A DNA stretch of 64,000 nucleotides from Styela clava. Its lineage: Eukaryota; Chordata; Ascidiacea; Stolidobranchia; Styelidae. The notes beneath the pieces are model-generated. The model was given only the letters and a program-made list of their open reading frames with translations. It did not search any database and was not told where the DNA came from. Positions within the stretch are counted from its first letter, which is position 1, and each line of letters opens with the position of its first letter. The stretch lies in assembly GCF_964204865.1 (NCBI RefSeq), contig NC_135251.1, positions 19,406,001 to 19,470,000 of the forward strand. The letters run 5' to 3'. Below, in pieces: positions 1 to 64,000 of this stretch. The translations under genes were made by a program, and so were the position numbers.

Positions 1-157
1 CTATCAATACCATGCTTTTGTTATCGTTAAATAAATATCTCGATACTATTGGATTAAATTTCAATCGACTTCTTTGTAATAAATTGATCGAAATAGGAGG
101 CATGTTGAAGCATCACTACCCCGTTCCATAGTTTTCAAGACAATATTTGAACCTAGA

Positions 158-466
158 ATATCGGTCGGAGACCGAAGACTTATCGATCGGAAGTTAGGGG
201 ATCCCAAAAATGTGGTTCCGATTCATCCCCTCTTACTCCATAGCGACACCGTGTGTCCCATCACTAATTGATTAATGACTCGCTAATTATACGACATAAT
301 TTGTCCAAAATCATAAAATTCTGGTCCGAGATATGATGAATGCATATGCAAAATTTGGAGCAGATTTAACCTCGCTTTCGTGAAATATAGCGTCCATCTA
401 ACAGTCAAACAAACAGACAGACAAATAAATACCTTTCAACATACTTATCGAGATCGATAAGTAATA
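158..466 (+). repeat. Dispersed repeat family R, copy 1
   Basis: This segment recurs at 26061-26359 and, internally shortened, at 34273-34377. All copies open with a TCGGTCxGAGACCGAAG-type block and a short TTATCGATCG motif, carry a conserved GTGACACCGTGTGTCCCATC block, and end in ATCGATAAGTAATAA. Near the end is a CAAACAGACAGACAAAT-type run. Size and short A/C-rich end suggest a SINE-like or small non-autonomous element, but I see no clear pol III boxes. Confidence 0.6.
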
Positions 467-2684
467 ATGCAACAGAAAGCACTTGTAGGCTAAATACTGT
501 GTTTTTGCAGTATTATATCAACAATACCAAAAATTAAATTATTGTCAATTTTTTTTTGTAATTGGATGATACCACGTACATATCATACAATATGCTTTAT
601 TTTTTGCGCGCTGCATATCTTTAATACCAAATCAAAGATGCATAATCGTCAGATTAAAATAAATATTTGTCGGCAACAGAATATTGGGAATATTATTGCA
701 CTCGATGTCCTGGCAGTAAATGTTTGGGTTACACTAACCGAATGAGAATATTTGTTCATTTGTCTGCACTATACACTACACTAAACTTATTTTACAAAAT
801 AAATTAATGAAAAGAATGAAACATAAACCAAACACATTTAAAGCTGCTCTCTTGATGGCATTTGATAATTCTTCTCTAAATCACATAACGTTTGTCTCCT
901 TAACACAAGATCCTTGCTACAATTATTACTTGTCTGTCATTTTTAATGTCAAATATGAATAGAATCTTTTTTTCAAAACCTTGAAACATGTTTCGAGAGT
1001 TTTGCATCAGGACGTCAAATCTAACAAAACGTCAAATTCGGCAAAACGTAATCTTATTCTGAGTGGAACAACATTTGTTCAATTTTTGAACAGACATGTT
1101 GATATACAGAATCTTACTTAATTGAATGATTTGATTCTTTAATGCCTATATTAGGCTGAAAACTGCTGCTGAAAAGTTCTAGTTGTTTGTTTCTAAGATA
1201 TAAATCTTTAGTTTATTCGATACATTTTTTGAAACAGCTATGTTTTAAGTTTACTGCTCCTGTACTATATCCTGCTCTTTTGTTCTGAGTCAGTTTCTTT
1301 ATTTTATAAAATGGATAATTCTTAACAATTTTTTTATTTCCGGCCAGACAAATGACGATTAATCAATTTCATCATGACTTCTTTAGTAATCTTCAAACAC
1401 TCGTAGAAAAACGCGTAATATCTACTCAAACATTTCGGTAATCTATTAGTTTTCTATATATATATATTTACATAACAGCACCAATGTATCGAACACAATA
1501 AGATCACTTGGTACTCCCATTTATTGAAGAATAAAAACTTGTTAATAACACAAAATATTGAGAGAATATTATACAAATGTCCATTTCGTGATTTTTAATT
1601 TATTACTACGTCAATTTTGCGATTCTTCCCAGGATTTGGCTTTGATGCATATTCGCTAATTTAGTCACATGATTCAAAAATTAATAGCTTGTGATAATTA
1701 TTAGTATGAATTCATTAAATCGTATGGCAGTGATCGCAGCAAAATATAAACCAGTATGAAAGTCTTCTAATGACTCTTAATGGCTGAAGATTGTGTTTGC
1801 CTTATATTTAATCAGCTTTCGGCAAAATTCATAGTTGAACCCAGCTTATTGATTAAATATAAATAATGAAAAATTTGGTTCACTGCAAACCACAATGCAA
1901 CACATCAATGTACTATTCGAAGTACAAATTAGGTTCTTGCATTCTCGAAAAATACTAACCTGATTCAACAAAAAATGATGAATTGACATATATGTTGTAT
2001 TATGTAATAAAAGAGCGTTTTCTTTATAATGGGAATATGCAAATACTGGCACGAATTTTACTGTCAATATTTTGTTCGTTGCTTCCACACCTGTATCAAT
2101 ACTAATACGGATATAAGATATACTTAAGGATGCTAAGTATGATTACTTACAAGTATTCGATTCTTATCCGATTCCTAAATTTCCGAATCGCACAAAAAAA
2201 AAATCGCACAAAAAAAGGATCCACCAGAACCCACAGAGATTTTAGAAATAAATAAACGTAAAAGCTATCTAGCGAATTGTTTGATATATATGCATTGAAG
2301 CCTGCGTCGTCGTAGCAACTCGACATAGCCGTAAAGCATTTTGTACCTATATGTGAAGGTATTGCCACAAAACATTACACATTGCTTGCAATTCAAGTTT
2401 TAACCTTGAGAATCGATTCCATCCATCGGAATCCATTCTAGTCGATTCCATGAATAATCGATTCTGTAATCGAAACCGGACTCGATTCCGCCATCCCTAG
2501 ATATACTATACAGAGAATCTATATGTACCCTACATTAAGTTTTTTAAAGTTTCGAAAAACCATATTCCTATCCACTTCCGCTACTCAGGTGCCATTAGAA
2601 ATGTTAGCTTAAAACTTGGAGTGCTTGTACATACTTTGATGGATTGTTAGTAGCGAAGGCTAGATTACCTCCTGTCATATAGTT
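467..2684. other. Intergenic, no gene seen
   Basis: AT-rich DNA in which I find no exon with matching splice sites and no recognisable protein. It holds a short TA microsatellite near 1455-1467. At 2150-2190 and 2400-2500 there are several copies of a GATTCC / GGAATC motif on both strands, perhaps the ends of an old inverted-repeat element. Confidence 0.4.
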
Positions 2685-3105
2685 TTGTTGACAAATCTGA
2701 ACCATTAGTATGATTAGAATACAAATCTCCAATTCAGTGGATCTCGAAACGCTAATATTTTATTTTTGTTTAACACAGTATTTTCTAATGATCCATTCTG
2801 AACAGCTTGCACGCATACCAACAAAATAGCTCAATTACATACAATTCAAGGTCAGATAAGCTACAATACTTCGGATGCACGATATCTTGATGGCGCAATA
2901 CATTGTTATAAGGTACTGTATCAATATTGCCGCTACAGTTTTGTCGACAAAGCTGAACCATTAGTATGATCAGATTACAAATCATTAATTTAGTAGATCT
3001 GGCAACGTTAATATTTACTTTTGTTTAACACAGTATTTTTAATGATCTACCTTGACGGCGCAATACATCGTTATAACGTACTGTATAAATATTGTGCCTA
3101 GAGAA
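2685..3105 (+). repeat. Imperfect tandem repeat, period about 254 bp
   Basis: The block at about 2685-2792 (GACAAATCTGAACCATTAG start, ending in a TTTAACACAGTATTTT motif) recurs at about 2939-3050. The following GGCGCAATACAT block also occurs twice, near 2893 and 3057. The copies differ at roughly one base in ten, so the duplication is not recent. No coding content is seen. Confidence 0.65.
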
Positions 3106-3555
3106 AGTAATGTAACTTTTCTGCTACTCAGTGAAGAGCCACAAAATGAGAAAAAACATATTTGTCATATTTTTATTATTTTTTTATTACACATTTATAT
3201 ATTAGCACGAAGATGTATTTTGTCTTCATCATGATAAGCTGATTGCATCTTATTCGTCTATTAAAAATGTAAAATAAATATTTGTTTTAGTTAGTACTAC
3301 TGTCCCAAAGTCTGCTTGAACTAAACAAAATCAACCTTCTAACATGTGGATACGTTTATATAACTTTTTTGTTTGTTTTTATTTAAGCGAGTAAATGGGC
3401 ATGTACAATAATTTAGGTATTAACCACTCATTAGTAATAAAACCAGTAACGATGTTGAAAAGTGTACCGGTTTGCTATTCCATTTCACAGTATTGCAAGG
3501 CTTAGGTGGATAGAATGGAATGTCTTTCGCGTATGAGAAAGTTTGTCGATTGATT

Positions 3556-4106
3556 TCAACTTGAATTAGCTGAAAGATTTATTAAAAAATAAATACAAGC
3601 ATGGCCACTTTTCAAATCACTTACTTTCTTCCATATCACTTGCTTCAAGAAAATCTGCGAATCTTTCAATTGCATCATCCATGCTGATGTCATGCTAGAA
3701 AATTTAATATGGATATAATTAAGATTTTGTATGTAATTGTACTCAGTATATTGATTAATAATTATTAATTATTATTAACAACTATTATATAGTGTAAAAT
3801 TCGAAGCAAATAATATCTAGAATCTCTAGATCAATTAACAGTAGAAACCAGCATCAAGAAATTTTACCTTTTTTACTCTTCACTTAAATTTATAAATTTT
3901 CGAAATTTCATGCAAATATTTATTTTAAATACTTATTTGTCCTGATGATAACATTTTCAATTTTTTCTTTCACTCACAGAGACACTGCTTTTTGCAGTAA
4001 GAGCTGGTGTATGCTTTCCGGTAAATGGCTTATACCACCACGCATCAGCACAGTTCGTCATCGTCAATGCGATTATAAAAAATACGAGCGCTCCTCTTGT
4101 ATCCAT
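3556..4106 (-). CDS. Gene A: divergent styelin-like secreted peptide precursor
   Basis: Minus-strand exons: 3978-4106, 3625-3694 and 3556-3569, giving about 70 residues. Exon 1 starts at 4106 and encodes a hydrophobic signal peptide (about residues 1-22, ending ...NCADA), then a short cationic and aromatic stretch beginning WWYKPFTGKH. It ends at a good donor (GTGAGT). Exon 2 keeps frame (acceptor CTAG, donor GTAAGT) and is acidic, with the helix-like pattern DDAIERFADFLEAS, which resembles the pro-region of genes C and D. Exon 3 adds four codons and a stop. The layout of signal peptide, cationic peptide and acidic tail is that of styelin-type antimicrobial precursors, and three paralogs lie downstream on the same strand. 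It lacks the separate second cationic exon of the others. The last exon is very short, so the 3' end is the weakest part. The antimicrobial role is inferred. Confidence 0.6.
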
Positions 4107-6285
4107 GCTTCGAGTATCTAAAACGAAATGTTACATTTGAAAAAAAATTAGGTATAATATTTTTAGAAATAATTAACACATTTATTACGATAAAGAATTC
4201 GCACCAGCGTAATGTGTCGTAACTTTTTTATTATGTTCGAAACACTATAATATTTTCAGTTCTGCATATTCTATCCAATACAATACATTGTATGATTTAC
4301 GCTTTGACTAAAATTGAAATCGCTGATGCCCAAATAGTTTTTGCCGCATAGCTACTAATATTCCACCACGTTTGTGAACGTCTTCCCCAGCAACATACCT
4401 GGTACTAACTTTGCTTTGAAGTTCCTTGAAGTTTATTGAAGGTCACCTTTTGCTTTATATAATTGCGTTGTAACAAGATTAGGAACAATAGTTTAGTACT
4501 TCGACATTACGTCTTATATATCTTCAAAACCTTAGTTTCCAGATGTTAGATTAAACAACAGGAATGTGGGTATTTTTGAATATAGTTACGTATGCGGTTA
4601 GATTTGAATAAACTATAAACGACATATGTTACCTGATATTTACTCGTGAATATCAAATAAGCCATTATCCCCACAGAAGCACAGAAATAACCCATTGGCA
4701 ATACTGAATCCCGGATTGTACATTACCGGAACATCGTGCGTCGCATGCACAAACGATGCGGAGTTGCTGAAGTGATTACGTCACGAGAAAAAACATATGG
4801 ACTTTACTAATAGTAGGCTTTACTAATTACTTTAGTAGGTTACTAATATTTTTGTTTCATTGCATCTGCTTCGTGATTTATGCAAAGTATTATTTTGATG
4901 GGACTTCAGTGTTGTATTAATTAATCTTCCACTAAATGGTTCAGTATGATTCCCAAAATAACTGAATATTATTCAACCAAAATGTGAAAACTATCTCTCA
5001 AAATTCAAAACAAATTATTTTAATAATAATGGTAAAATAAGATTCTTCACTAATTTATCAAAACTGATAATTTTTACATAAAGCACCCTGCCGAATGGCA
5101 TTGAATACGGATCACAGCCAAAACAGATTTTTTTTCTCAAAATTCGAAATATGAAAGAGCGGGATAGGAATAAAATTTTGTAAAAAAAAATTATGACGTT
5201 GGATATGATTCTTTAATAAGCAGTATGATTCAGTATTTATATTATGCAAATTAATATATTTGTATACTCTTGATTATAAAAATCAATTGTGCACGGAGTT
5301 ACTGTCGGCTAAAAGTTTTTCATTTTAATACTCAATTTTGTAGTAGTTCAATTCGATTAAATAAATGTAAAAATTGAATTTGAAATAATAAAAGTTTACA
5401 AATAAGATTAAACTAAATAAGACGTAAGCTAGAGAAGAAAAATATATTTTTCTAACACGTCTAATTTTTGTTGCAAATGAAGGATATGACTATAAAATAA
5501 AAATATGTATTGTTCGAAATGCACAAACAAAAAAAAAACTTGAATTAAATTACTTATGCTGTCGTTTTTCATTACTTTAAGTTTTGCAAGTTTATACATA
5601 GTTAACTAAATAATGGGTGATCATTCATTCGTTCAGTGAATCATTTTAAATCGTGTTTAGGTAATGTCATTCCAGTTCACGCAAGTTGAAAAACGTGAAG
5701 TGAATAATTATGTCTTAAATAAGATCAATATGTGAAAATATATACAGCTTGATGTAAAACGTTCATCAATTTTATTTCAGCATTTGTAAATTTAGCCCTT
5801 TGAAGTTGTTTTCGTGTTGAAGCAATATGTTGCTATTTAGGTGGTCATCACGCTATTGGGACATACTTTGATTTTTCGATGTAATCGTACTTGCTTATAC
5901 GAATTATTTTGAGAGAACGGCCACGCGAGTTCACCACGTACAGGAAAGGATTTCAAAACTTATTGAGGTCATGAGAGTTGTTGCATTTAGGTATTTTTAA
6001 AGTTGAGCACTTCGAAAGTGTATTTATGAATTGTTTTAATAATATATTTTCGTTTTACTTGGGATTACAGTTTTTTTACTGCTTTTCTCTGCAATAAAAG
6101 GAATGAATTATAAATTCCAAAATTTTAATACTTAGAGATGTTTCAAGCCTCTAAGTCTAGAATGATATTAATTTTATTTTCTTCAAATTTTGACCATTCT
6201 TTCATTCTGCCCATATATTTAAACATGACTCTTTCGTGAAAAACAAATTGGCTCGGTATATCAATAATTGATTTATCTACTACAG
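4107..6285. other. Intergenic, no gene seen
   Basis: This stretch between gene A and the first hAT-like element is AT-rich and broken by stops in all frames. It should hold the promoter of gene A on the minus strand, but I cannot point to a convincing TATA box or upstream exon. Confidence 0.35.
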
Positions 6286-7567
6286 CAGTGGTTCCCAACC
6301 TTTTTATTTCGCGACCCCAATTTTCATGAAATCAAAGCCTACAAACACTCGCGACCCCACAAGTAGAAACGTTCAGCAACTTCAAAATTTAGTATATCAG
6401 TTTAATTATCTCAATGGGAACAAGATAACAACTGCATGTGGACGTTGACGGTAAACATTTTCCCAAAAAACATACGAACGAGTCCGACAATGCCCCGGGT
6501 AATTGGGGAAACCTCAGAATATTTGATAACACATGGCAGCGCATGAAAACCACGGTGTAAATATCTGTTAGATTATAATTAAAACGGTACTTTGGCAAAA
6601 TATACACGAACTTGATAAAAGGTTGTAGATTGTAAGGAACAATAGTAAGATTGTTTCTGAACATAAATTTGAAATCCTATTTAGTACCTATATTCCAACA
6701 GTGTCTTTTTTATTTTTAATTCAATATCAACATATTACAGATTGCTCCATTATTAATTCGAAAGTAAAACAGAACATGAGAGTAAAATAGGAAAAAAACG
6801 TGTACGGGATCACATCATTTAATGGCCTTTTATAATGCTAGCTCGAAACGTTTAAAAATTATTTATGAAACGTCTAAATATATAATATTGCAATGAAACG
6901 ATGTGGACGAAAACACGAAGCATACTCGGAGATTTTAGACACGCGCGCGATTTAACAAAGCACTTTCGCAAATGATCGAAGCCTGAAGTGTGACACCGCC
7001 TGGCAATCAATGCCATACTTGCCAAACACCTAATTAAGGGCCAATCGCCAAATCAAGCGAAGCTGCTTTGTATATTCGATAACCAAGCGGCTACACTGGT
7101 ACAAAATTACAAACCAACATAATTTCTCGCAGCCTGGCACAAAATCCGGTACGCGTACCTGCGGGCGGGACACTGGCTTAGCCTGCAGTTGCTCGTGAAT
7201 GAAAAGAAGATACCGAACGTCACTCACTCATTCGGATGTAACATGATCAAAAAAGCTATAAAACGGAAATATTATTGGCGCTCGTAAAACTCTTACAAAA
7301 TTACATTTACTGATACCTACCACATGAATGTTTTACCGAGCGATTTTGACGCCCTTTGGACTATAAAAGGTCGAGTTATTGATGAAAACAAGGTCATTTT
7401 ATCCGAAGTTAGGCACTTTTCCGGTACCTGCCGACTATCACCAATTTCACTTTCCAACTTTCAAATTCAAGTCATTTGTGTGCGCATATTTGACAGAAAT
7501 TGGGCGACCCCGGAAAATCTTCACGCGACCCCACTCGGGGTCGCGACCCACAGTTTGGGAACCACTG
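6286..7567. mobile_element. hAT-like non-autonomous element, about 1.28 kb
   Basis: The element begins CAGTGGTTCCCAACC and ends in the inverted sequence TTTGGGAACCACTG. Just inside both ends lies the motif CGCGACCCC and its complement. It is flanked by 8-bp direct repeats, tactacag on the left and tactatag on the right, with one mismatch. CAGTGG-type ends plus an 8-bp target duplication are typical of the hAT superfamily. Small ORFs inside resemble no transposase, so it is a non-autonomous copy. Confidence 0.8.
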
Positions 7568-8012
7568 TACTATAGAACGCTGAGACGTTCAGTCGGTTCT
7601 TCAGGTAAACATGACACACTTTTGACAGACACTGTTGCTATGTATTCATTTCTTTTGCATCTTTTTTAAATAAAATTTCACAAATGATAAAATTATTTTT
7701 AACTGTGAAAATATTTGTGAGAGGAAATTGTACGCTATTCTATTTTTAAACTGAATATCATACTCCGACACAGCCAAAAGGTATGGAATGACTACTAACT
7801 ATAACTATAATTGTTCTATAATTACTTGGAATATTGATAGATTTGGTAATTTTATATTAAGCAAAGGGCTATCTTTAACGCCCCGCGTTTGAGTAATAAT
7901 ATCACATGTTCATATGCTCTGTATAAGTACGTTTTTTTTTTTTTTTTTTGAAGTAGCTCTTTCAACAAATTAAAAAACACGAGGTATCGTCTTCAAATCT
8001 AATCAGCACATT
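7568..8012. other. Intergenic, no gene seen
   Basis: The short gap between the hAT-like element and the 3' end of gene B holds a run of about 19 T near 7931-7949. No exon or RNA gene is visible. Confidence 0.35.
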
Positions 8013-8017
8013 TTATT
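8012..8017 (-). terminator. Poly(A) signal of gene B, overlapping the stop codon
   Basis: On the minus strand the AATAAA hexamer overlaps the TAA stop of the last exon (the protein ends ...KSKE). It is the canonical cleavage and polyadenylation signal in the expected place. Confidence 0.5.
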
Positions 8018-9893
8018 CTTTGGATTTAAGAAGGCCGTGCAGCGCACGTGCCATTGCTTTTTCAATCTTTCCATCATCCCTGGAAACCTTTACGTAGTCA
8101 TCATCAGTCATGGAATTGAATTCCTCTGTAATAATTGAAGCATTTGAAAATTCTACTGGATTAAAATTTATTATAAATGAACTCAGTAGGTTGTAAACAA
8201 CTTGCTTCTTTAACATTAAAGCAAATGAATAAACATGCATCAACATTCTAAATGCTAGTATTTCCTCTTAAAACTTTGTCTGTCATTGACAAATCGTTCG
8301 AATTTAGGTGTGTCCCACATAAAAATTAAATTATTCTTTTGCGTATTCTTGCTGAAAAATTTTCTCATAGTATCAGCGACAATACCATAGACTTTCGGGT
8401 CAAATTTGGAGATTTGCGTAACCTTTAAATATTAAACTTTAAATTTGAGCGAGTATAAATTTTTTTCAAATTATCTCCTCGAGTCTGTCGAACTCCATAT
8501 CACTCTGAAGTTGAATATGTAGGTAAATATTTCTTATAATGGGTAAAACTTCGTATATTTTCAACAAAAAGTCTTGGTAAAGTTACGTTATTATGTTTTT
8601 GCGCAAATTGAAAAATAAAATTATGTGTGATTGGATTGGAAGTATTTATTAATTTCACTGTACTTCACAAAATTTGTTACGATTCAGTATTCTTCCTCTT
8701 TCAAAACTAAATTCTATTTACGCTGGAAGGTGATTTTAAAGTAAGGCATGCGGCGTTAGGGTCAGTTAGTTGAATGCCTCATAATCTAGAACGTTACAAA
8801 CGTTTACAAATATTTATAAATTTTGATTTTACATGGTACAAGCTTATCATGGCAAGGTGTAAAATGTTTTTTTGTTATATGTAAGTGATCAATACTGCCA
8901 ACAAAATGAAAAGTATGTTTTTAAACAACTAACGTATATGAAATCATGCTGAAAAAATTTCAATGGTTACCATTTTTCTCAGTAAACGGATGTTGTCTCC
9001 AAACCACCAATTAACAAGTTTGGCTGCGCCATGTACGACTCTGAACATTCACAAATTTTTAAAACATTTTTTGTGCTATTACATCTACATATGCATTTTC
9101 GGAATAGATGGCATCAAAAATAATTGCCTATAGTGAATATTCGACCCATTGTTCCATATTCCAGTTGACGAAATCACGATTCATGATAAATAGTACTATA
9201 GTGCTATAGCAAGAAACTTCAAACAACTTTTTCAAAACATATCAAAATTTAATTAACACGTCTAATTTCGAACCATCGTTTTCTTAATTTACACCAGCAA
9301 ATTCCAATTAACTTTGATACTTTGATTAACTTTGGATACTATACCCGTGTCAAACAATCAACCATGAGCGATTGAATAAAGCAAAACAACAAAACAATTT
9401 CGGCAAAGCACCCTGAAAGTTTCCCGATTGGTAATATCTAGAGGTGAAATGGGATTTCTCATGAAAGTATCCCTATTTTCAAAAAATGTTTAAAAAAGAC
9501 AAAAAAAGATTAGAAGATTAGGCTTTAAGATAGTAAGATGAAGATAGAGAAGATAATGACTCTGCGGTATGTGGCTATTATTTAGCCGTTTTTTTTTTTT
9601 TAGTGCTTTTAGAATGGCCTGGTATAATATCATTAGACGATCATAATGACAGGCAGTGTAGATTCCCATTGCTTCCAATAAAACCAAGTCTTCGCATCAG
9701 TTTGTATATATTCTCATTGCCTACCATGAAATATTTCCAAAATCACTAATATTGCGGGTATGAGATAAATTTGGTATGTGTATTATTGAGAGATTGAAAT
9801 AAAGCAAATATCTTACTTTGTCAACCAACCGTGTGTTTCGTGAACGGCCATCATCGCAATCAGCACCACTAAAACAGTAATTGTTGCCTTCAT
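8013..9893 (-). CDS. Gene B: styelin-like antimicrobial peptide precursor
   Basis: Exon 1 (9817-9893) encodes a signal peptide of about 21 residues, then GWLTK split at a GTAAGA donor. Exon 2 (8971-9040) fits the phase, completes the Lys codon and gives VVHGAAKLVNWWFGDN then IRLLRKM. Its end matches the IRLLRDM end of exon 2 in gene C. The mature peptide would be about 28 residues, cationic and Trp-rich, with a G-W-L start like known styelins. The last exon (8013-8125) has exactly the same length and phase (113 nt) as exon 4 of genes C and D, and keeps the EFNSMTDDDY motif. The middle is uncertain. The exon-3 homologue at 8466-8504 (SDMEFDRLEEII) hits a TGA after 12 codons. An alternative exon at 8386-8422 joins in frame to the last exon. 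The product is therefore either about 61 or about 98 residues, or the gene is decaying. Confidence 0.6.
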
Positions 9894-10207
9894 CTCGCTT
9901 TCAAGAATCACAACTATAATAAAAATAATATTTAAAAAAATTACAGCAATCAACAGTGACAGCATTCTTAATCTGATAAATTTTGGATATTTTTTACAAT
10001 AAACAAGTAGTATAAAACTTGAAGAATGTGAACCGCGGACTTCAAACAAAAATAACAAACTATTGCTAGTGTTGTAAGCAAAAAATAAATATTTATTCGT
10101 TCTCACATGCGATTAAATCGTTTATATGGCAACATGATAAAAAGAGACAGACTTTCAATCGTCTGAACTTATCGCACACATTTACAGCAACAATATAAAA
10201 TACCGAC

Positions 10208-10271
10208 CTTTCTTCTTTGCTGCAATGAAAAATTACAAGTGCTAATGACAACAACTAGTCGACAATTTATA
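10208..10271 (-). promoter_or_regulatory. Candidate promoter and non-coding first exon of gene B
   Basis: On the minus strand a TATAAA box at 10271-10266 is followed by about 60 nt ending in AAGAAAG and a GTCGGT donor at 10207. A strong acceptor (TTTTATTATAG) lies just before the ATG exon of gene B, at 9914. A non-coding first exon with its intron would fit. The same block is copied at 17410-17415 in the duplicated segment. No transcript evidence is available. Confidence 0.35.
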
Positions 10272-12859
10272 GATTTGGGTCTGTACAGGATATCCTCACT
10301 TATGCTAATAAATTTGTTTACTATTTTAATGCATTAAAAATGAATTATGTTGGCTTGAATCAAATATTCACAGCATATGGTTTTATACCACCATACACTA
10401 ATTTCCGTTAAGCAGTAAAAGGAATATTATCAAAATATCATATTGCTCATATTTTAATTCAATAGAGTGGTGGAATGGTTTTGAATATAATAAGCACTTT
10501 GATCATTATTTATCAACCATAGCACGGAAGCTTACTGTGCGCATATATCTGAATAACTGATAAATGAATATTTTAGTATAATCAGTATCAAGTATAACGA
10601 TAATTTACTTGAAATTCTAATGACAAAATCTGCAAACAATAGATGAATCAAAGTGAAACGCACTTTTTATAGAACAAAATGCATTTTTATTTGAAATAAG
10701 TTTGCATTTCATGCAAAGTCTTATTTATGTTAAGAAAGATAAAGAACTTCAAAGGATGTTTTTAGCCTTATATTTATATTGTTTTTAAATGTTGACTTGT
10801 CCTATCTATGTCCTAATTGCTGGCCAGGAGTCTTTAAACCTACCTGACCAACTCATATTTACCCATCTACATATTTGAATATCTGGTTAAACTGCTGAAT
10901 TCGAATTAAATCCCTATTGGTGCTCAATCCATAAGTCAGCGTATTCATTTTACAAATATGGATATATTCGATAAATAACAAATAAATTACTTATTTTCAA
11001 TCAACAATTGAAAACATTTGACTTGTGACGCGGGAATAAAGTGACTCTAATTAACCTTGGACTCGAACTCAAAATTTTCGGCGACGGATGTTTTGAAAAT
11101 GAAGATTTAAGTTTTGAAATGTATTGCCAAACAGATTCAACTAATGTTGATAGGTGTTTACTTGTCGTTGATCTACAAAAAGCGTAGGAAAAAATATTTT
11201 ATGGGCAGGAGAATAAAAACCTCGGTCCTACAGAGGCACGTTTGTCCCTCATTATTATCTATCACGACATCTTTGGTCATGTATTGTAGAAGACACTTTT
11301 GAGTATATTTACTACACATTACAAAAATTTACTATAAAATAGCCGATGCCAAAATTTCCCCGTGATTAGGACAATATAACAAATACACTGACTACTTGTA
11401 CGATTGATGATGAAATACAAACGTTCACTACATTTCCAAATGCAGGAACGTTGGCAACATATTTCCCGCAGTAGAGGAAAAGTATTCATTCAAGTGAGAA
11501 TTTTCCACAAAATTTAGATGAAGTTGGAGATATTATGGAATTCCCCATTTTCAATATTTTATTTTCGTTATTATTGTCCAGCCACCAAGCCATTTAAGCT
11601 ACGCCGTTACAAAACCCACGAGTGAGGAAAGCATAATCATTTAATTTATTTTACTGTCGGTGACTCTGAAAAACCGACGATAATTTGTGGAAAGACATTT
11701 GTCAAAGCACTCTGCTTTGTTTGTGCTTTGAAAAGAATAAAATTTCCGGTTCTATATTATATTCTGACACTATACTTAGAGTTTAGGTTTATGGACGGGA
11801 TATGATTTGAAAATACAATATGACTAATCTAAATACCAGAAACGAATTCATGGGAACGCACGTTTCATGCAAATAATGTATCGCACCTTAGTTGGTGTTA
11901 TTCGGTTTTACCGAATTTATTTAACATTCACTCCCAAATCGGCCCGGAAGTAACGAAATAAAATTTTGTTCTATTTTTTTTTTTAGGACTTTTGTTATCA
12001 GTTGGCACTGATATCTCACGCATAACATGTGATACTTACATTTGAAAAAAAAACGGAATCTTCCCAGTTGGGCGTTTTTTACACTCAATTTATACACTAG
12101 CCGAGATGTGTTATTTGCAGTGCCAACACGATTACGTCCGAATGCTTTGTCCGCTATGACATCGATTAAGTCATAAATTAGGTTCGAATTTTCTGTCCAA
12201 ACTTTCAAATGTAGTCAAAATATCATTTGTTTGTTCAGATCCGACCTAAAAACCAGCATCTTCTATTATATTCTATTGCAGGAAAGTATTTTGGGGAGAT
12301 TTTGTATGAAAAATCTATCTGCTTTGAATATACATTATCTAATAATCTTTTGCGACTTTTCCAAGATATGATACGAAATGTCTTAATATTATACTTTAAA
12401 TATTTATGGCCTACTCAGTCTAAGCGGTGCAGAGACACAAGTAATTCATTTTTTCGATGCCAAAACGAGATCCCACAGTAACCAACCTGTACGTGCCCAT
12501 TTAACGACGTAAATGAAAAAACTCAATATTCCAATTATAAAAATTAAGCTTTATTTTCAGAATTATCCACACAATTTTGTTGTAAATTTTATTAATTATT
12601 CAACTAATTAATGCTATAATTACGTTTGATATTTCTTTAGAATTCTTAATGATTTAAGAAAGATGTCCGTTAGAGAGGTATTGAGAAGTCATAAATGCAA
12701 TATGTTATCCAGTCGGAAGACTTGAAAAAGAAAAAGTACAGAAGTATTTTTTATGTAAAAAGATCACATCCAGTAATACAGTAATAGAGAGTTGTCTGCT
12801 ACCGAGTATAAGAGTTCTTTTTTTCTAAATCATCGTTCAATGTATTATAATATTATGAG

Positions 12860-13911
12860 TTAAAGCAATTTTTCGAGCATTTGGTTGAAAGAATCCATCA
12901 TTTCCACGTCTTCTTTTCTCATGCCATTGGACACCATTCTGTAGTCATCCTCAGTCAGCGAAAAGAATTCATCTGTTTGAACCACACAAAAAAAACATTA
13001 TTTCTACTAAACACATTTTAAAGGTGATTTTTTATTCTATTATTTTCAATCAGAATAAACAAACCAACCGTCACTGAGATTTCGTGCACTGACAATCATA
13101 TCTAGAAATGGTTTGGTCTTTATTTCTCCGAAATCTGCTTCCAAGCTTTGTTTCACGTCTTGAAGAATTTGTTCGAATTCAAAGTCATCCTAAACGAAAA
13201 AGAATTAAGCTCATCTGCCATGATTTAAAAAAGACAAAATGGTAATGCTGAAATGTGTGAATGAAAAGGTCGCAGTTTCGGCACGGTATAGCAAGCATTA
13301 AATATTAATCATTTTAATACAATAACACAAATAGGCTCAGTTTTGAGTTTGATTAAAAAATCGAATGAGTTAGAACCGTGATTAAACTGCATTAATTGGG
13401 GCATTAATTGGGGGTAATATGCGTGTATTTTTTTCTAAATACACTTTTGTAAATAATTAATGTCAAATATCAAAATATAAACGAACATGTTTGCTGGAAA
13501 ACATAATTTTTTTCTAAATGAATCTTAAAATATTACCATGTCTCTCAAGAGGCGAATATTGTCCCATAAACTTACAGCCTTCACCCCTATTCCAACCACA
13601 GCTTTTGTAATTCTGTAAATATACATTGGTTATTTACGTAAAATGAAAACCCTCATTTTAGACCAAATTTTATATTTTATGTCCATTGTGGTATCATATA
13701 TCAAAGCATATTCCTTGTTAATGAATGGAAAATAAAACAGATTGGAAGACAACCAATATACAATCTAAAAGTAAGAAACAGTAAAAATAACATACGGATG
13801 GCGAATAGCTTTCTTTGTCCAATTCCATGCTCTTCCCCACCAGCCAGCATCTGTATTTTCCACAGCCAGTACAGTAATAAATATTACGAGAAGAGTTGTC
13901 GCTGCTTTCAT
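12860..13911 (-). CDS. Gene C: styelin-like antimicrobial peptide precursor (141 aa)
   Basis: Four minus-strand exons with matching phases: 13796-13911, 13537-13612, 13069-13189 and 12860-12972 (426 nt, 141 residues). Residues 1-22 form a clear signal peptide (MKAATTLLVIFITVLAV..., cut after ...NTDA). The mature part starts GWWGRAWNWTKKAIRHP and continues through exon 2 (ITKAVVGIGVKAVSLWDN, then IRLLRDM). That makes about 42 residues, cationic and amphipathic with Trp near the N-terminus, as in Styela clava styelins, whose signal peptide is also 22 residues. Exons 3 and 4 encode an acidic pro-region of about 77 residues (DDFEFEQIL..., FFSLTEDDYRM...) likely removed on maturation. The donor after exon 3 is a weak GTTGGT, conserved in gene D. 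Expression in haemocytes and membrane-disrupting activity are inferred from family resemblance. A possible non-coding exon ends at a GTAAGCAT donor at 14526. Confidence 0.85.
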
Positions 13912-16501
13912 GATTCAATAATATGCTTTATACATAGATACAAGCAAATACGGTAGAAGACTTTAGATGTATGAGAACACAAATGCTATAGCTGTTGAGA
14001 AATGTTATTTCGTCTTGGTGTTAACATGCATTCGTAAAAGAAAAGGAACTTGTGATATATGATATTAACTGAATAATTCCAACATAATTTGGTCAGACGG
14101 AACGTTACAGAAATATGTTTATATTAGTGTGCAGCGAGACTCTTGGATAAATATATTCAATCTTGCTGTAGCATCCTTGTATCATAATATGCATATGAAA
14201 CCACCGTCACAAAAGCATAGAAGAGTGTAGTAGTTAGTCCCACAGAAACCAAACCATGGCGCAAGGTAGAATTTTCCGTTTTTGTATTCGTGCCATGCTT
14301 TATTATTACGATATCATGTACATAGTACTTATTATGAACGTTTCAAAAGTATAAATTGAATAAATCTATTTTATTTTAGATATGTATTTAAATAAAATTC
14401 TCAAATAGTTCCCAACCGAACATTAAAATGTAATGAACCCCTTCTGTGCTTTCAGCAATTCAGCATAAAACCATTTGTCACTATGCATTGAGTTACGAAT
14501 AGGTTGAGAAACACGAACATGCTTACTTATAGAGCCTGGAACATGGGAAAGTACGGAATCGGAAAGGTCAGGGAAGAACATCCTGAATTTGCATATAAAT
14601 ATTTATTACTGACACTAAATATGATACGAAAAGTTGCACCATTGACGAAATACAAAAGATAGCGAAGGTACTTCCGTGACTTCAATAAATAGCGTTGCTT
14701 ACAAAATATTGTTGATTTTGCAGCTTTCGTTTCATTCAACGCGGGAGTAGATTTGGTGATAATCCCAATATCATGTCCCAATGAATGTATAATGAATAGT
14801 AAATTTGAACAAATATTTTCATTTTTAAAAACATCATACTGTAGCAGGCATGATTACAATTCTTATTCAAGAAACTTGGCTTTGTATATTAGTGGCAGTA
14901 TTTTTATTAAACGACAAACCGCACTGCTGTTAACCTCAAAGGGTTCACTTAATCGATTGTTTGGACGGTTTATTAAATTTTCATATTAGCTGTATTACGG
15001 GTGAACGCATTCTTCGTTCCTCATCAAGTTAGAAAACTTAAGGATCGCCTTTAATTATGGAAATATATTTATGTATACGATGATGATGTATAAAGAATTC
15101 GAATCTGAGACAATAGAACAATGGAAACACTTTCTAACGAAACAATAAACTGAAGCAAATACAGAACCTCACTTTTATAAAGCTTATAGGTATTGTCTTG
15201 CGAGAGTAATATCCTACAGGTGCCATATGGCCTATCAGCAACATGCAAATGTGAACGGCATTTTCCGCCATAAGTTGCGGGTATTCTCTGATTTTACGTC
15301 AATATGTAATCCATTATTGCTGATCATTTTGATATTCTTAGAGGTCCCGGTAATATAGATTGTGTTTCTGTATAATGTATATTTTCACGAACTAAGATTC
15401 TCGCCACACCGACGACGCCTACTTTTATGAACTCATGTCATTGGTCGAAATCTAAATGTTCTCGAAATCTCGTTGTCCTAACATAATTGTTTGATAATGT
15501 TAGCTCCAATTTATCAATGTTAGATTTGTTAAATTTTGAAAATACTTGAATAACTGTGTCCTTCAACTGAAAACTTTTATTTGCACAGTATCCTCACTTA
15601 ACTTAATTATCATATGACCAAGAATATTCCTAATATCAAATATTTAATCAACAATGGAAGTTTGTTGCTGAAAATGAATAAAAATTACCAATAGCAATCA
15701 TATTGTTTCTGGTGATAAAGAGGACAAGTATATTCTTATAAAAAAGACAAGAGAGCGATGCCCAACTATAAGTATACCATAGCTAAAACGAAGTAGTGAG
15801 GGTATGCAATCTTTCCCAGTAGACGACCGGTACCGCAGTCGCCTGACCACTGAGGCGAACGCGGAACCGCCACAAGGTGCGCAATTTGTATTTTTATTAC
15901 GTCATTGCATAAAACAAAACGAATCGCATGGAGCTCATAGTGATTTCTGGTATAAATAAACGTCATAGCCTTCTAGTGAAAAAGACAATCTTTCACCACT
16001 CAAAGTTTCCCAGTAATTGGTCCACTAGTTAAAGAGAAATACGCCAAATGTCTATTTGCAAACTGACTGAATTTTAGAATTGTGCAATTACACAAGTACG
16101 TTCTGTCGTGGGTATTTCGTTTCAATTCATTTACTGAAAATTATGCTAATTCTGTAATATCTTGCATATATTAAAAATATTTAGAAGATCGCCATTGACT
16201 TCATTAATGCAATGAATTATTTTTCAATATGTCATGTGTCGCAACGTTACATTTAAAAAAAGCTTAATATACTTTTATTTTACTGTGCTATTTTTGCTTT
16301 TATTGAATAGAAGACCAATGTTTTTTGAGTAGTGACGAGTATTTTTTGCAAGATATAGACAACTTTGTCTCTTATTTTATAAATTATTTTTTAGTACCTT
16401 TGTATTAGGTAAAAGTAAAATTTGTTTTCAATAATCAAAGTTGACAAAGTTGCTTAAGATATTGGCCGGAAAAAAATTCATGTTTTGAATATATATTATG
16501 C
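13912..16501. other. Intergenic, 3' diverged part of duplication copy 1 and a repeat
   Basis: To about 15310 this is the diverged upstream flank shared with gene D. It includes a GCTTACTTAT block (14521-14530) that could be the donor of a non-coding first exon in both copies. A dispersed family-S repeat follows at about 15770-16050. No coding exon is recognised. Confidence 0.4.
15770..16050 (+). repeat. Dispersed repeat family S, copy 1
   Basis: The sequence shares with other copies (33962-34260, 38040-38450, 43640-43860, and reversed at 26470-26800 and 39430-39660) the blocks CGCGGAACCGCCACAAGGTG, CGAATCGCATGGAGCTCA and a CCTTCTAG...CAATCTTT...ACCACT stretch. Other copies end in CAA repeats, absent here. 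It is SINE-like by size and dispersion, but I could not assign a parent RNA. Confidence 0.6.
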
Positions 16502-17116
16502 CAGCGTTTCTCAAACTGTGTGCGCGACACACTAGCGTGCCGTGATAGATTCTCAAGTGTGCCGCGAAGCTTTTTGGAATTTTAGAAAATATGCTATTTG
16601 TATTACACATAGGCATCCATGCAACGGGCAAGCTTGTGAGGCCCGAGTATCCATAATTAATTAGACTGACAATATTATAACATTTGCCTTGTCGTTGTAG
16701 TAAGGGGATTGTTTTGGTATACGGTAATTGTATTGTGATGTCATAATGTTTTGTAACATGATGTCCACCTTCCACCGTGCTGAACTGCTGACTTGCGCGT
16801 TCAGTTAGGCAACAGGAAAGCAAGTTCTGGCTATCTGCTTACAAATTATATTCAATCATCGGTGCAAAGGTCATCAAAAGAATCTAGCCATCCTGCCATT
16901 TGCATCTCCATGGCTCTGTTAACGCGTATTTTATGCTCTGACTGAAATTGAAAGCAAAAAAGGGGCGACGGAACCTCGTTTCTATTGTTTCTCAAAACAG
17001 GCACGCACATTATTTGTAGAATAATTTGTTCAAGTCCCACATTTTTTGACAAGTGTGCCGCAAGATTTTTTTATTTGCTCAGTGCGCCGCGAGCAAAAAT
17101 AGTTTGAGAACCACTG
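16502..17116. mobile_element. hAT-like MITE with perfect 8-bp target duplication
   Basis: The element runs from CAGCGTTTCTCAAACT to AGTTTGAGAACCACTG and is flanked on both sides by the identical 8-mer tattatgc. Just inside the ends are GTGTGCGCGACAC and TGCGCCGCGAGC. It is 615 bp without a transposase. A 131-codon minus-strand ORF overlaps it but looks like chance. It sits just left of the second segmental duplication copy. Confidence 0.85.
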
Positions 17117-17509
17117 TATTATGCGCTTATCCAAATAAGGAATAATGCTATTTCTTCGCAGCAAATATCTCAAAGACAATATTATTTAGAGTTGGGAGGA
17201 CATGACAGCGTGGCAATAGTTACGATTTGCTCATGACTCAATCCCACTTTAAACATGTACTCTCAAATCGCACCTAACCCGACGAAATAAAAATTTCTCG
17301 AATTTTCCTCGAATTCCTCAACACATTTACAGTGCAATATAAAATACCGACCTTTCTTCTTCGCTGCAATGAAAAATTACAAGTGCTGACGACAACAACT
17401 AGTCGACAATTTATAGATTTGGGTCTGCGCAGGATATCCGCATTTATGCTAATAAATTTGCTTACTATTTGAATGCATTAAATGAATCAATGAATCAATC
17501 AATTGAATA

Positions 17510-17860
17510 AATCAAATATTCACAGCATATGATTTCAAACACTAATTTCCATTAAGCAGTAAAAGGAATATCATCAAAATATCATATTGCTCATATTTTA
17601 ATTCAATAGAGTGGTGGAAGGGTTTTGAATATAATAAGCACTTTGATCATTATTTATCAACCATAGCACGGAAGCTTACAAGCTCGAATGAATCAAATAT
17701 TCACAGCATATGATTTCAAACACTAATTTCCATTAAGCAGTAAAAGGAATATTATCAAAATATCATATTGCTCATATTTTAATTCAATAGAGTGGTGGAA
17801 TGGTTTTGAATATAATAAGCACTTTGATCATTATTCAGCAACCCTAGCACGGAAGCTTAC
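17510..17860 (+). repeat. Local tandem duplication, 181-bp period
   Basis: The block starting AATCAAATATTCACAGCATA and ending GCACGGAAGCTTAC occurs twice in a row here (17510 and 17691), but only once in the other duplication copy (about 10358-10535). It arose after, or was lost since, the large duplication. Confidence 0.85.
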
Positions 17861-20010
17861 AGTGCGCATACATCTGAATAACTTATAAGTGAATATTTTA
17901 GTAAAATCAGTATCGAGTACAACGATAATTTACTTAAAATTCTAATGACAAAATTTGCAAACAATAGATGAATCAAAGTGAAACGCACTTTTTATAGAAC
18001 AAAATGCATTTTTATTTGAAATAAGTTTGCATTTCATGCAAAGTCTTATTTAGGTTAAGAAAGATAAAGTACTTCAAAGGATGTTTTTAGCCTTGTATTT
18101 ATATTGTTTTTAAATGTTGACTTGTCCTATCTATGTCCTAATTGCTGGCCAGGATTCACCTTTGAGTCCTTCAACCTACCTGACCAACTCAGATTTACCA
18201 ATCTACATATTTGAATATCTGGTTAAACGGCTGAATTCGAATTAAATCCCTATTGGTGCTCAATCCATAAGTCAGCATATTCATTTTACAAATATGGATA
18301 TGTTCGATAAATAACAAATAAAATACTTATTTTCAATCAACAATTGAAAACATTTGACTTGTGGCGCGGGAATAAAGTGACTCGGACTCAAACTCAAAAT
18401 TTTCGGCGACGGATGTTTTGAAAATAAAGATTTAAGTTTTGAAATGCATTGCCAAACAGATCCAACTAATGTCGATAGGTGTTTACTTGTCGTTGATCTA
18501 CGAAAAGCGTGAGAAAAAATATTTGATGGACAGGAGAATAAAAACCTCGGTCATACAGAGGCACGTTTGTCCCTCAATATTATCTATCCCGGCATCTTTT
18601 GTCATGTATTGTAGAAGACACTTTTGAGTTTATTCACTACACATTACAAAAATTTACTATAAAATAGTCGATGCCAAAATTTCCCCGTGATTAGGACAAT
18701 ATAACAAATACACTGACTACTTGTACGATTTCTGATGAAATACAAACGTTCACTACATTTCCAAAAGCAGGAACGTTGGCAACATATTTCCCGCAGTAGA
18801 GGAAAAGTATTCATACAAGTGAGAATTTTCCACAAAAATTGGATGAAGTTCCGATGATAATTTGTGGAAAGACATTTGTCAAAGCACTCTGCTTTGTTCT
18901 TTGAAAAGAATAAAATTTCCGATTCTATATTATATTCTGACACCATACTTAGGGTTTAGGTTTATGGGCGGGATATGATTTGAAAATACATTATGACTAA
19001 TCTAAATACCAGAAACGAATTTATGAGAACGCACGTTTCAGGCAAACAATGTATCGCACTTTAGTCGGTGGTATTCAGTTTTATCGAATTTATTTAATAT
19101 TTACTCCCAAATCGGCCCTGAAGTAACGAAATAAAATTTTGTTCTATTTTTTTTAGGACTTTTGTTATCAGTTGGCACTGATATCTCACGCATAACATGT
19201 GGTACTTACATTTAAAAAAAAAAACGAAATCTTCTCAATTGGGCGTTTTTTACACTCAATTTATACACTAGCCGAGATGTGTTATTTGCAGTGTCAACAC
19301 GATTACGTCCGAATGCTTTGTCCGCTGTGACATCGAGTAAGTCATAAATTAGATTCGAATTTTCTGAAAAGTCCCAACTTTCAAATGTAGTCAAAATATC
19401 ATTTGTTTGTTCAGATCCGACATAAAAACCAGCATATTCTATTATATTCTATTGGAAGAAAGTATTTTGGGGAGATTTTGTACGAAAAATCTATCTGCTT
19501 TGAATATACATTATCTAATAATCTTTTGCGAATTTTCCAAGATATGATACGAAATTTCTTAATGTTATACTTTAAATATTTATGGCCTACTCAGTCTAAG
19601 GCTAAGCGGTGCAGAGACACAGGTAATTCATTTTTTCGATGCCAAAACGAGATCCCACAGTAACCAACCTGTACGTGCCCATTTAACGACGTAAATGAAA
19701 AAACTCAATATTCCAATTATAAAAATTAAATTTTATTTTCAGAATTACCCACACGGTTTCGTGTAAATTTTATTAGTTATTCAACTACTTAATGCTATAA
19801 TTACGTTTGATATTTCTTGTCCGTTAGAGAGGTATTGAGAAATCGTAAATGCAATATGTTATCAAGTCGGGAGACTTGAAGAAGAAAAAGTACAGAAGTA
19901 TTTTTTATGTAAAAAGATCACATCCAGTAATACAGTAATAGAGAGTTGTCTGCTACCGAGTATAAGAGTTCTTTTTTTCTAAATCATCGTTTAATGTATT
20001 ATAATATGAG

Positions 20011-21040
20011 TTAAAGCAATTTTTCAAGCATTTGGTTGAAAGAATCCATCATCTCCACGTCTTCTTTTCTCATGCCATTGGACACCATTCTGTAGTCATC
20101 CTCAGTCAGCGAAAAGAATTCATCTGTTTGAACCACAAAAAAAACATTATTTCTACTAAACACATTTTAAAGGTGATTTTTTATTCTATTATTTTCAATC
20201 AAAGTAAACAAACCAACCGTCACTAAGATTTCGTGCACTGACAACCATATCTAGAAATGGTTTGGTCTTTATTTCTCCGAAATCTGCTTCCAAGCTTTGT
20301 TTCACGTCTTGAAGAATTTGTTCAAATTCAAAGTCATCCTAAACGAAAAAGAATTAAGCTGCAGCTGCCATGATTTAAAAAAGACAAAATGGTAATGCTG
20401 AAATGTGTGAATGAAAAGGTCGCAGTTTCGGCACGGTATAGCAAGCATTACATTGTAACCATTTTAATACAATAACACAAATAGGCTCAGTTTTCAGTTT
20501 GATTAAAAAATTGAATGAGTTAGAACCGTGATTAAACTGCATTAATTGGGGGTATCGTGCGTGTATTTTTTTCTAAATACACTTTTGTAAATAATTAATG
20601 TCAAACATCAAAATATAAACGAACATATTTGCTGGAAAACAGAATTTTTTTCCAAATGAATTTTAAAATATTACCTTGTCTCTCAAGAGGTGAATATTGT
20701 CCCATAAACTTGCAGCCTTCGCCGCTATTCCAGCCACAGCTTTTGTAATTCTGTAAATATACATTGGTTATTTACGTAAAATGAAAACCCTCATTTTAGA
20801 CCAAATTTTATATTTCATGTCCATTGTGGTATCATATATCAAAGCATATTCCTTGTTAATGAATGGAAAATAAAACAGATTGGAAGACAACCAATACACA
20901 ATCTAAAAGTAAAAACTTACTTACGGATGACGAACAGCCTTTTTTGTCCAAGTCCATGCCTTCCCCAACCAACCAGCGTCTGTATTTTCTACAACTAGTA
21001 CAGTGATGAATATTACAAGAAGAGCTGTCACTGGTTTCAT
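20011..21040 (-). CDS. Gene D: styelin-like antimicrobial peptide precursor (141 aa)
   Basis: Four exons on the minus strand: 20925-21040, 20675-20750, 20218-20338 and 20011-20123. Each has exactly the length and phase of its gene C counterpart. The signal peptide is MKPVTALLVIFITVLVV... ending NTDA. The mature part starts GWLGKAWTWTKKAVRHP and continues with ITKAVAGIAAKAASLWDN and IHLLRDK. The replacements relative to gene C (Trp to Leu, Gly/Val to Ala) should give a more helical, Ala-rich core. The acidic pro-region is nearly identical to that of gene C. Exon 1 differs from gene C at about 20 of 116 bases, whereas intron 1 and the later exons differ at only one or two per cent, pointing to partial sequence exchange. 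The function is inferred by likeness to styelins. Confidence 0.85.
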
Positions 21041-22319
21041 AATTCAATTTTATGCTTCATATAGAAATGAAAAATCTATACAGTTTTAGATGGATGACAA
21101 CACAGATGAAGAGATTATATTTCATCTTGGTGTTAATATGAATTTGTAAACAACAAATGGACTAGTGATATATTGAATTAATTTGATAATGTCATACTGC
21201 TCTATTTTTTAGTTTTATATTGTCCCGACTATCTACAGAATACTTACTATAAATGGTTCAAAATCTTACACGAACACAACCGATTTTAGCTGAAATATTT
21301 TTATTTATGTCTCAAATTGTTTAACGTCCAGCAACGTAACTCTTCGCGAGTACGTTAAAATGACTTGCTACCACTTTTGGGCGTTCATCAATAAAACAAA
21401 AAACATTTCTGTCACTTTGTACTGAGTGAAGAATGGATGGATGAACACGATATGCTTACTTATAAAGCTTGTAACAAAGGAAAGTCTATAATGGGAAAGG
21501 TCGGAAAAGCACGACATAAATTTTCCTTTAGTTAATTTATTTTGATCATACATATGATACAAAAATTTTGCGCCATTTATTGCAAAAATTGCCGAATGTG
21601 TATCCTTGTCTTCAATCACTATCGTTAGACATAAAGCATTATTTGCTGACAACGTTGTTACATTTAGTATAAATGAAGATAGATTTAATGAAAACCCAGA
21701 TATGACAATGTGTAAATGATAAATGGGTAGTTCAAAAAATGATTATTTGAAAACATCATATCACAACCATCATGATAATTTTATTAAGTTTCTTTTTTAT
21801 ATAACGGACAGCAATTGATTTTCAAAAAATGTACCTTAACCACAAAGCTTACAACCGCTCTATTATTGATCCGTTTACCATAAAAAAGTAAATTTACCGA
21901 ATTGTTGAAACTGTTTATCAAATTTTTATATTGTTGCATTATGTGTGGATGTTTTATCGGACCAGAAAACCTAATATGCACGAAAACACAATCAAATTGC
22001 ATTGTCTCGAAAGTGAAGAAGGATTCATTATCGTATAAGTTAAAAATATATTTATATTCAAGTTAGCTATATCATTGACGCATAAACTCTATGATGAAGC
22101 ATTATGCATTCAAATTTAAGACAATAACGATGGAAACACGTTAAAATGAAAAATAAACTAAAGCAAATAACAAACATTATCTTTACAAATTATCAAGCTT
22201 TTAGGCTATTTTAATACGGAAGCAATATCTTACACGTACCATAAGGTCATTTAATAGTATTCAAATGTAAACTGCATTTTCCGCCAGATGTTGTACATAT
22301 TCAATGAATTTACATTGTG

Positions 22320-23944
22320 GTGTAACTCAGTACTAGCTTAAATTTTAAATTTAGGTCCACACATAATATTCTTAAAATCGCAAAAATTAAGCAAACAAGT
22401 TAGAAATAAATAGTTCGTAGTATTCCTCCCATATGTAATCTATTTCAGTATTTTTAAACGCTGTACGTTCTAATAAATAAGCGACTAAATTGTAGGTCCA
22501 CTTATTGTGACTTCATGTGATTTATTGGAATATTCCTATGCATCGAATGATCGTGAGTTCGTTATGAACGTTCACACCATGTGAGATGCTCGATTCAACA
22601 AATTAATTAGCGCAAAGATCCAAATGCATAATGAAATTCATGTTCAAACTTTCATAGGTATATAAGATATATTTGGTCGCATACTTTTCAGAATGTATTG
22701 ACAAAACGGTGATGCCTTCCATCCTGAGTATTAAATAAGTTATTCAGTGAATACTGGCATCAAATATTCGCGAAAAAGTCATGCTTTTTGTAACTATTCA
22801 CATTCACATTTTGAACCAATCCTAATGCTGGATTATTTTGTAAAAAAAAATGCATATTCCAATCGTTTTGTACAAAATAATGAGATTGCTAATTACATTA
22901 ATCAACACTCAACATTTTAAATGGTGCAATTACCCTTCTATTATATAAGAAAAAATAAAGAGTAATAAAACCAGTGGATCATGATATTGAGATCATTTAC
23001 AGTTATCACGACGGTCTGCATTTTTTCGACACACCAAACCCGGTACGATTTTGCAAAAGTTATTTATTTTTTTAATTCATCTATTTAAAAGAATATTTTG
23101 AACAGGAAAATTTCTTGGTAATATGAAATTAACGTTGTGTTGTGTAATATATCTCCTAAAGATTACGAGTTCTTATATACACTTACAAATTTTTCAAACA
23201 CGTAGGTTAAACAGTACATATGTTTGTACATATCGAATAAAACGCAAATTAGAATGGGGAATAAATAAATTTATGGAGTTTCCAGGGATATTTTTTTACT
23301 ACTTTGCCAGTACTAAATGCAAAACACAATAGCACCGAGAAATTTTACAGCAGTATATTTCCACATTTGTTTTTTGTTTAATTTTGATTGTATTTAAATG
23401 AGTGTGTACGTAAACTAAAATCTTTTCTTTCCGCAATAGGTTCAGTAAAATTTTGTTTGACTCAGAACATGATTGATGGCGAATAAAATTTACTTAACAA
23501 TGAATTGTGTTGATGAAAATTCACAAATAAAATTTACATAGTCAAATATAACAAACCTATTGTTTGGATACGACCATATGTTGCGTGGTGGTGATTATTA
23601 TTATTTGCATGTTTACAGAAAAGAAGATAAAAATTCCATACGAGATAAAAAAGAATTCCGTGGAAATCACTTGGAAAATGGAGCAAATACTTTGATTTTG
23701 TTAACCCTTGGACTACTGTTTGTGCATGATTACAACCCAAATTTTCATGAATGTAGGTCCTAGGACGTTTTGCACAAATGTTATGTTATCTCAAGAGCCT
23801 GAATTTGTCAATCACCCACTCAGATTTCTGCTAAATCGCACATTCTACTGTATGAGCATGCCAATAGCAAAAATATTGCTTACCTGGGTACAACACCTCC
23901 GAGAAAAGTCTTACAGCGAATATTATATCATATAAAGTGCGCAG
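22320..23944. other. Intergenic, no gene seen
   Basis: AT-rich sequence upstream of gene D. Short ORFs on both strands (for example 23123-23332) show no recognisable motif and no convincing splice partners. Confidence 0.35.
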
Positions 23945-24600
23945 CGTTGGTAACCATTGCCCAACATTGCATAACCGTTCCGTATTGGTTTGAAGACGAA
24001 AATCACGCGGTGAATATGGAACATTATGTGGCAGTGCTGAGAAAGCGTTGGACATCATTCAGACGACGTAGAGAGATTGATTGAGTCGATTAGTGGACCC
24101 AGCAAGACGGGGCGACGTCCCGCATATCACATCACGCACTTGACTGACTGAGAGAGCGATTTCCGAAAAGGCTGATCAAGGGAAATTCAATTATCAAGGG
24201 AAAAAGGGAAATTGTGACGTCGAGTGGACACCTCATTCATTTGATTTTAACATTTTTTAACAATATGTATCATATGATTGCTCGAACAATCGGTGAACTC
24301 AAAACAACTCAAAACTGCAATTGCAGCAACAAATCGAAAAATTCCCAAGGGATGTATACGTGTTGTGATTGACAATCTTGCGTAACTCCTGCTAGTTTGT
24401 CTCTAATGCCTAGGAGGTGATTTGTAACATATTCTAAAGAGATCATAATTTATGTGCAAAGCCTCTTAGGTTTCTGAAACTTTCGAGTAATATCATGTAC
24501 AAACAGAAGTTGAAGCATAAACAATATTTATTACATTTTTTTCAAATTTTTGTAGAAGTTATCGAATTTTGTGTTCCGCTTTTTTGGGCCCCCCTGTATA
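23945..24600 (+). pseudogene. Decayed mariner/Tc-type transposase
   Basis: From 23980 one plus frame reads PYWFEDENHAVNMEHYVAVL, then RKRW. After two stop codons it reads WTQQDGATSRISHH and, after another stop, LRERFPKRLIKG. This matches the family pattern in which a W-x-Q-Q-D-G-A-T block precedes the catalytic Asp region of DDE transposases of mariner/Tc-like elements. Further on, in another frame, a C-terminal IP-K-G-C-I-R-V-V-I-D-N stretch is visible, and near 24580-24597 lies a GGGCCCCCCTGTATA end-like sequence. At least three in-frame stops and frame changes show it is dead. Confidence 0.75.
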
Positions 24601-26060
24601 TAGTATTTATTAATAATGATCATTTAAAAATACATGATTGCATATTGTATTGATACAAAACAAACTACAAAATGTTATACAAAAATCCTTTATGTAAAAA
24701 AACATGATTGTAAGCTGTATTAAATAAGTTGCCTTTTTTGACAAGCTACAACGGTACTACAGTTTCTAGTTCACGACTAATCTGAATGATCTTCACCACA
24801 TGTTTATTGGATCATATTTTATCCAAGCTCAAATGGAGAATACAACGATACTATCGCAGAAAAAAGTGATAAAATTAAATAAACTTAGAGCTATAAATAT
24901 AGCCTATTTTTCCTAAACAAATCTGGAAAAAAATTCTCTATTCAATACATTTCAAAGTCCTTCTTCATCCACTAATTGCTGCAATATGAACGTGCGTTTT
25001 TTACACGTGAAAATTATTGCTTTTTTTATGTTATAGGATACTCAAATGTCAACTTGTTGTGTGTTGTGTGGTAATTGTTGTGTGATAAAGCATGATTTCT
25101 GAGATAATATTCATATATTATTTCTACTTGTTTATATTAATATCAAGAAGAATTCTAATACATGTGTAGGAAATCTATGACCCCATGAAACCTAAAACAA
25201 ACAAAACTAATATATTTATTATAAGCATAAAAGTTCTCACAAAAATTACAAAAAATTCAAAACATGACTTTCCCGCTAAATCGCCAATACTTGTTTTTAT
25301 TGTTTTATATCGAAATTTTATGACGTGAAAAATATTTATACAGTAAAAAATTTCCCCTGAATATGCAAAACAATATACTTTTATTTCCTTAAAAACGTAC
25401 CATATGCATAACTGACTTCATATTTCCCCGCATTGAATGTAAAAACAATCACCATGATAAACTAAATAAATTTTTTATTTTGCACATTGAAGACTCTATA
25501 GTAAATATTATTCTTTTTACTATTAAATTTCAAAAAGTAGTCAAAGAAAAATCTGTCTATTTATTTAATGATTATTCCATACATATGCAACGCATCAAGA
25601 CGTTCATCTAATATAAAGGAGTTTGCTAAATGGTTTGGCATAGGGGACATTGATTACCAAAAAATGGAGGAATTCATTCTGATAAAGAGAATCAAGATCT
25701 GTTTTGTGTTTTTAAGTAATTCCTCATGTAAAATGAATAGAAACTTAGAAATACGATTTCGACACACAACACTACTCAAAAACTCTGTTCATTGTCTTTA
25801 CATCAATTACGATTCATAAAATATTTGCGAAGTTCTTACTGAATTCGAAAAATGTAGTAATATGAAGTAATGTAGTAAATGAAGTTATATAAAATTAAAA
25901 GGATATTACGTTTATTAAAAATGGAATAGGTTCAAATGATACTTAATATATATATATCTAAACAGAACAAAAATGGATAAAGGAGTGTATCCATTTTCAT
26001 GAAATTGCGTATGAACAAGGCGTTCATGTACACTCATTATCGAATAAAAAATAAACTATA
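24601..26060. other. Intergenic, no gene seen
   Basis: Very AT-rich sequence between the transposase relic and a family-R repeat. The 83-codon ORF at 25568-25819 has no recognisable motif or splice context and is probably chance. Confidence 0.35.
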
Positions 26061-26359
26061 ATTCGGTTGGAAACCGAAGGCTTATCGATCGAAGGTTAGG
26101 GGATCCCTCAAAACAGTGGTCTTACTCCATAGTGACACCGTGTGTCCCATCACTAATTAATTAATAACTCGCTAATTATACGACACAATCCATCCAAAAC
26201 CAATAGGCTCCTGATCCGAGCTAAGATGAATGCACATGCAAAATTTGGAGCAGATTGAACCTCGCTTTCGTGAGATATCGCGTGCATCTAACACACAGAC
26301 AAACAGACATAGACAAATACCTAGCAACATACTTACCGATCAAGATCGATAAGTAATAA
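26061..26359 (+). repeat. Dispersed repeat family R, copy 2
   Basis: Full-length match to 158-466: the ACCGAAGGCTTATCGATCG block, the GTGACACCGTGTGTCCCATC block, a CAGACAAACAGACATAGACA run and the ATCGATAAGTAATAA end. Confidence 0.65.
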
Positions 26360-26469
26360 ATAACTGAAATACATTCGAATCGATTTTAAAACATTCATCA
26401 ATCCTAATTGTGATTTTGTGTGTATTCAACTTGCCTATTTACATAATTTGATTCTACTGGCTGGTCGGT

Positions 26470-26800
26470 GGACAACCGAATCGCGTTGCGTTGTAGATTT
26501 GTTCTTTATCTTGTAGATTTTTCTCCGCTAGATGGCGTAACCCCGTGTTTATTGGACAAGTTTAGTGGACATAACGATCGTTTTGTTGTTGTGTTGTTCT
26601 TGTTGTTCTCTGACACTTTTTGGACACCTAGTGGAAATATTAAAAAACCGTTTTTCTCTTTGATCACTGGACCAATTGCTTTGAAATTTTTAGTGGTTAA
26701 AGAGGAAATTTTTCTCCAAAAGGCTATTACTTTTATTTATTTCAAATACTATTCAAATACTACAAATGTGAGATTTGTTTTTGTTTGCTATGACGTCATT
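26470..26800 (-). repeat. Dispersed repeat family S, reversed copy
   Basis: Reverse-oriented family-S repeat. On the plus strand it shows GTTGTT-rich sequence followed by TTTTTCTCTTTGATCACTGG and AAGGCTATTACTTTTATTTA, matching the reversed copy at 39430-39660. A 149-codon ORF (26468-26917) overlaps it and appears to be repeat-derived. Confidence 0.6.
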
Positions 26801-26921
26801 GGACGTTCTGCGGACGCATATGCAGGCACTTCTCTTTTTGATCACGTGCCCTCGAACATTGGCGGGACGGCGGATTCTGAAAGTTATTGCTACTCAAAAA
26901 TCGGTGAATGGCGATGATGCT

Positions 26922-27052
26922 AAAGGTACGGTAGACCGTACTGTACTGCTTCGCTTGTTGTGAATATATTTGTAGACTGTGGTCTAGATCTAGAGGTACG
27001 GTAAACCGTACTTCACTTCTTCTCTTGGTGTGAATATATTTGTAGACTGTGG
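26922..27052 (+). repeat. Two-unit tandem repeat with palindromic core
   Basis: A unit of about 63 bp, containing GTACGGTAGACCGTAC (self-complementary apart from the central bases) and GAATATATTTGTAGACTGTG, occurs twice. It lies just before the larger array that starts at 27134. Confidence 0.65.
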
Positions 27053-27133
27053 TATCTGCTGGTATATTGCCGTGATAAATAGAATAAGTTGGTTTTGCAA
27101 AGAAGAAGCGTCTGGCATTACAGGTAGGCGGGA

Positions 27134-27980
27134 GAATAGGGTGGGGGGGCGCATTTCCAATACATCGATAATATCTTTGTCAACCAATTTGCGACCACCG
27201 TGTTTTTGTCTGTTTGATTGCCGTGATGTGGTGCTTTGTTTATAATTTGACGAGTTTTGTTCAAAATAACCGTGTTCTTAAAATATATGACGGTCAGAAA
27301 TGCAATTAGAAACCCAGATAGAGAAGTTCTGGTACCGTAACACAGCGCGGTGACACTGAACTAACTCGTAGCTGTCAAAAGCTCGAAAATCCATACAAAT
27401 ATAGGAGATAAAAATATGAAACTTGGCAGGTGGGTAGAGTTGTGTTTCTTTTAACCATCTTTGAAGGTTTCGCGTTTTTACATTTAGATAAGACTGAATA
27501 GGGGGGGGGGGGGGCACATTTTCAATACTTCGATAATATCTTTGTCAATCAATTTGCGACCACCGTGTTTCTGTTGTTTGGTTGCTGTGATGTGGTGCTT
27601 TGTTTATAATTTGACGAGTTTTGTTTAAAATAACCGTGTTCTTAAAATATATGACGATCAGAAATGCAATTAGAAGCCAAATGTTTTTAAAGATAGAGAA
27701 GTTCTGGTACCGAAACTCAGCGCGGTGACACTGAACTAACTCGTAGCTATCAAAAGTTTGAAAATCCATACAAATATGAGAGATGAAAAGATGAAACTTG
27801 GCAGGTGGGTAGAGTTGTGTTTCTTTTAACCATCTTTGAAGGTTTCGCGTTTCTATATTTAAAGAACGGGGAATAGGGGGGTGCGCATTTCCAATACGTC
27901 GATAATATCTTTGTCAACCAATTTTCGACCACCGTGTTTTTGTCTGTTTGATTGCTGTGATGTGGTGCTTTGTTTATACA
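27134..27980 (+). repeat. Tandem array, 361-376 bp period, with G runs
   Basis: Two full units and one partial unit start at 27134, 27495 and 27871. Each opens with GAATAGG plus a G run (up to 14 G at 27501-27514). It continues with a conserved CGATAATATCTTTGTCAA block, ACCACCGTGTTT, and (in the first two) TTTGACGAGTTTTGTT and GGCAGGTGGGTAGAGTTGTG. ORFs on the minus strand repeat the same peptide between units, so they are repeat shadows, not genes. Confidence 0.85.
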
Positions 27981-28575
27981 GGTAAGTCACCGCATATGAT
28001 TTTTGGGGAATTGTTCTGCGTGTCCATATATTTGAGCATTGCTCTCTTGTTTTTCTTATGGTAATGTTTAGCTCAATTACCAAAATGCGTTTCATACATT
28101 TATATGTCATGTTTTATATGAAATGATGAGTTTCATTTTATTTACATTTTCCCATTTGAGAGTCCAGTGTTAATAGCCTATTTTCTGATAAAAGAACTTG
28201 AAGGTTAATTTTCATTATCTGACTTGGAGGAAATGAACTAGGTGAAATATGTAGGATAAAAAAACGTTCATCAACCTCAGTAGCTTTGTATCCAAGTGTC
28301 AAAATTTCTCTCATGTTTCGTTAACGATAGGCATTTTTGGTATTGCATTTGTGTTCATTGTATAACATCTTCGAGCCGCAGAGTGTCACGTATTGAGTTA
28401 ATATTCAGGTAGAATGCATGTCAGAAACGCCCAACGAAACTTAATGAACCACGCAATTAAAGTTTGCCAAATCAAATAAACTAAAAGAGTACTCGATTAG
28501 TTAAGCCTGGTATATTTGTTAATCCGATTTAAAATATGAGACAAGATGCCAAACGAGTCACATTTCTATGTACAT
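27981..28575. other. Intergenic, repeat tail and unassigned DNA
   Basis: The first part (to about 28050) shares CGCATATGATTTT and GTGTCCATATATTTGAGCAT with the end of the array at 40205-40278. The remainder shows nothing recognisable. Confidence 0.4.
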
Positions 28576-29015
28576 CATCCTCAACCTTTGTTACGCGAAC
28601 CACTAGTGGAACGCGGGAGTTTTTCAAGTGGTGCGCTCGCAGCTTTGCAACAATTATCTTTTTAGTTGGCTGACGTATGGCTGCGACTCTTTGTCTGCCA
28701 TTCCGTATGTATTCGTTGAACGGGTTTATAGCGCTAAAGGCTAATGAATTGGTAGGCTAGATTAGGCGGTTTATGACAGCGGCTAGCTCCGATAAAAATG
28801 TATTCGTTCGAGATTTGCGATAATTAAAGCCTTTCTGACGGTAGACGACGCAAATTCTCTCGCGATTTTGCTCGAAATTGTTACGTTCTTACTGCTTATA
28901 ATTAATACGTTGAAACGTTGCACGAAGCTCTAAAAATATCGCTTTGTTGGTGGTACGCGGCCGGAGTAAGAAACACTGAAGTGGTACGCAGTAAGTAAAA
29001 GGTTGAGAACCACCG
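28576..29015. mobile_element. hAT-like MITE, 440 bp
   Basis: The ends are CATCCTCAACCTTTG and AAAGGTTGAGAACCACCG, a degraded pair of the CAGTGGTTCTCAACC type. The flanking 8-mers are atgtacat and atgtacac, with one mismatch. No transposase is present. Confidence 0.7.
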
Positions 29016-31184
29016 ATGTACACCTATAAACATTTTCAACCATAGCGTGTCGTAAAATTTTAATTTTATTTTCATCGCGGCTGATTGAGTTACACTAAGC
29101 TTACTCAGATCGGCTTGTTGCATGATGTTTAAATATTCCTCAAGAATGGAGAAAATTAGGAACAATATATAGTATACACAAGGTTACGAATAAGCATTAA
29201 TGACACTTGCTATTCACAAGTTCCCTGCTTGCAAAAAATATCGACATCACAAATGGCATCACACAATCACAACGGAAGTAGGACGATTGAACATGTTATC
29301 ATCATTGTATATTTAATATGTGCAATGAGTCATGTATTACGTTTGCTAGTATTTTTTTGTAGAAATCATGAATGCTCTTTTAACAACATTTAGTTATTTT
29401 ATTTATTGGTTTATTTACATCGCCCACTACTTCGACATCCTGGTATTCATTACATAGCAAGTTATACTGTAAACAGTTAACATGAAGGTCAGGAGTGATT
29501 TCATGTCGAGATAACGCGACAAACAAAGACTTAAATAAACTAAACGTGTGAATCACAAAAACGCTGAAAACATCAAAAAGTCATTTTTGAATAAAATGAA
29601 TATTACAAAACAATGAAACTGCTCTTATAAGACTAAACAGAATATTAATATATTTGTAGGGAAAGTTAATCAACAAATATGAGCTTTTCCTTTTTTAAGT
29701 ATTTCCGTGACAACAGACTAGCCGCTAACGTTTTTTGTGAATAATGGCATACATAAATATTAAAAATGAGAAAGTAATCGCGAAAAAAAAAGAGGGCCTG
29801 AAATACGTCAAGGTGTAATTTCAAAGATTTGTGCAATTCCCACCAGTTCGCCCAGCTGTGAGAATTTCATGGTCTGTGTATTTTTTGTCAAGTGTGTGAC
29901 CGTAAATATAGTTTATCAGTGACCGTTAAATTTAAAACACGCCAATACCTTTGTATCTCTAAAAATGCGGTAAAGATGTTCCCGATAACACTTTTCAATA
30001 ATTCGAAAAATAAAAATCAAACCACATAAAAATTACGTTCAAAGACGTATATTTAAAATTGGAATTAATTATGTTATATAAAAATGAAATATTTTTCCAC
30101 AGTATCCAAAAAAAAAAACTAATTATCAACATTTATCTACTAAATGCAAACGAATACATTGACTAAAAAAAGTTGCTCAATCGCAAAATATAATAATCTT
30201 TGCGTGCTGTTTTGCGAAGTTAATATAAGTATTTCAATTTGAATATGAAGTGATCAGCACGAATCTACCACTTCAAAACATAACGATAAAAGGCGTTTTA
30301 GGCGAAACCTTATCATATTTGATCTCGATAATTTTGTTTCAACGTTTCTATACTACAAATTTTAGAGAAAATTAAGATTTGAATATTCTTGCTATAAAAT
30401 CATTATTCATCATATCGTGGCAACAATGATTCAACTTCAATGATTGTGTGAATGAATTTGACATGGTATGTTATGTATTGAAGATTAGAGTATAGAAAGC
30501 TTGTTTGACACTAGAAGTATGTGTTTTAAAATGATTTGTTTTAATATATGGTAAAATTCTTGAATTTATCGAACGTTCATTAGAGTACCTAGATATAAAT
30601 TTTACAACCTGACATTGTAGTAGTAATCTGAGGTACATTTCTGTAAACATTGAATTTCGCGCGCGTGGTAGATTTTTTGTCAGACAACATCAACGACGTA
30701 GTTGATTGTTTATGATTATCTTTTATTCGTGTGCAAGATAAACAAGATAGTTCATGACTCAATTTGGCAACAAATAAAGAAGAGAAAGAAAACCAACGTT
30801 GTTGGTTGGTGGGATGTGTGTTTTTCAATAGTCTTTATATGGTTCAACAGAAATTTTAGTTTGATATACTTGTAAAAGGTTTTATGAAAGAGCGGATGTG
30901 TATTGTAGTCTGACAATAACACGGATTATCTACAAATGCAGAAAAGCGTCAGTTAATCCCACGAAAAATCGAAAACTTTGCACAAACTGAAGCAGTACGT
31001 GCTTGTGATAGCTTGCAACTTTTTACGTGAAACTATCATCCCTCTTAGATAATTTGTGATGAGAAAAGGAGTACAGAGGCTTTTTATATAATTCACCAAA
31101 GCTGAATGACAATTCAGAATTAAAATAATTGTATCTCGTTTGTTCCAATTCTAGTTAATTATTATTATTTGATTGTTCAATAAA
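29016..31184. other. Intergenic, upstream of the lectin gene
   Basis: AT-rich sequence without a recognisable exon. The 5' regulatory region of the plus-strand lectin gene should lie at its right end, but I see no clear TATA box there. Confidence 0.35.
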
Positions 31185-34100
31185 ATGTATTTATATTGTT
31201 TTACGACGATTTTGCTTTCAATATTGATATTGGGCTGCGATTCCCATTTGGACGATTTGCAATTTACCTGTCGGACTCATGCCGGGTGTGAAGTATTTGA
31301 CGTTTGCACACGAAATGGTGAGTATGCAGTGATAACAATTACCTATTTAAAAATGTGACAGAAAGCGTTGTAATCTGTATTTAGTATCCCGCCCTACGAC
31401 GCCCCCTACTATTTTAATTCAGTCCCAATAACCGAATATACTTGCTTTACAGCAATGTCAACACTTCAGGAAAAGCTCGGGGACATAGTGGAAGAAAAAC
31501 TAAAGGAAACAAACCAGTCGTGGGTAAAAGATATTGAAAACCTAAAAAAGGAAACGAAAGAAGACAATATTAAAGGTTTGTATTGCTCATCATACTTCGT
31601 AATAGCAACGTTAGTGATGTCTGCAAATAAATACACCATACGTATTGAGGTGTCAATTATCTTCCTTTTATAAAGTATATCATTTTTCGGTATTCCCTTA
31701 GTATGTGAACCAAGATGGCGAACAACGGAACGTAGTGTGTGTATAATGTTACGGTTAGGCAATAATTTCAGGTACAAATACTACGGGAGTGACTTGGCTA
31801 GTCTCCGAACTTGTACAAGAACTAAAATAAGGAAAATTGGAATTAAATTATGGCCTGACCCTAACCTGGTACACATACTACTGAAAATCATTTGACATTT
31901 TATGGAATTTTTAGTTACATTTTTTTATTATTTATGTACTCATTTGCAATTGTTATCAGATGCCAGAATCGGGCAACATTTTGTTAAGAACAGAATCGAA
32001 GGCTTTCATTAAAATAAAAATTATGTTTTAGGTCAATAAAATGAGCCGTCAAACACATTTTAAACACAAACTTCATATTTGCTTTTATTGATTCAATTTG
32101 TTCAGTCAGATCTTCAGTCAGTCTTTGTCGTAGTTTGGATACGCATAAAACATAGATCACACACGTGTTTAGTTTCACTCTTATATGTCATATAAACACA
32201 ACTAACATGCGCCGATTTCAAATTATTAACATGTTCTGTAGATAGCCCGAGGACAACAGACTAAACAACATATTATATTTGCTTGGTTTAATAGTTGCAG
32301 GAGTTGCTAAACAATCCACATTAATCCACTGTGGTTATCAGTATCACATCATTGAGAAATTTAATATATTTTCTGTAGGCTTTTACATGTAAATTATCTT
32401 CTTAAAAAACATGAATAACTGTAAACAATAAGACCGATTATTCTATGTTTCATCATGAAACAAAAATGTTGAGAAAATAATCAACATCTTAGCTTCAGAC
32501 GATGAATTTCGTAACATTTTATACGCTGAATGATGTTTCATCGCTCTTGGTATTGCTACTATAATTCTTTTGAACACTTCAGGTTTACGCCAATTACGAC
32601 AGGAAATGGATGCTACCTTCAAACAAAAGTTAGTTAGAATAACTTCAAGAATGAATGCCTCTTTCAATGTTATGAAAAAATCAATGGAAGAAACAACGAT
32701 AAAAGGTGCAATGTTTAAGAGACGAAAGAATTGTTTCAGAACAGGGTTTTTAAAAATATTTCAAATTTATGTTAACCATCATTTTTCTAATATACTGCAA
32801 AAACTAAATGTTCGTGTATATCTCCTGCTGGTATAGTGACCTCATGAAAACTTTGAGCGGTTCACCAAACTTGAATAAAGTGATATAAGCATACCAATAC
32901 TCGTATAACCGGAGGAAACAACATATGAAAACTCAAACTGGAAGATTTTGTTCGATTAAAAATGTTGTGTTTGTGACTATTTTTTTATACTCCATAGTTA
33001 CGATATATACATAGATTTCATTTTTATATCAATTCTTTGCTACACATATTTCTCTACTTTTATATTGTTCTGGGAAAACTATTGCTACTGTGGCCAAATT
33101 TTATATAAAAAAAAATATAAAGTCGTTTTTTATTATTAATACAGAATTTATTTTTCACATATGTTTATCATCATAAACCGGTTTAACGTTTTTGTAAAAC
33201 TATGTATTAGACGATAGAATGAAATAATACAGCATCATAAGGCGATCTACCCAAAAGTGGTATCTATTCAGAATTGTTGATACTTTATTAAATTGTCAAT
33301 CATTATTAAATTAAAATCGTTTGGTTAAACAAACATTCAAATATACGCAAACGCCCAAAATAAAATAAAAAACATGGAATTATAACTAGCAATTCGTCAT
33401 AAACAAACTGTACAAAATCCTAACGTGCTTGAAGATGGATTTGGATGAAGCCTCTTCTTTTTCCTTTTCATTTCTTTTGCAATTAACATTAACGTATTAA
33501 AGAATTATGGAAAGTACCTTTTAAAATGCAATCTAAAGCAGTCAAACTACAATATTCCTTAAAAACTATGTTTTCAGAACTTAAAGACGTTAACAACAAG
33601 ATAGACGAGGAAGTTCAAAGTACGGTTAAGGAAATGAAAGTTTCTGTTCGCAAAGCAAGGCGTGAGATGGATGAAGCAAACAAAAAAGGTACAAAACATG
33701 AATTTTAATAAAGAATTGTACTTATAAGATCAATTTTATTATATTTAATTTTATAGAAATCGAAAGCTTGAAGCTCGATACAAACACTATGGTAAACAAA
33801 AAGTTTGCAGAAGTCACAAAATTGTGGAATGATGCACTAACTGAAACAAAAAATGATTTATCTTCCAAGATTGATCGCGGTAAAAGCTATTTATCATTTT
33901 TTTTGAATATTTCTTTAATTTTTATTTACTGTCATTGAATTGTCACACCAAAACAAAGCAGTAAAGTATGTAATCCCTCACAGTACCGGCACGGTACCAT
34001 AGTCATCCGCATTGAACTAACTACCAAATCGCAATGGACGCGGAAGCGCCCCAAGGTGGGCAATTCTCAACTTTGATGACGTTATCACGCACAAATACCA

Positions 34101-37100
34101 ATTGCCATAGAGCCCACATATCTTTTCTAAAATATATAAAAGTAATAATCTTCTAGCGACTCGGAACAACAATCTTCATCTACTGAATATTTTAAAAGCA
34201 ATTGGTGTAGTAGGCGACTTTTTTCACGACAACAACAAGAAAAGAATGTAACAACAACATCATAATAACGAGATTATCGGTCAGAGACCGAAGACTCATC
34301 GATCGAAAGTTAGGGGATCCCCCAAAACAGCGCTCTTACTCCATAGTGACACCTTGATTAAAATCGATAAGTAATAACAAAACGCTCCACTGGTTCACTT
34401 CGTGTTCAATAAAACTCATAATGTGTTTTAAAGTATAGGAGACTTGTTCGTATAATCGTTGACAAATATTACATATATATTTTATCAGAAGACGGAACAG
34501 GCATTTCCGACTCAAATGAAAATATGTAGAAAGTATGACTTGAACAGTATATGCTTACGAACATGCATATAGGTGACATTATGCAATAATTCTAATAAAA
34601 AACGTATTACGTTTAAAATGCTATTTATTTAATGCGACCTTCATTGTTATTGGATATTTTTCAGCCATGGAAAAATTAAAACAACATATTTCAGTGGAAA
34701 TAGAAAATAAGATAAAAGAAGCAAATGACACAACCAAAAATGCTGTAGACATGGCAGTATTAAAATCAAAACGAGAAAATGATGAAGGTAAAAATATTCT
34801 CGACAAAAATTTCAAAATTTTGGTGTTTTTTTACAATGTGAATGTGATAAAGCTAAGATGGAATGCTTCATTTTCTTTGCCTTTTTGGAGTATCAATAAT
34901 TCATCATTCATTTAAATACTTTATTAGTACTAACTAATTACTAACCAATATACTCATATTTGATATAGCAATTGAACTGATGAACACCAAGATTCAAAAA
35001 ATGGATGAGAAATTAACATCAATGTCTGATCGGTGTCATTTATCCATTGAAAAACTTGGACAAGATATAAAAACACGTCTTAGCAACATGCAAACAGGTG
35101 GTTAAATTACGAACTTAGTCAATAGTTTAGTGTAGTGGTTTTCAATCGGGATTTTGCATCTCTGGTCCAAAGGTTTCGCAAGTTTCCATTCAAATAAGTA
35201 AGTTTATTTTATTATATATGTGTGTATAGTGTTAAAATATAACCAAATACATATTAGATTTGTCAGTTTATTTTTCACTTATTATTACAACGCTGTAAAG
35301 ATTATTTTGTTTTGCCGGTATTAGGATTGATATATATGATATATTTGTGGTTTATATAATTCAGACAATAAACAAAAATTAACATATTGCACAGGAATTC
35401 CTTTGACTTGTGGAATGTTTCATTGGGGTACTGCTCAACCAAAAAGGTTGAAAACCACTGGTCTGTGGCAGTGCTTCCCAACCTATATGGGTCACGACAA
35501 AAAAAAATGGGTCGGGTTGAGATCTTTTTGAGTCGCTTGTTTTTTTGCAAAAACCTAAAATTACTGGTTTTTCTTTTCTAGTTGATTTTAATGTTTATTT
35601 TATATTCGGTATTGAAGTGTTGCCAAATAGTAATTGTATATGTGCGAAGCGTAAACACTTGGATGCATGTATTTTGCTGTAAGTGAAGCCACACAAAATT
35701 TGCGTCGCTTGAAAAAAGGTTGGGTACCACTAGTCTAAGGTATGAGAAGTTGCATTTATAATGCCTTTCTTAAAGTACCAGTTAAGAAATAGCAGGATTA
35801 TTATGTATAATGAACATTATGATTAAAATATATTCTAGAAAACATAACATTGAATACAGTTGAGATGATGATCGATGCTAAATTCAAAGAAGCGTCGAAA
35901 GATTGGATTAAAAAAGGCGGCGATAGCGATGACGATGTCATATATCTTGACGAAGAGGAATACAAAACACATAACGTTAGCATAACTCGAAGAGGTAAAA
36001 ATTACTAATGGAAAATAATGAATTGAAAGACTATTATGTGATTAAATAGATATTGTAGCAATTGTTAATTACTTTCTCTCCCTGAAAAAGAAACAACATA
36101 AGTGCAATAGTTAAATGAATGTTTTAATTTCTACTCCATACTACATTACATAAGTATTTGTCGTTTTCAGGAACTTTTGCCTTAGATTTTTATGGATAAT
36201 TTTTTTTAAATTGCACTTCTATATTGTGCAGGTCTTTGTAAGCTGTTTTATCAGGGAAAATGTTATTGGGTCATTGAAACGGAATTGGCCATACCATATG
36301 CTAAAGGTACAGAAGAATGTTATGCACAAGGGGGAGAGATAGCTAACGTATACAGTAGTGAACATCTGGAGCTGCTGAAAATTTATCTTCGAAGTCTCAT
36401 ATCTGAAACAAGAATGTATATTGATGTATGGCTTGGAATGACGATCAACATTGAGGTAAAGTTAGCCTGCCAGTTATTTTATGACTCACTTCGTCAATTT
36501 CATTTCGAGCCAAACAGATTTCATGTCATTCCATTCCAATATTATTCCAGTCATGAAGGCAACATCGCTGCATTTTGTGGCACACATTTGGCAGAGTTAG
36601 ACATCAAGTTAGTTAGACTAGATGCCTGTCATAAATTTCAACATTTTGTAAAAAGTACAATGTTTATGGTGATAGTGAAAGAAGTACGTAATTTGGTTTT
36701 CAAATTACTACTTTTTTTTCATTTGATGTCTGCCGGCCTAAATTATCAATTTGAAATATAGAAATATCAAAGATTCTATAAAATCATACAAAAAAATATT
36801 TCATTATTAATTTCTATTAAAGATGGGTAAGACAATCGTTAATAGGGCAAATCTGGAGCAGCACGATTCAAAATACGATACGATTTTTTTTAAATTATAA
36901 TTCATTTTTCAGAATGGAGAAGTTAGATACACAAACGGAACATTGGCGACATTTCTGGAATGGGAGTTAGGATCCCCGTCTCTCGGAGAATCTTTTTTTT
37001 CTTGGACGGGAATCTACGTTATTGCAAAGAAAGATCCAGATGACAAATACGAAGGAATGGTCAATAGTTCCCCACACAGTATTCGGGATGGCGTTTTGTG

Positions 37101-37110
37101 TGAAATTTGA
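31185..37110 (+). CDS. Secreted coiled-coil C-type lectin-like protein (473 aa)
   Basis: Ten exons: 31185-31317, 31453-31575, 32583-32705, 33578-33688, 33757-33879, 34665-34787, 34969-35097, 35860-35994, 36232-36455 and 36913-37110 (1422 nt). Every junction fits GT-AG, and phases agree throughout. Residues 1 to about 19 are a signal peptide. Next comes a Cys-rich start (CDSHLDDLQFTC, then RTHAGCEVFDVC) that could link chains. Exons 2-7 encode a Lys/Glu-rich helical rod (about residues 46-288), probably a coiled coil for oligomerisation. Exon 8 is an acidic linker. Residues 334-473 form a C-type lectin-like domain: GLCKLFYQGKCYWV, EECYAQGGEIANVYSSEH, then VWLGM in the WIGL position, and a final LCEI. 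The usual EPN/QPD and WND calcium motifs and the penultimate Cys are not visible, so calcium-dependent sugar binding is doubtful. The likely role is soluble recognition, by analogy with collectin-like proteins. Confidence 0.9.
33962..34260 (+). repeat. Dispersed repeat family S, in lectin intron
   Basis: Family-S copy in the intron between exons 5 and 6 of the lectin gene. It has CGCGGAAGCGCCCCAAGGTG, ATAGAGCCCACATA and a trailing AACAACAAC-type end. A family-R copy follows immediately. Confidence 0.6.
34273..34377 (+). repeat. Dispersed repeat family R, internally deleted
   Basis: Begins TATCGGTCAGAGACCGAAGA and ends ATCGATAAGTAATAA as in the full copies, but the central 200 bases are missing after the GTGACACC block. 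It directly follows the family-S tail. Confidence 0.6.
35133..35460. mobile_element. hAT-like MITE in lectin intron, 328 bp
   Basis: Ends are TAGTGGTTTTCAATC and GGTTGAAAACCACTG. The flanking 8-mers gtttagtg and gtctgtgg agree at 6 of 8 positions. It lies in the intron between exons 7 and 8 of the lectin gene and carries no transposase. Confidence 0.65.
35469..35732. mobile_element. hAT-like MITE in lectin intron, 264 bp
   Basis: Ends are CAGTGCTTCCCAACC and AGGTTGGGTACCACTA. The flanking 8-mers are gtctgtgg and gtctaagg. It starts exactly where the right flank of the preceding element ends, so the two elements share one 8-mer. Confidence 0.65.
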
Positions 37111-37282
37111 CAGTTTGAGTTGTATAAAACAGATTCTTCGACACCTCTATCCGTGGTGCACCACATCACATACCATTGTATTTTATATTCTATTAACTTA
37201 AACGTTATGTACACTTTATTGTTTTCAATCAATGCTTGACAGAAATTTTATTGATGAAACGCAGCTACTTATAAAAAATTGA

Positions 37283-37288
37283 AATAAA
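37283..37288 (+). terminator. Poly(A) signal of the lectin gene
   Basis: AATAAA lies about 170 bases after the TGA stop of the lectin gene, in GAAATAAATCGG context. Confidence 0.5.
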
Positions 37289-37299
37289 TCGGAACAGAT

Positions 37300-38039
37300 T
37301 TAACAACTTGTTAGTAATATTCTGCAACAGAGTCCACAAATTATAAATTTTATAGCAAAACAATTAGATAAAAAACAAGTGGGCTATGCTCAAATATGTG
37401 GACACGGAAGGCAAAAATATTTTATCATCAACTCCCCAAAATGATATGCGGTTTGGGTTGCCAACTTAGTGTTAAACAATTCCGGGACACCCTAATGTCT
37501 AGAATTTGAAGATTGATGTAACAGAAGCTCGTGAAACACGAAATACATCAAAAGCAACAGTGCGCGCTGCGTGTCCTAGAGTCATGATCATGCAGCGTTA
37601 TTTTCACAGACTGCAGGTCTTTAAATAATTTTATCATAATCAAAGAAACTTGTGAAATGTTGAATCTTTGAGGCATAAATACAAACTAATCAATCTGATC
37701 CTATCTTCATTTTTAATCTTCTTACTTTACCGACTTAAAGCTACAGAATCGTTTTAAAACTACCTGTGTCTTTTCAATCGGTATAACAAGTTGAAAGATC
37801 CTCTCAAATTAAGGTGACTGCTTTAGGTACAATGTTATCATCCAATTTGCAACTTTTTAACTTAATTGAATGTGATGTCATCAGGAAGTCATGGTTGACG
37901 AAACATGTATTATCCGCAAGTTTCAATTCACTATTATTTGAATGACACATACAAATGTAATTACTTTCATTTAGAAAAAAATATTTGCATGGATTACATC
38001 AGTTTCCAGTTTTAACGTAGCCGACACGCTCACATGGCC
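37300..38039. other. Intergenic, no gene seen
   Basis: Sequence after the lectin gene. It contains a GCGCGCTGCGTGTCCTAGAG stretch of higher GC that may be the end of an unrecognised transposon. No exon is seen. Confidence 0.35.
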
Positions 38040-38450
38040 TTCTATTATAGAATGCCTCGGTTGTCAGTAAAATAGGGAACAGCCGTAGCCCAGCCGGGAC
38101 ACGGGACGCCAGACAACGGAAGACAACTCGACTACACAGGGTACCGTTGATCCACCGATGTTCGCTGACACCGGATCGGCTGATTTCCGTTCGCGGAACC
38201 GCCACAAGGTGGCAAATTTTGGTGACGTCATTGTACACAAAAAACGAATCCCATAGAGCTCACATACATATTTGAAATAAATAAAAGTAAAAGCCTTCTA
38301 GCGAAAAATACAATCTTTAACCATTGAAAATTTCAAAGCAATTTGTCCAATAATGAAAGGGAAAAGCGACCCTTTCATAACGATAAAATTCTGTGTCAAA
38401 GAACAACAACAACAGAATAACAAAACGATCCATAGGTCCATTACGTTTCC
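38040..38450 (+). repeat. Dispersed repeat family S, longest copy with CAA tail
   Basis: It contains CGCGGAACCGCCACAAGGTG, GAATCCCATAGAGCTCACAT, AAAGTAAAAGCCTTCTAGCG and GAACAACAACAACAG, then AACGATCCATAGGTCCATTA. A GC-rich head (38070-38180) absent from the shorter copies may be the 5' end of the element. The layout of head, body and simple tail suits a SINE. Confidence 0.6.
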
Positions 38451-39429
38451 AAAAATCGGAAGATTGTACAATCCTTATATAATTTATTTCTAATCCACTT
38501 ATTTGTTATTACATATAACATCCTTGATTTCCTCTCAGAGTTCTTGAGCCAATCAATGCGTGCTTCGCATGATGCTTTTTAAACCGAAACGGACTCATTT
38601 TTAGTCATATCACAACACATTATCCCGCTAATCCACTAATATATATATAGAGAGAATAAACTCACCGAGTTCGGGGTTCAAGGCCATGCAGATAATGGGT
38701 ACTTGAGATGTCTCGAGATTTTGGTCAGTTGGGTGTGAGCAGTGCCGTGGTAAACTTTATATATATTTCACAAATATAGGATAATGTTCGACTCGGGCAC
38801 ACCCTTCGAACGAGAATATTTGAGAAAAAAAAAATTTGGCATAACTCAAAATATTCAGTTAACGATAGATATGAGGACGTCCAATATATGACAAACTGAC
38901 ATCAATTGCCAATATATCAGCATTGCAAAATATCGATATATTGCTACTGTTCCTTCTAATCGAAACAAACCAGGACAAATATTATTGAATGACGAGGGTC
39001 CGTGTTGAGTAGTGGTTTTTGACGTAGAAAAAGTACGAAACCACTGAATTGCAGAAGCTCTGGGAGTTTTATCTGACATATCTATCGCAGTAGTCTGTTA
39101 AATCAACAGCTGACTCATTTCAAAAAAATATTTAACAATAATCCATTTTGTAGCATCGACTACAATATATTTGTACGAAATGTTAGCATGCCCATTTTAT
39201 GAAAATTCAAGCCTTTTAATTTAAGCACTGTCAAATTAGTCGCTTTATGATTTGGATCGTCCATCTTTACTGTAACGTAACAAGTGACTTATTCCGCCGC
39301 GCTTTGCGATCTTCTAGAATTTTCCTTGCCACGAAGTAGACGCTTACGGAGGATGCTGTGCGACTATAAGATTTATTGTTGATAGGTTTTCCTATGTTGG
39401 GATTAGACCTACGCCATACACTACGAGAT
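38451..39429. other. Intergenic, no gene seen
   Basis: A TA/GA microsatellite lies near 38640-38654. A small inverted pair, AGTGGTTTTTGACG ... GAAACCACTG, at about 39011-39047 may be a remnant of a hAT-like element. No gene is seen. Confidence 0.35.
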
Positions 39430-39485
39430 TATAGTTAGAATATTATTGGACACGTAGCGGACCTATGGATCGTTTTGTTAATATA

Positions 39486-39516
<31 letters not shown>

Positions 39517-39660
39517 CTTTGACACAGAATTTTATCGTTATTAAAACATCGCTTTTCTCTTCGATTACTGGACCAATTGCTTTGAAATTTTCAGTGGTTA
39601 AAGATGGGATTTCTCCCTAGAAGGCTATTACTTTTAGTTATTTCTGAATTTTGTATGGAT
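39430..39660 (-). repeat. Dispersed repeat family S, reversed, with GTT microsatellite
   Basis: Reverse-oriented family-S copy containing a pure GTT run (39487-39516), the complement of the CAA tail in other copies. It then shows TTTTCTCTTCGATTACTGGA, CAATTGCTTTGAAATTTTCA and AGAAGGCTATTACTTTTAGT. Confidence 0.65.
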
Positions 39661-39813
39661 TCTATGAGATATGATATTTCATCCAAAATTTTTCTGTAAT
39701 ATTTCCATTCATGAAAACATGGTTTTTAGTCCGCGTGATGACTAGCTGTCCTTTTTGATCCAGCAAATTCTTTCTACGCGAAATTTGGAAATTTTTTTGA
39801 CGATACTAGTAGT

Positions 39814-40280
39814 GGTAAGTTACAGTACCGCATATGATTATCGGGCAATTTATCTTTTATTCCTGGTAATGAAGAAGTAAATTGGATCACTTAGTATTTT
39901 AATTCACGTTGAAATTGAATGGAAAAGAATAGATCATTGTCACAAGACATGGAAAGGCTATGACAGGCTCTGTACCGTTATTTGTACGCCGATTCAGGGG
40001 CTGGTAAGTTAAAGCATATGAGTTTGAGACTTTTTTGTGGAAAATGGTTGACTGCGGTACCTGATCTGGTAATACCGAAGTTACTCGGATCACGTGATAT
40101 TTCAATTGATGTTGAAACTGAATTAGGAAGAATTTATTATTGTCACAAGACCTAAAAAAGCTATGACAGTTCCTGTATCGTTACGGTACTCCGATATGGG
40201 TACTGGTAAGTTACCGCATATGATTTTCGTGGAATTGCTTTGCGTGTCCATATATTTGAGCATTGCTCTCTTGTTAGGTT
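39814..40280 (+). repeat. Tandem array, about 190-200 bp period
   Basis: Units start with GGTAAGTTA plus GCATATGA at 39814, 40003 and 40205. Shared inner blocks include ATTGTCACAAGAC and GGCTATGACAG-type sequence. The last unit ends in GTGTCCATATATTTGAGCAT, also present after the array at 27134-27980. Confidence 0.7.
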
Positions 40281-43200
40281 CATTCATATATTGGCCGGAT
40301 AAGTTTTGATGATATGTCTGTGTTTTAATGTCTCGATATATTGCTTATTGTTTTAATTTGTATTGTAGCATACTTGTCGCTGTTCTTTGGGTCATTGTCA
40401 AAAACAGTCAATTCATTACTAACATTAAGACTGTACACTAAAGTCAACACTGACATCAACACTAGTTGTATTTAAGCCCGCATTTCATAACTTCATTCAA
40501 TGCATCTACATCTATTGAGCTGTGAATATGATGAAATTTTTTGCAACGCAATTGTACGCTCCTTGAGATTGCAGTGTGCTGCCCTTTTAGGCATTAGTTG
40601 GATTGCTACAGTGTTCAGATTGTAGTGCTGTCAGTTGTTGGTGCATGGATTGAAGACATTCATTTAGGGACTCAGAAGACAGGACAAGACTTCAGTTACC
40701 TTGTAACTCGGAGTCGTAGTGGGAGAAATTACCCTACGTGTACTTATCCCACATAAATCTTAAATTACAGATTAGGTCGAATCTCGCTCATAATAAAATT
40801 GTCTTTCTTTACTCACAGAATACATATGCGGTATACATCGAACTGTGTCTAGTTCGATGGACTTGGCCAATAACCTTTGGGGAAGATGAGCCTGCAGGCT
40901 TGGTTAATTTTATTTACCTCTATAATAAGAAGCAATATCACCAGTTTCCATCCCTTCGTACTCATCACGGATACCGTACATTGCAGTCTGTCGGGCAGAA
41001 CACTTTGGGCAGGTGATGTGCAGGCCGCATATTGGTCGACGTGGCAAAGACACCATAGGCCATGTGCAAAGACTTTCATTGCGTCGGCATCAATTTAAAG
41101 TAAATTGACTGCGATTAGATAGCCATAATCAAAACATAACTACTCCCCAATATTACAGAACTCATAGTCAAAAACTGGCTTTTATATTATTAAATGTAGT
41201 GCATAAAATAATTAATGAAAATTCGTGAATGCTTTTTATCACCACTTGTTGATTCAGGCCGCAATGTTCATATGGAAAAAAAAACATAAAAGCATAAAAC
41301 ATTGGCACAGTAAAGACATTTTAAGGTGCTAACATAAAACGTTCTTTATATAAATAATTGCAATAATCCACCAATTAAAGCAAATGAGAATTAAATATTC
41401 ATTGCGAAAGCAAGTTAATAATACTTATGCATCTCCTCAGCCGAACAAAAGACTTGATAGCAGCATACGAATAAAAATTCAATAAATTGATTACCTTGTG
41501 CCATTGTTGTTTAAAAATAGGTCTGACGCACATTGTCACCAACAAACAGAATAGCGCTGCTGATTTTTATTGCTATTGACAACATCTAGATACATTTTGT
41601 AATAGCCTACGTTAAATTTTAAAATAAGTAACGAATCTCAACGCTCTGTCATAGTCTTAAAAATACGTGACGAAATTACCGTATACCCGTTCTCGAACGT
41701 GAGAGTCCCAATGCTCAAATCGTACCTCACGTAGTTGCACGTGTTAATCATTCTCTGTCTTTCTGTTTATTCAAATGCTCAACAAAATAAACAAAACAAC
41801 ATAAAAATAATAAGAAGAAGTATCTCAAATAATGAAAATAATGGCACTATAAACTTTTGCTTTGTGAACGATAAAATATTAATAATTAATAATCGCCATT
41901 CGTTTTGATTAGGACACTTTTTTAATTGTAATTAAAATTTGACTCTGAATTCCCTATTATGTTTGGATGGGCTAAGAACGTGTTTGTATTAAACATAATT
42001 AACGTAAGAAGCATTCGTGTAAGAATTACAGCCATAAAAACAATATATACAGTCTCATAATTTTGTCTCATTAATAAACGAACTGACTTTTTGAATAAGT
42101 AAATTATCTCATGAGTGATTCAATAAATCAATCCACTCTCGTAATTACAATATATCTGAAATATTTGTCAATTGTTGAAAGAAAAATAAATTTATAATAT
42201 GAATATGCTGGATATGCTGTTTGTAACCTTGGAACTTTGTTGTAATAAAGAGTAAAAAATGGTAAAATTACAATAACAACAAAAAATACAACAAAATTGA
42301 ATAAACTTCATTATACATGAGCTAAAGTAAAGCAAGACATAAAATCTCTATTGTAAGCTAAAATCTGGATTCAGATAACCCTACTACGCCACAAAATGAC
42401 AGAAACCATTAGTCAAAAACTGGCAAGCAAGAGGCACACAAGATCAGATGCTTGTTCAGGTTTCAAGAATTCCGCATATGACAAATATAAAGTAACTTTT
42501 ATTAATTTTATACAAAATCATTGGTTCAAACTTTTTTTTACAATTATCCCAATTTCGGTCACTTAATCAAATCTTACGGAATATGGTATATTGCTAATTG
42601 TATGTAAATTTTAAATATCCAATGTTTGATGGAGGCAATTTATCACCTTATTACATTCAAAATCACAAATATAAGGAACGTTTATATTTATTATTTCATT
42701 TTGATTTTGCGAATTGTTCTTCGACTTCCATTCACAAACATCATCTCTGCCTGTACTATTTTAAAGTAAGTAATATAGAAAAAAAATATAACGCAGTATT
42801 CTACTTTCAAAAATGATTCTAGTTCGTAAGACTAATCTTGCATAAACATTTACAACAAAATATCGTTTATTCGATTAAAAAAATGAGCAACTCACAAAAC
42901 TTGAAGTAAATATATCACATTTATCTATATTAAAATGTTTTTCAAAATAACGCATGTTGAAAAACGTTTGGAAAATAATTTGATATCATTCTCGTATGTA
43001 TCGTGACATTTTTAAGTTACGTAAATTCGATTATATCAATCAAATTTTACAAAAACAATTTTAAAGTTTAAATTTTATTTTGTCATTTGAGGCAGGCATG
43101 TTATATATGGACGATAGGAGATCATTAGAATGTTATCGTACCGTGGATTAACATCGTATTATGTGTGTTTAACAGTATCGGACAGTTTATTCTTTATCGC

Positions 43201-43639
43201 AAAAGATTCTTCTGTAAGTATTATTTCGATTTATTCTTTAGATATTAAAATTGTCTTTAGTTAATGTTATTAAAAAGAAAGGAGGCCAGTGTTCGGTCAC
43301 GATGCTAATTACATGAATAATTTATGAAGCGAAACATGATGTAAATGAATGTGAAGCACTCTACCGTGCTAAGCTGAAATCGAGAAATACTCTCAAATGA
43401 AAATGTGTTGTTATTTACTATTCGTACATCTTTTGATACACCTTTTTATCCAAAGATTGGTATATGCAGCAGTGGGATGAGTTTAAACCGACCAAGTTCT
43501 TTTCCTAAAGAAATACAATCTTTATCGCCCTCTCGAGCTTATACCGTCCATTACCCAACTATAGGACTCTTTAGTGGGCAGACAAGCCACAATGCAAGTT
43601 TCATCTTGTATTTTCACAATATCTAAAAAAAATTAGGTT
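40281..43639. other. Intergenic, no gene seen
   Basis: Long AT-rich stretch between the lectin and receptor genes. One possible lone first exon is seen: ATG at 43130 followed by 28 codons and a GTAAGT donor at 43214. I find no partner exon, so I do not call a gene. ORFs near 40738-41098 on both strands show no known domain. Confidence 0.35.
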
Positions 43640-43860
43640 AATTTTGATTTGTGGTCTTGGAGATGAAATGGGGTATTGGTGCAAATTCTGTATAGTATAT
43701 ATATATTCTTTAACCACTGAAAATTTGAAAGCAATTGGTCTAGAAGTTAAAGCGGAACGCGGAACGATAAGAAGAAAAAAACAAGAGGAACGAGAACAAG
43801 AGCAACATAAAAACAAAACGATCCATAGGTCCACTTTCTGTCCAATAATGTTTATAAAGC
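43640..43860 (+). repeat. Dispersed repeat family S, copy near receptor 3' end
   Basis: It shares TTAACCACTGAAAATTTGAA, AGCAATTGGT and ACAAAACGATCCATAGGTCC with the copy at 38040-38450. The 114-codon ORF across it is repeat-derived. Confidence 0.6.
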
Positions 43861-44054
43861 ATTATTTTCTTTTTCATATACTGCCAAATATTAATCGGTG
43901 TACAACATGTTATATACAACCAGAACAGTGTTCGTTAACCACTGCTACCTTCACCAATACATTATATAGCCTATTTTTATTTTATTGAGAAGGGAAACCG
44001 TAGCTTTCTTTTTACTGTTACATAGTCAAAAACAAATTTAATATATTCATCAGT

Positions 44055-44069
44055 TTTATTAGATTTATT
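44055..44069 (-). terminator. Two poly(A) signals of the IL-1-receptor-like gene
   Basis: On the minus strand two AATAAA hexamers (44069-44064 and 44060-44055) follow the TAG stop by about 15 to 30 bases. Confidence 0.55.
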
Positions 44070-44083
44070 TTGCTCACCCTTTA

Positions 44084-47000
44084 CTAAAGTTGGGTGATCT
44101 CGTCGTTGTTATTGCCAATGGGTTGAACATTTGGCAATGCAACATATAATGCTCGGTTCAAGTCATGTTGCTCATTCTTTTTCCAATATATTACTCGACT
44201 TCCCTGAAAAATAGAAACAAAATTTAATCACAAGTTAGCTAAGGTGTCAGTTTTTAAATACTTTGAGTACTCCCGTAGTATTTGTACCAGGTTAGGGTTA
44301 GGTCATAGTTTAATTCCGATATTCCTTATTTTAGTTCTGTTACAAATTCGGGGACTGTCTGTGTTATTCAAGTAATTATCCTCAAGTCCACAGGGTTCAG
44401 ACCCTTTGCAAAACTTGATGTAAATAAAGCCGAACAAAATTAGTTACCTCCATATTGATACACATACTTCTGGAGCGCCATAATTTATTATAACAGATAA
44501 ATCGCTTTAATTCAAGGTTTCGAACTCGAGTTTTTCCTCATATGCAGGCATGATATGAAGTTAATGACACGTCAGTGTTATCGTGTTCACGTTGACGACC
44601 CAATAATTATAACACAAATACCTGCTTTTTCATGAATCTCATCAGGGTTATCGAAATATTATGTCCATTTTTTGCTTGTCTTTTTATTTCATTTTTTATT
44701 TCTTTTTTGCAGATAAACACAAGTTTCAAATCTTTCTGCACGTTTTGATTTAACCCCTGCAATTAAAAATTTATAATATTAGTTCAAGTAATGGGCGGCG
44801 GATCTGTCAACTTTAAGCTAGTTTAAATTTCATTTGAACGACATTCAATAGAATAGCAGTAGTATGTTGAAGTCTGTAATCGACTTCCGAATAAGGATTT
44901 TAAATTTTGACGGTTTGGTAAATCAGCCTATAGTTGAATCACCATATCACCATAAAGTTCAATGAAGAAATTGATCTGTGCTATTTTCAGTACCACGTTG
45001 AATAAATGATACACGGGCAAGTTGATATTATGTGAAAAGTCAAGTCAAGTTTATTTTTTCTAACCAGTTAAAAAGTCAGTTTTACACAAAATACAAGAAA
45101 AAAAGGAATCACACATTTCACCTAGGGAAAGGAAACCGCGAGGAACCAAAGTTGGTTATCGAGCCGCGACACCCAAGGATCTAATATCTAATTAAAAATA
45201 TCGGTGAGTTTTACTTTCGTAACTACTGTTTTTGTCGACGAGAGTATAGTTTTTATTCTGTATAAAAAAGCAATCAGCAAATGTATTTGTGGATAAGAAA
45301 ATTGTCATCTAAGCAGATCTACAACATATGTACAGACACACACAGGTATCAGGATATATGATGCCATTGTTAGCATGTCAAAAACTAAATGGCTGAAATT
45401 TCAAATGTAAATACAGAAATATTAGATGACAAATATTAAAGACAAATTTCTTAGCGCAAAAAGAAATAATGAAATAAGCAATCATAGTATCGATTGGGCA
45501 AAATATAACTGATCGTATAACACTGGTAATGAAGATTCAACATATAATAATAATGAAAATACTGGAATACAATGATAAGACACATCATTTCTAAGAGCCA
45601 TGCATGTTAGACACTTTATCAAGAATGAGGTGCTTAGGTTTTTCAAATGGTCACAGAAAAACAGTTTAACAAGATCTATGCAATTGCTACTTTTCGAACT
45701 GTAAGTCCATTTGTAATGGTGGTTGGGAACAAGGGATATGATATAGAAAAAATCCTATGCTAGGATATATATTGCGACAATAGGTGTTTTTTCAACATTG
45801 CTTTGAAGAGTCGGGTGGGCATGCTTTTTAATTCACTTGGCAAGTCTTGTTTCAAATTGGCAAATAATTCACTTGGCATATATTTCAAATAGGCGATACT
45901 GGTCTGAAAAATGTTTGTATTTTACTCACCTCATAAACCTTAAATATTTCGATTTCGTTTTGCTCGATCATCTGTGATGTCACAATAACAACCAATCTCA
46001 AACATCTCTCAAGAACAGATTTGTAATGCTCGGCGACAGGTGCTGAATAACATTTTATAGTTTAATTAGGTACACTGTTGTACACAGTACAACCAAATTA
46101 TTTGTGATAGATGGTGTCGTTGGTGTTTTATCCACTATACGACATACGAAATATAGACTCACCCCCAGCGTCTTCAGGTTCAACGTTCGGATCATATATA
46201 TTATTATATCTAGACGTATGCAAATATGTTTTCACGTCTCCGACTATGTTATCGCTTCCGATATACGCACTCGGTTCATAGACCAGATAAGCGACGAAGT
46301 ATCCACCTGGACGTAATAAAATATTATTGGTGTTAAGTCGGATATAAACAAGTGAGTATGCATTACTATTTCGTTTTACCCAAGACCGTAAAGTATATAT
46401 AAAAACACACACGAATTAATAATATGGACAGTAAAATAATTCAATCTGCAAGTATACGGCAGAATTTACCATGGAGGGATGGATAATAACATGGATCATT
46501 CGCTAATAGCGCTTTTTTGCTTTTGTTGTGGTGGTATTATTTTGACAATCTTACGGGGGCATGTTGCAGAAAATGTCACATTCCGGGTTTGTTGGCCAGA
46601 ATTTATCAAGTATGCAATTTATCAAGTATTTTACATTTTGGTCACATTTATAATTTCAATAGAAAATTTATAAAACCTAATATCAAATAAATCACTTATA
46701 TAAACGTTGAAAATCACCTTCAATAGCCACAGGCGAACTGAAGTATTTCTTCAACAGATATTGAACTTCTATCCGGTATACATGGATGAATACTATTACA
46801 ATAATTGCGAGCAAGACCAGAGCTGCAAAAAGAAGAAAAACAGTGTGAACAAGGTTGTAGGTAATGGCATTCTTTGTTTAGTTTAGTGGTTCTTTTATGA
46901 TTATTATGATCTGAGGTCCCCTTCCAATAAGTCTCAACACTTCTTGGTCTTGAATAAGAATACCTAACATTTGCTTCCACTGCGTTTTCACCAATTAATT

Positions 47001-50000
47001 TATTTGCAACCTAATAACAAAAAAAGTCAACAGAAGGCCAAGTTTGAGAACCCTGTTTTAGATTTACATATCAATATTTATTTGTTGATCATGAATGAAT
47101 ATCATTTTACATGAAGATAGGAAATTGTCCTAATAACGGGAATCCCCGCATGTGTGTTTCTGAATTACGTGTCTTTCATAAATATTGTGAAAAACAAGCT
47201 GATAAATTACCTCCCATTACACTTAAAGCCACCGTCAAATAGTTATGTGTGTTGATTTCCTCTTCGACGACCAGAGTAAAGTTTTTTGTGACGGTGCCGG
47301 CAGTTGTACTTAGAGAGCATTGATATATTGAACCATTGTCTGTCTTGTTTAAATTGCTGAATTTAATAAAAAATAGGTATGAAAGGAAATTAAAATTGTA
47401 AATTAGAAGAGCGGTGCATTTCGATGGATAAATAGTGGTTTGTACAAGAGATTCGTTTTAGTCTCATTCGCTCTGCTTGATACGATAATAATATTTACAA
47501 CAGGTGAAGAACATAAATCGATCATGAAACAAATCAAGGTCTATCACATGGTGAGACGAATTGGGTAAAATGACTCTCTCCCCGATTTTTGGTGTCTCAA
47601 AAATGTTGTGTCTATCTTGCCCCACGTGTCACACTTGTTCTCCGTTTCCCACTTGTGCCACGTGTTCCGCTTTTCCCGTATGCCACCCTAACTGTCCCAC
47701 GTGTCCTTATCTCACGTATCCGACGTATCACACTTGTTCCACTTGTATTACTCGCACAATATGCACCGATGATACTCGTATTACAAATTAAACGCATGCA
47801 TATATTATTGCATTTGTACTGCTTGTCATCATTCTTTCTATGTGTGTGTCCCATTTACACCGTATGTATCGGCGATAAAAGTGGTATCGGTATATCTATA
47901 AAGTATCGCCATTCTAAGAACGATTTTTATAAATAGTAATTACAATACTTTAATCAGGTATAGCTCGCCTATACGCGAATTTTCTCAACTTTGGACAAGT
48001 AAGGCCATGTGGAGCAAGTTGGACACGTAAAGCAAGTGGGATACGTGGGATAAAGATAACAGGCGTGGGAAACCACATTTTCAAGCCACCTATTTTATAT
48101 ACATGAGTGTCGTGACGAGAAATGGTCACATAATTTATGAATACCCTGATATAAGCTTATTCAAACTAAATTCACCAACATGCGAGGATAAATTGCTTTA
48201 ATAATGAATAGTAGCTAGCGAACGCGAACAAAGTGAAAGTTACGGCTTAGTCACCTGAACATTTATTTCATAATAAATATTGAAATGAGTGGATCATGAA
48301 TCTTGACAAACATTGTGGTACATATATAGTCGAGACAAAATTTCAGAAACGGAAAAAAACTGAAAAAAGTCCTATTTAAATGTAAAACTCACATATATTA
48401 AAACAGAGGTGGAAGCAAAGCTGTGTAGATCTTATCTAGTCTACTGTACGGTGGACCAAAAAATTTTCTACACTCGCGTATCATGAGAGAGGTCGCAGAA
48501 AAGGCGTTCGGAAAAAAATTCGTGTTTAAAAATATTAATATTCTACTTTTAACTTTGAAAACCTGAGAAACAGTGACACTTTCAGCTATATAACATTACT
48601 TTGTTACAAAAATTTACGTACTGTATTGTGTAGGTTGCTGTAAAGTTATCATCTAGTCCGTGATTTGAGATTTGCTCTATTTCTTCTGCAATCAGACGTT
48701 CGCAGTAATTCTTGTTTTCATGGAGTTGCCTTAATAAAATGTTATACAAGTCAGCGTTAGAAGGGAAATCGTAGATGAAGAAATAGGACTAAATTTGGCT
48801 ACATCATCTCTAAATCTTTAGGAAAACGTTCCGTTGCTTACCAGAGAGTATTCGTGGTGTAGTTATAAAGATGTCGATAACCATCTCTTTCTAATATAGT
48901 AATTACTTGTTTTAAAAAGTCAGACATGAGTTAGCTCAAACAGTTGAAAAATCAGAAGTTTGGACGTTGGTATTTTACTATATTTTAATAAACAAACTTA
49001 CGATTTACATTTGTTTGTTGACGATGGTGCTGGTATGCCCAAAAATAATAAACACTTAATTGCCCTTTCCCATTCTCCCACCAAATTGTATCTGTAAAAA
49101 TAATCAGAAATAATTTCAAATGCATCTTCAGCATATCGCGAGCATTTTTTACAGGTGTATTGAGACACAATGAAGTCGAAGCTACTGTTGATTTTGTGCT
49201 AGCCTGTATAATGTATATGGGTAAACGTTTTTGAATACTGGCAATTATATCTGCAAGGCTAAATAGCACAATTGCTGAAAAAAGGAAGGCTCAAAAAAGG
49301 GGGAAAAAATTAGAGTTAAACATTTTGCGATGTTTGACTTTGAAAGCGTGTAACTAATAGAATATATAAATATGGTGACTCTGGCTTTTATGCTAAATTA
49401 GTTATTGATCACAAGACAGAGAGATGCAGGCAAATGTATCTTTTTAAGAATGCATTTATAAAACAATAACACCGTTTCGACATCAATAACGCCTGAGATG
49501 GTGTCATAAATTGTTGCGGACGTTGCCACAAAATAGTTTGATAGTCAATGATTTTGTGAATATAATTTTTATGAACTAATTTATAGTTTCTCTTTGAACA
49601 AACTTCTCAAAAAATGTCTATATACATTTTCAAATAGGTTGGTTGTGAGCAGAAATGGTGATATATTGTCTTAGTGAATCGTAATGTAACGTAAAAATAA
49701 CGTAACGTAAAAACGTAGACATGGCTCGACAACAAGCTACAGAAATAAACCGAATACAAAATTATTCAAATTTGTTTTTACTGCCAAATTTTTGGGCTTT
49801 TCAAATAATCTTTGGTATAAAGTTTAATACTTTAACGTGAATACTCATTTTTTAAAACTATCATTCTAATAGCTTACTCTATTCTTTTGAACGTAACTTT
49901 CTGACTGAGAGACCCCGCTTCAGTACCAGTATGACCGATGCATGTGAAGGTAACGCTGTCTCCTGGTTCGACTTTGTAAACTTCTTGTGTAGGTGTGATA

Positions 50001-53000
50001 CTGGGGTTGTTAGCATATACAAACGGTTCTAAAAAAACATGAATTTATTTCATTTTTGGTGCAGCCAAATTGGCGCAAAAAAAATCATCATTATAGTGCA
50101 GTGCAATTGGAAAACATCAAGCAAATTTGTGCGTGTCCAATGGTCCGGAATCTTCGGGACCGATCTTCTAAACCTTTTGCGATATAACATTGCATCCGGT
50201 TAACAATTTTTTTTTTACTGTAATGAGTCTAACAGTAAACAGTCTTGCGGTATTATAAAATTCAGAACACCTGTTATCATCACAGTGACAAAGATGACTT
50301 ACGTTTTAAACAAACTTTGTACACATTTCTTGCCAATTCAAATCCGTTTCGCCTTAATGCACATCTGTATTTTCCTGGTGATGTACTGAATGATAGATTG
50401 AGTAACTAAAAAAAATTAATAATTGCATTTTCATGAATTTGTCATTGTATTTTCTTAGATTCATACTTAGTTTTGAGCTGTGTCTTTATTTTGTCTTATT
50501 TTCATCAATGACATCCCTAGTCATTAATATAACCTAGTAAAATATATGAGATATAAATATCTCATAGTATCTGGGGAATTCGGCTAAAGTTAAATATATA
50601 GAATCAGAATAGAAAAAGATGCAATTTGATGGCTGGTTGAAGCTTTCCTGTGGTAAAATTTCTTTGATCGCTCCAGAAGCCAAACGAACAAAATAAATGT
50701 GATTTACCTTTAAAGAAGCAAACAACAACTCGTTTTCGTTCTCGTTCTCGTCATATTTCATTGGTAAGTACTGAAAGTTTGGATCATCTCTAGATATTTC
50801 ATCACACCCGTGGTACCAAACAGTTTCAATGGATTGGTATTGTGTTTTGTTCATGCTCATGTCGCTATCGCCTGATAAAAAATGTTATGTGTCAGAAGTG
50901 GGATAATATAAGCCATTCATTTATTATTTCGATGGGGACACTTTGGTGAATAAGACATACTACATACGTCATGGGATGAAAAGAATAAAAAAAACTCAAT
51001 AAAACGTTAGTCCGAACTGTTTTTCTTCTTTCAGATCTTTAATACGGTATGAATTATCAAAATTCAAGAAGGCGCATGTATACAGCTACCAAGATAAAGC
51101 AAAATGAAAGGAATGTTTTAAGTAACGAAGGTCTTTTCAAATTTAATCGACTTTTGGAGTTTCTTCCTATCTAATATTTTTAAATGCTTTATAAAATATA
51201 TAACGCTTACCAAAACATGCTAAATCGTCCTTATCCTGACTTCCTACTGTAAAATGAATGATTTCCGGAACAGTTTCCAATTCAGTGGCACAATTGTGAC
51301 CAACAGGTTCCTTTAGAATAATTTTGAAACCACTCGACAATTGTCCTCCGTCTGTTCCCCATGTCTGTAAATAATTTTTTAAATGACCAATGCGAGCAAA
51401 TAATCGAATATTTGCGCCACAAGGGGATGTATACTTTTTTTTATTTCGAACCGTTTAATTATTGATAATTGTATACTACGCGATATGCCATGACAAAACT
51501 CCTATGGCACTTTACTATGCGGTCCGATGTAAATGGTGGCATATTCTCCATACCAGGCAGTTTGTTATGCCTGTTCTTTTTTTTAAATTATTCTTTTCTA
51601 AAACCTTGTAATACCGATCACTAAGAATACACGAAATATTAATTTAAAATATTTGCTCACTCTCATTTCTTTGAATATAAAATTTTTTTCAATCTTGATT
51701 GAATTCTAAAATCGTTAAATCAAGGTTGAAGTCACTTACAGCAGATACGTGAATTTCAGATTTATCCCAACTTTCATCAGCATCAATAAAGATACCCTCT
51801 GTAGAACGTTTTGACCATATGATAGTTTTGTTAAAAATTGTGATAGAGTTTTTCTTTATGATGCACTGAAAACAAAAGGTTATCAATTTTAACACAAATT
51901 GCGCCCGGCACTTCATCCATCGGTTTGGTCAACATATAAGTAAATAATTTTAGAGTACCCAAGTGTGGTTCTGGTAAGACGCCAGATGGTCATGATTTGC
52001 GGTATAGAAATTATTCCACTGAATACATATATCTATAAACTGATATCAATAAGGCAGCATCCGCTTAAAATTCCCATTCATTTATTATTTCAATAGCGCC
52101 ATATTGTCCAAGTCATTGCACACTTGGCATGAAAATTGACTGGTATTTTTTGTCGACTGTTTGTTATAGTTTATATTGAAAAATGTCGTCAAAGATTTCA
52201 TTATGCTGGTCATTTAGCAGATGTTTTATAAATATATAATTTATATACAGTCACTCATTCTTTTGCAATAAGAAAAGACCATACAAAGTTTGTCTTCAGC
52301 TTCACAAAACGTCAATAACAACCACCTATTATATACAAAGGAGTTTGTATAATTCGCAATTCCTGGTAATATTTTGTCGCACAAGTGGATAGGGTTTAGT
52401 CTATCTACTTTCTAATTCTACTTATGGAATATCAACACCGGTGGCTGTTGAATGATTGGCCATCAACACCGAGTAAAAATGGCCATCTTTACCATGCAAA
52501 ATTCTTAAAAGTTTAGAAGCCATATATCTCAATTCTACAATATTAAAATAGTTGAGACTATTTCTAATTTTCATTAAACGTAGATTTCAGAAAATACGGA
52601 AGCTAACTATTCAATTATCCCTCATGTAGGAGTAACATTGTTTATCGTAAAGATGAATACCTGAACGTCGTCATTCTCATTTGGATAAATGGCGTCATTC
52701 TCATCTGGCGGAAAGTCAGGATTTTCATTCTCGTCAAAAACGTTATCATCCATTCCATCAAACTGAAACAGAGCAATACATGAAGTATAAAAGTTGGCAA
52801 TATTCAGGAATAAGAAATTTGAGACGTCACTTGAGAGCAATATAAACGACAGCGACCGGACAACGAATTTAAACAAAAATCTCTTTTTTGCTAAATTCTA
52901 CTGGTGAAACATGGATTATTTCATCCTCTTTTAGGTTTTGTGAATTCGTTTTTAAAATGCCCGGGCCCGAACTAAAAGTTAATCAAGAGAGTTACCTCCT

Positions 53001-53857
53001 CATTCGAGTCCTCCATGTAGCTGACATCCATACCTATTGGTGCAGGGTGCCCTCCATCAAAGTCCGGTAGCCCGCTATCCCCAAAATAGTCCGACTCCGC
53101 ACAGCTAATCCCAACTGGGAAACCGCTATAGATTACTTTTTCTGAATACAAGAAAACATTACAATAGCCTACAATCTGGCGGATATGAAAAGAAAAAAAA
53201 ACATTCGTCGAACAAGCCAGACAGGCTATAGGTAGGTTTCAACACAAATCAGACTGGCAAACAAACAACAACATCCATAACAAACTGAAACTGCGTGCGC
53301 TGTTAAAAGAGTGAATAGCTAGAGGTTTTCAAAATCAAAACTAAAAGCCTGATACATAATCTGTTATTGTAAAAACTTGGTTGGGGTCATTTCAGCATAG
53401 AAACAACCAAAATTATTTTAAGCATGTGGGGATAATTACACCTAAATGCTGAGTAGAACTTCGAGTTCCTTGATATAATTAAAAAATAAATGCAATGATA
53501 GCATACGCTGAGGACGTATTAGGTTTGTTACATTCATGAAACATAGTGTTAACACTATTATAGAGACTAATAATACTAAAAATGCGATGTTCCTGTATGC
53601 TTCTAAAAATTGAAAACGTTTGCTTCTTATTTAAGTATTGTGTTGATTCAAGCCTAATAGGCAATCTATTGGTAAAAGAAAACGTAAAGGGAATACACAG
53701 TTTTCATATTAGTATATATATCCAGAATTTTCATAAAATGCAATGCACAGAACGACTTACGTCTCGTAGGGTTATCCGAGATGTCTCCAATCATAATCTG
53801 TGTCTCCACTGAATTTAAAAAGCAAAGAATTCCAATGTAAATAAAATATATCTCCAT
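44084..53857 (-). CDS. IL-1-receptor-like protein: Ig domains, membrane span, TIR
   Basis: Minus-strand exons: 53761-53857, 52996-53141, 52661-52762, 51740-51865, 51211-51364, 50708-50871, 50303-50405, 49878-50028, 49002-49091, 48842-48905, 48622-48729, 47211-47356, 46718-46822, 46163-46306, 45930-46042, 44622-44756 and 44084-44203; about 680 residues. The start MEIYFIYIGILCFLNSVETQ is a signal peptide. An acidic stretch follows, then Ig domains with paired motifs: LACF...VWYHGCDE...GKYRCALR, and VTFTCIG...IWWENG...GSIYQCSL. Next is a membrane helix (ALVLLAIIVIVFIHV) and the juxtamembrane YRIEVQYLLKKYF, much like vertebrate IL-1 receptors. The TIR domain runs from YFVAYLVYE over RLVVIVTSQM to VIYWKKNEQHDLNRALYVAL. 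The box-2 RDxxPG is changed (YDPNVEPEDAG) and the FW of box 3 is absent. The junction between 49878 and 49091 is out of phase as drawn and needs another donor or exon. Cytokine binding and TIR signalling are inferred. Confidence 0.85.
44265..44345 (-). repeat. Short dispersed repeat shared with a lectin intron
   Basis: The block CTCCCGTAGTATTTGTACCA, GGTTAGGGTTAGGTCATAG, TTCCTTATTTTAGTTCT is the reverse complement of 31768-31860 in the intron after exon 2 of the lectin gene. It is about 80-100 bp, of unknown type, and intronic in both genes. Confidence 0.6.
46884..47055. mobile_element. Probable short hAT-like remnant in receptor intron
   Basis: Starts TAGTGGTTCTTTTATG and ends AAGTTTGAGAACCCTG, an imperfect inverted pair. 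The flanking 8-mers gtttagtt and ttttagat agree at 6 of 8 positions. It is about 170 bp and lies in the intron between exons 12 and 13. Confidence 0.45.
47611..48070. repeat. Inverted CACGTGT/CACTTGT minisatellite in receptor intron
   Basis: From 47611 to about 47765 the plus strand carries many loosely periodic units of 9-12 bases built on CCCACGTGTCC and CCACTTGTTCC. From about 47990 to 48070 the complement appears (GGACACGTAAAGCAAGTGGG, ATACGTGGGAT). The two arms could fold on each other. The Cys-rich reading frames inside follow from the repeat and are not a gene. Confidence 0.7.
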
Positions 53858-56564
53858 CTCGCACTGTATTGCGTTTGGTCTTATTAGTGAATTTGAGCTA
53901 TATTTGCTGTTAACAACAGTAAATAAAAATACGTTTGAATGATATAGATTGTAGAGTATACTTGAGGCAAAGTTTTGGAAGTTACGGCGTAATACAATCA
54001 GTTATTTGGGTATAAGTGAGGCTTAATTAAACACAAAGACGTAAACTTTCTACCATTGAGAGAATCTTCCTGCACGACCAACTGATTTCAGACATGAGTA
54101 TGAGAGGAGAATGTGTTTCAATTAAAGATATTGAGAATTGATGTATGAGTCTATACTAGAGTCTAATTAATTGAACTACAATATTTAAAAACTGTTAGTA
54201 CACTTCAAAAACTTATTTTATTGAAAGAGATATATTCTAATCATACATGACTACAACATTTTTTTCGAAACAAAATAATTTTGCAAACGCAAATTGAAAC
54301 GCGGTATATTTAATCTGTCTTAAGCTAGTCCTGTTCGTTCCGCTAGCTTTAAATCTTATTGCACTTAAAACTTCTTACGAGCACATACTCAATGTAATAA
54401 ATCGTTGTACCTCAATACTCGCTATAACTCAAATACCACTGTTTTGTTTTCAATTCACATCCCAACGTATAGGCGCTCAAATGTTTACTGTACGAGATCA
54501 CAAAAAGTACAACGAAATAGATTTTGTAAGCATAGATTCACACAAAGCCTTCTATTGTTTGCCTTTTGGAATTTCACTATTTAATTTTCGCGACGGAAAG
54601 GTACTTTCTCATTTGATGCTTAAACGATTTGTATTGCATTTATAAAGAATTCAATTATTAGACGCGCCCCCATAAGCTCCCGATTCTAACATGACTCTAA
54701 ACAAGAAATGACTTCATATAATACTTTTCACCGAGAAGCTATCTATACCTAGTTACAATTTCTCTTCCGAAAATAGTCGAATTCACGGTGTAAATCGTTA
54801 ATTTGATCCCAACAACACAATTTTTTTAAAAATAATATTGGATTACAATTTCTGTCTGGGCCCAAGTCGATAGCTCAAACCTATGGTGTCAATGTAACAG
54901 GTTACAGATATGAGGGATCATTTAGAATACTACAAAAATTGTTGGAACCTCTACATTTATAAACAAAAATATATGAGTTATCCATAAATAGATAGGTATG
55001 AATTTATTCTGGAAACTAATGAGAAAAAATGTCCAAATCTTGTATTGTTTAATTAAATTTAATATATATACATCAGAAATGCGGAAATATTTGCTTGTAT
55101 ATTCCCAATATTGAGGCTTCAATATAGAATTTGCCTCCAATTTTACATACTGACTAGTGGAACCAATATCATTGTCTAAACGGCTAAGGCATGCACTTTA
55201 ATGAAATTTGATATAAGTTCAAAACCAAAAAAAGTGCCGTTAAATGCATCCAGCTGCTAGTTCAAAATACATTCATGGCCGTGAATCAAAATAAATTACA
55301 CAATTTGCCACGATGTCGGAATTCAGTGTTTTCGAGTTACAGATGGACTCTACACAGAGATAATATCATAGATTTGGATACCGCCTGACTTGCTCAAAAC
55401 CTTTGCAAAACAATTACTGCTTATGGTTGTGGATGTATGTCGGGGAAATCAGCTGGTAACTCTTTCCGAAGCACAACAGATTTGACTTAACACCATACAT
55501 AATTCAAAGCAACAATAGTTTGATCCCCTTTCAAATAAATTCAGAAAGATGATACGCAAATTAAACAATTACGTAACATTATCTCGAAGTTTATAGTTTT
55601 CCAAAAGTATAATCTTTAACAATATAGATTTTTACGAACAAATAATATAGCTGTAATAATGTAGGGTGAGGAGTAATGATCCTTTATTTGCCAATGTTAC
55701 CAGATGGTATTCGATATAAAAGAGGGGAAATTTTGCATATTATTTTTATTGTTCTATTGTTTTGTACTATTGAAAGGTTTGCAAACTTCCCGGAGCCGTT
55801 TTCAAACAATATCGACTGTATTGAAAATGCGAGATCCCATTTATAAATTCTGACTGCTATTACAAAAATACACAATTTTTTCATCCTTACATGAAGCCTC
55901 GTCATATTATGGTATTTCTAGATCGGATTCCCATCTTGATATAATCCAGACCCATTTCAAATTGAGTTTGCAAATTGTAGACAGACATTCAAAGATGAAC
56001 ATCGATGAGTATTTCTTACATCACAAGCCTGGCATTCTCGTCGTTCGATTGATTATTTAGTTATAACTTAAATGCAAATAATGGAAGACGTTTCTCAAAT
56101 CACGCAACAAGGGCAACCAGTTCAAGCATACGGCACGGCAGATTTTTACTTAGTTTCAGTTTTTTTTTTCTAAGATTAAAAGGGGCCGGGACACACAAGC
56201 TCATTGTTCCACTGGGAAATGTGCTGTGGCACTATAGACTGAATATGTTTCTTTCAAACCTCTTTAACTTGTTACCATAGCTGCCTTCCCAGAGACTTTC
56301 TAATAGCAAATTTGTAAAACACTCCGTAATCGTTATAGAAATAAATCAACAATATTATATCAAAAATTTGTACAAATAAATTATTATATTTGAAAGTAGT
56401 ATTTTTAAAAATAAAATAAAACAATACTTCCAAACAATTTTTGTGAACATTCCGAATTGTCGCTGTAAAGAAATTTTGTCGCTGTAAAGAAGAATTTTTT
56501 TTGAAATACGTATCATGCACCAACGAAATTACTACTTCTATTGTGGGAAACTGTGGTATATACA
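53858..56564. other. Upstream of receptor gene, no gene seen
   Basis: AT-rich DNA that should contain the receptor promoter on the minus strand. I see no convincing TATA box or upstream exon. ORFs at 54922-55140 and 55684-55905 lack recognisable motifs. Confidence 0.35.
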
Positions 56565-56861
56565 TCACGTCACAAGTAAGTACTCTTCGAATTTCTGATA
56601 TAAATGGACCTTGACATGAACTGGAAACCAGATTTCAATGTTAAGCTTTCGTGTGGAGCTGAGAGTAATCATACAACGAGACACCTCCACGATTGGCAAG
56701 TATTTAATATTCGTATATATTTGATTCATTCGATAAGGTATGGAATTGTAATCTTCTACTAGATACCTTTCACAAATAAATTGTTCAGCAGAAACGAGTG
56801 TCACGCATGACTGGAGAAAACAAACGAGATTGGCGTTGAAAACTTTAGTCGATATCGTCAT
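56565..56861 (-). CDS. Unrecognised ORF with signal-like start (98 aa)
   Basis: A minus-strand ORF starts MTISTKVFNANLVCFLQSC and continues VTLVSAEQFICERYLVEDYN, so the first 25 residues could be a weak signal peptide with a cut after LVSA. It then has two further Cys and a beta-rich stretch (LNIEIWFPVHVKVHL). A GTACTT near the end could be a donor, so it may be a first exon and not a whole gene. I recognise no family. No partner exon with matching phase was found, and it could be a chance ORF. Confidence 0.25.
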   Translation of the reverse strand: MTISTKVFNANLVCFLQSCVTLVSAEQFICERYLVEDYNSIPYRMNQIYTNIKYLPIVEVSRCMITLSSTRKLNIEIWFPVHVKVHLYQKFEEYLLVT

Positions 56862-59800
56862 CTACCTATGGGTGATGACAGTCAGCACGCCGTGACTAAC
56901 AAGTGTGTAACATTCGCCACAATTTTCGACGACGCCCGTAGATGGAAGATCTGCGTCAACTATAACAATTCATCTACAGTTAGTCAACCTAATGTCCAAT
57001 GTTTTGAAAAAGGGTTTCAATGAATTGAGACAAGCTTATTTTTTATTATTACATCTTACCACCTAATAATGTTTTTTCCCGATCTTCCACCTCTTTCATT
57101 GCAAAATATTCAATCCAATTAACTAATTAGTACTGATTAAGCATTTAGTTGTCAGCTAAAAATAAAATATTACCGTACATCAATGGCTAGATTGAAAGAA
57201 CAAGTAATGGTTTTGATTCATTCGAATAAAATTTCATACAAAGGATATCAACCTGTCCATTGCTCCAGGAATACGTTGGGTTGATTTCTAAACACATGCA
57301 CAAACTCTATTTCGGCCACAGTTAGTTGGAAAAGGTCTGATTTTATTCAGACGATTTTCTGAATAACTTCATTACAACACTCTATGTACACCACAGATAA
57401 TTACTCTGATTTTTTTGTCTAGTTACATAATAAATATCTATGTCTATTTACCATAAAATACAGTTTGCATACCGACCCTTACCCTAGACATCTCGCAAAA
57501 CTAATTCTCCTTCCTGTTATTTTATAGCCGACTGCGCGCCGCTTCACCAGCTATGGTATTTATTTGCTATATTCTATTGAAACAAACATTTTATTATTTA
57601 TGCACGGCCGAGCTTTGGCTATACACGATAAAAAGATTATTCACCAAATTCGTTAGAAAAATGCATTTTGCAGTTCCAATGATTGTCGTATTTCTTTAGC
57701 GTAAGCATGCTATCGACGACAAAAAATGAGTGTATAGCATGTTTTTAACCACATGGTTCGTGTACCATAACGTTGATAGTTTTTACGAAACGTTCTGTTT
57801 GTTCTTAAATTCAAGGTTGACAAAAATCAAGTTTACAATATGACGGACGTCATCTGCCCAATTGTTATCCAACCGTTTGGGAATGTAAATCGGAATAAAT
57901 CAGAAATACGGTAATTTGTTTTAACTAACAAAGTTTATCTTTTTTGTTGTGCTGCTAAATTGCTAGTACTTGCGCACGTAATGAAATCCCTAAAACCACC
58001 TTTTTGTCAAAATCACGAGTTCGTTGAGATCACGGAAATCCCTGACCTACCCATCTGTTTACATACCTTTGTGCTTGTTTGTTCCGGCAGGATAAAAGGT
58101 TTTAAAACTTATACGAGCATGATAAAGCAAAATTGCTTGAACATTCTTGTAAAACTAACACACAATTTACTGTTAAAATTAGAGTAGTGCTCTTTAAACA
58201 TGAACTACGCAAAATATTCTCGAATCAACCATGTACACGAAAACCGATATTTATCCAAATTTAGTAAGATCTGGACTCTTGATTATAACTTCAGTGGTAT
58301 GTCTACTGTTTTATTCTTAATATCGGATTATAAAGATGTTGCATATCATAGGTTTCCACGAGAAAGGCAACTAAATTTTATTTTGTAAAAGCATGCCAAA
58401 TATCATGTCTAGAAACCACGCATATGTGAGGATGAGCCAAGCGGTCGGGTAATAAAATTTACCAGAATCGCACAAATTTATTGTCTACTGTCATAATTTA
58501 TTCTATATAATTAATTCGAATTTCATCCCCTTATATTTACAAAAAATAAAGTTGAAATTTTGCCGAATGTGTCAGACAGGGTTAGGATTAAAACTAAATG
58601 TTTCTGTTTAGAAATTACTCAGGAAAAATGAATTTTCTCGAATTCTCAAAATAAGAAAAACTGCATATTCTTATTGAGTATGTGACCTTAAGCTGTGTTT
58701 TTTGAACACATGTTATTTTTGATCGAACAAACCTTTCGGGTTGCTCAATATTTGATAGTACGTTAAAAAGAGCATTGACGTTTTTGTGCCGAATCAACGG
58801 ACGTTACGTCATAATTGTCCTACAGTTATGCAAATTTGGATACTTTCTGTTTCACGAGAATTGGTCTCAAAAATCTCAATTTTTTTTTTAAATAATATAA
58901 TATTGCAGAATAAATAGTTATTATTTTTTTAATATAAACAATCCTATTTTTATGTACGGCTTCCCCATGCCCTCTATTTAAACAAAGCTCTGTTTAAGTA
59001 GGCTTCCTGCGAGGGAACGAACGACCCGACCTTAATAAAGTTACCCGAGAACAAAAAATGTAGAGTTGAAAGTAATGTTACGAGTCAAAATAATACGGGT
59101 CAAAAAGCTGACATATATGTGACAAAAAAGAAGTTCTGTTTACACCCAGCAGTATGCATGCATCATTAGTTCAAATCCAGTACTTCTGTATGTGATACTT
59201 GCATTTAATTTCGTTAGCAAGCGGTTAAGCGACCACAAAAATATAGTCGTTCCAATATGTCCAATTGCCAAGAGTTTATGTTGATTTTTCACTAACATTA
59301 AACTGATTTCTTCTAGCATTTTGATAAAGTTTTTACTGTATAGACCGATTGTGACCACGGTTTGTCGCATACCACAAGGAACGAACAGATGATTATTGAA
59401 CAATGTTACAAGTGTTTTTTAAGCACCAGGATGAACAGAAAGTCGCATATTCCAGTTACAATTTAACAAGTTGTGTCTGATTAGGTGAACGACTTGTGCA
59501 AGACGATAAGATCTCTACAAGTCAACAAAGCAAAATTTAGATTTTTAAACAATTCACCATGAATTTACTATATCAAACTAAATTTTCTATTTTGCAAACA
59601 GTGGAAAAAAACAAACAAACTTCGTAAACAGATCTCTTCTTGCATCGTTTGTTAAATTAGAGAACTGGAACAACGACTTCGACGAACCATGAAAAAGTTG
59701 AATTCCGCGGTCGCTATGATTGATAATAATAGAATAAGTGCTTAATCAGCATATTTTGCAAAAGAAAATAATTAAGAATTATCTGGTTTCTTCGTAGATT

Positions 59801-62800
59801 ACTTCGATTTTTTCACTTGGTATAGTTTAGCTATAGATTCTACTCTACTGAACATATACCTGGAGTTTTTTAAATTAGAAAGAGCTAACACTTATCTAAC
59901 TCATGCAAGATAATTAGCACACTAATGTTAATGCTCTGCAAAATTTCTCTATTATACATACTAACCGTAAACACAGTTAGTCAAAAATCAAAAATTAAAA
60001 GCAACTGTGATCCGATGGACAGAGAATTGTGACCGAATATTGAAAATTTTCTATTTTTCCGCCATTATACAAACCAAAAATTTCGATAATTTACCATTCG
60101 ATCGCACGCGTACAAAGACACTGGTCAAGTATACAAGCGCGCAACGCCTAACACTTAGCGTGCTTCTTGGCTTTCTGACGCACTATTATGCAATGAAAAG
60201 AAGCCTAGTGTATAGTAAATCGGCAAAAAAGATAAAAGTAAACAGTTCTTCTTAACACTGACTCATCCCTAGTCTATACACAATTGAAAGCATCTTCAAA
60301 AGTCCCCTTTAGATATACTATTAACAAAATCCTTAAATGCTTACAACAAATTTCACAAATGGAACAAAATTAGTATATTTATTACCAGCAAAATTATAGC
60401 AGATTTACAGGAATTCAAACAGTATTCCCAATATCGAAAAACAATCGAAAAAGTCGGAAAGAGTCGTTTTACCATTCTATGAACTATGAAGTGTAAGTAA
60501 AAATTTACATAACTTAAAATAATTTAGAGTTATTTAAATAGGCGAACAAGTCGAAATATGATAGATATGGTAGAATTGAATTTAGAGGTATATAAAACCT
60601 TTTTCTTCGCTATTTTTGGTTTCAATTGACATACTAAACCTAACCTTAAAATTCACAATAATTCACGATTTTTTTTAACTAGGATTCAAGAACGTTTATT
60701 TATCATCTATAACTTAGGAAATTGTTTAAAATAATCATATCCTATTACTTGAATGGAATCGTAGAATAGGCTATACTATACTCATAGGATAAATAGCCTT
60801 TGCCCATGTATACTTATACTTCAAACTGGCCAATTTTAAGAAGGGTTTTTTGCTTCAAAGATGCCAAGGCACGCATCAGATGTTTGTGCAAATGGAATGC
60901 GAACGAAAACAGAGGGAAATTACAGACACGTTGGCAAAATGCGACTCTACAAAAATTTCTCGCAAATATTACAAATTTTTAAGCGAAGTGCAATTTGTAG
61001 AAAGTAGATCAAAAAATATTAATTATTTTTTTAGCTAAAATATGAGTATAAAAGTCATTAAGTCATTTACAGAGCGTTCACAATGTTATCACAATGATAA
61101 TCATTAAAATAATTTTACCCTGAAAAAGTAGGTTTATTGTTTACTAGCTAAAAACAGTATATATCGCTGTCTCAAAATTACACATCAGTTCACTTATGTA
61201 ACTACAATTTTTACATTTATGAAAAACTGCAGGTGTTTGACTGTAAACCCGCAAATTTATATCCGATTGTAAAAATAAATTTATATGTTCTATTTTTTCC
61301 ACCAAGCTATTTGTTTGGCGGTGCTGGTATGAGGTGTTAAGTCTCGCGATATTAAATATTTGGTGAGGTGTGTTTGTTGGTCCTAATCCGTTAAATTCCC
61401 AAAAAGTTAACAAAAACTATTTCGATATCATGCTGTGCGAACTCTAAAAGACAGGATTATGAGTAACGTCGCAAAAGAAAATTGAATCGCGCAACTATAT
61501 ACACAAGTAACAACATTTGTATTCCACAGAATATTCACAATTCGTTCTAGACAGTTTGCGTGCTCTGAATCATTCTTGCATCTTCACTGAAAGATTAATA
61601 AACCGCATCACACTTGCAAAACAAGAAATCGAAAAAATGTCTGAATTAGTGAACAATATATTTTGATGATCTTAGCGCGGGTTTTGGAGAAAATCCAAGA
61701 ACTTCAATCTTATTTGTAAACTCGGAACTAATAGAAAACTGTTTTCGCACTCTACACTGATTTTTAATGTAAAAACTCTCATTGGTTAGATTGGGCTATA
61801 CCCTCAACGAACGATTCAAAATATAATTTATAAACGAGTAAGTGATGTCATCTATTTTGAATAATTTGACTAGACGATAGAATCGGAACGAAATAGTACA
61901 ATAAAAAGTTTCGAATTACTTTGTCCTGGAAAGACCTCTATTCTTCATACAAGCTAGACAGCTCGTCTGAAAGAGAATGTCGCAAATAGCGATATCATTT
62001 TCAATCTAAAAAAATGCTGATATTGGACCGATTGAAGAATGGTATTCAGCGTTCTCCTCTTTGGGCAAAGTTTAAGCCAATCTATGAGACAATCTATTTT
62101 GAAGGTGTTGATATCACACTCTTTCTGAAATCGAGGATCTGGGTTTTTGCCAAATCCCTTCATGTATTGCGTTCTCCGAATGAATCTCCTAAGCAATGTC
62201 CTAATAATACAACTCTGAGTATAGATTGAACGTATGATTCGTATAAGTTTGCGCATTCACTAGTTCCTCACTATTAATGTTTAGTGTGTATTATGTTGAA
62301 TGTCTTTTCCACCTTTTTGGAACTCTTAGCTATTCAGGGACCGAAAGTATACATAAAAGTTATATTTGAAATAGACTATTGCATTGCTATATTATACTTC
62401 CACAATACATTCTAAATGATAAAGCGTTTACTGGTACTTACTCACTATTGTATCAGCTCACTATTTCTAGTTTATATAGTAACAATTTTTTATTAATTTT
62501 GTCTTACGCTAGTTTCTCAGTCATGACAAAGTAGAGGTGAAAAAATTAATTAAATGCGTATTCAGAATCCAAATGTTCATAAAGCATCTTATATTTTCAG
62601 TAACAGTAACATCTTCAGTATCAATTAAGTTATCGCTCGTCGTTATCGTTATCGCTCATCTAACTTTTTATCAATGTAGTATCCATATCACTGACGAGAT
62701 AGAGTAAAATTCTACAATCCGTTTCGAATAATATAACATATACACTAATATCCATAGCCATTTAAACTGATAAAATTGGTGTAGATTGTCTCAAACCTTT

Positions 62801-64000
62801 TTTTAATATTCCTTTTTTTTAAACTGTTGTAGCACTTGCCATTGTTACTAAAGGCATTTTTCATGAATATTTAGCACGATACAACAAAACGTATATTCTG
62901 CCAAATTATTGATGACAATTCGTAACTATCTCACGTATACGGTTAAAAACAGGTATAAATTAAACTTGCAGTTTTGCAAATTCTGAGTTTTGATTTTATG
63001 TGTTATCCCTCGACGAGAGCAATTTCTTGATTGATCACGTCTAGAGGCAGATAATTGTCTTTACTGTAGAAAAAAATGGGAAGATTAAATAATTCTCAGC
63101 CGTTAATAAACCGATTTGATTTTTGGAATGCAGTTACTTAACGGTCAATTATGTTAGAAACACTTTCGAGAAAATTTGATACGAAGCTTGTTCTTGATAT
63201 TGATTGTTATAATTCGAAAATCAACACACCCGAACAACATGAATCACATGAAAATTGTATTGAATAAACCATATCTTAGGCACCCAATACTTCACATATA
63301 CATTCCCAACTGCACGACTGCAAAATCAATTTAAATTTAAAACGCTATTCTCAAAAGTACACGTGCAATTTTATAAACGCATAATCGTGGTTCATTATGT
63401 TATATTCAGAATGAATAAATAATTGCAAATTGTCAGAATTTTTTTTTTAATTTAATTTCATTCATTCTGCATTTGCATATCCTATTATAATTTCTGTTTA
63501 AGATAGCATGTTATAACCTTTGTAATAATTTGAAATGTGTGGAAAGACACTAAAACTAGCTTTAAACAAAGATTTCTTCCAAATAGTCAAAGTCGAAAAT
63601 GGTTCATGCGTGTTCTCTGCTTTGTAGTTATAAATTAAAGACCCACACTTGACGAGAATAAGCCATGAGTTCATACAAGAGCGTAAATACCAATAGTAAC
63701 GACCAAATACCACCAATAAAATTAGTTTTACAAAGTAAGATTTTCCGTAGTAAAATCCAGTTGTTGACTTTTTAGACGCAGTGGTTAGTTGCTTGTGATT
63801 GGTTGTTTGTTCAAAACTTTGTAATGGATGAAGAACTGAAAAATGGGCTGTCAAAAAAGTTGACCCGTTGAATCTTATCGGAATGATATTCAAGTATATA
63901 TATTCCTCTTAAGCCACATTTTGCTTTGATGAGTGCTCGTTCTACTCGGTACATTATTTCACAAAAAATCTAAAAGACAGAGTCGGGTTAAACGTGCAGA
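56862..64000. other. Long AT-rich stretch, no recognised gene
   Basis: Short ORFs occur on both strands (57960-58187 +, 59140-59403 -, 61954-62256 -, 63498-63893 -), but none shows a domain motif, signal peptide or consistent splice partners. A GTTATCG-type short repeat lies at about 62625-62660. I see no clear transposon ends, tRNA or rRNA here. Confidence 0.4.

Follow-up and report, generated by a model that had tools for sequence, protein, structure and literature searches.

Intact long-tailed relatives of styelin genes, with an incomplete neighbour, as candidate antimicrobial peptide precursors in Styela clava

We find that the window (the whole 64-kb stretch of Styela clava DNA analysed here) very probably carries two intact genes, C and D, that encode long-tailed styelin-related precursors of antimicrobial peptides and were recently homogenised over exons 2-4, together with a truncated or decayed relative, gene B, and a further candidate, gene A, whose membership of the family is unsupported (Table 1). 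The earlier note had proposed a cluster of four styelin-like genes. Because a styelin relationship is unsupported for A, which lacks clear similarity to the family, that proposal is borne out in part, for a cluster of three genes of which B is incomplete; as a reading of the locus it is largely real, being correct for C and D and partly so for B.

Table 1. Features of the candidate genes and of the duplicated blocks (positions are those of the window).
Feature	Position	Strand	Details
Candidate gene A	3556..4106	-	exons 4106-3978, 3694-3625, 3569-3556; 70 residues; family membership unsupported
Gene B exon 4 homologue	8013..8125	-	113 nt; 10.8 bits against C/D profile, 0/2000 shuffles as good
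Possible gene B exon 3 remnant (uncertain)	8466..8504	-	SDMEFDRLEEII then TGA; after CTTCAG; best ungapped score
Gene B exon 2	8971..9040	-	70 nt; end IRLLRKM; acceptor GTTCAG, donor GTAACC, phase-0 end
Gene B exon 1	9817..9893	-	77 nt; predicted signal peptide, then GWLTK; donor GTAAGA, phase 2
3' block of C	10191..13795	.	introns, exons 2-4, downstream DNA; ~4% different from D block
Gene C exon 4	12860..12972	-	113 nt; DEFFSLTEDDY... up to stop; acceptor AAACAG
Gene C exon 3	13069..13189	-	121 nt; first part of acidic tail; acceptor GTTTAG, donor GTTGGT
Gene C exon 2	13537..13612	-	76 nt; remaining cationic peptide, end IRLLRDM; acceptor TTACAG, donor GTAATA, phase-0 end
Gene C exon 1	13796..13911	-	116 nt; predicted signal peptide, then GWWGRAWNWTKKAIRHP; ATG, donor GTATGT, phase 2
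Matching 3' block of D	17335..20924	.	counterpart of C 3' block
Gene D exon 4	20011..20123	-	113 nt; acceptor AAACAG
Gene D exon 3	20218..20338	-	121 nt; acidic tail; acceptor GTTTAG, donor GTTGGT
Gene D exon 2	20675..20750	-	76 nt; end IHLLRDK; acceptor TTACAG, donor GTAATA
Gene D exon 1	20925..21040	-	116 nt; predicted signal peptide, then GWLGKAWTWTKKAVRHP; donor GTAAGT, phase 2

Genes C (13911-12860) and D (21040-20011) each consist of four exons on the minus strand, separated by GT-AG introns of phases 2, 0 and 1, and encode open precursors of 141 residues; both are long-tailed in that an open frame continues from exon 3 through exon 4, the two being joined across a phase-1 intron. In exon 1 of C, small residues precede the Gly-Trp start, as judged by eye, and the exon-4 protein of D is identical to that of C. 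The four peptide starts reported earlier (WWYKPF, GWLTK, GWWGRAW and GWLGKAW) and the three exon-2 ends of the form (I)(R/H)LLR are all located as claimed, and the pattern EF.[ST].[TS][DE]DD[YF] has exactly three matches in a six-frame translation of the 64 kb, at exon 4 of B, C and D. The common exon layout ascribed to these three genes holds for the 113-nt fourth exon, but the full layout is absent in B; similarly, the pro-region of about 77 residues is present in C and D, which have 77 residues beyond exon 2, but not in B, where no in-phase family-like exon 3 was found among the candidates examined. A search of the PDB sequences with C returned two matches (E 1.5 and 5.3), and Rfam at the gathering threshold had no matches within the 64-kb window.

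Across the genome we recognised 21 family gene models with one common layout at eight loci on five contigs, including the styelin locus and six further loci of relatives. Intron 1 is in phase 2 in 21/21 models, intron 2 in phase 0 in 18/18 and intron 3 in phase 1 in 14/17, phase 0 being found only in styelins; these counts are not blind, since exon boundaries were assigned from splice sites, open frames and homology, with GC donors used in two relatives. B, C and D have the same phase-2 intron 1 and the same phase-0 intron 2, the latter placed where the cationic part ends (their boundaries were likewise chosen, not blind). Exon 3 measures 121 nt in nine of 17 models, and the length in C is thus the same as in genes at other loci. 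The cationic parts encoded by exons 1 and 2 carry net charges of +4 to +21, and the tails span 12 to 78 residues where exon 3 was found. Against our main profile, made of 10 members from four other loci and controlled with 2000 segment-preserving shuffles, C, D and B scored 50.5, 51.6 and 15.3 bits, with none of the 2000 shuffles as good in each case; a same-family profile without the styelins gave 20.9, 24.6 and 8.6 bits, respectively (0/2000 shuffles as good). When each locus was left out in turn, 17 of the 18 models assessed (out of 21) scored above all 1000 shuffles and the other, C3b3, was equalled by 1/1000; for B, C and D the figure was 0/1000.

Three bona fide styelin genes lie on another contig of the same genome and score 124-139 bits against the Pfam Styelin family (PF17562), for which the curated cut-off of 27 bits served as our strict threshold. 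C (10.7 bits) and D (11.5 bits) fall under this cut-off and B has no match; C and D are therefore classed, from their sequences, as long-tailed relatives and not as strict styelins. With C, the Pfam family HSV_VP16_C outscores Styelin, yet it too is under its own cut-off, and we took it, along with the similarly sub-threshold matches of Myticin-prepro and Collagen_bind_2, as a chance match. The KHK motif is reported as common to styelins and botryllin (PMC9966394); the translated sequences of B, C and D lack it. Styelins are described as having a Gly amidation signal after a peptide of 31-32 residues (PMC8659048); the Gly before D-M that closes exon 2 in the genome's styelins fits this residue, and B, C and D have Arg at the aligned position. 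Exon 2 itself closes with D-M in the styelins and in C, with D-K in D and with K-M in B. A comparison of the genome's styelins with C/D/B by hhalign gave a probability of 95% (E 2.8e-8), and a profile of styelins only separated them from shuffles by a smaller margin (2/2000 as good for C, 1/2000 for D and 9/2000 for B). Taken together, the profiles, the hhalign result, the intron phases and the exon-2 end support a styelin relationship for C and D and lend weaker support to one for B; the similarity of the reconstructed precursors to styelins that the earlier note had expected is thus seen for these genes, but not supported for A.

The divergence between C and D is unevenly distributed, amounting to 36% in the 250 bases upstream and 17% in exon 1, and to 2.1-4.5% in introns 1-3. 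A recent whole-gene duplication from C to D was rejected because exon 1 and the upstream DNA are far more divergent than the rest. Positive selection on exon 1 was also rejected, because there the density of silent changes exceeds that of replacements (pS 0.346 and pN 0.082 in the signal part). Exon 2 shows six changes, all six of them replacements (Fisher p 0.015, an excess that rests on six changes only), and exons 3 and 4 together show one replacement and four silent changes (pN 0.005, pS 0.097). We infer that the C/D pair would be old and that its exons 2-4 became alike recently, through gene conversion or partial duplication, with the break directly 3' of exon 1; a break at this point would therefore leave different first peptide halves on a near-identical second half and tail.

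In gene B (9893-8013), exons 1, 2 and 4 are family-like, with exons 1-2 scoring 12.1 bits against the C/D profile (0/2000 shuffles as good) and, by themselves against profiles from other loci, being equalled by 2/2000 shuffles. An open, in-phase and family-like exon 3 was not found among the candidates examined: nine open, in-phase stretches with a GT donor were listed, of which six were scored against the exon-3 profile (five came out below zero and one had no score) and three, of 7-9 residues, were unscored. The stretch at 8504-8466, which is preceded by AG and runs into TGA after 12 codons, ranks first of 809 intron positions in an ungapped comparison to exon 3, and its score is reached elsewhere in the window by only two of 5835 non-exon positions after AG; against the exon-3 profile it obtained 1.5 bits, no better than shuffles (433 of the 920 listed were as good). 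These features point to a truncated, decayed or incompletely modelled gene. That B is instead a functional short form of 61 residues ending in exon 3, or that its exon 3 or splice has gone unrecognised, strikes us as rather unlikely. In its favour, the 8504-8466 stretch would supply a short acidic end behind the 28-residue part, styelins too have a short tail, and splicing exon 2 onto exon 4 through the second AG of CAGAG can be seen to keep the frame. Against it, such splicing seems unlikely with a CAG located two bases upstream of that AG, the 12-residue end does not rise above shuffles, and exon 1 reaches only as far as GWLTK. Exon 4 of B is still family-like and open over its full length, which suggests a recent loss of exon 3, and in a relative on another contig (C4a5) no exon 3 is seen by eye either, which points to birth and death in the family and again favours decay.

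The plan of signal peptide, Trp-rich cationic peptide and acidic tail, formerly attributed to all four genes, stands for C and D, but in most tests the similarity of A to the family did not exceed that of shuffles, and A was rejected as a fourth cluster member. With the profile from four other loci it scored 3.9 bits (90/2000 shuffles as good), and a genome search with A found only A itself and no paralogue. It is doubtful that A is a very divergent fourth member, or else an unrelated ascidian precursor built on the Ciona-type plan of a cationic and an anionic helix. A opens with a signal-like stretch, carries WWYKPF and an acidic exon, and closes with a very short one; its acidic tail resembles, by eye, the anionic helices in the cited table of Ciona peptides (PMC7387483), and in its most favourable result, with one of three profiles, 17/2000 shuffles were as good. 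The other tests went against it (82/2000 and 1283; 90/2000 and 139/2000; 162/1000 shuffles as good), as do the lack of a paralogue, intron phases of 0 and 1 (from exon lengths) unlike those of the family, and a best 18-residue helical moment of 0.11.

We predict from their sequences that C and D encode candidate antimicrobial peptides. If expressed, their chain would enter the secretory path and have its signal peptide removed before Gly-Trp, the acidic tail would neutralise the cationic Trp-rich peptide during storage, and a cut after L-R near the exon-2 end would release a peptide of ~40 residues able to damage microbial membranes. The site before this putative cut reads R-x-x-R in B and C and H-x-x-R in D, and L-R precedes it in only 12 of the 21 family models. 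The predicted peptides of C and D have net charges (K+R-D-E) of +7 and +6, and those of the genome's styelins range from +5 to +9; in amphipathicity, 322/2000 shuffles were as good as C and 378/2000 as good as D, a real styelin behaving likewise (300/2000), so that helical moment does not discriminate here. It is improbable that C and D belong to the family by descent but have lost the antimicrobial function to become secreted signalling or tunic peptides, since the missing amidation Gly and a charge that is modest against relatives at +18 to +21 are offset by that charge lying inside the range of real styelins, by the retained Trp-rich start and acidic tail, and by the activity against bacteria and yeast reported for botryllin, with its similarly long tail (PMC9966394).

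More tentatively, we suggest that the long-tailed gene with phases 2-0-1 might represent the principal form, and perhaps the ancestral one, of a large family in ascidians with at least eight loci, from which the short-tailed amidated styelins would be derived. The tail could then be a conserved functional domain instead of mere charge ballast, because tail changes between C and D are mostly silent, and exchange at the border of exons 1 and 2 might shuffle peptide halves: a break between these exons would put new first halves onto common second halves and tails. Until now, styelins comprised a few peptides known from haemocytes; in the one genome examined here, at least 21 related models are distributed over eight loci. 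These models amount to a list of candidate antimicrobials, their defined gene layout should help in the search for related peptides among other tunicates, where sequence similarity alone performs poorly, and the family offers a test case for the role of the acidic tail and for peptide diversification.

Several systems lie close to C and D. Relatives in the same genome, at C10:9.04 Mb and C3:19.87 Mb, have, like C and D, a Pro codon split at the end of exon 1, an exon-2 end of W-D-x-I-x-x-L-R-x-M, a 121-nt exon 3 and phases 2, 0, 1; their fourth exon has 104-107 nt, and they differ from C and D in lying on other contigs and in their peptide sequences. The styelins of Styela clava (PF17562) resemble C and D in a signal peptide followed by Gly-Trp, a cationic peptide spread over two exons with a phase-2 intron between, and an acidic tail opening with a D/E-rich stretch, and resemble C also in an exon 2 that ends in phase 0 at D-M. 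They differ in having a tail of 24 residues after exon 2 where C and D have 77, intron 3 in phase 0 and not phase 1, a peptide of 31-32 residues against a predicted ~40, Gly where C and D have Arg before the exon-2 end, and the KHK motif. Among the literature matches listed, botryllin of Botryllus schlosseri (GenBank OP851480) alone is presented as a styelin-like gene. The extended pro-region had been thought little described, but botryllin is a precedent: its 158-residue precursor comprises a signal of 23 residues and a mature peptide of 37 residues that begins with GW (PMC9966394). It is thus long like those of C and D (compared by description only) and, unlike them, keeps the styelin KHK motif. 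Ciona Ci-MAM-A, Ci-PAP-A and similar peptides, compared in plan only (PMC7387483), have the same succession of signal, cationic helix and anionic helix.

Genes C and D of the window would encode precursors of a kind that is already known, the styelin-type antimicrobial ones. Both splice cleanly (intron phases 2, 0 and 1) into open models of 141 residues, which display a predicted 22-residue signal, its end set before Gly-Trp by comparison with the styelins, a 40-residue Trp-rich cationic part running from GW to LLR (charge +7 and five Trp in C; +6 and four in D) and an acidic rest of 79 residues (charge -13 in C and -12 in D). This bears out the precursor architecture that the earlier note had read for these two genes, including a pro-region of about 77 residues, as 77 of the 79 residues lie beyond exon 2. 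The exon-4 motif occurs exactly three times in a six-frame translation of the 64 kb.

Features of the window (plain positions) and of other contigs (prefixed by contig)
Feature	Location	Strand	Remark
Gene A	4106-3556	-	
Possible element between A and B	6286-7567		about 1.3 kb; one end reads CAGTGGTTCCCAA, the other its reverse complement; near-identical 8-mers on either side (CTATAGTA / CTGTAGTA)
Gene B	9893-8013	-	
Gene C	13911-12860	-	
Tandem duplication	17505-17861		181 bp, two copies, 96% matches, inside the block of D that matches C; single in the C block
Gene D	21040-20011	-	
Open frame	36210-36758		183 residues; by eye like the beginning of a C-type lectin domain; no Pfam match at E up to 1
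Immunoglobulin-like match	47179-47457		weak; Ig_2, 15 bits against a cut-off of 27
Further family clusters	C4:4.84-4.90, C4:7.12, C10:9.04, C3:19.87, C3:16.14-16.19, C1:5.30 Mb		found with a styelin, D and new relatives as queries
Relatives	C4:7117180-7122500		very cationic peptides (exons 1-2 carry +21 and +18); intron 3 has GC donors
Relatives	C3:16.14-16.15 Mb		Arg-rich, start WGRRRRRR; carry FYKRNRKTIHRVG, by eye like the styelin KHK region plus a botryllin epitope
Relative C4a5	C4:4903950-4905600		parallel to B; no exon 3 seen by eye, exon 4 homologue then out of frame
Extra weak matches	C3:23.06, C1:11.07, C2:1.35 Mb		

Across the genome (376.6 Mb in 379 contigs, the window being G000:C2:19406001-19470000), Pfam Styelin (PF17562, cut-off 27 bits) gave matches only at C10:16.31-16.34 Mb, nine at the exon level and eight of them over the cut-off, and three genes, the styelins, match it full length with 124-139 bits. 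The peptide of one of these (S3) agrees with the styelin A N-terminus at 16 of 18 determined residues, as given in the excerpts of PMC8719109. Two of 14 control genomes gave Styelin matches, all below the cut-off. Several first matches to the relatives were weak (E between 0.01 and about 2), and none of these was accepted before its exons had been read. The family thus assembled counts at least 21 models, with B, C and D included and with C4a5, C4b3 and C1a1 comprising exons 1-2 only; since extra weak matches stand outside this count, it is a lower bound. Among the matches listed from the open-access literature, there was no description of a long-tailed, dispersed family with a common exon layout.

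Homology was gauged against shuffles in which the cationic part and the acidic part each kept its own composition. With a profile of 10 members from four other loci, C, D and B score 50.5, 51.6 and 15.3 bits against 18.0, 19.6 and 8.5 for the best of 2000 shuffles, and without the styelins 20.9, 24.6 and 8.6 bits against 17.5, 18.4 and 7.3. When each locus was left out in turn (a test outside which C4a2, C4a5 and C4b3 stood), 17 of 18 models scored above all 1000 shuffles, and one shuffle in 1000 did as well as C3b3; the styelins reach just 13-18 bits here and are therefore among the more divergent members. With the styelin profile alone, the likeness to styelin precursors claimed earlier is supported for C (13.1 bits, 2/2000 shuffles as good), D (11.4, 1/2000) and B (5.6, 9/2000), and is not supported for A (82/2000). 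Pfam Styelin itself scores D at 11.5 and C at 10.7 bits, and six shuffled copies gave no Styelin match.

Gene A, which splices to 70 residues, is not supported as a member of the proposed four-gene cluster: 1283 of 2000 shuffles do as well with the C/D profile, 90, 17 and 139 of 2000 with three family profiles and 162 of 1000 in the test with loci left out, and a genome search with A returned its own exons as the sole matches. The 17/2000 is the single result leaning towards membership.

The exon layout is likewise shared, although the counts are not blind because boundaries were picked from splice sites, open frames and homology: intron 1 is in phase 2 in 21/21 models, intron 2 in phase 0 in 18/18 and intron 3 in phase 1 in 14/17, phase 0 being confined to the three styelins. 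Exon 3 spans 121 nt in 9 of 17 models, 61 nt in four, 57 nt in the three styelins and 109 nt in one, and two relatives have GC donors at intron 3.

In gene B, exons 1, 2 and 4 match those of C and D in kind. Its exons 1-2 score 12.1 bits with the C/D profile (0/2000 shuffles equal) and 7.2 bits with that of the 18 non-window models (2/2000), and its exon-4 homologue 10.8 bits against C/D (0/2000). Exon 3 is in doubt: of nine candidates that are open, in phase and followed by a GT donor, six were scored against the exon-3 profile, and none rose above zero. The stretch that most resembles exon 3 in ungapped comparison ranks first among 809 positions; it follows a plausible acceptor at 8504 and reads SDMEFDRLEEII and then TGA. 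An ungapped score this high is found at 5 of 5835 after-AG positions in the whole window, namely exon 3 of C, exon 3 of D, this stretch and two unrelated ones; its identity is uncertain, because it scores 1.5 bits only with the exon-3 profile and 433 of 920 listed shuffles are as good. The layout ascribed to B, C and D is hence complete in C and D, and B is truncated, decayed or spliced by an unrecognised route. His, not a small residue, directly precedes Gly-Trp in B, which makes the place where its signal would be cut less certain.

C and D differ by 1.8-4.5% in the three introns, in exons 3 and 4 and over 600 bases of downstream DNA, versus 8% in exon 2, 17% in exon 1 and 36% in 250 bases upstream; farther downstream, 150-base steps reach up to 7.3% before the far end of the block. 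Divergence jumps close to where intron 1 begins, at about 13795. An older pair, whose 3′ block was later made alike, accounts for this pattern better than one duplication does. Exons 3 and 4 together hold one replacement and four silent changes, and in exon 2 all six changes are replacements, four to Ala; on these small numbers, the replacement/silent contrast gives a Fisher p of 0.015, and the exon 2 replacement rate against introns 1 and 2 a p of 0.044.

Of the other features, the stretch between A and B resembles a non-autonomous hAT-type element. Glycosyl hydrolase family 6, which in animals we take as a tunicate mark, has one match over cut-off in the genome (35.4 bits), and the source is probably Styela clava or a species very near it.

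Excerpts of PMC9966394 describe botryllin as a long precursor active on bacteria and yeast, which is stored in morula-cell granules, where furin is also reported, and released into extracellular traps. By analogy with the family, the products of C and D may be stored with the acidic tail, then released and then damage membranes, and a furin-like or similar enzyme could cut after the Arg of R/H-L-L-R. The R-x-x-R pattern fits B, C and five C4a genes (relatives on contig C4), but not D. Styelins, as outlined in excerpts of PMC8659048, comprise a 22-residue signal, a 31-32-residue peptide, a Gly for amidation and a 26-residue tail. L-R stands at the place of that Gly in 12 of 21 models; whereas the styelins have Gly at the amidation place, C and D have Arg there, within R/H-L-L-R.
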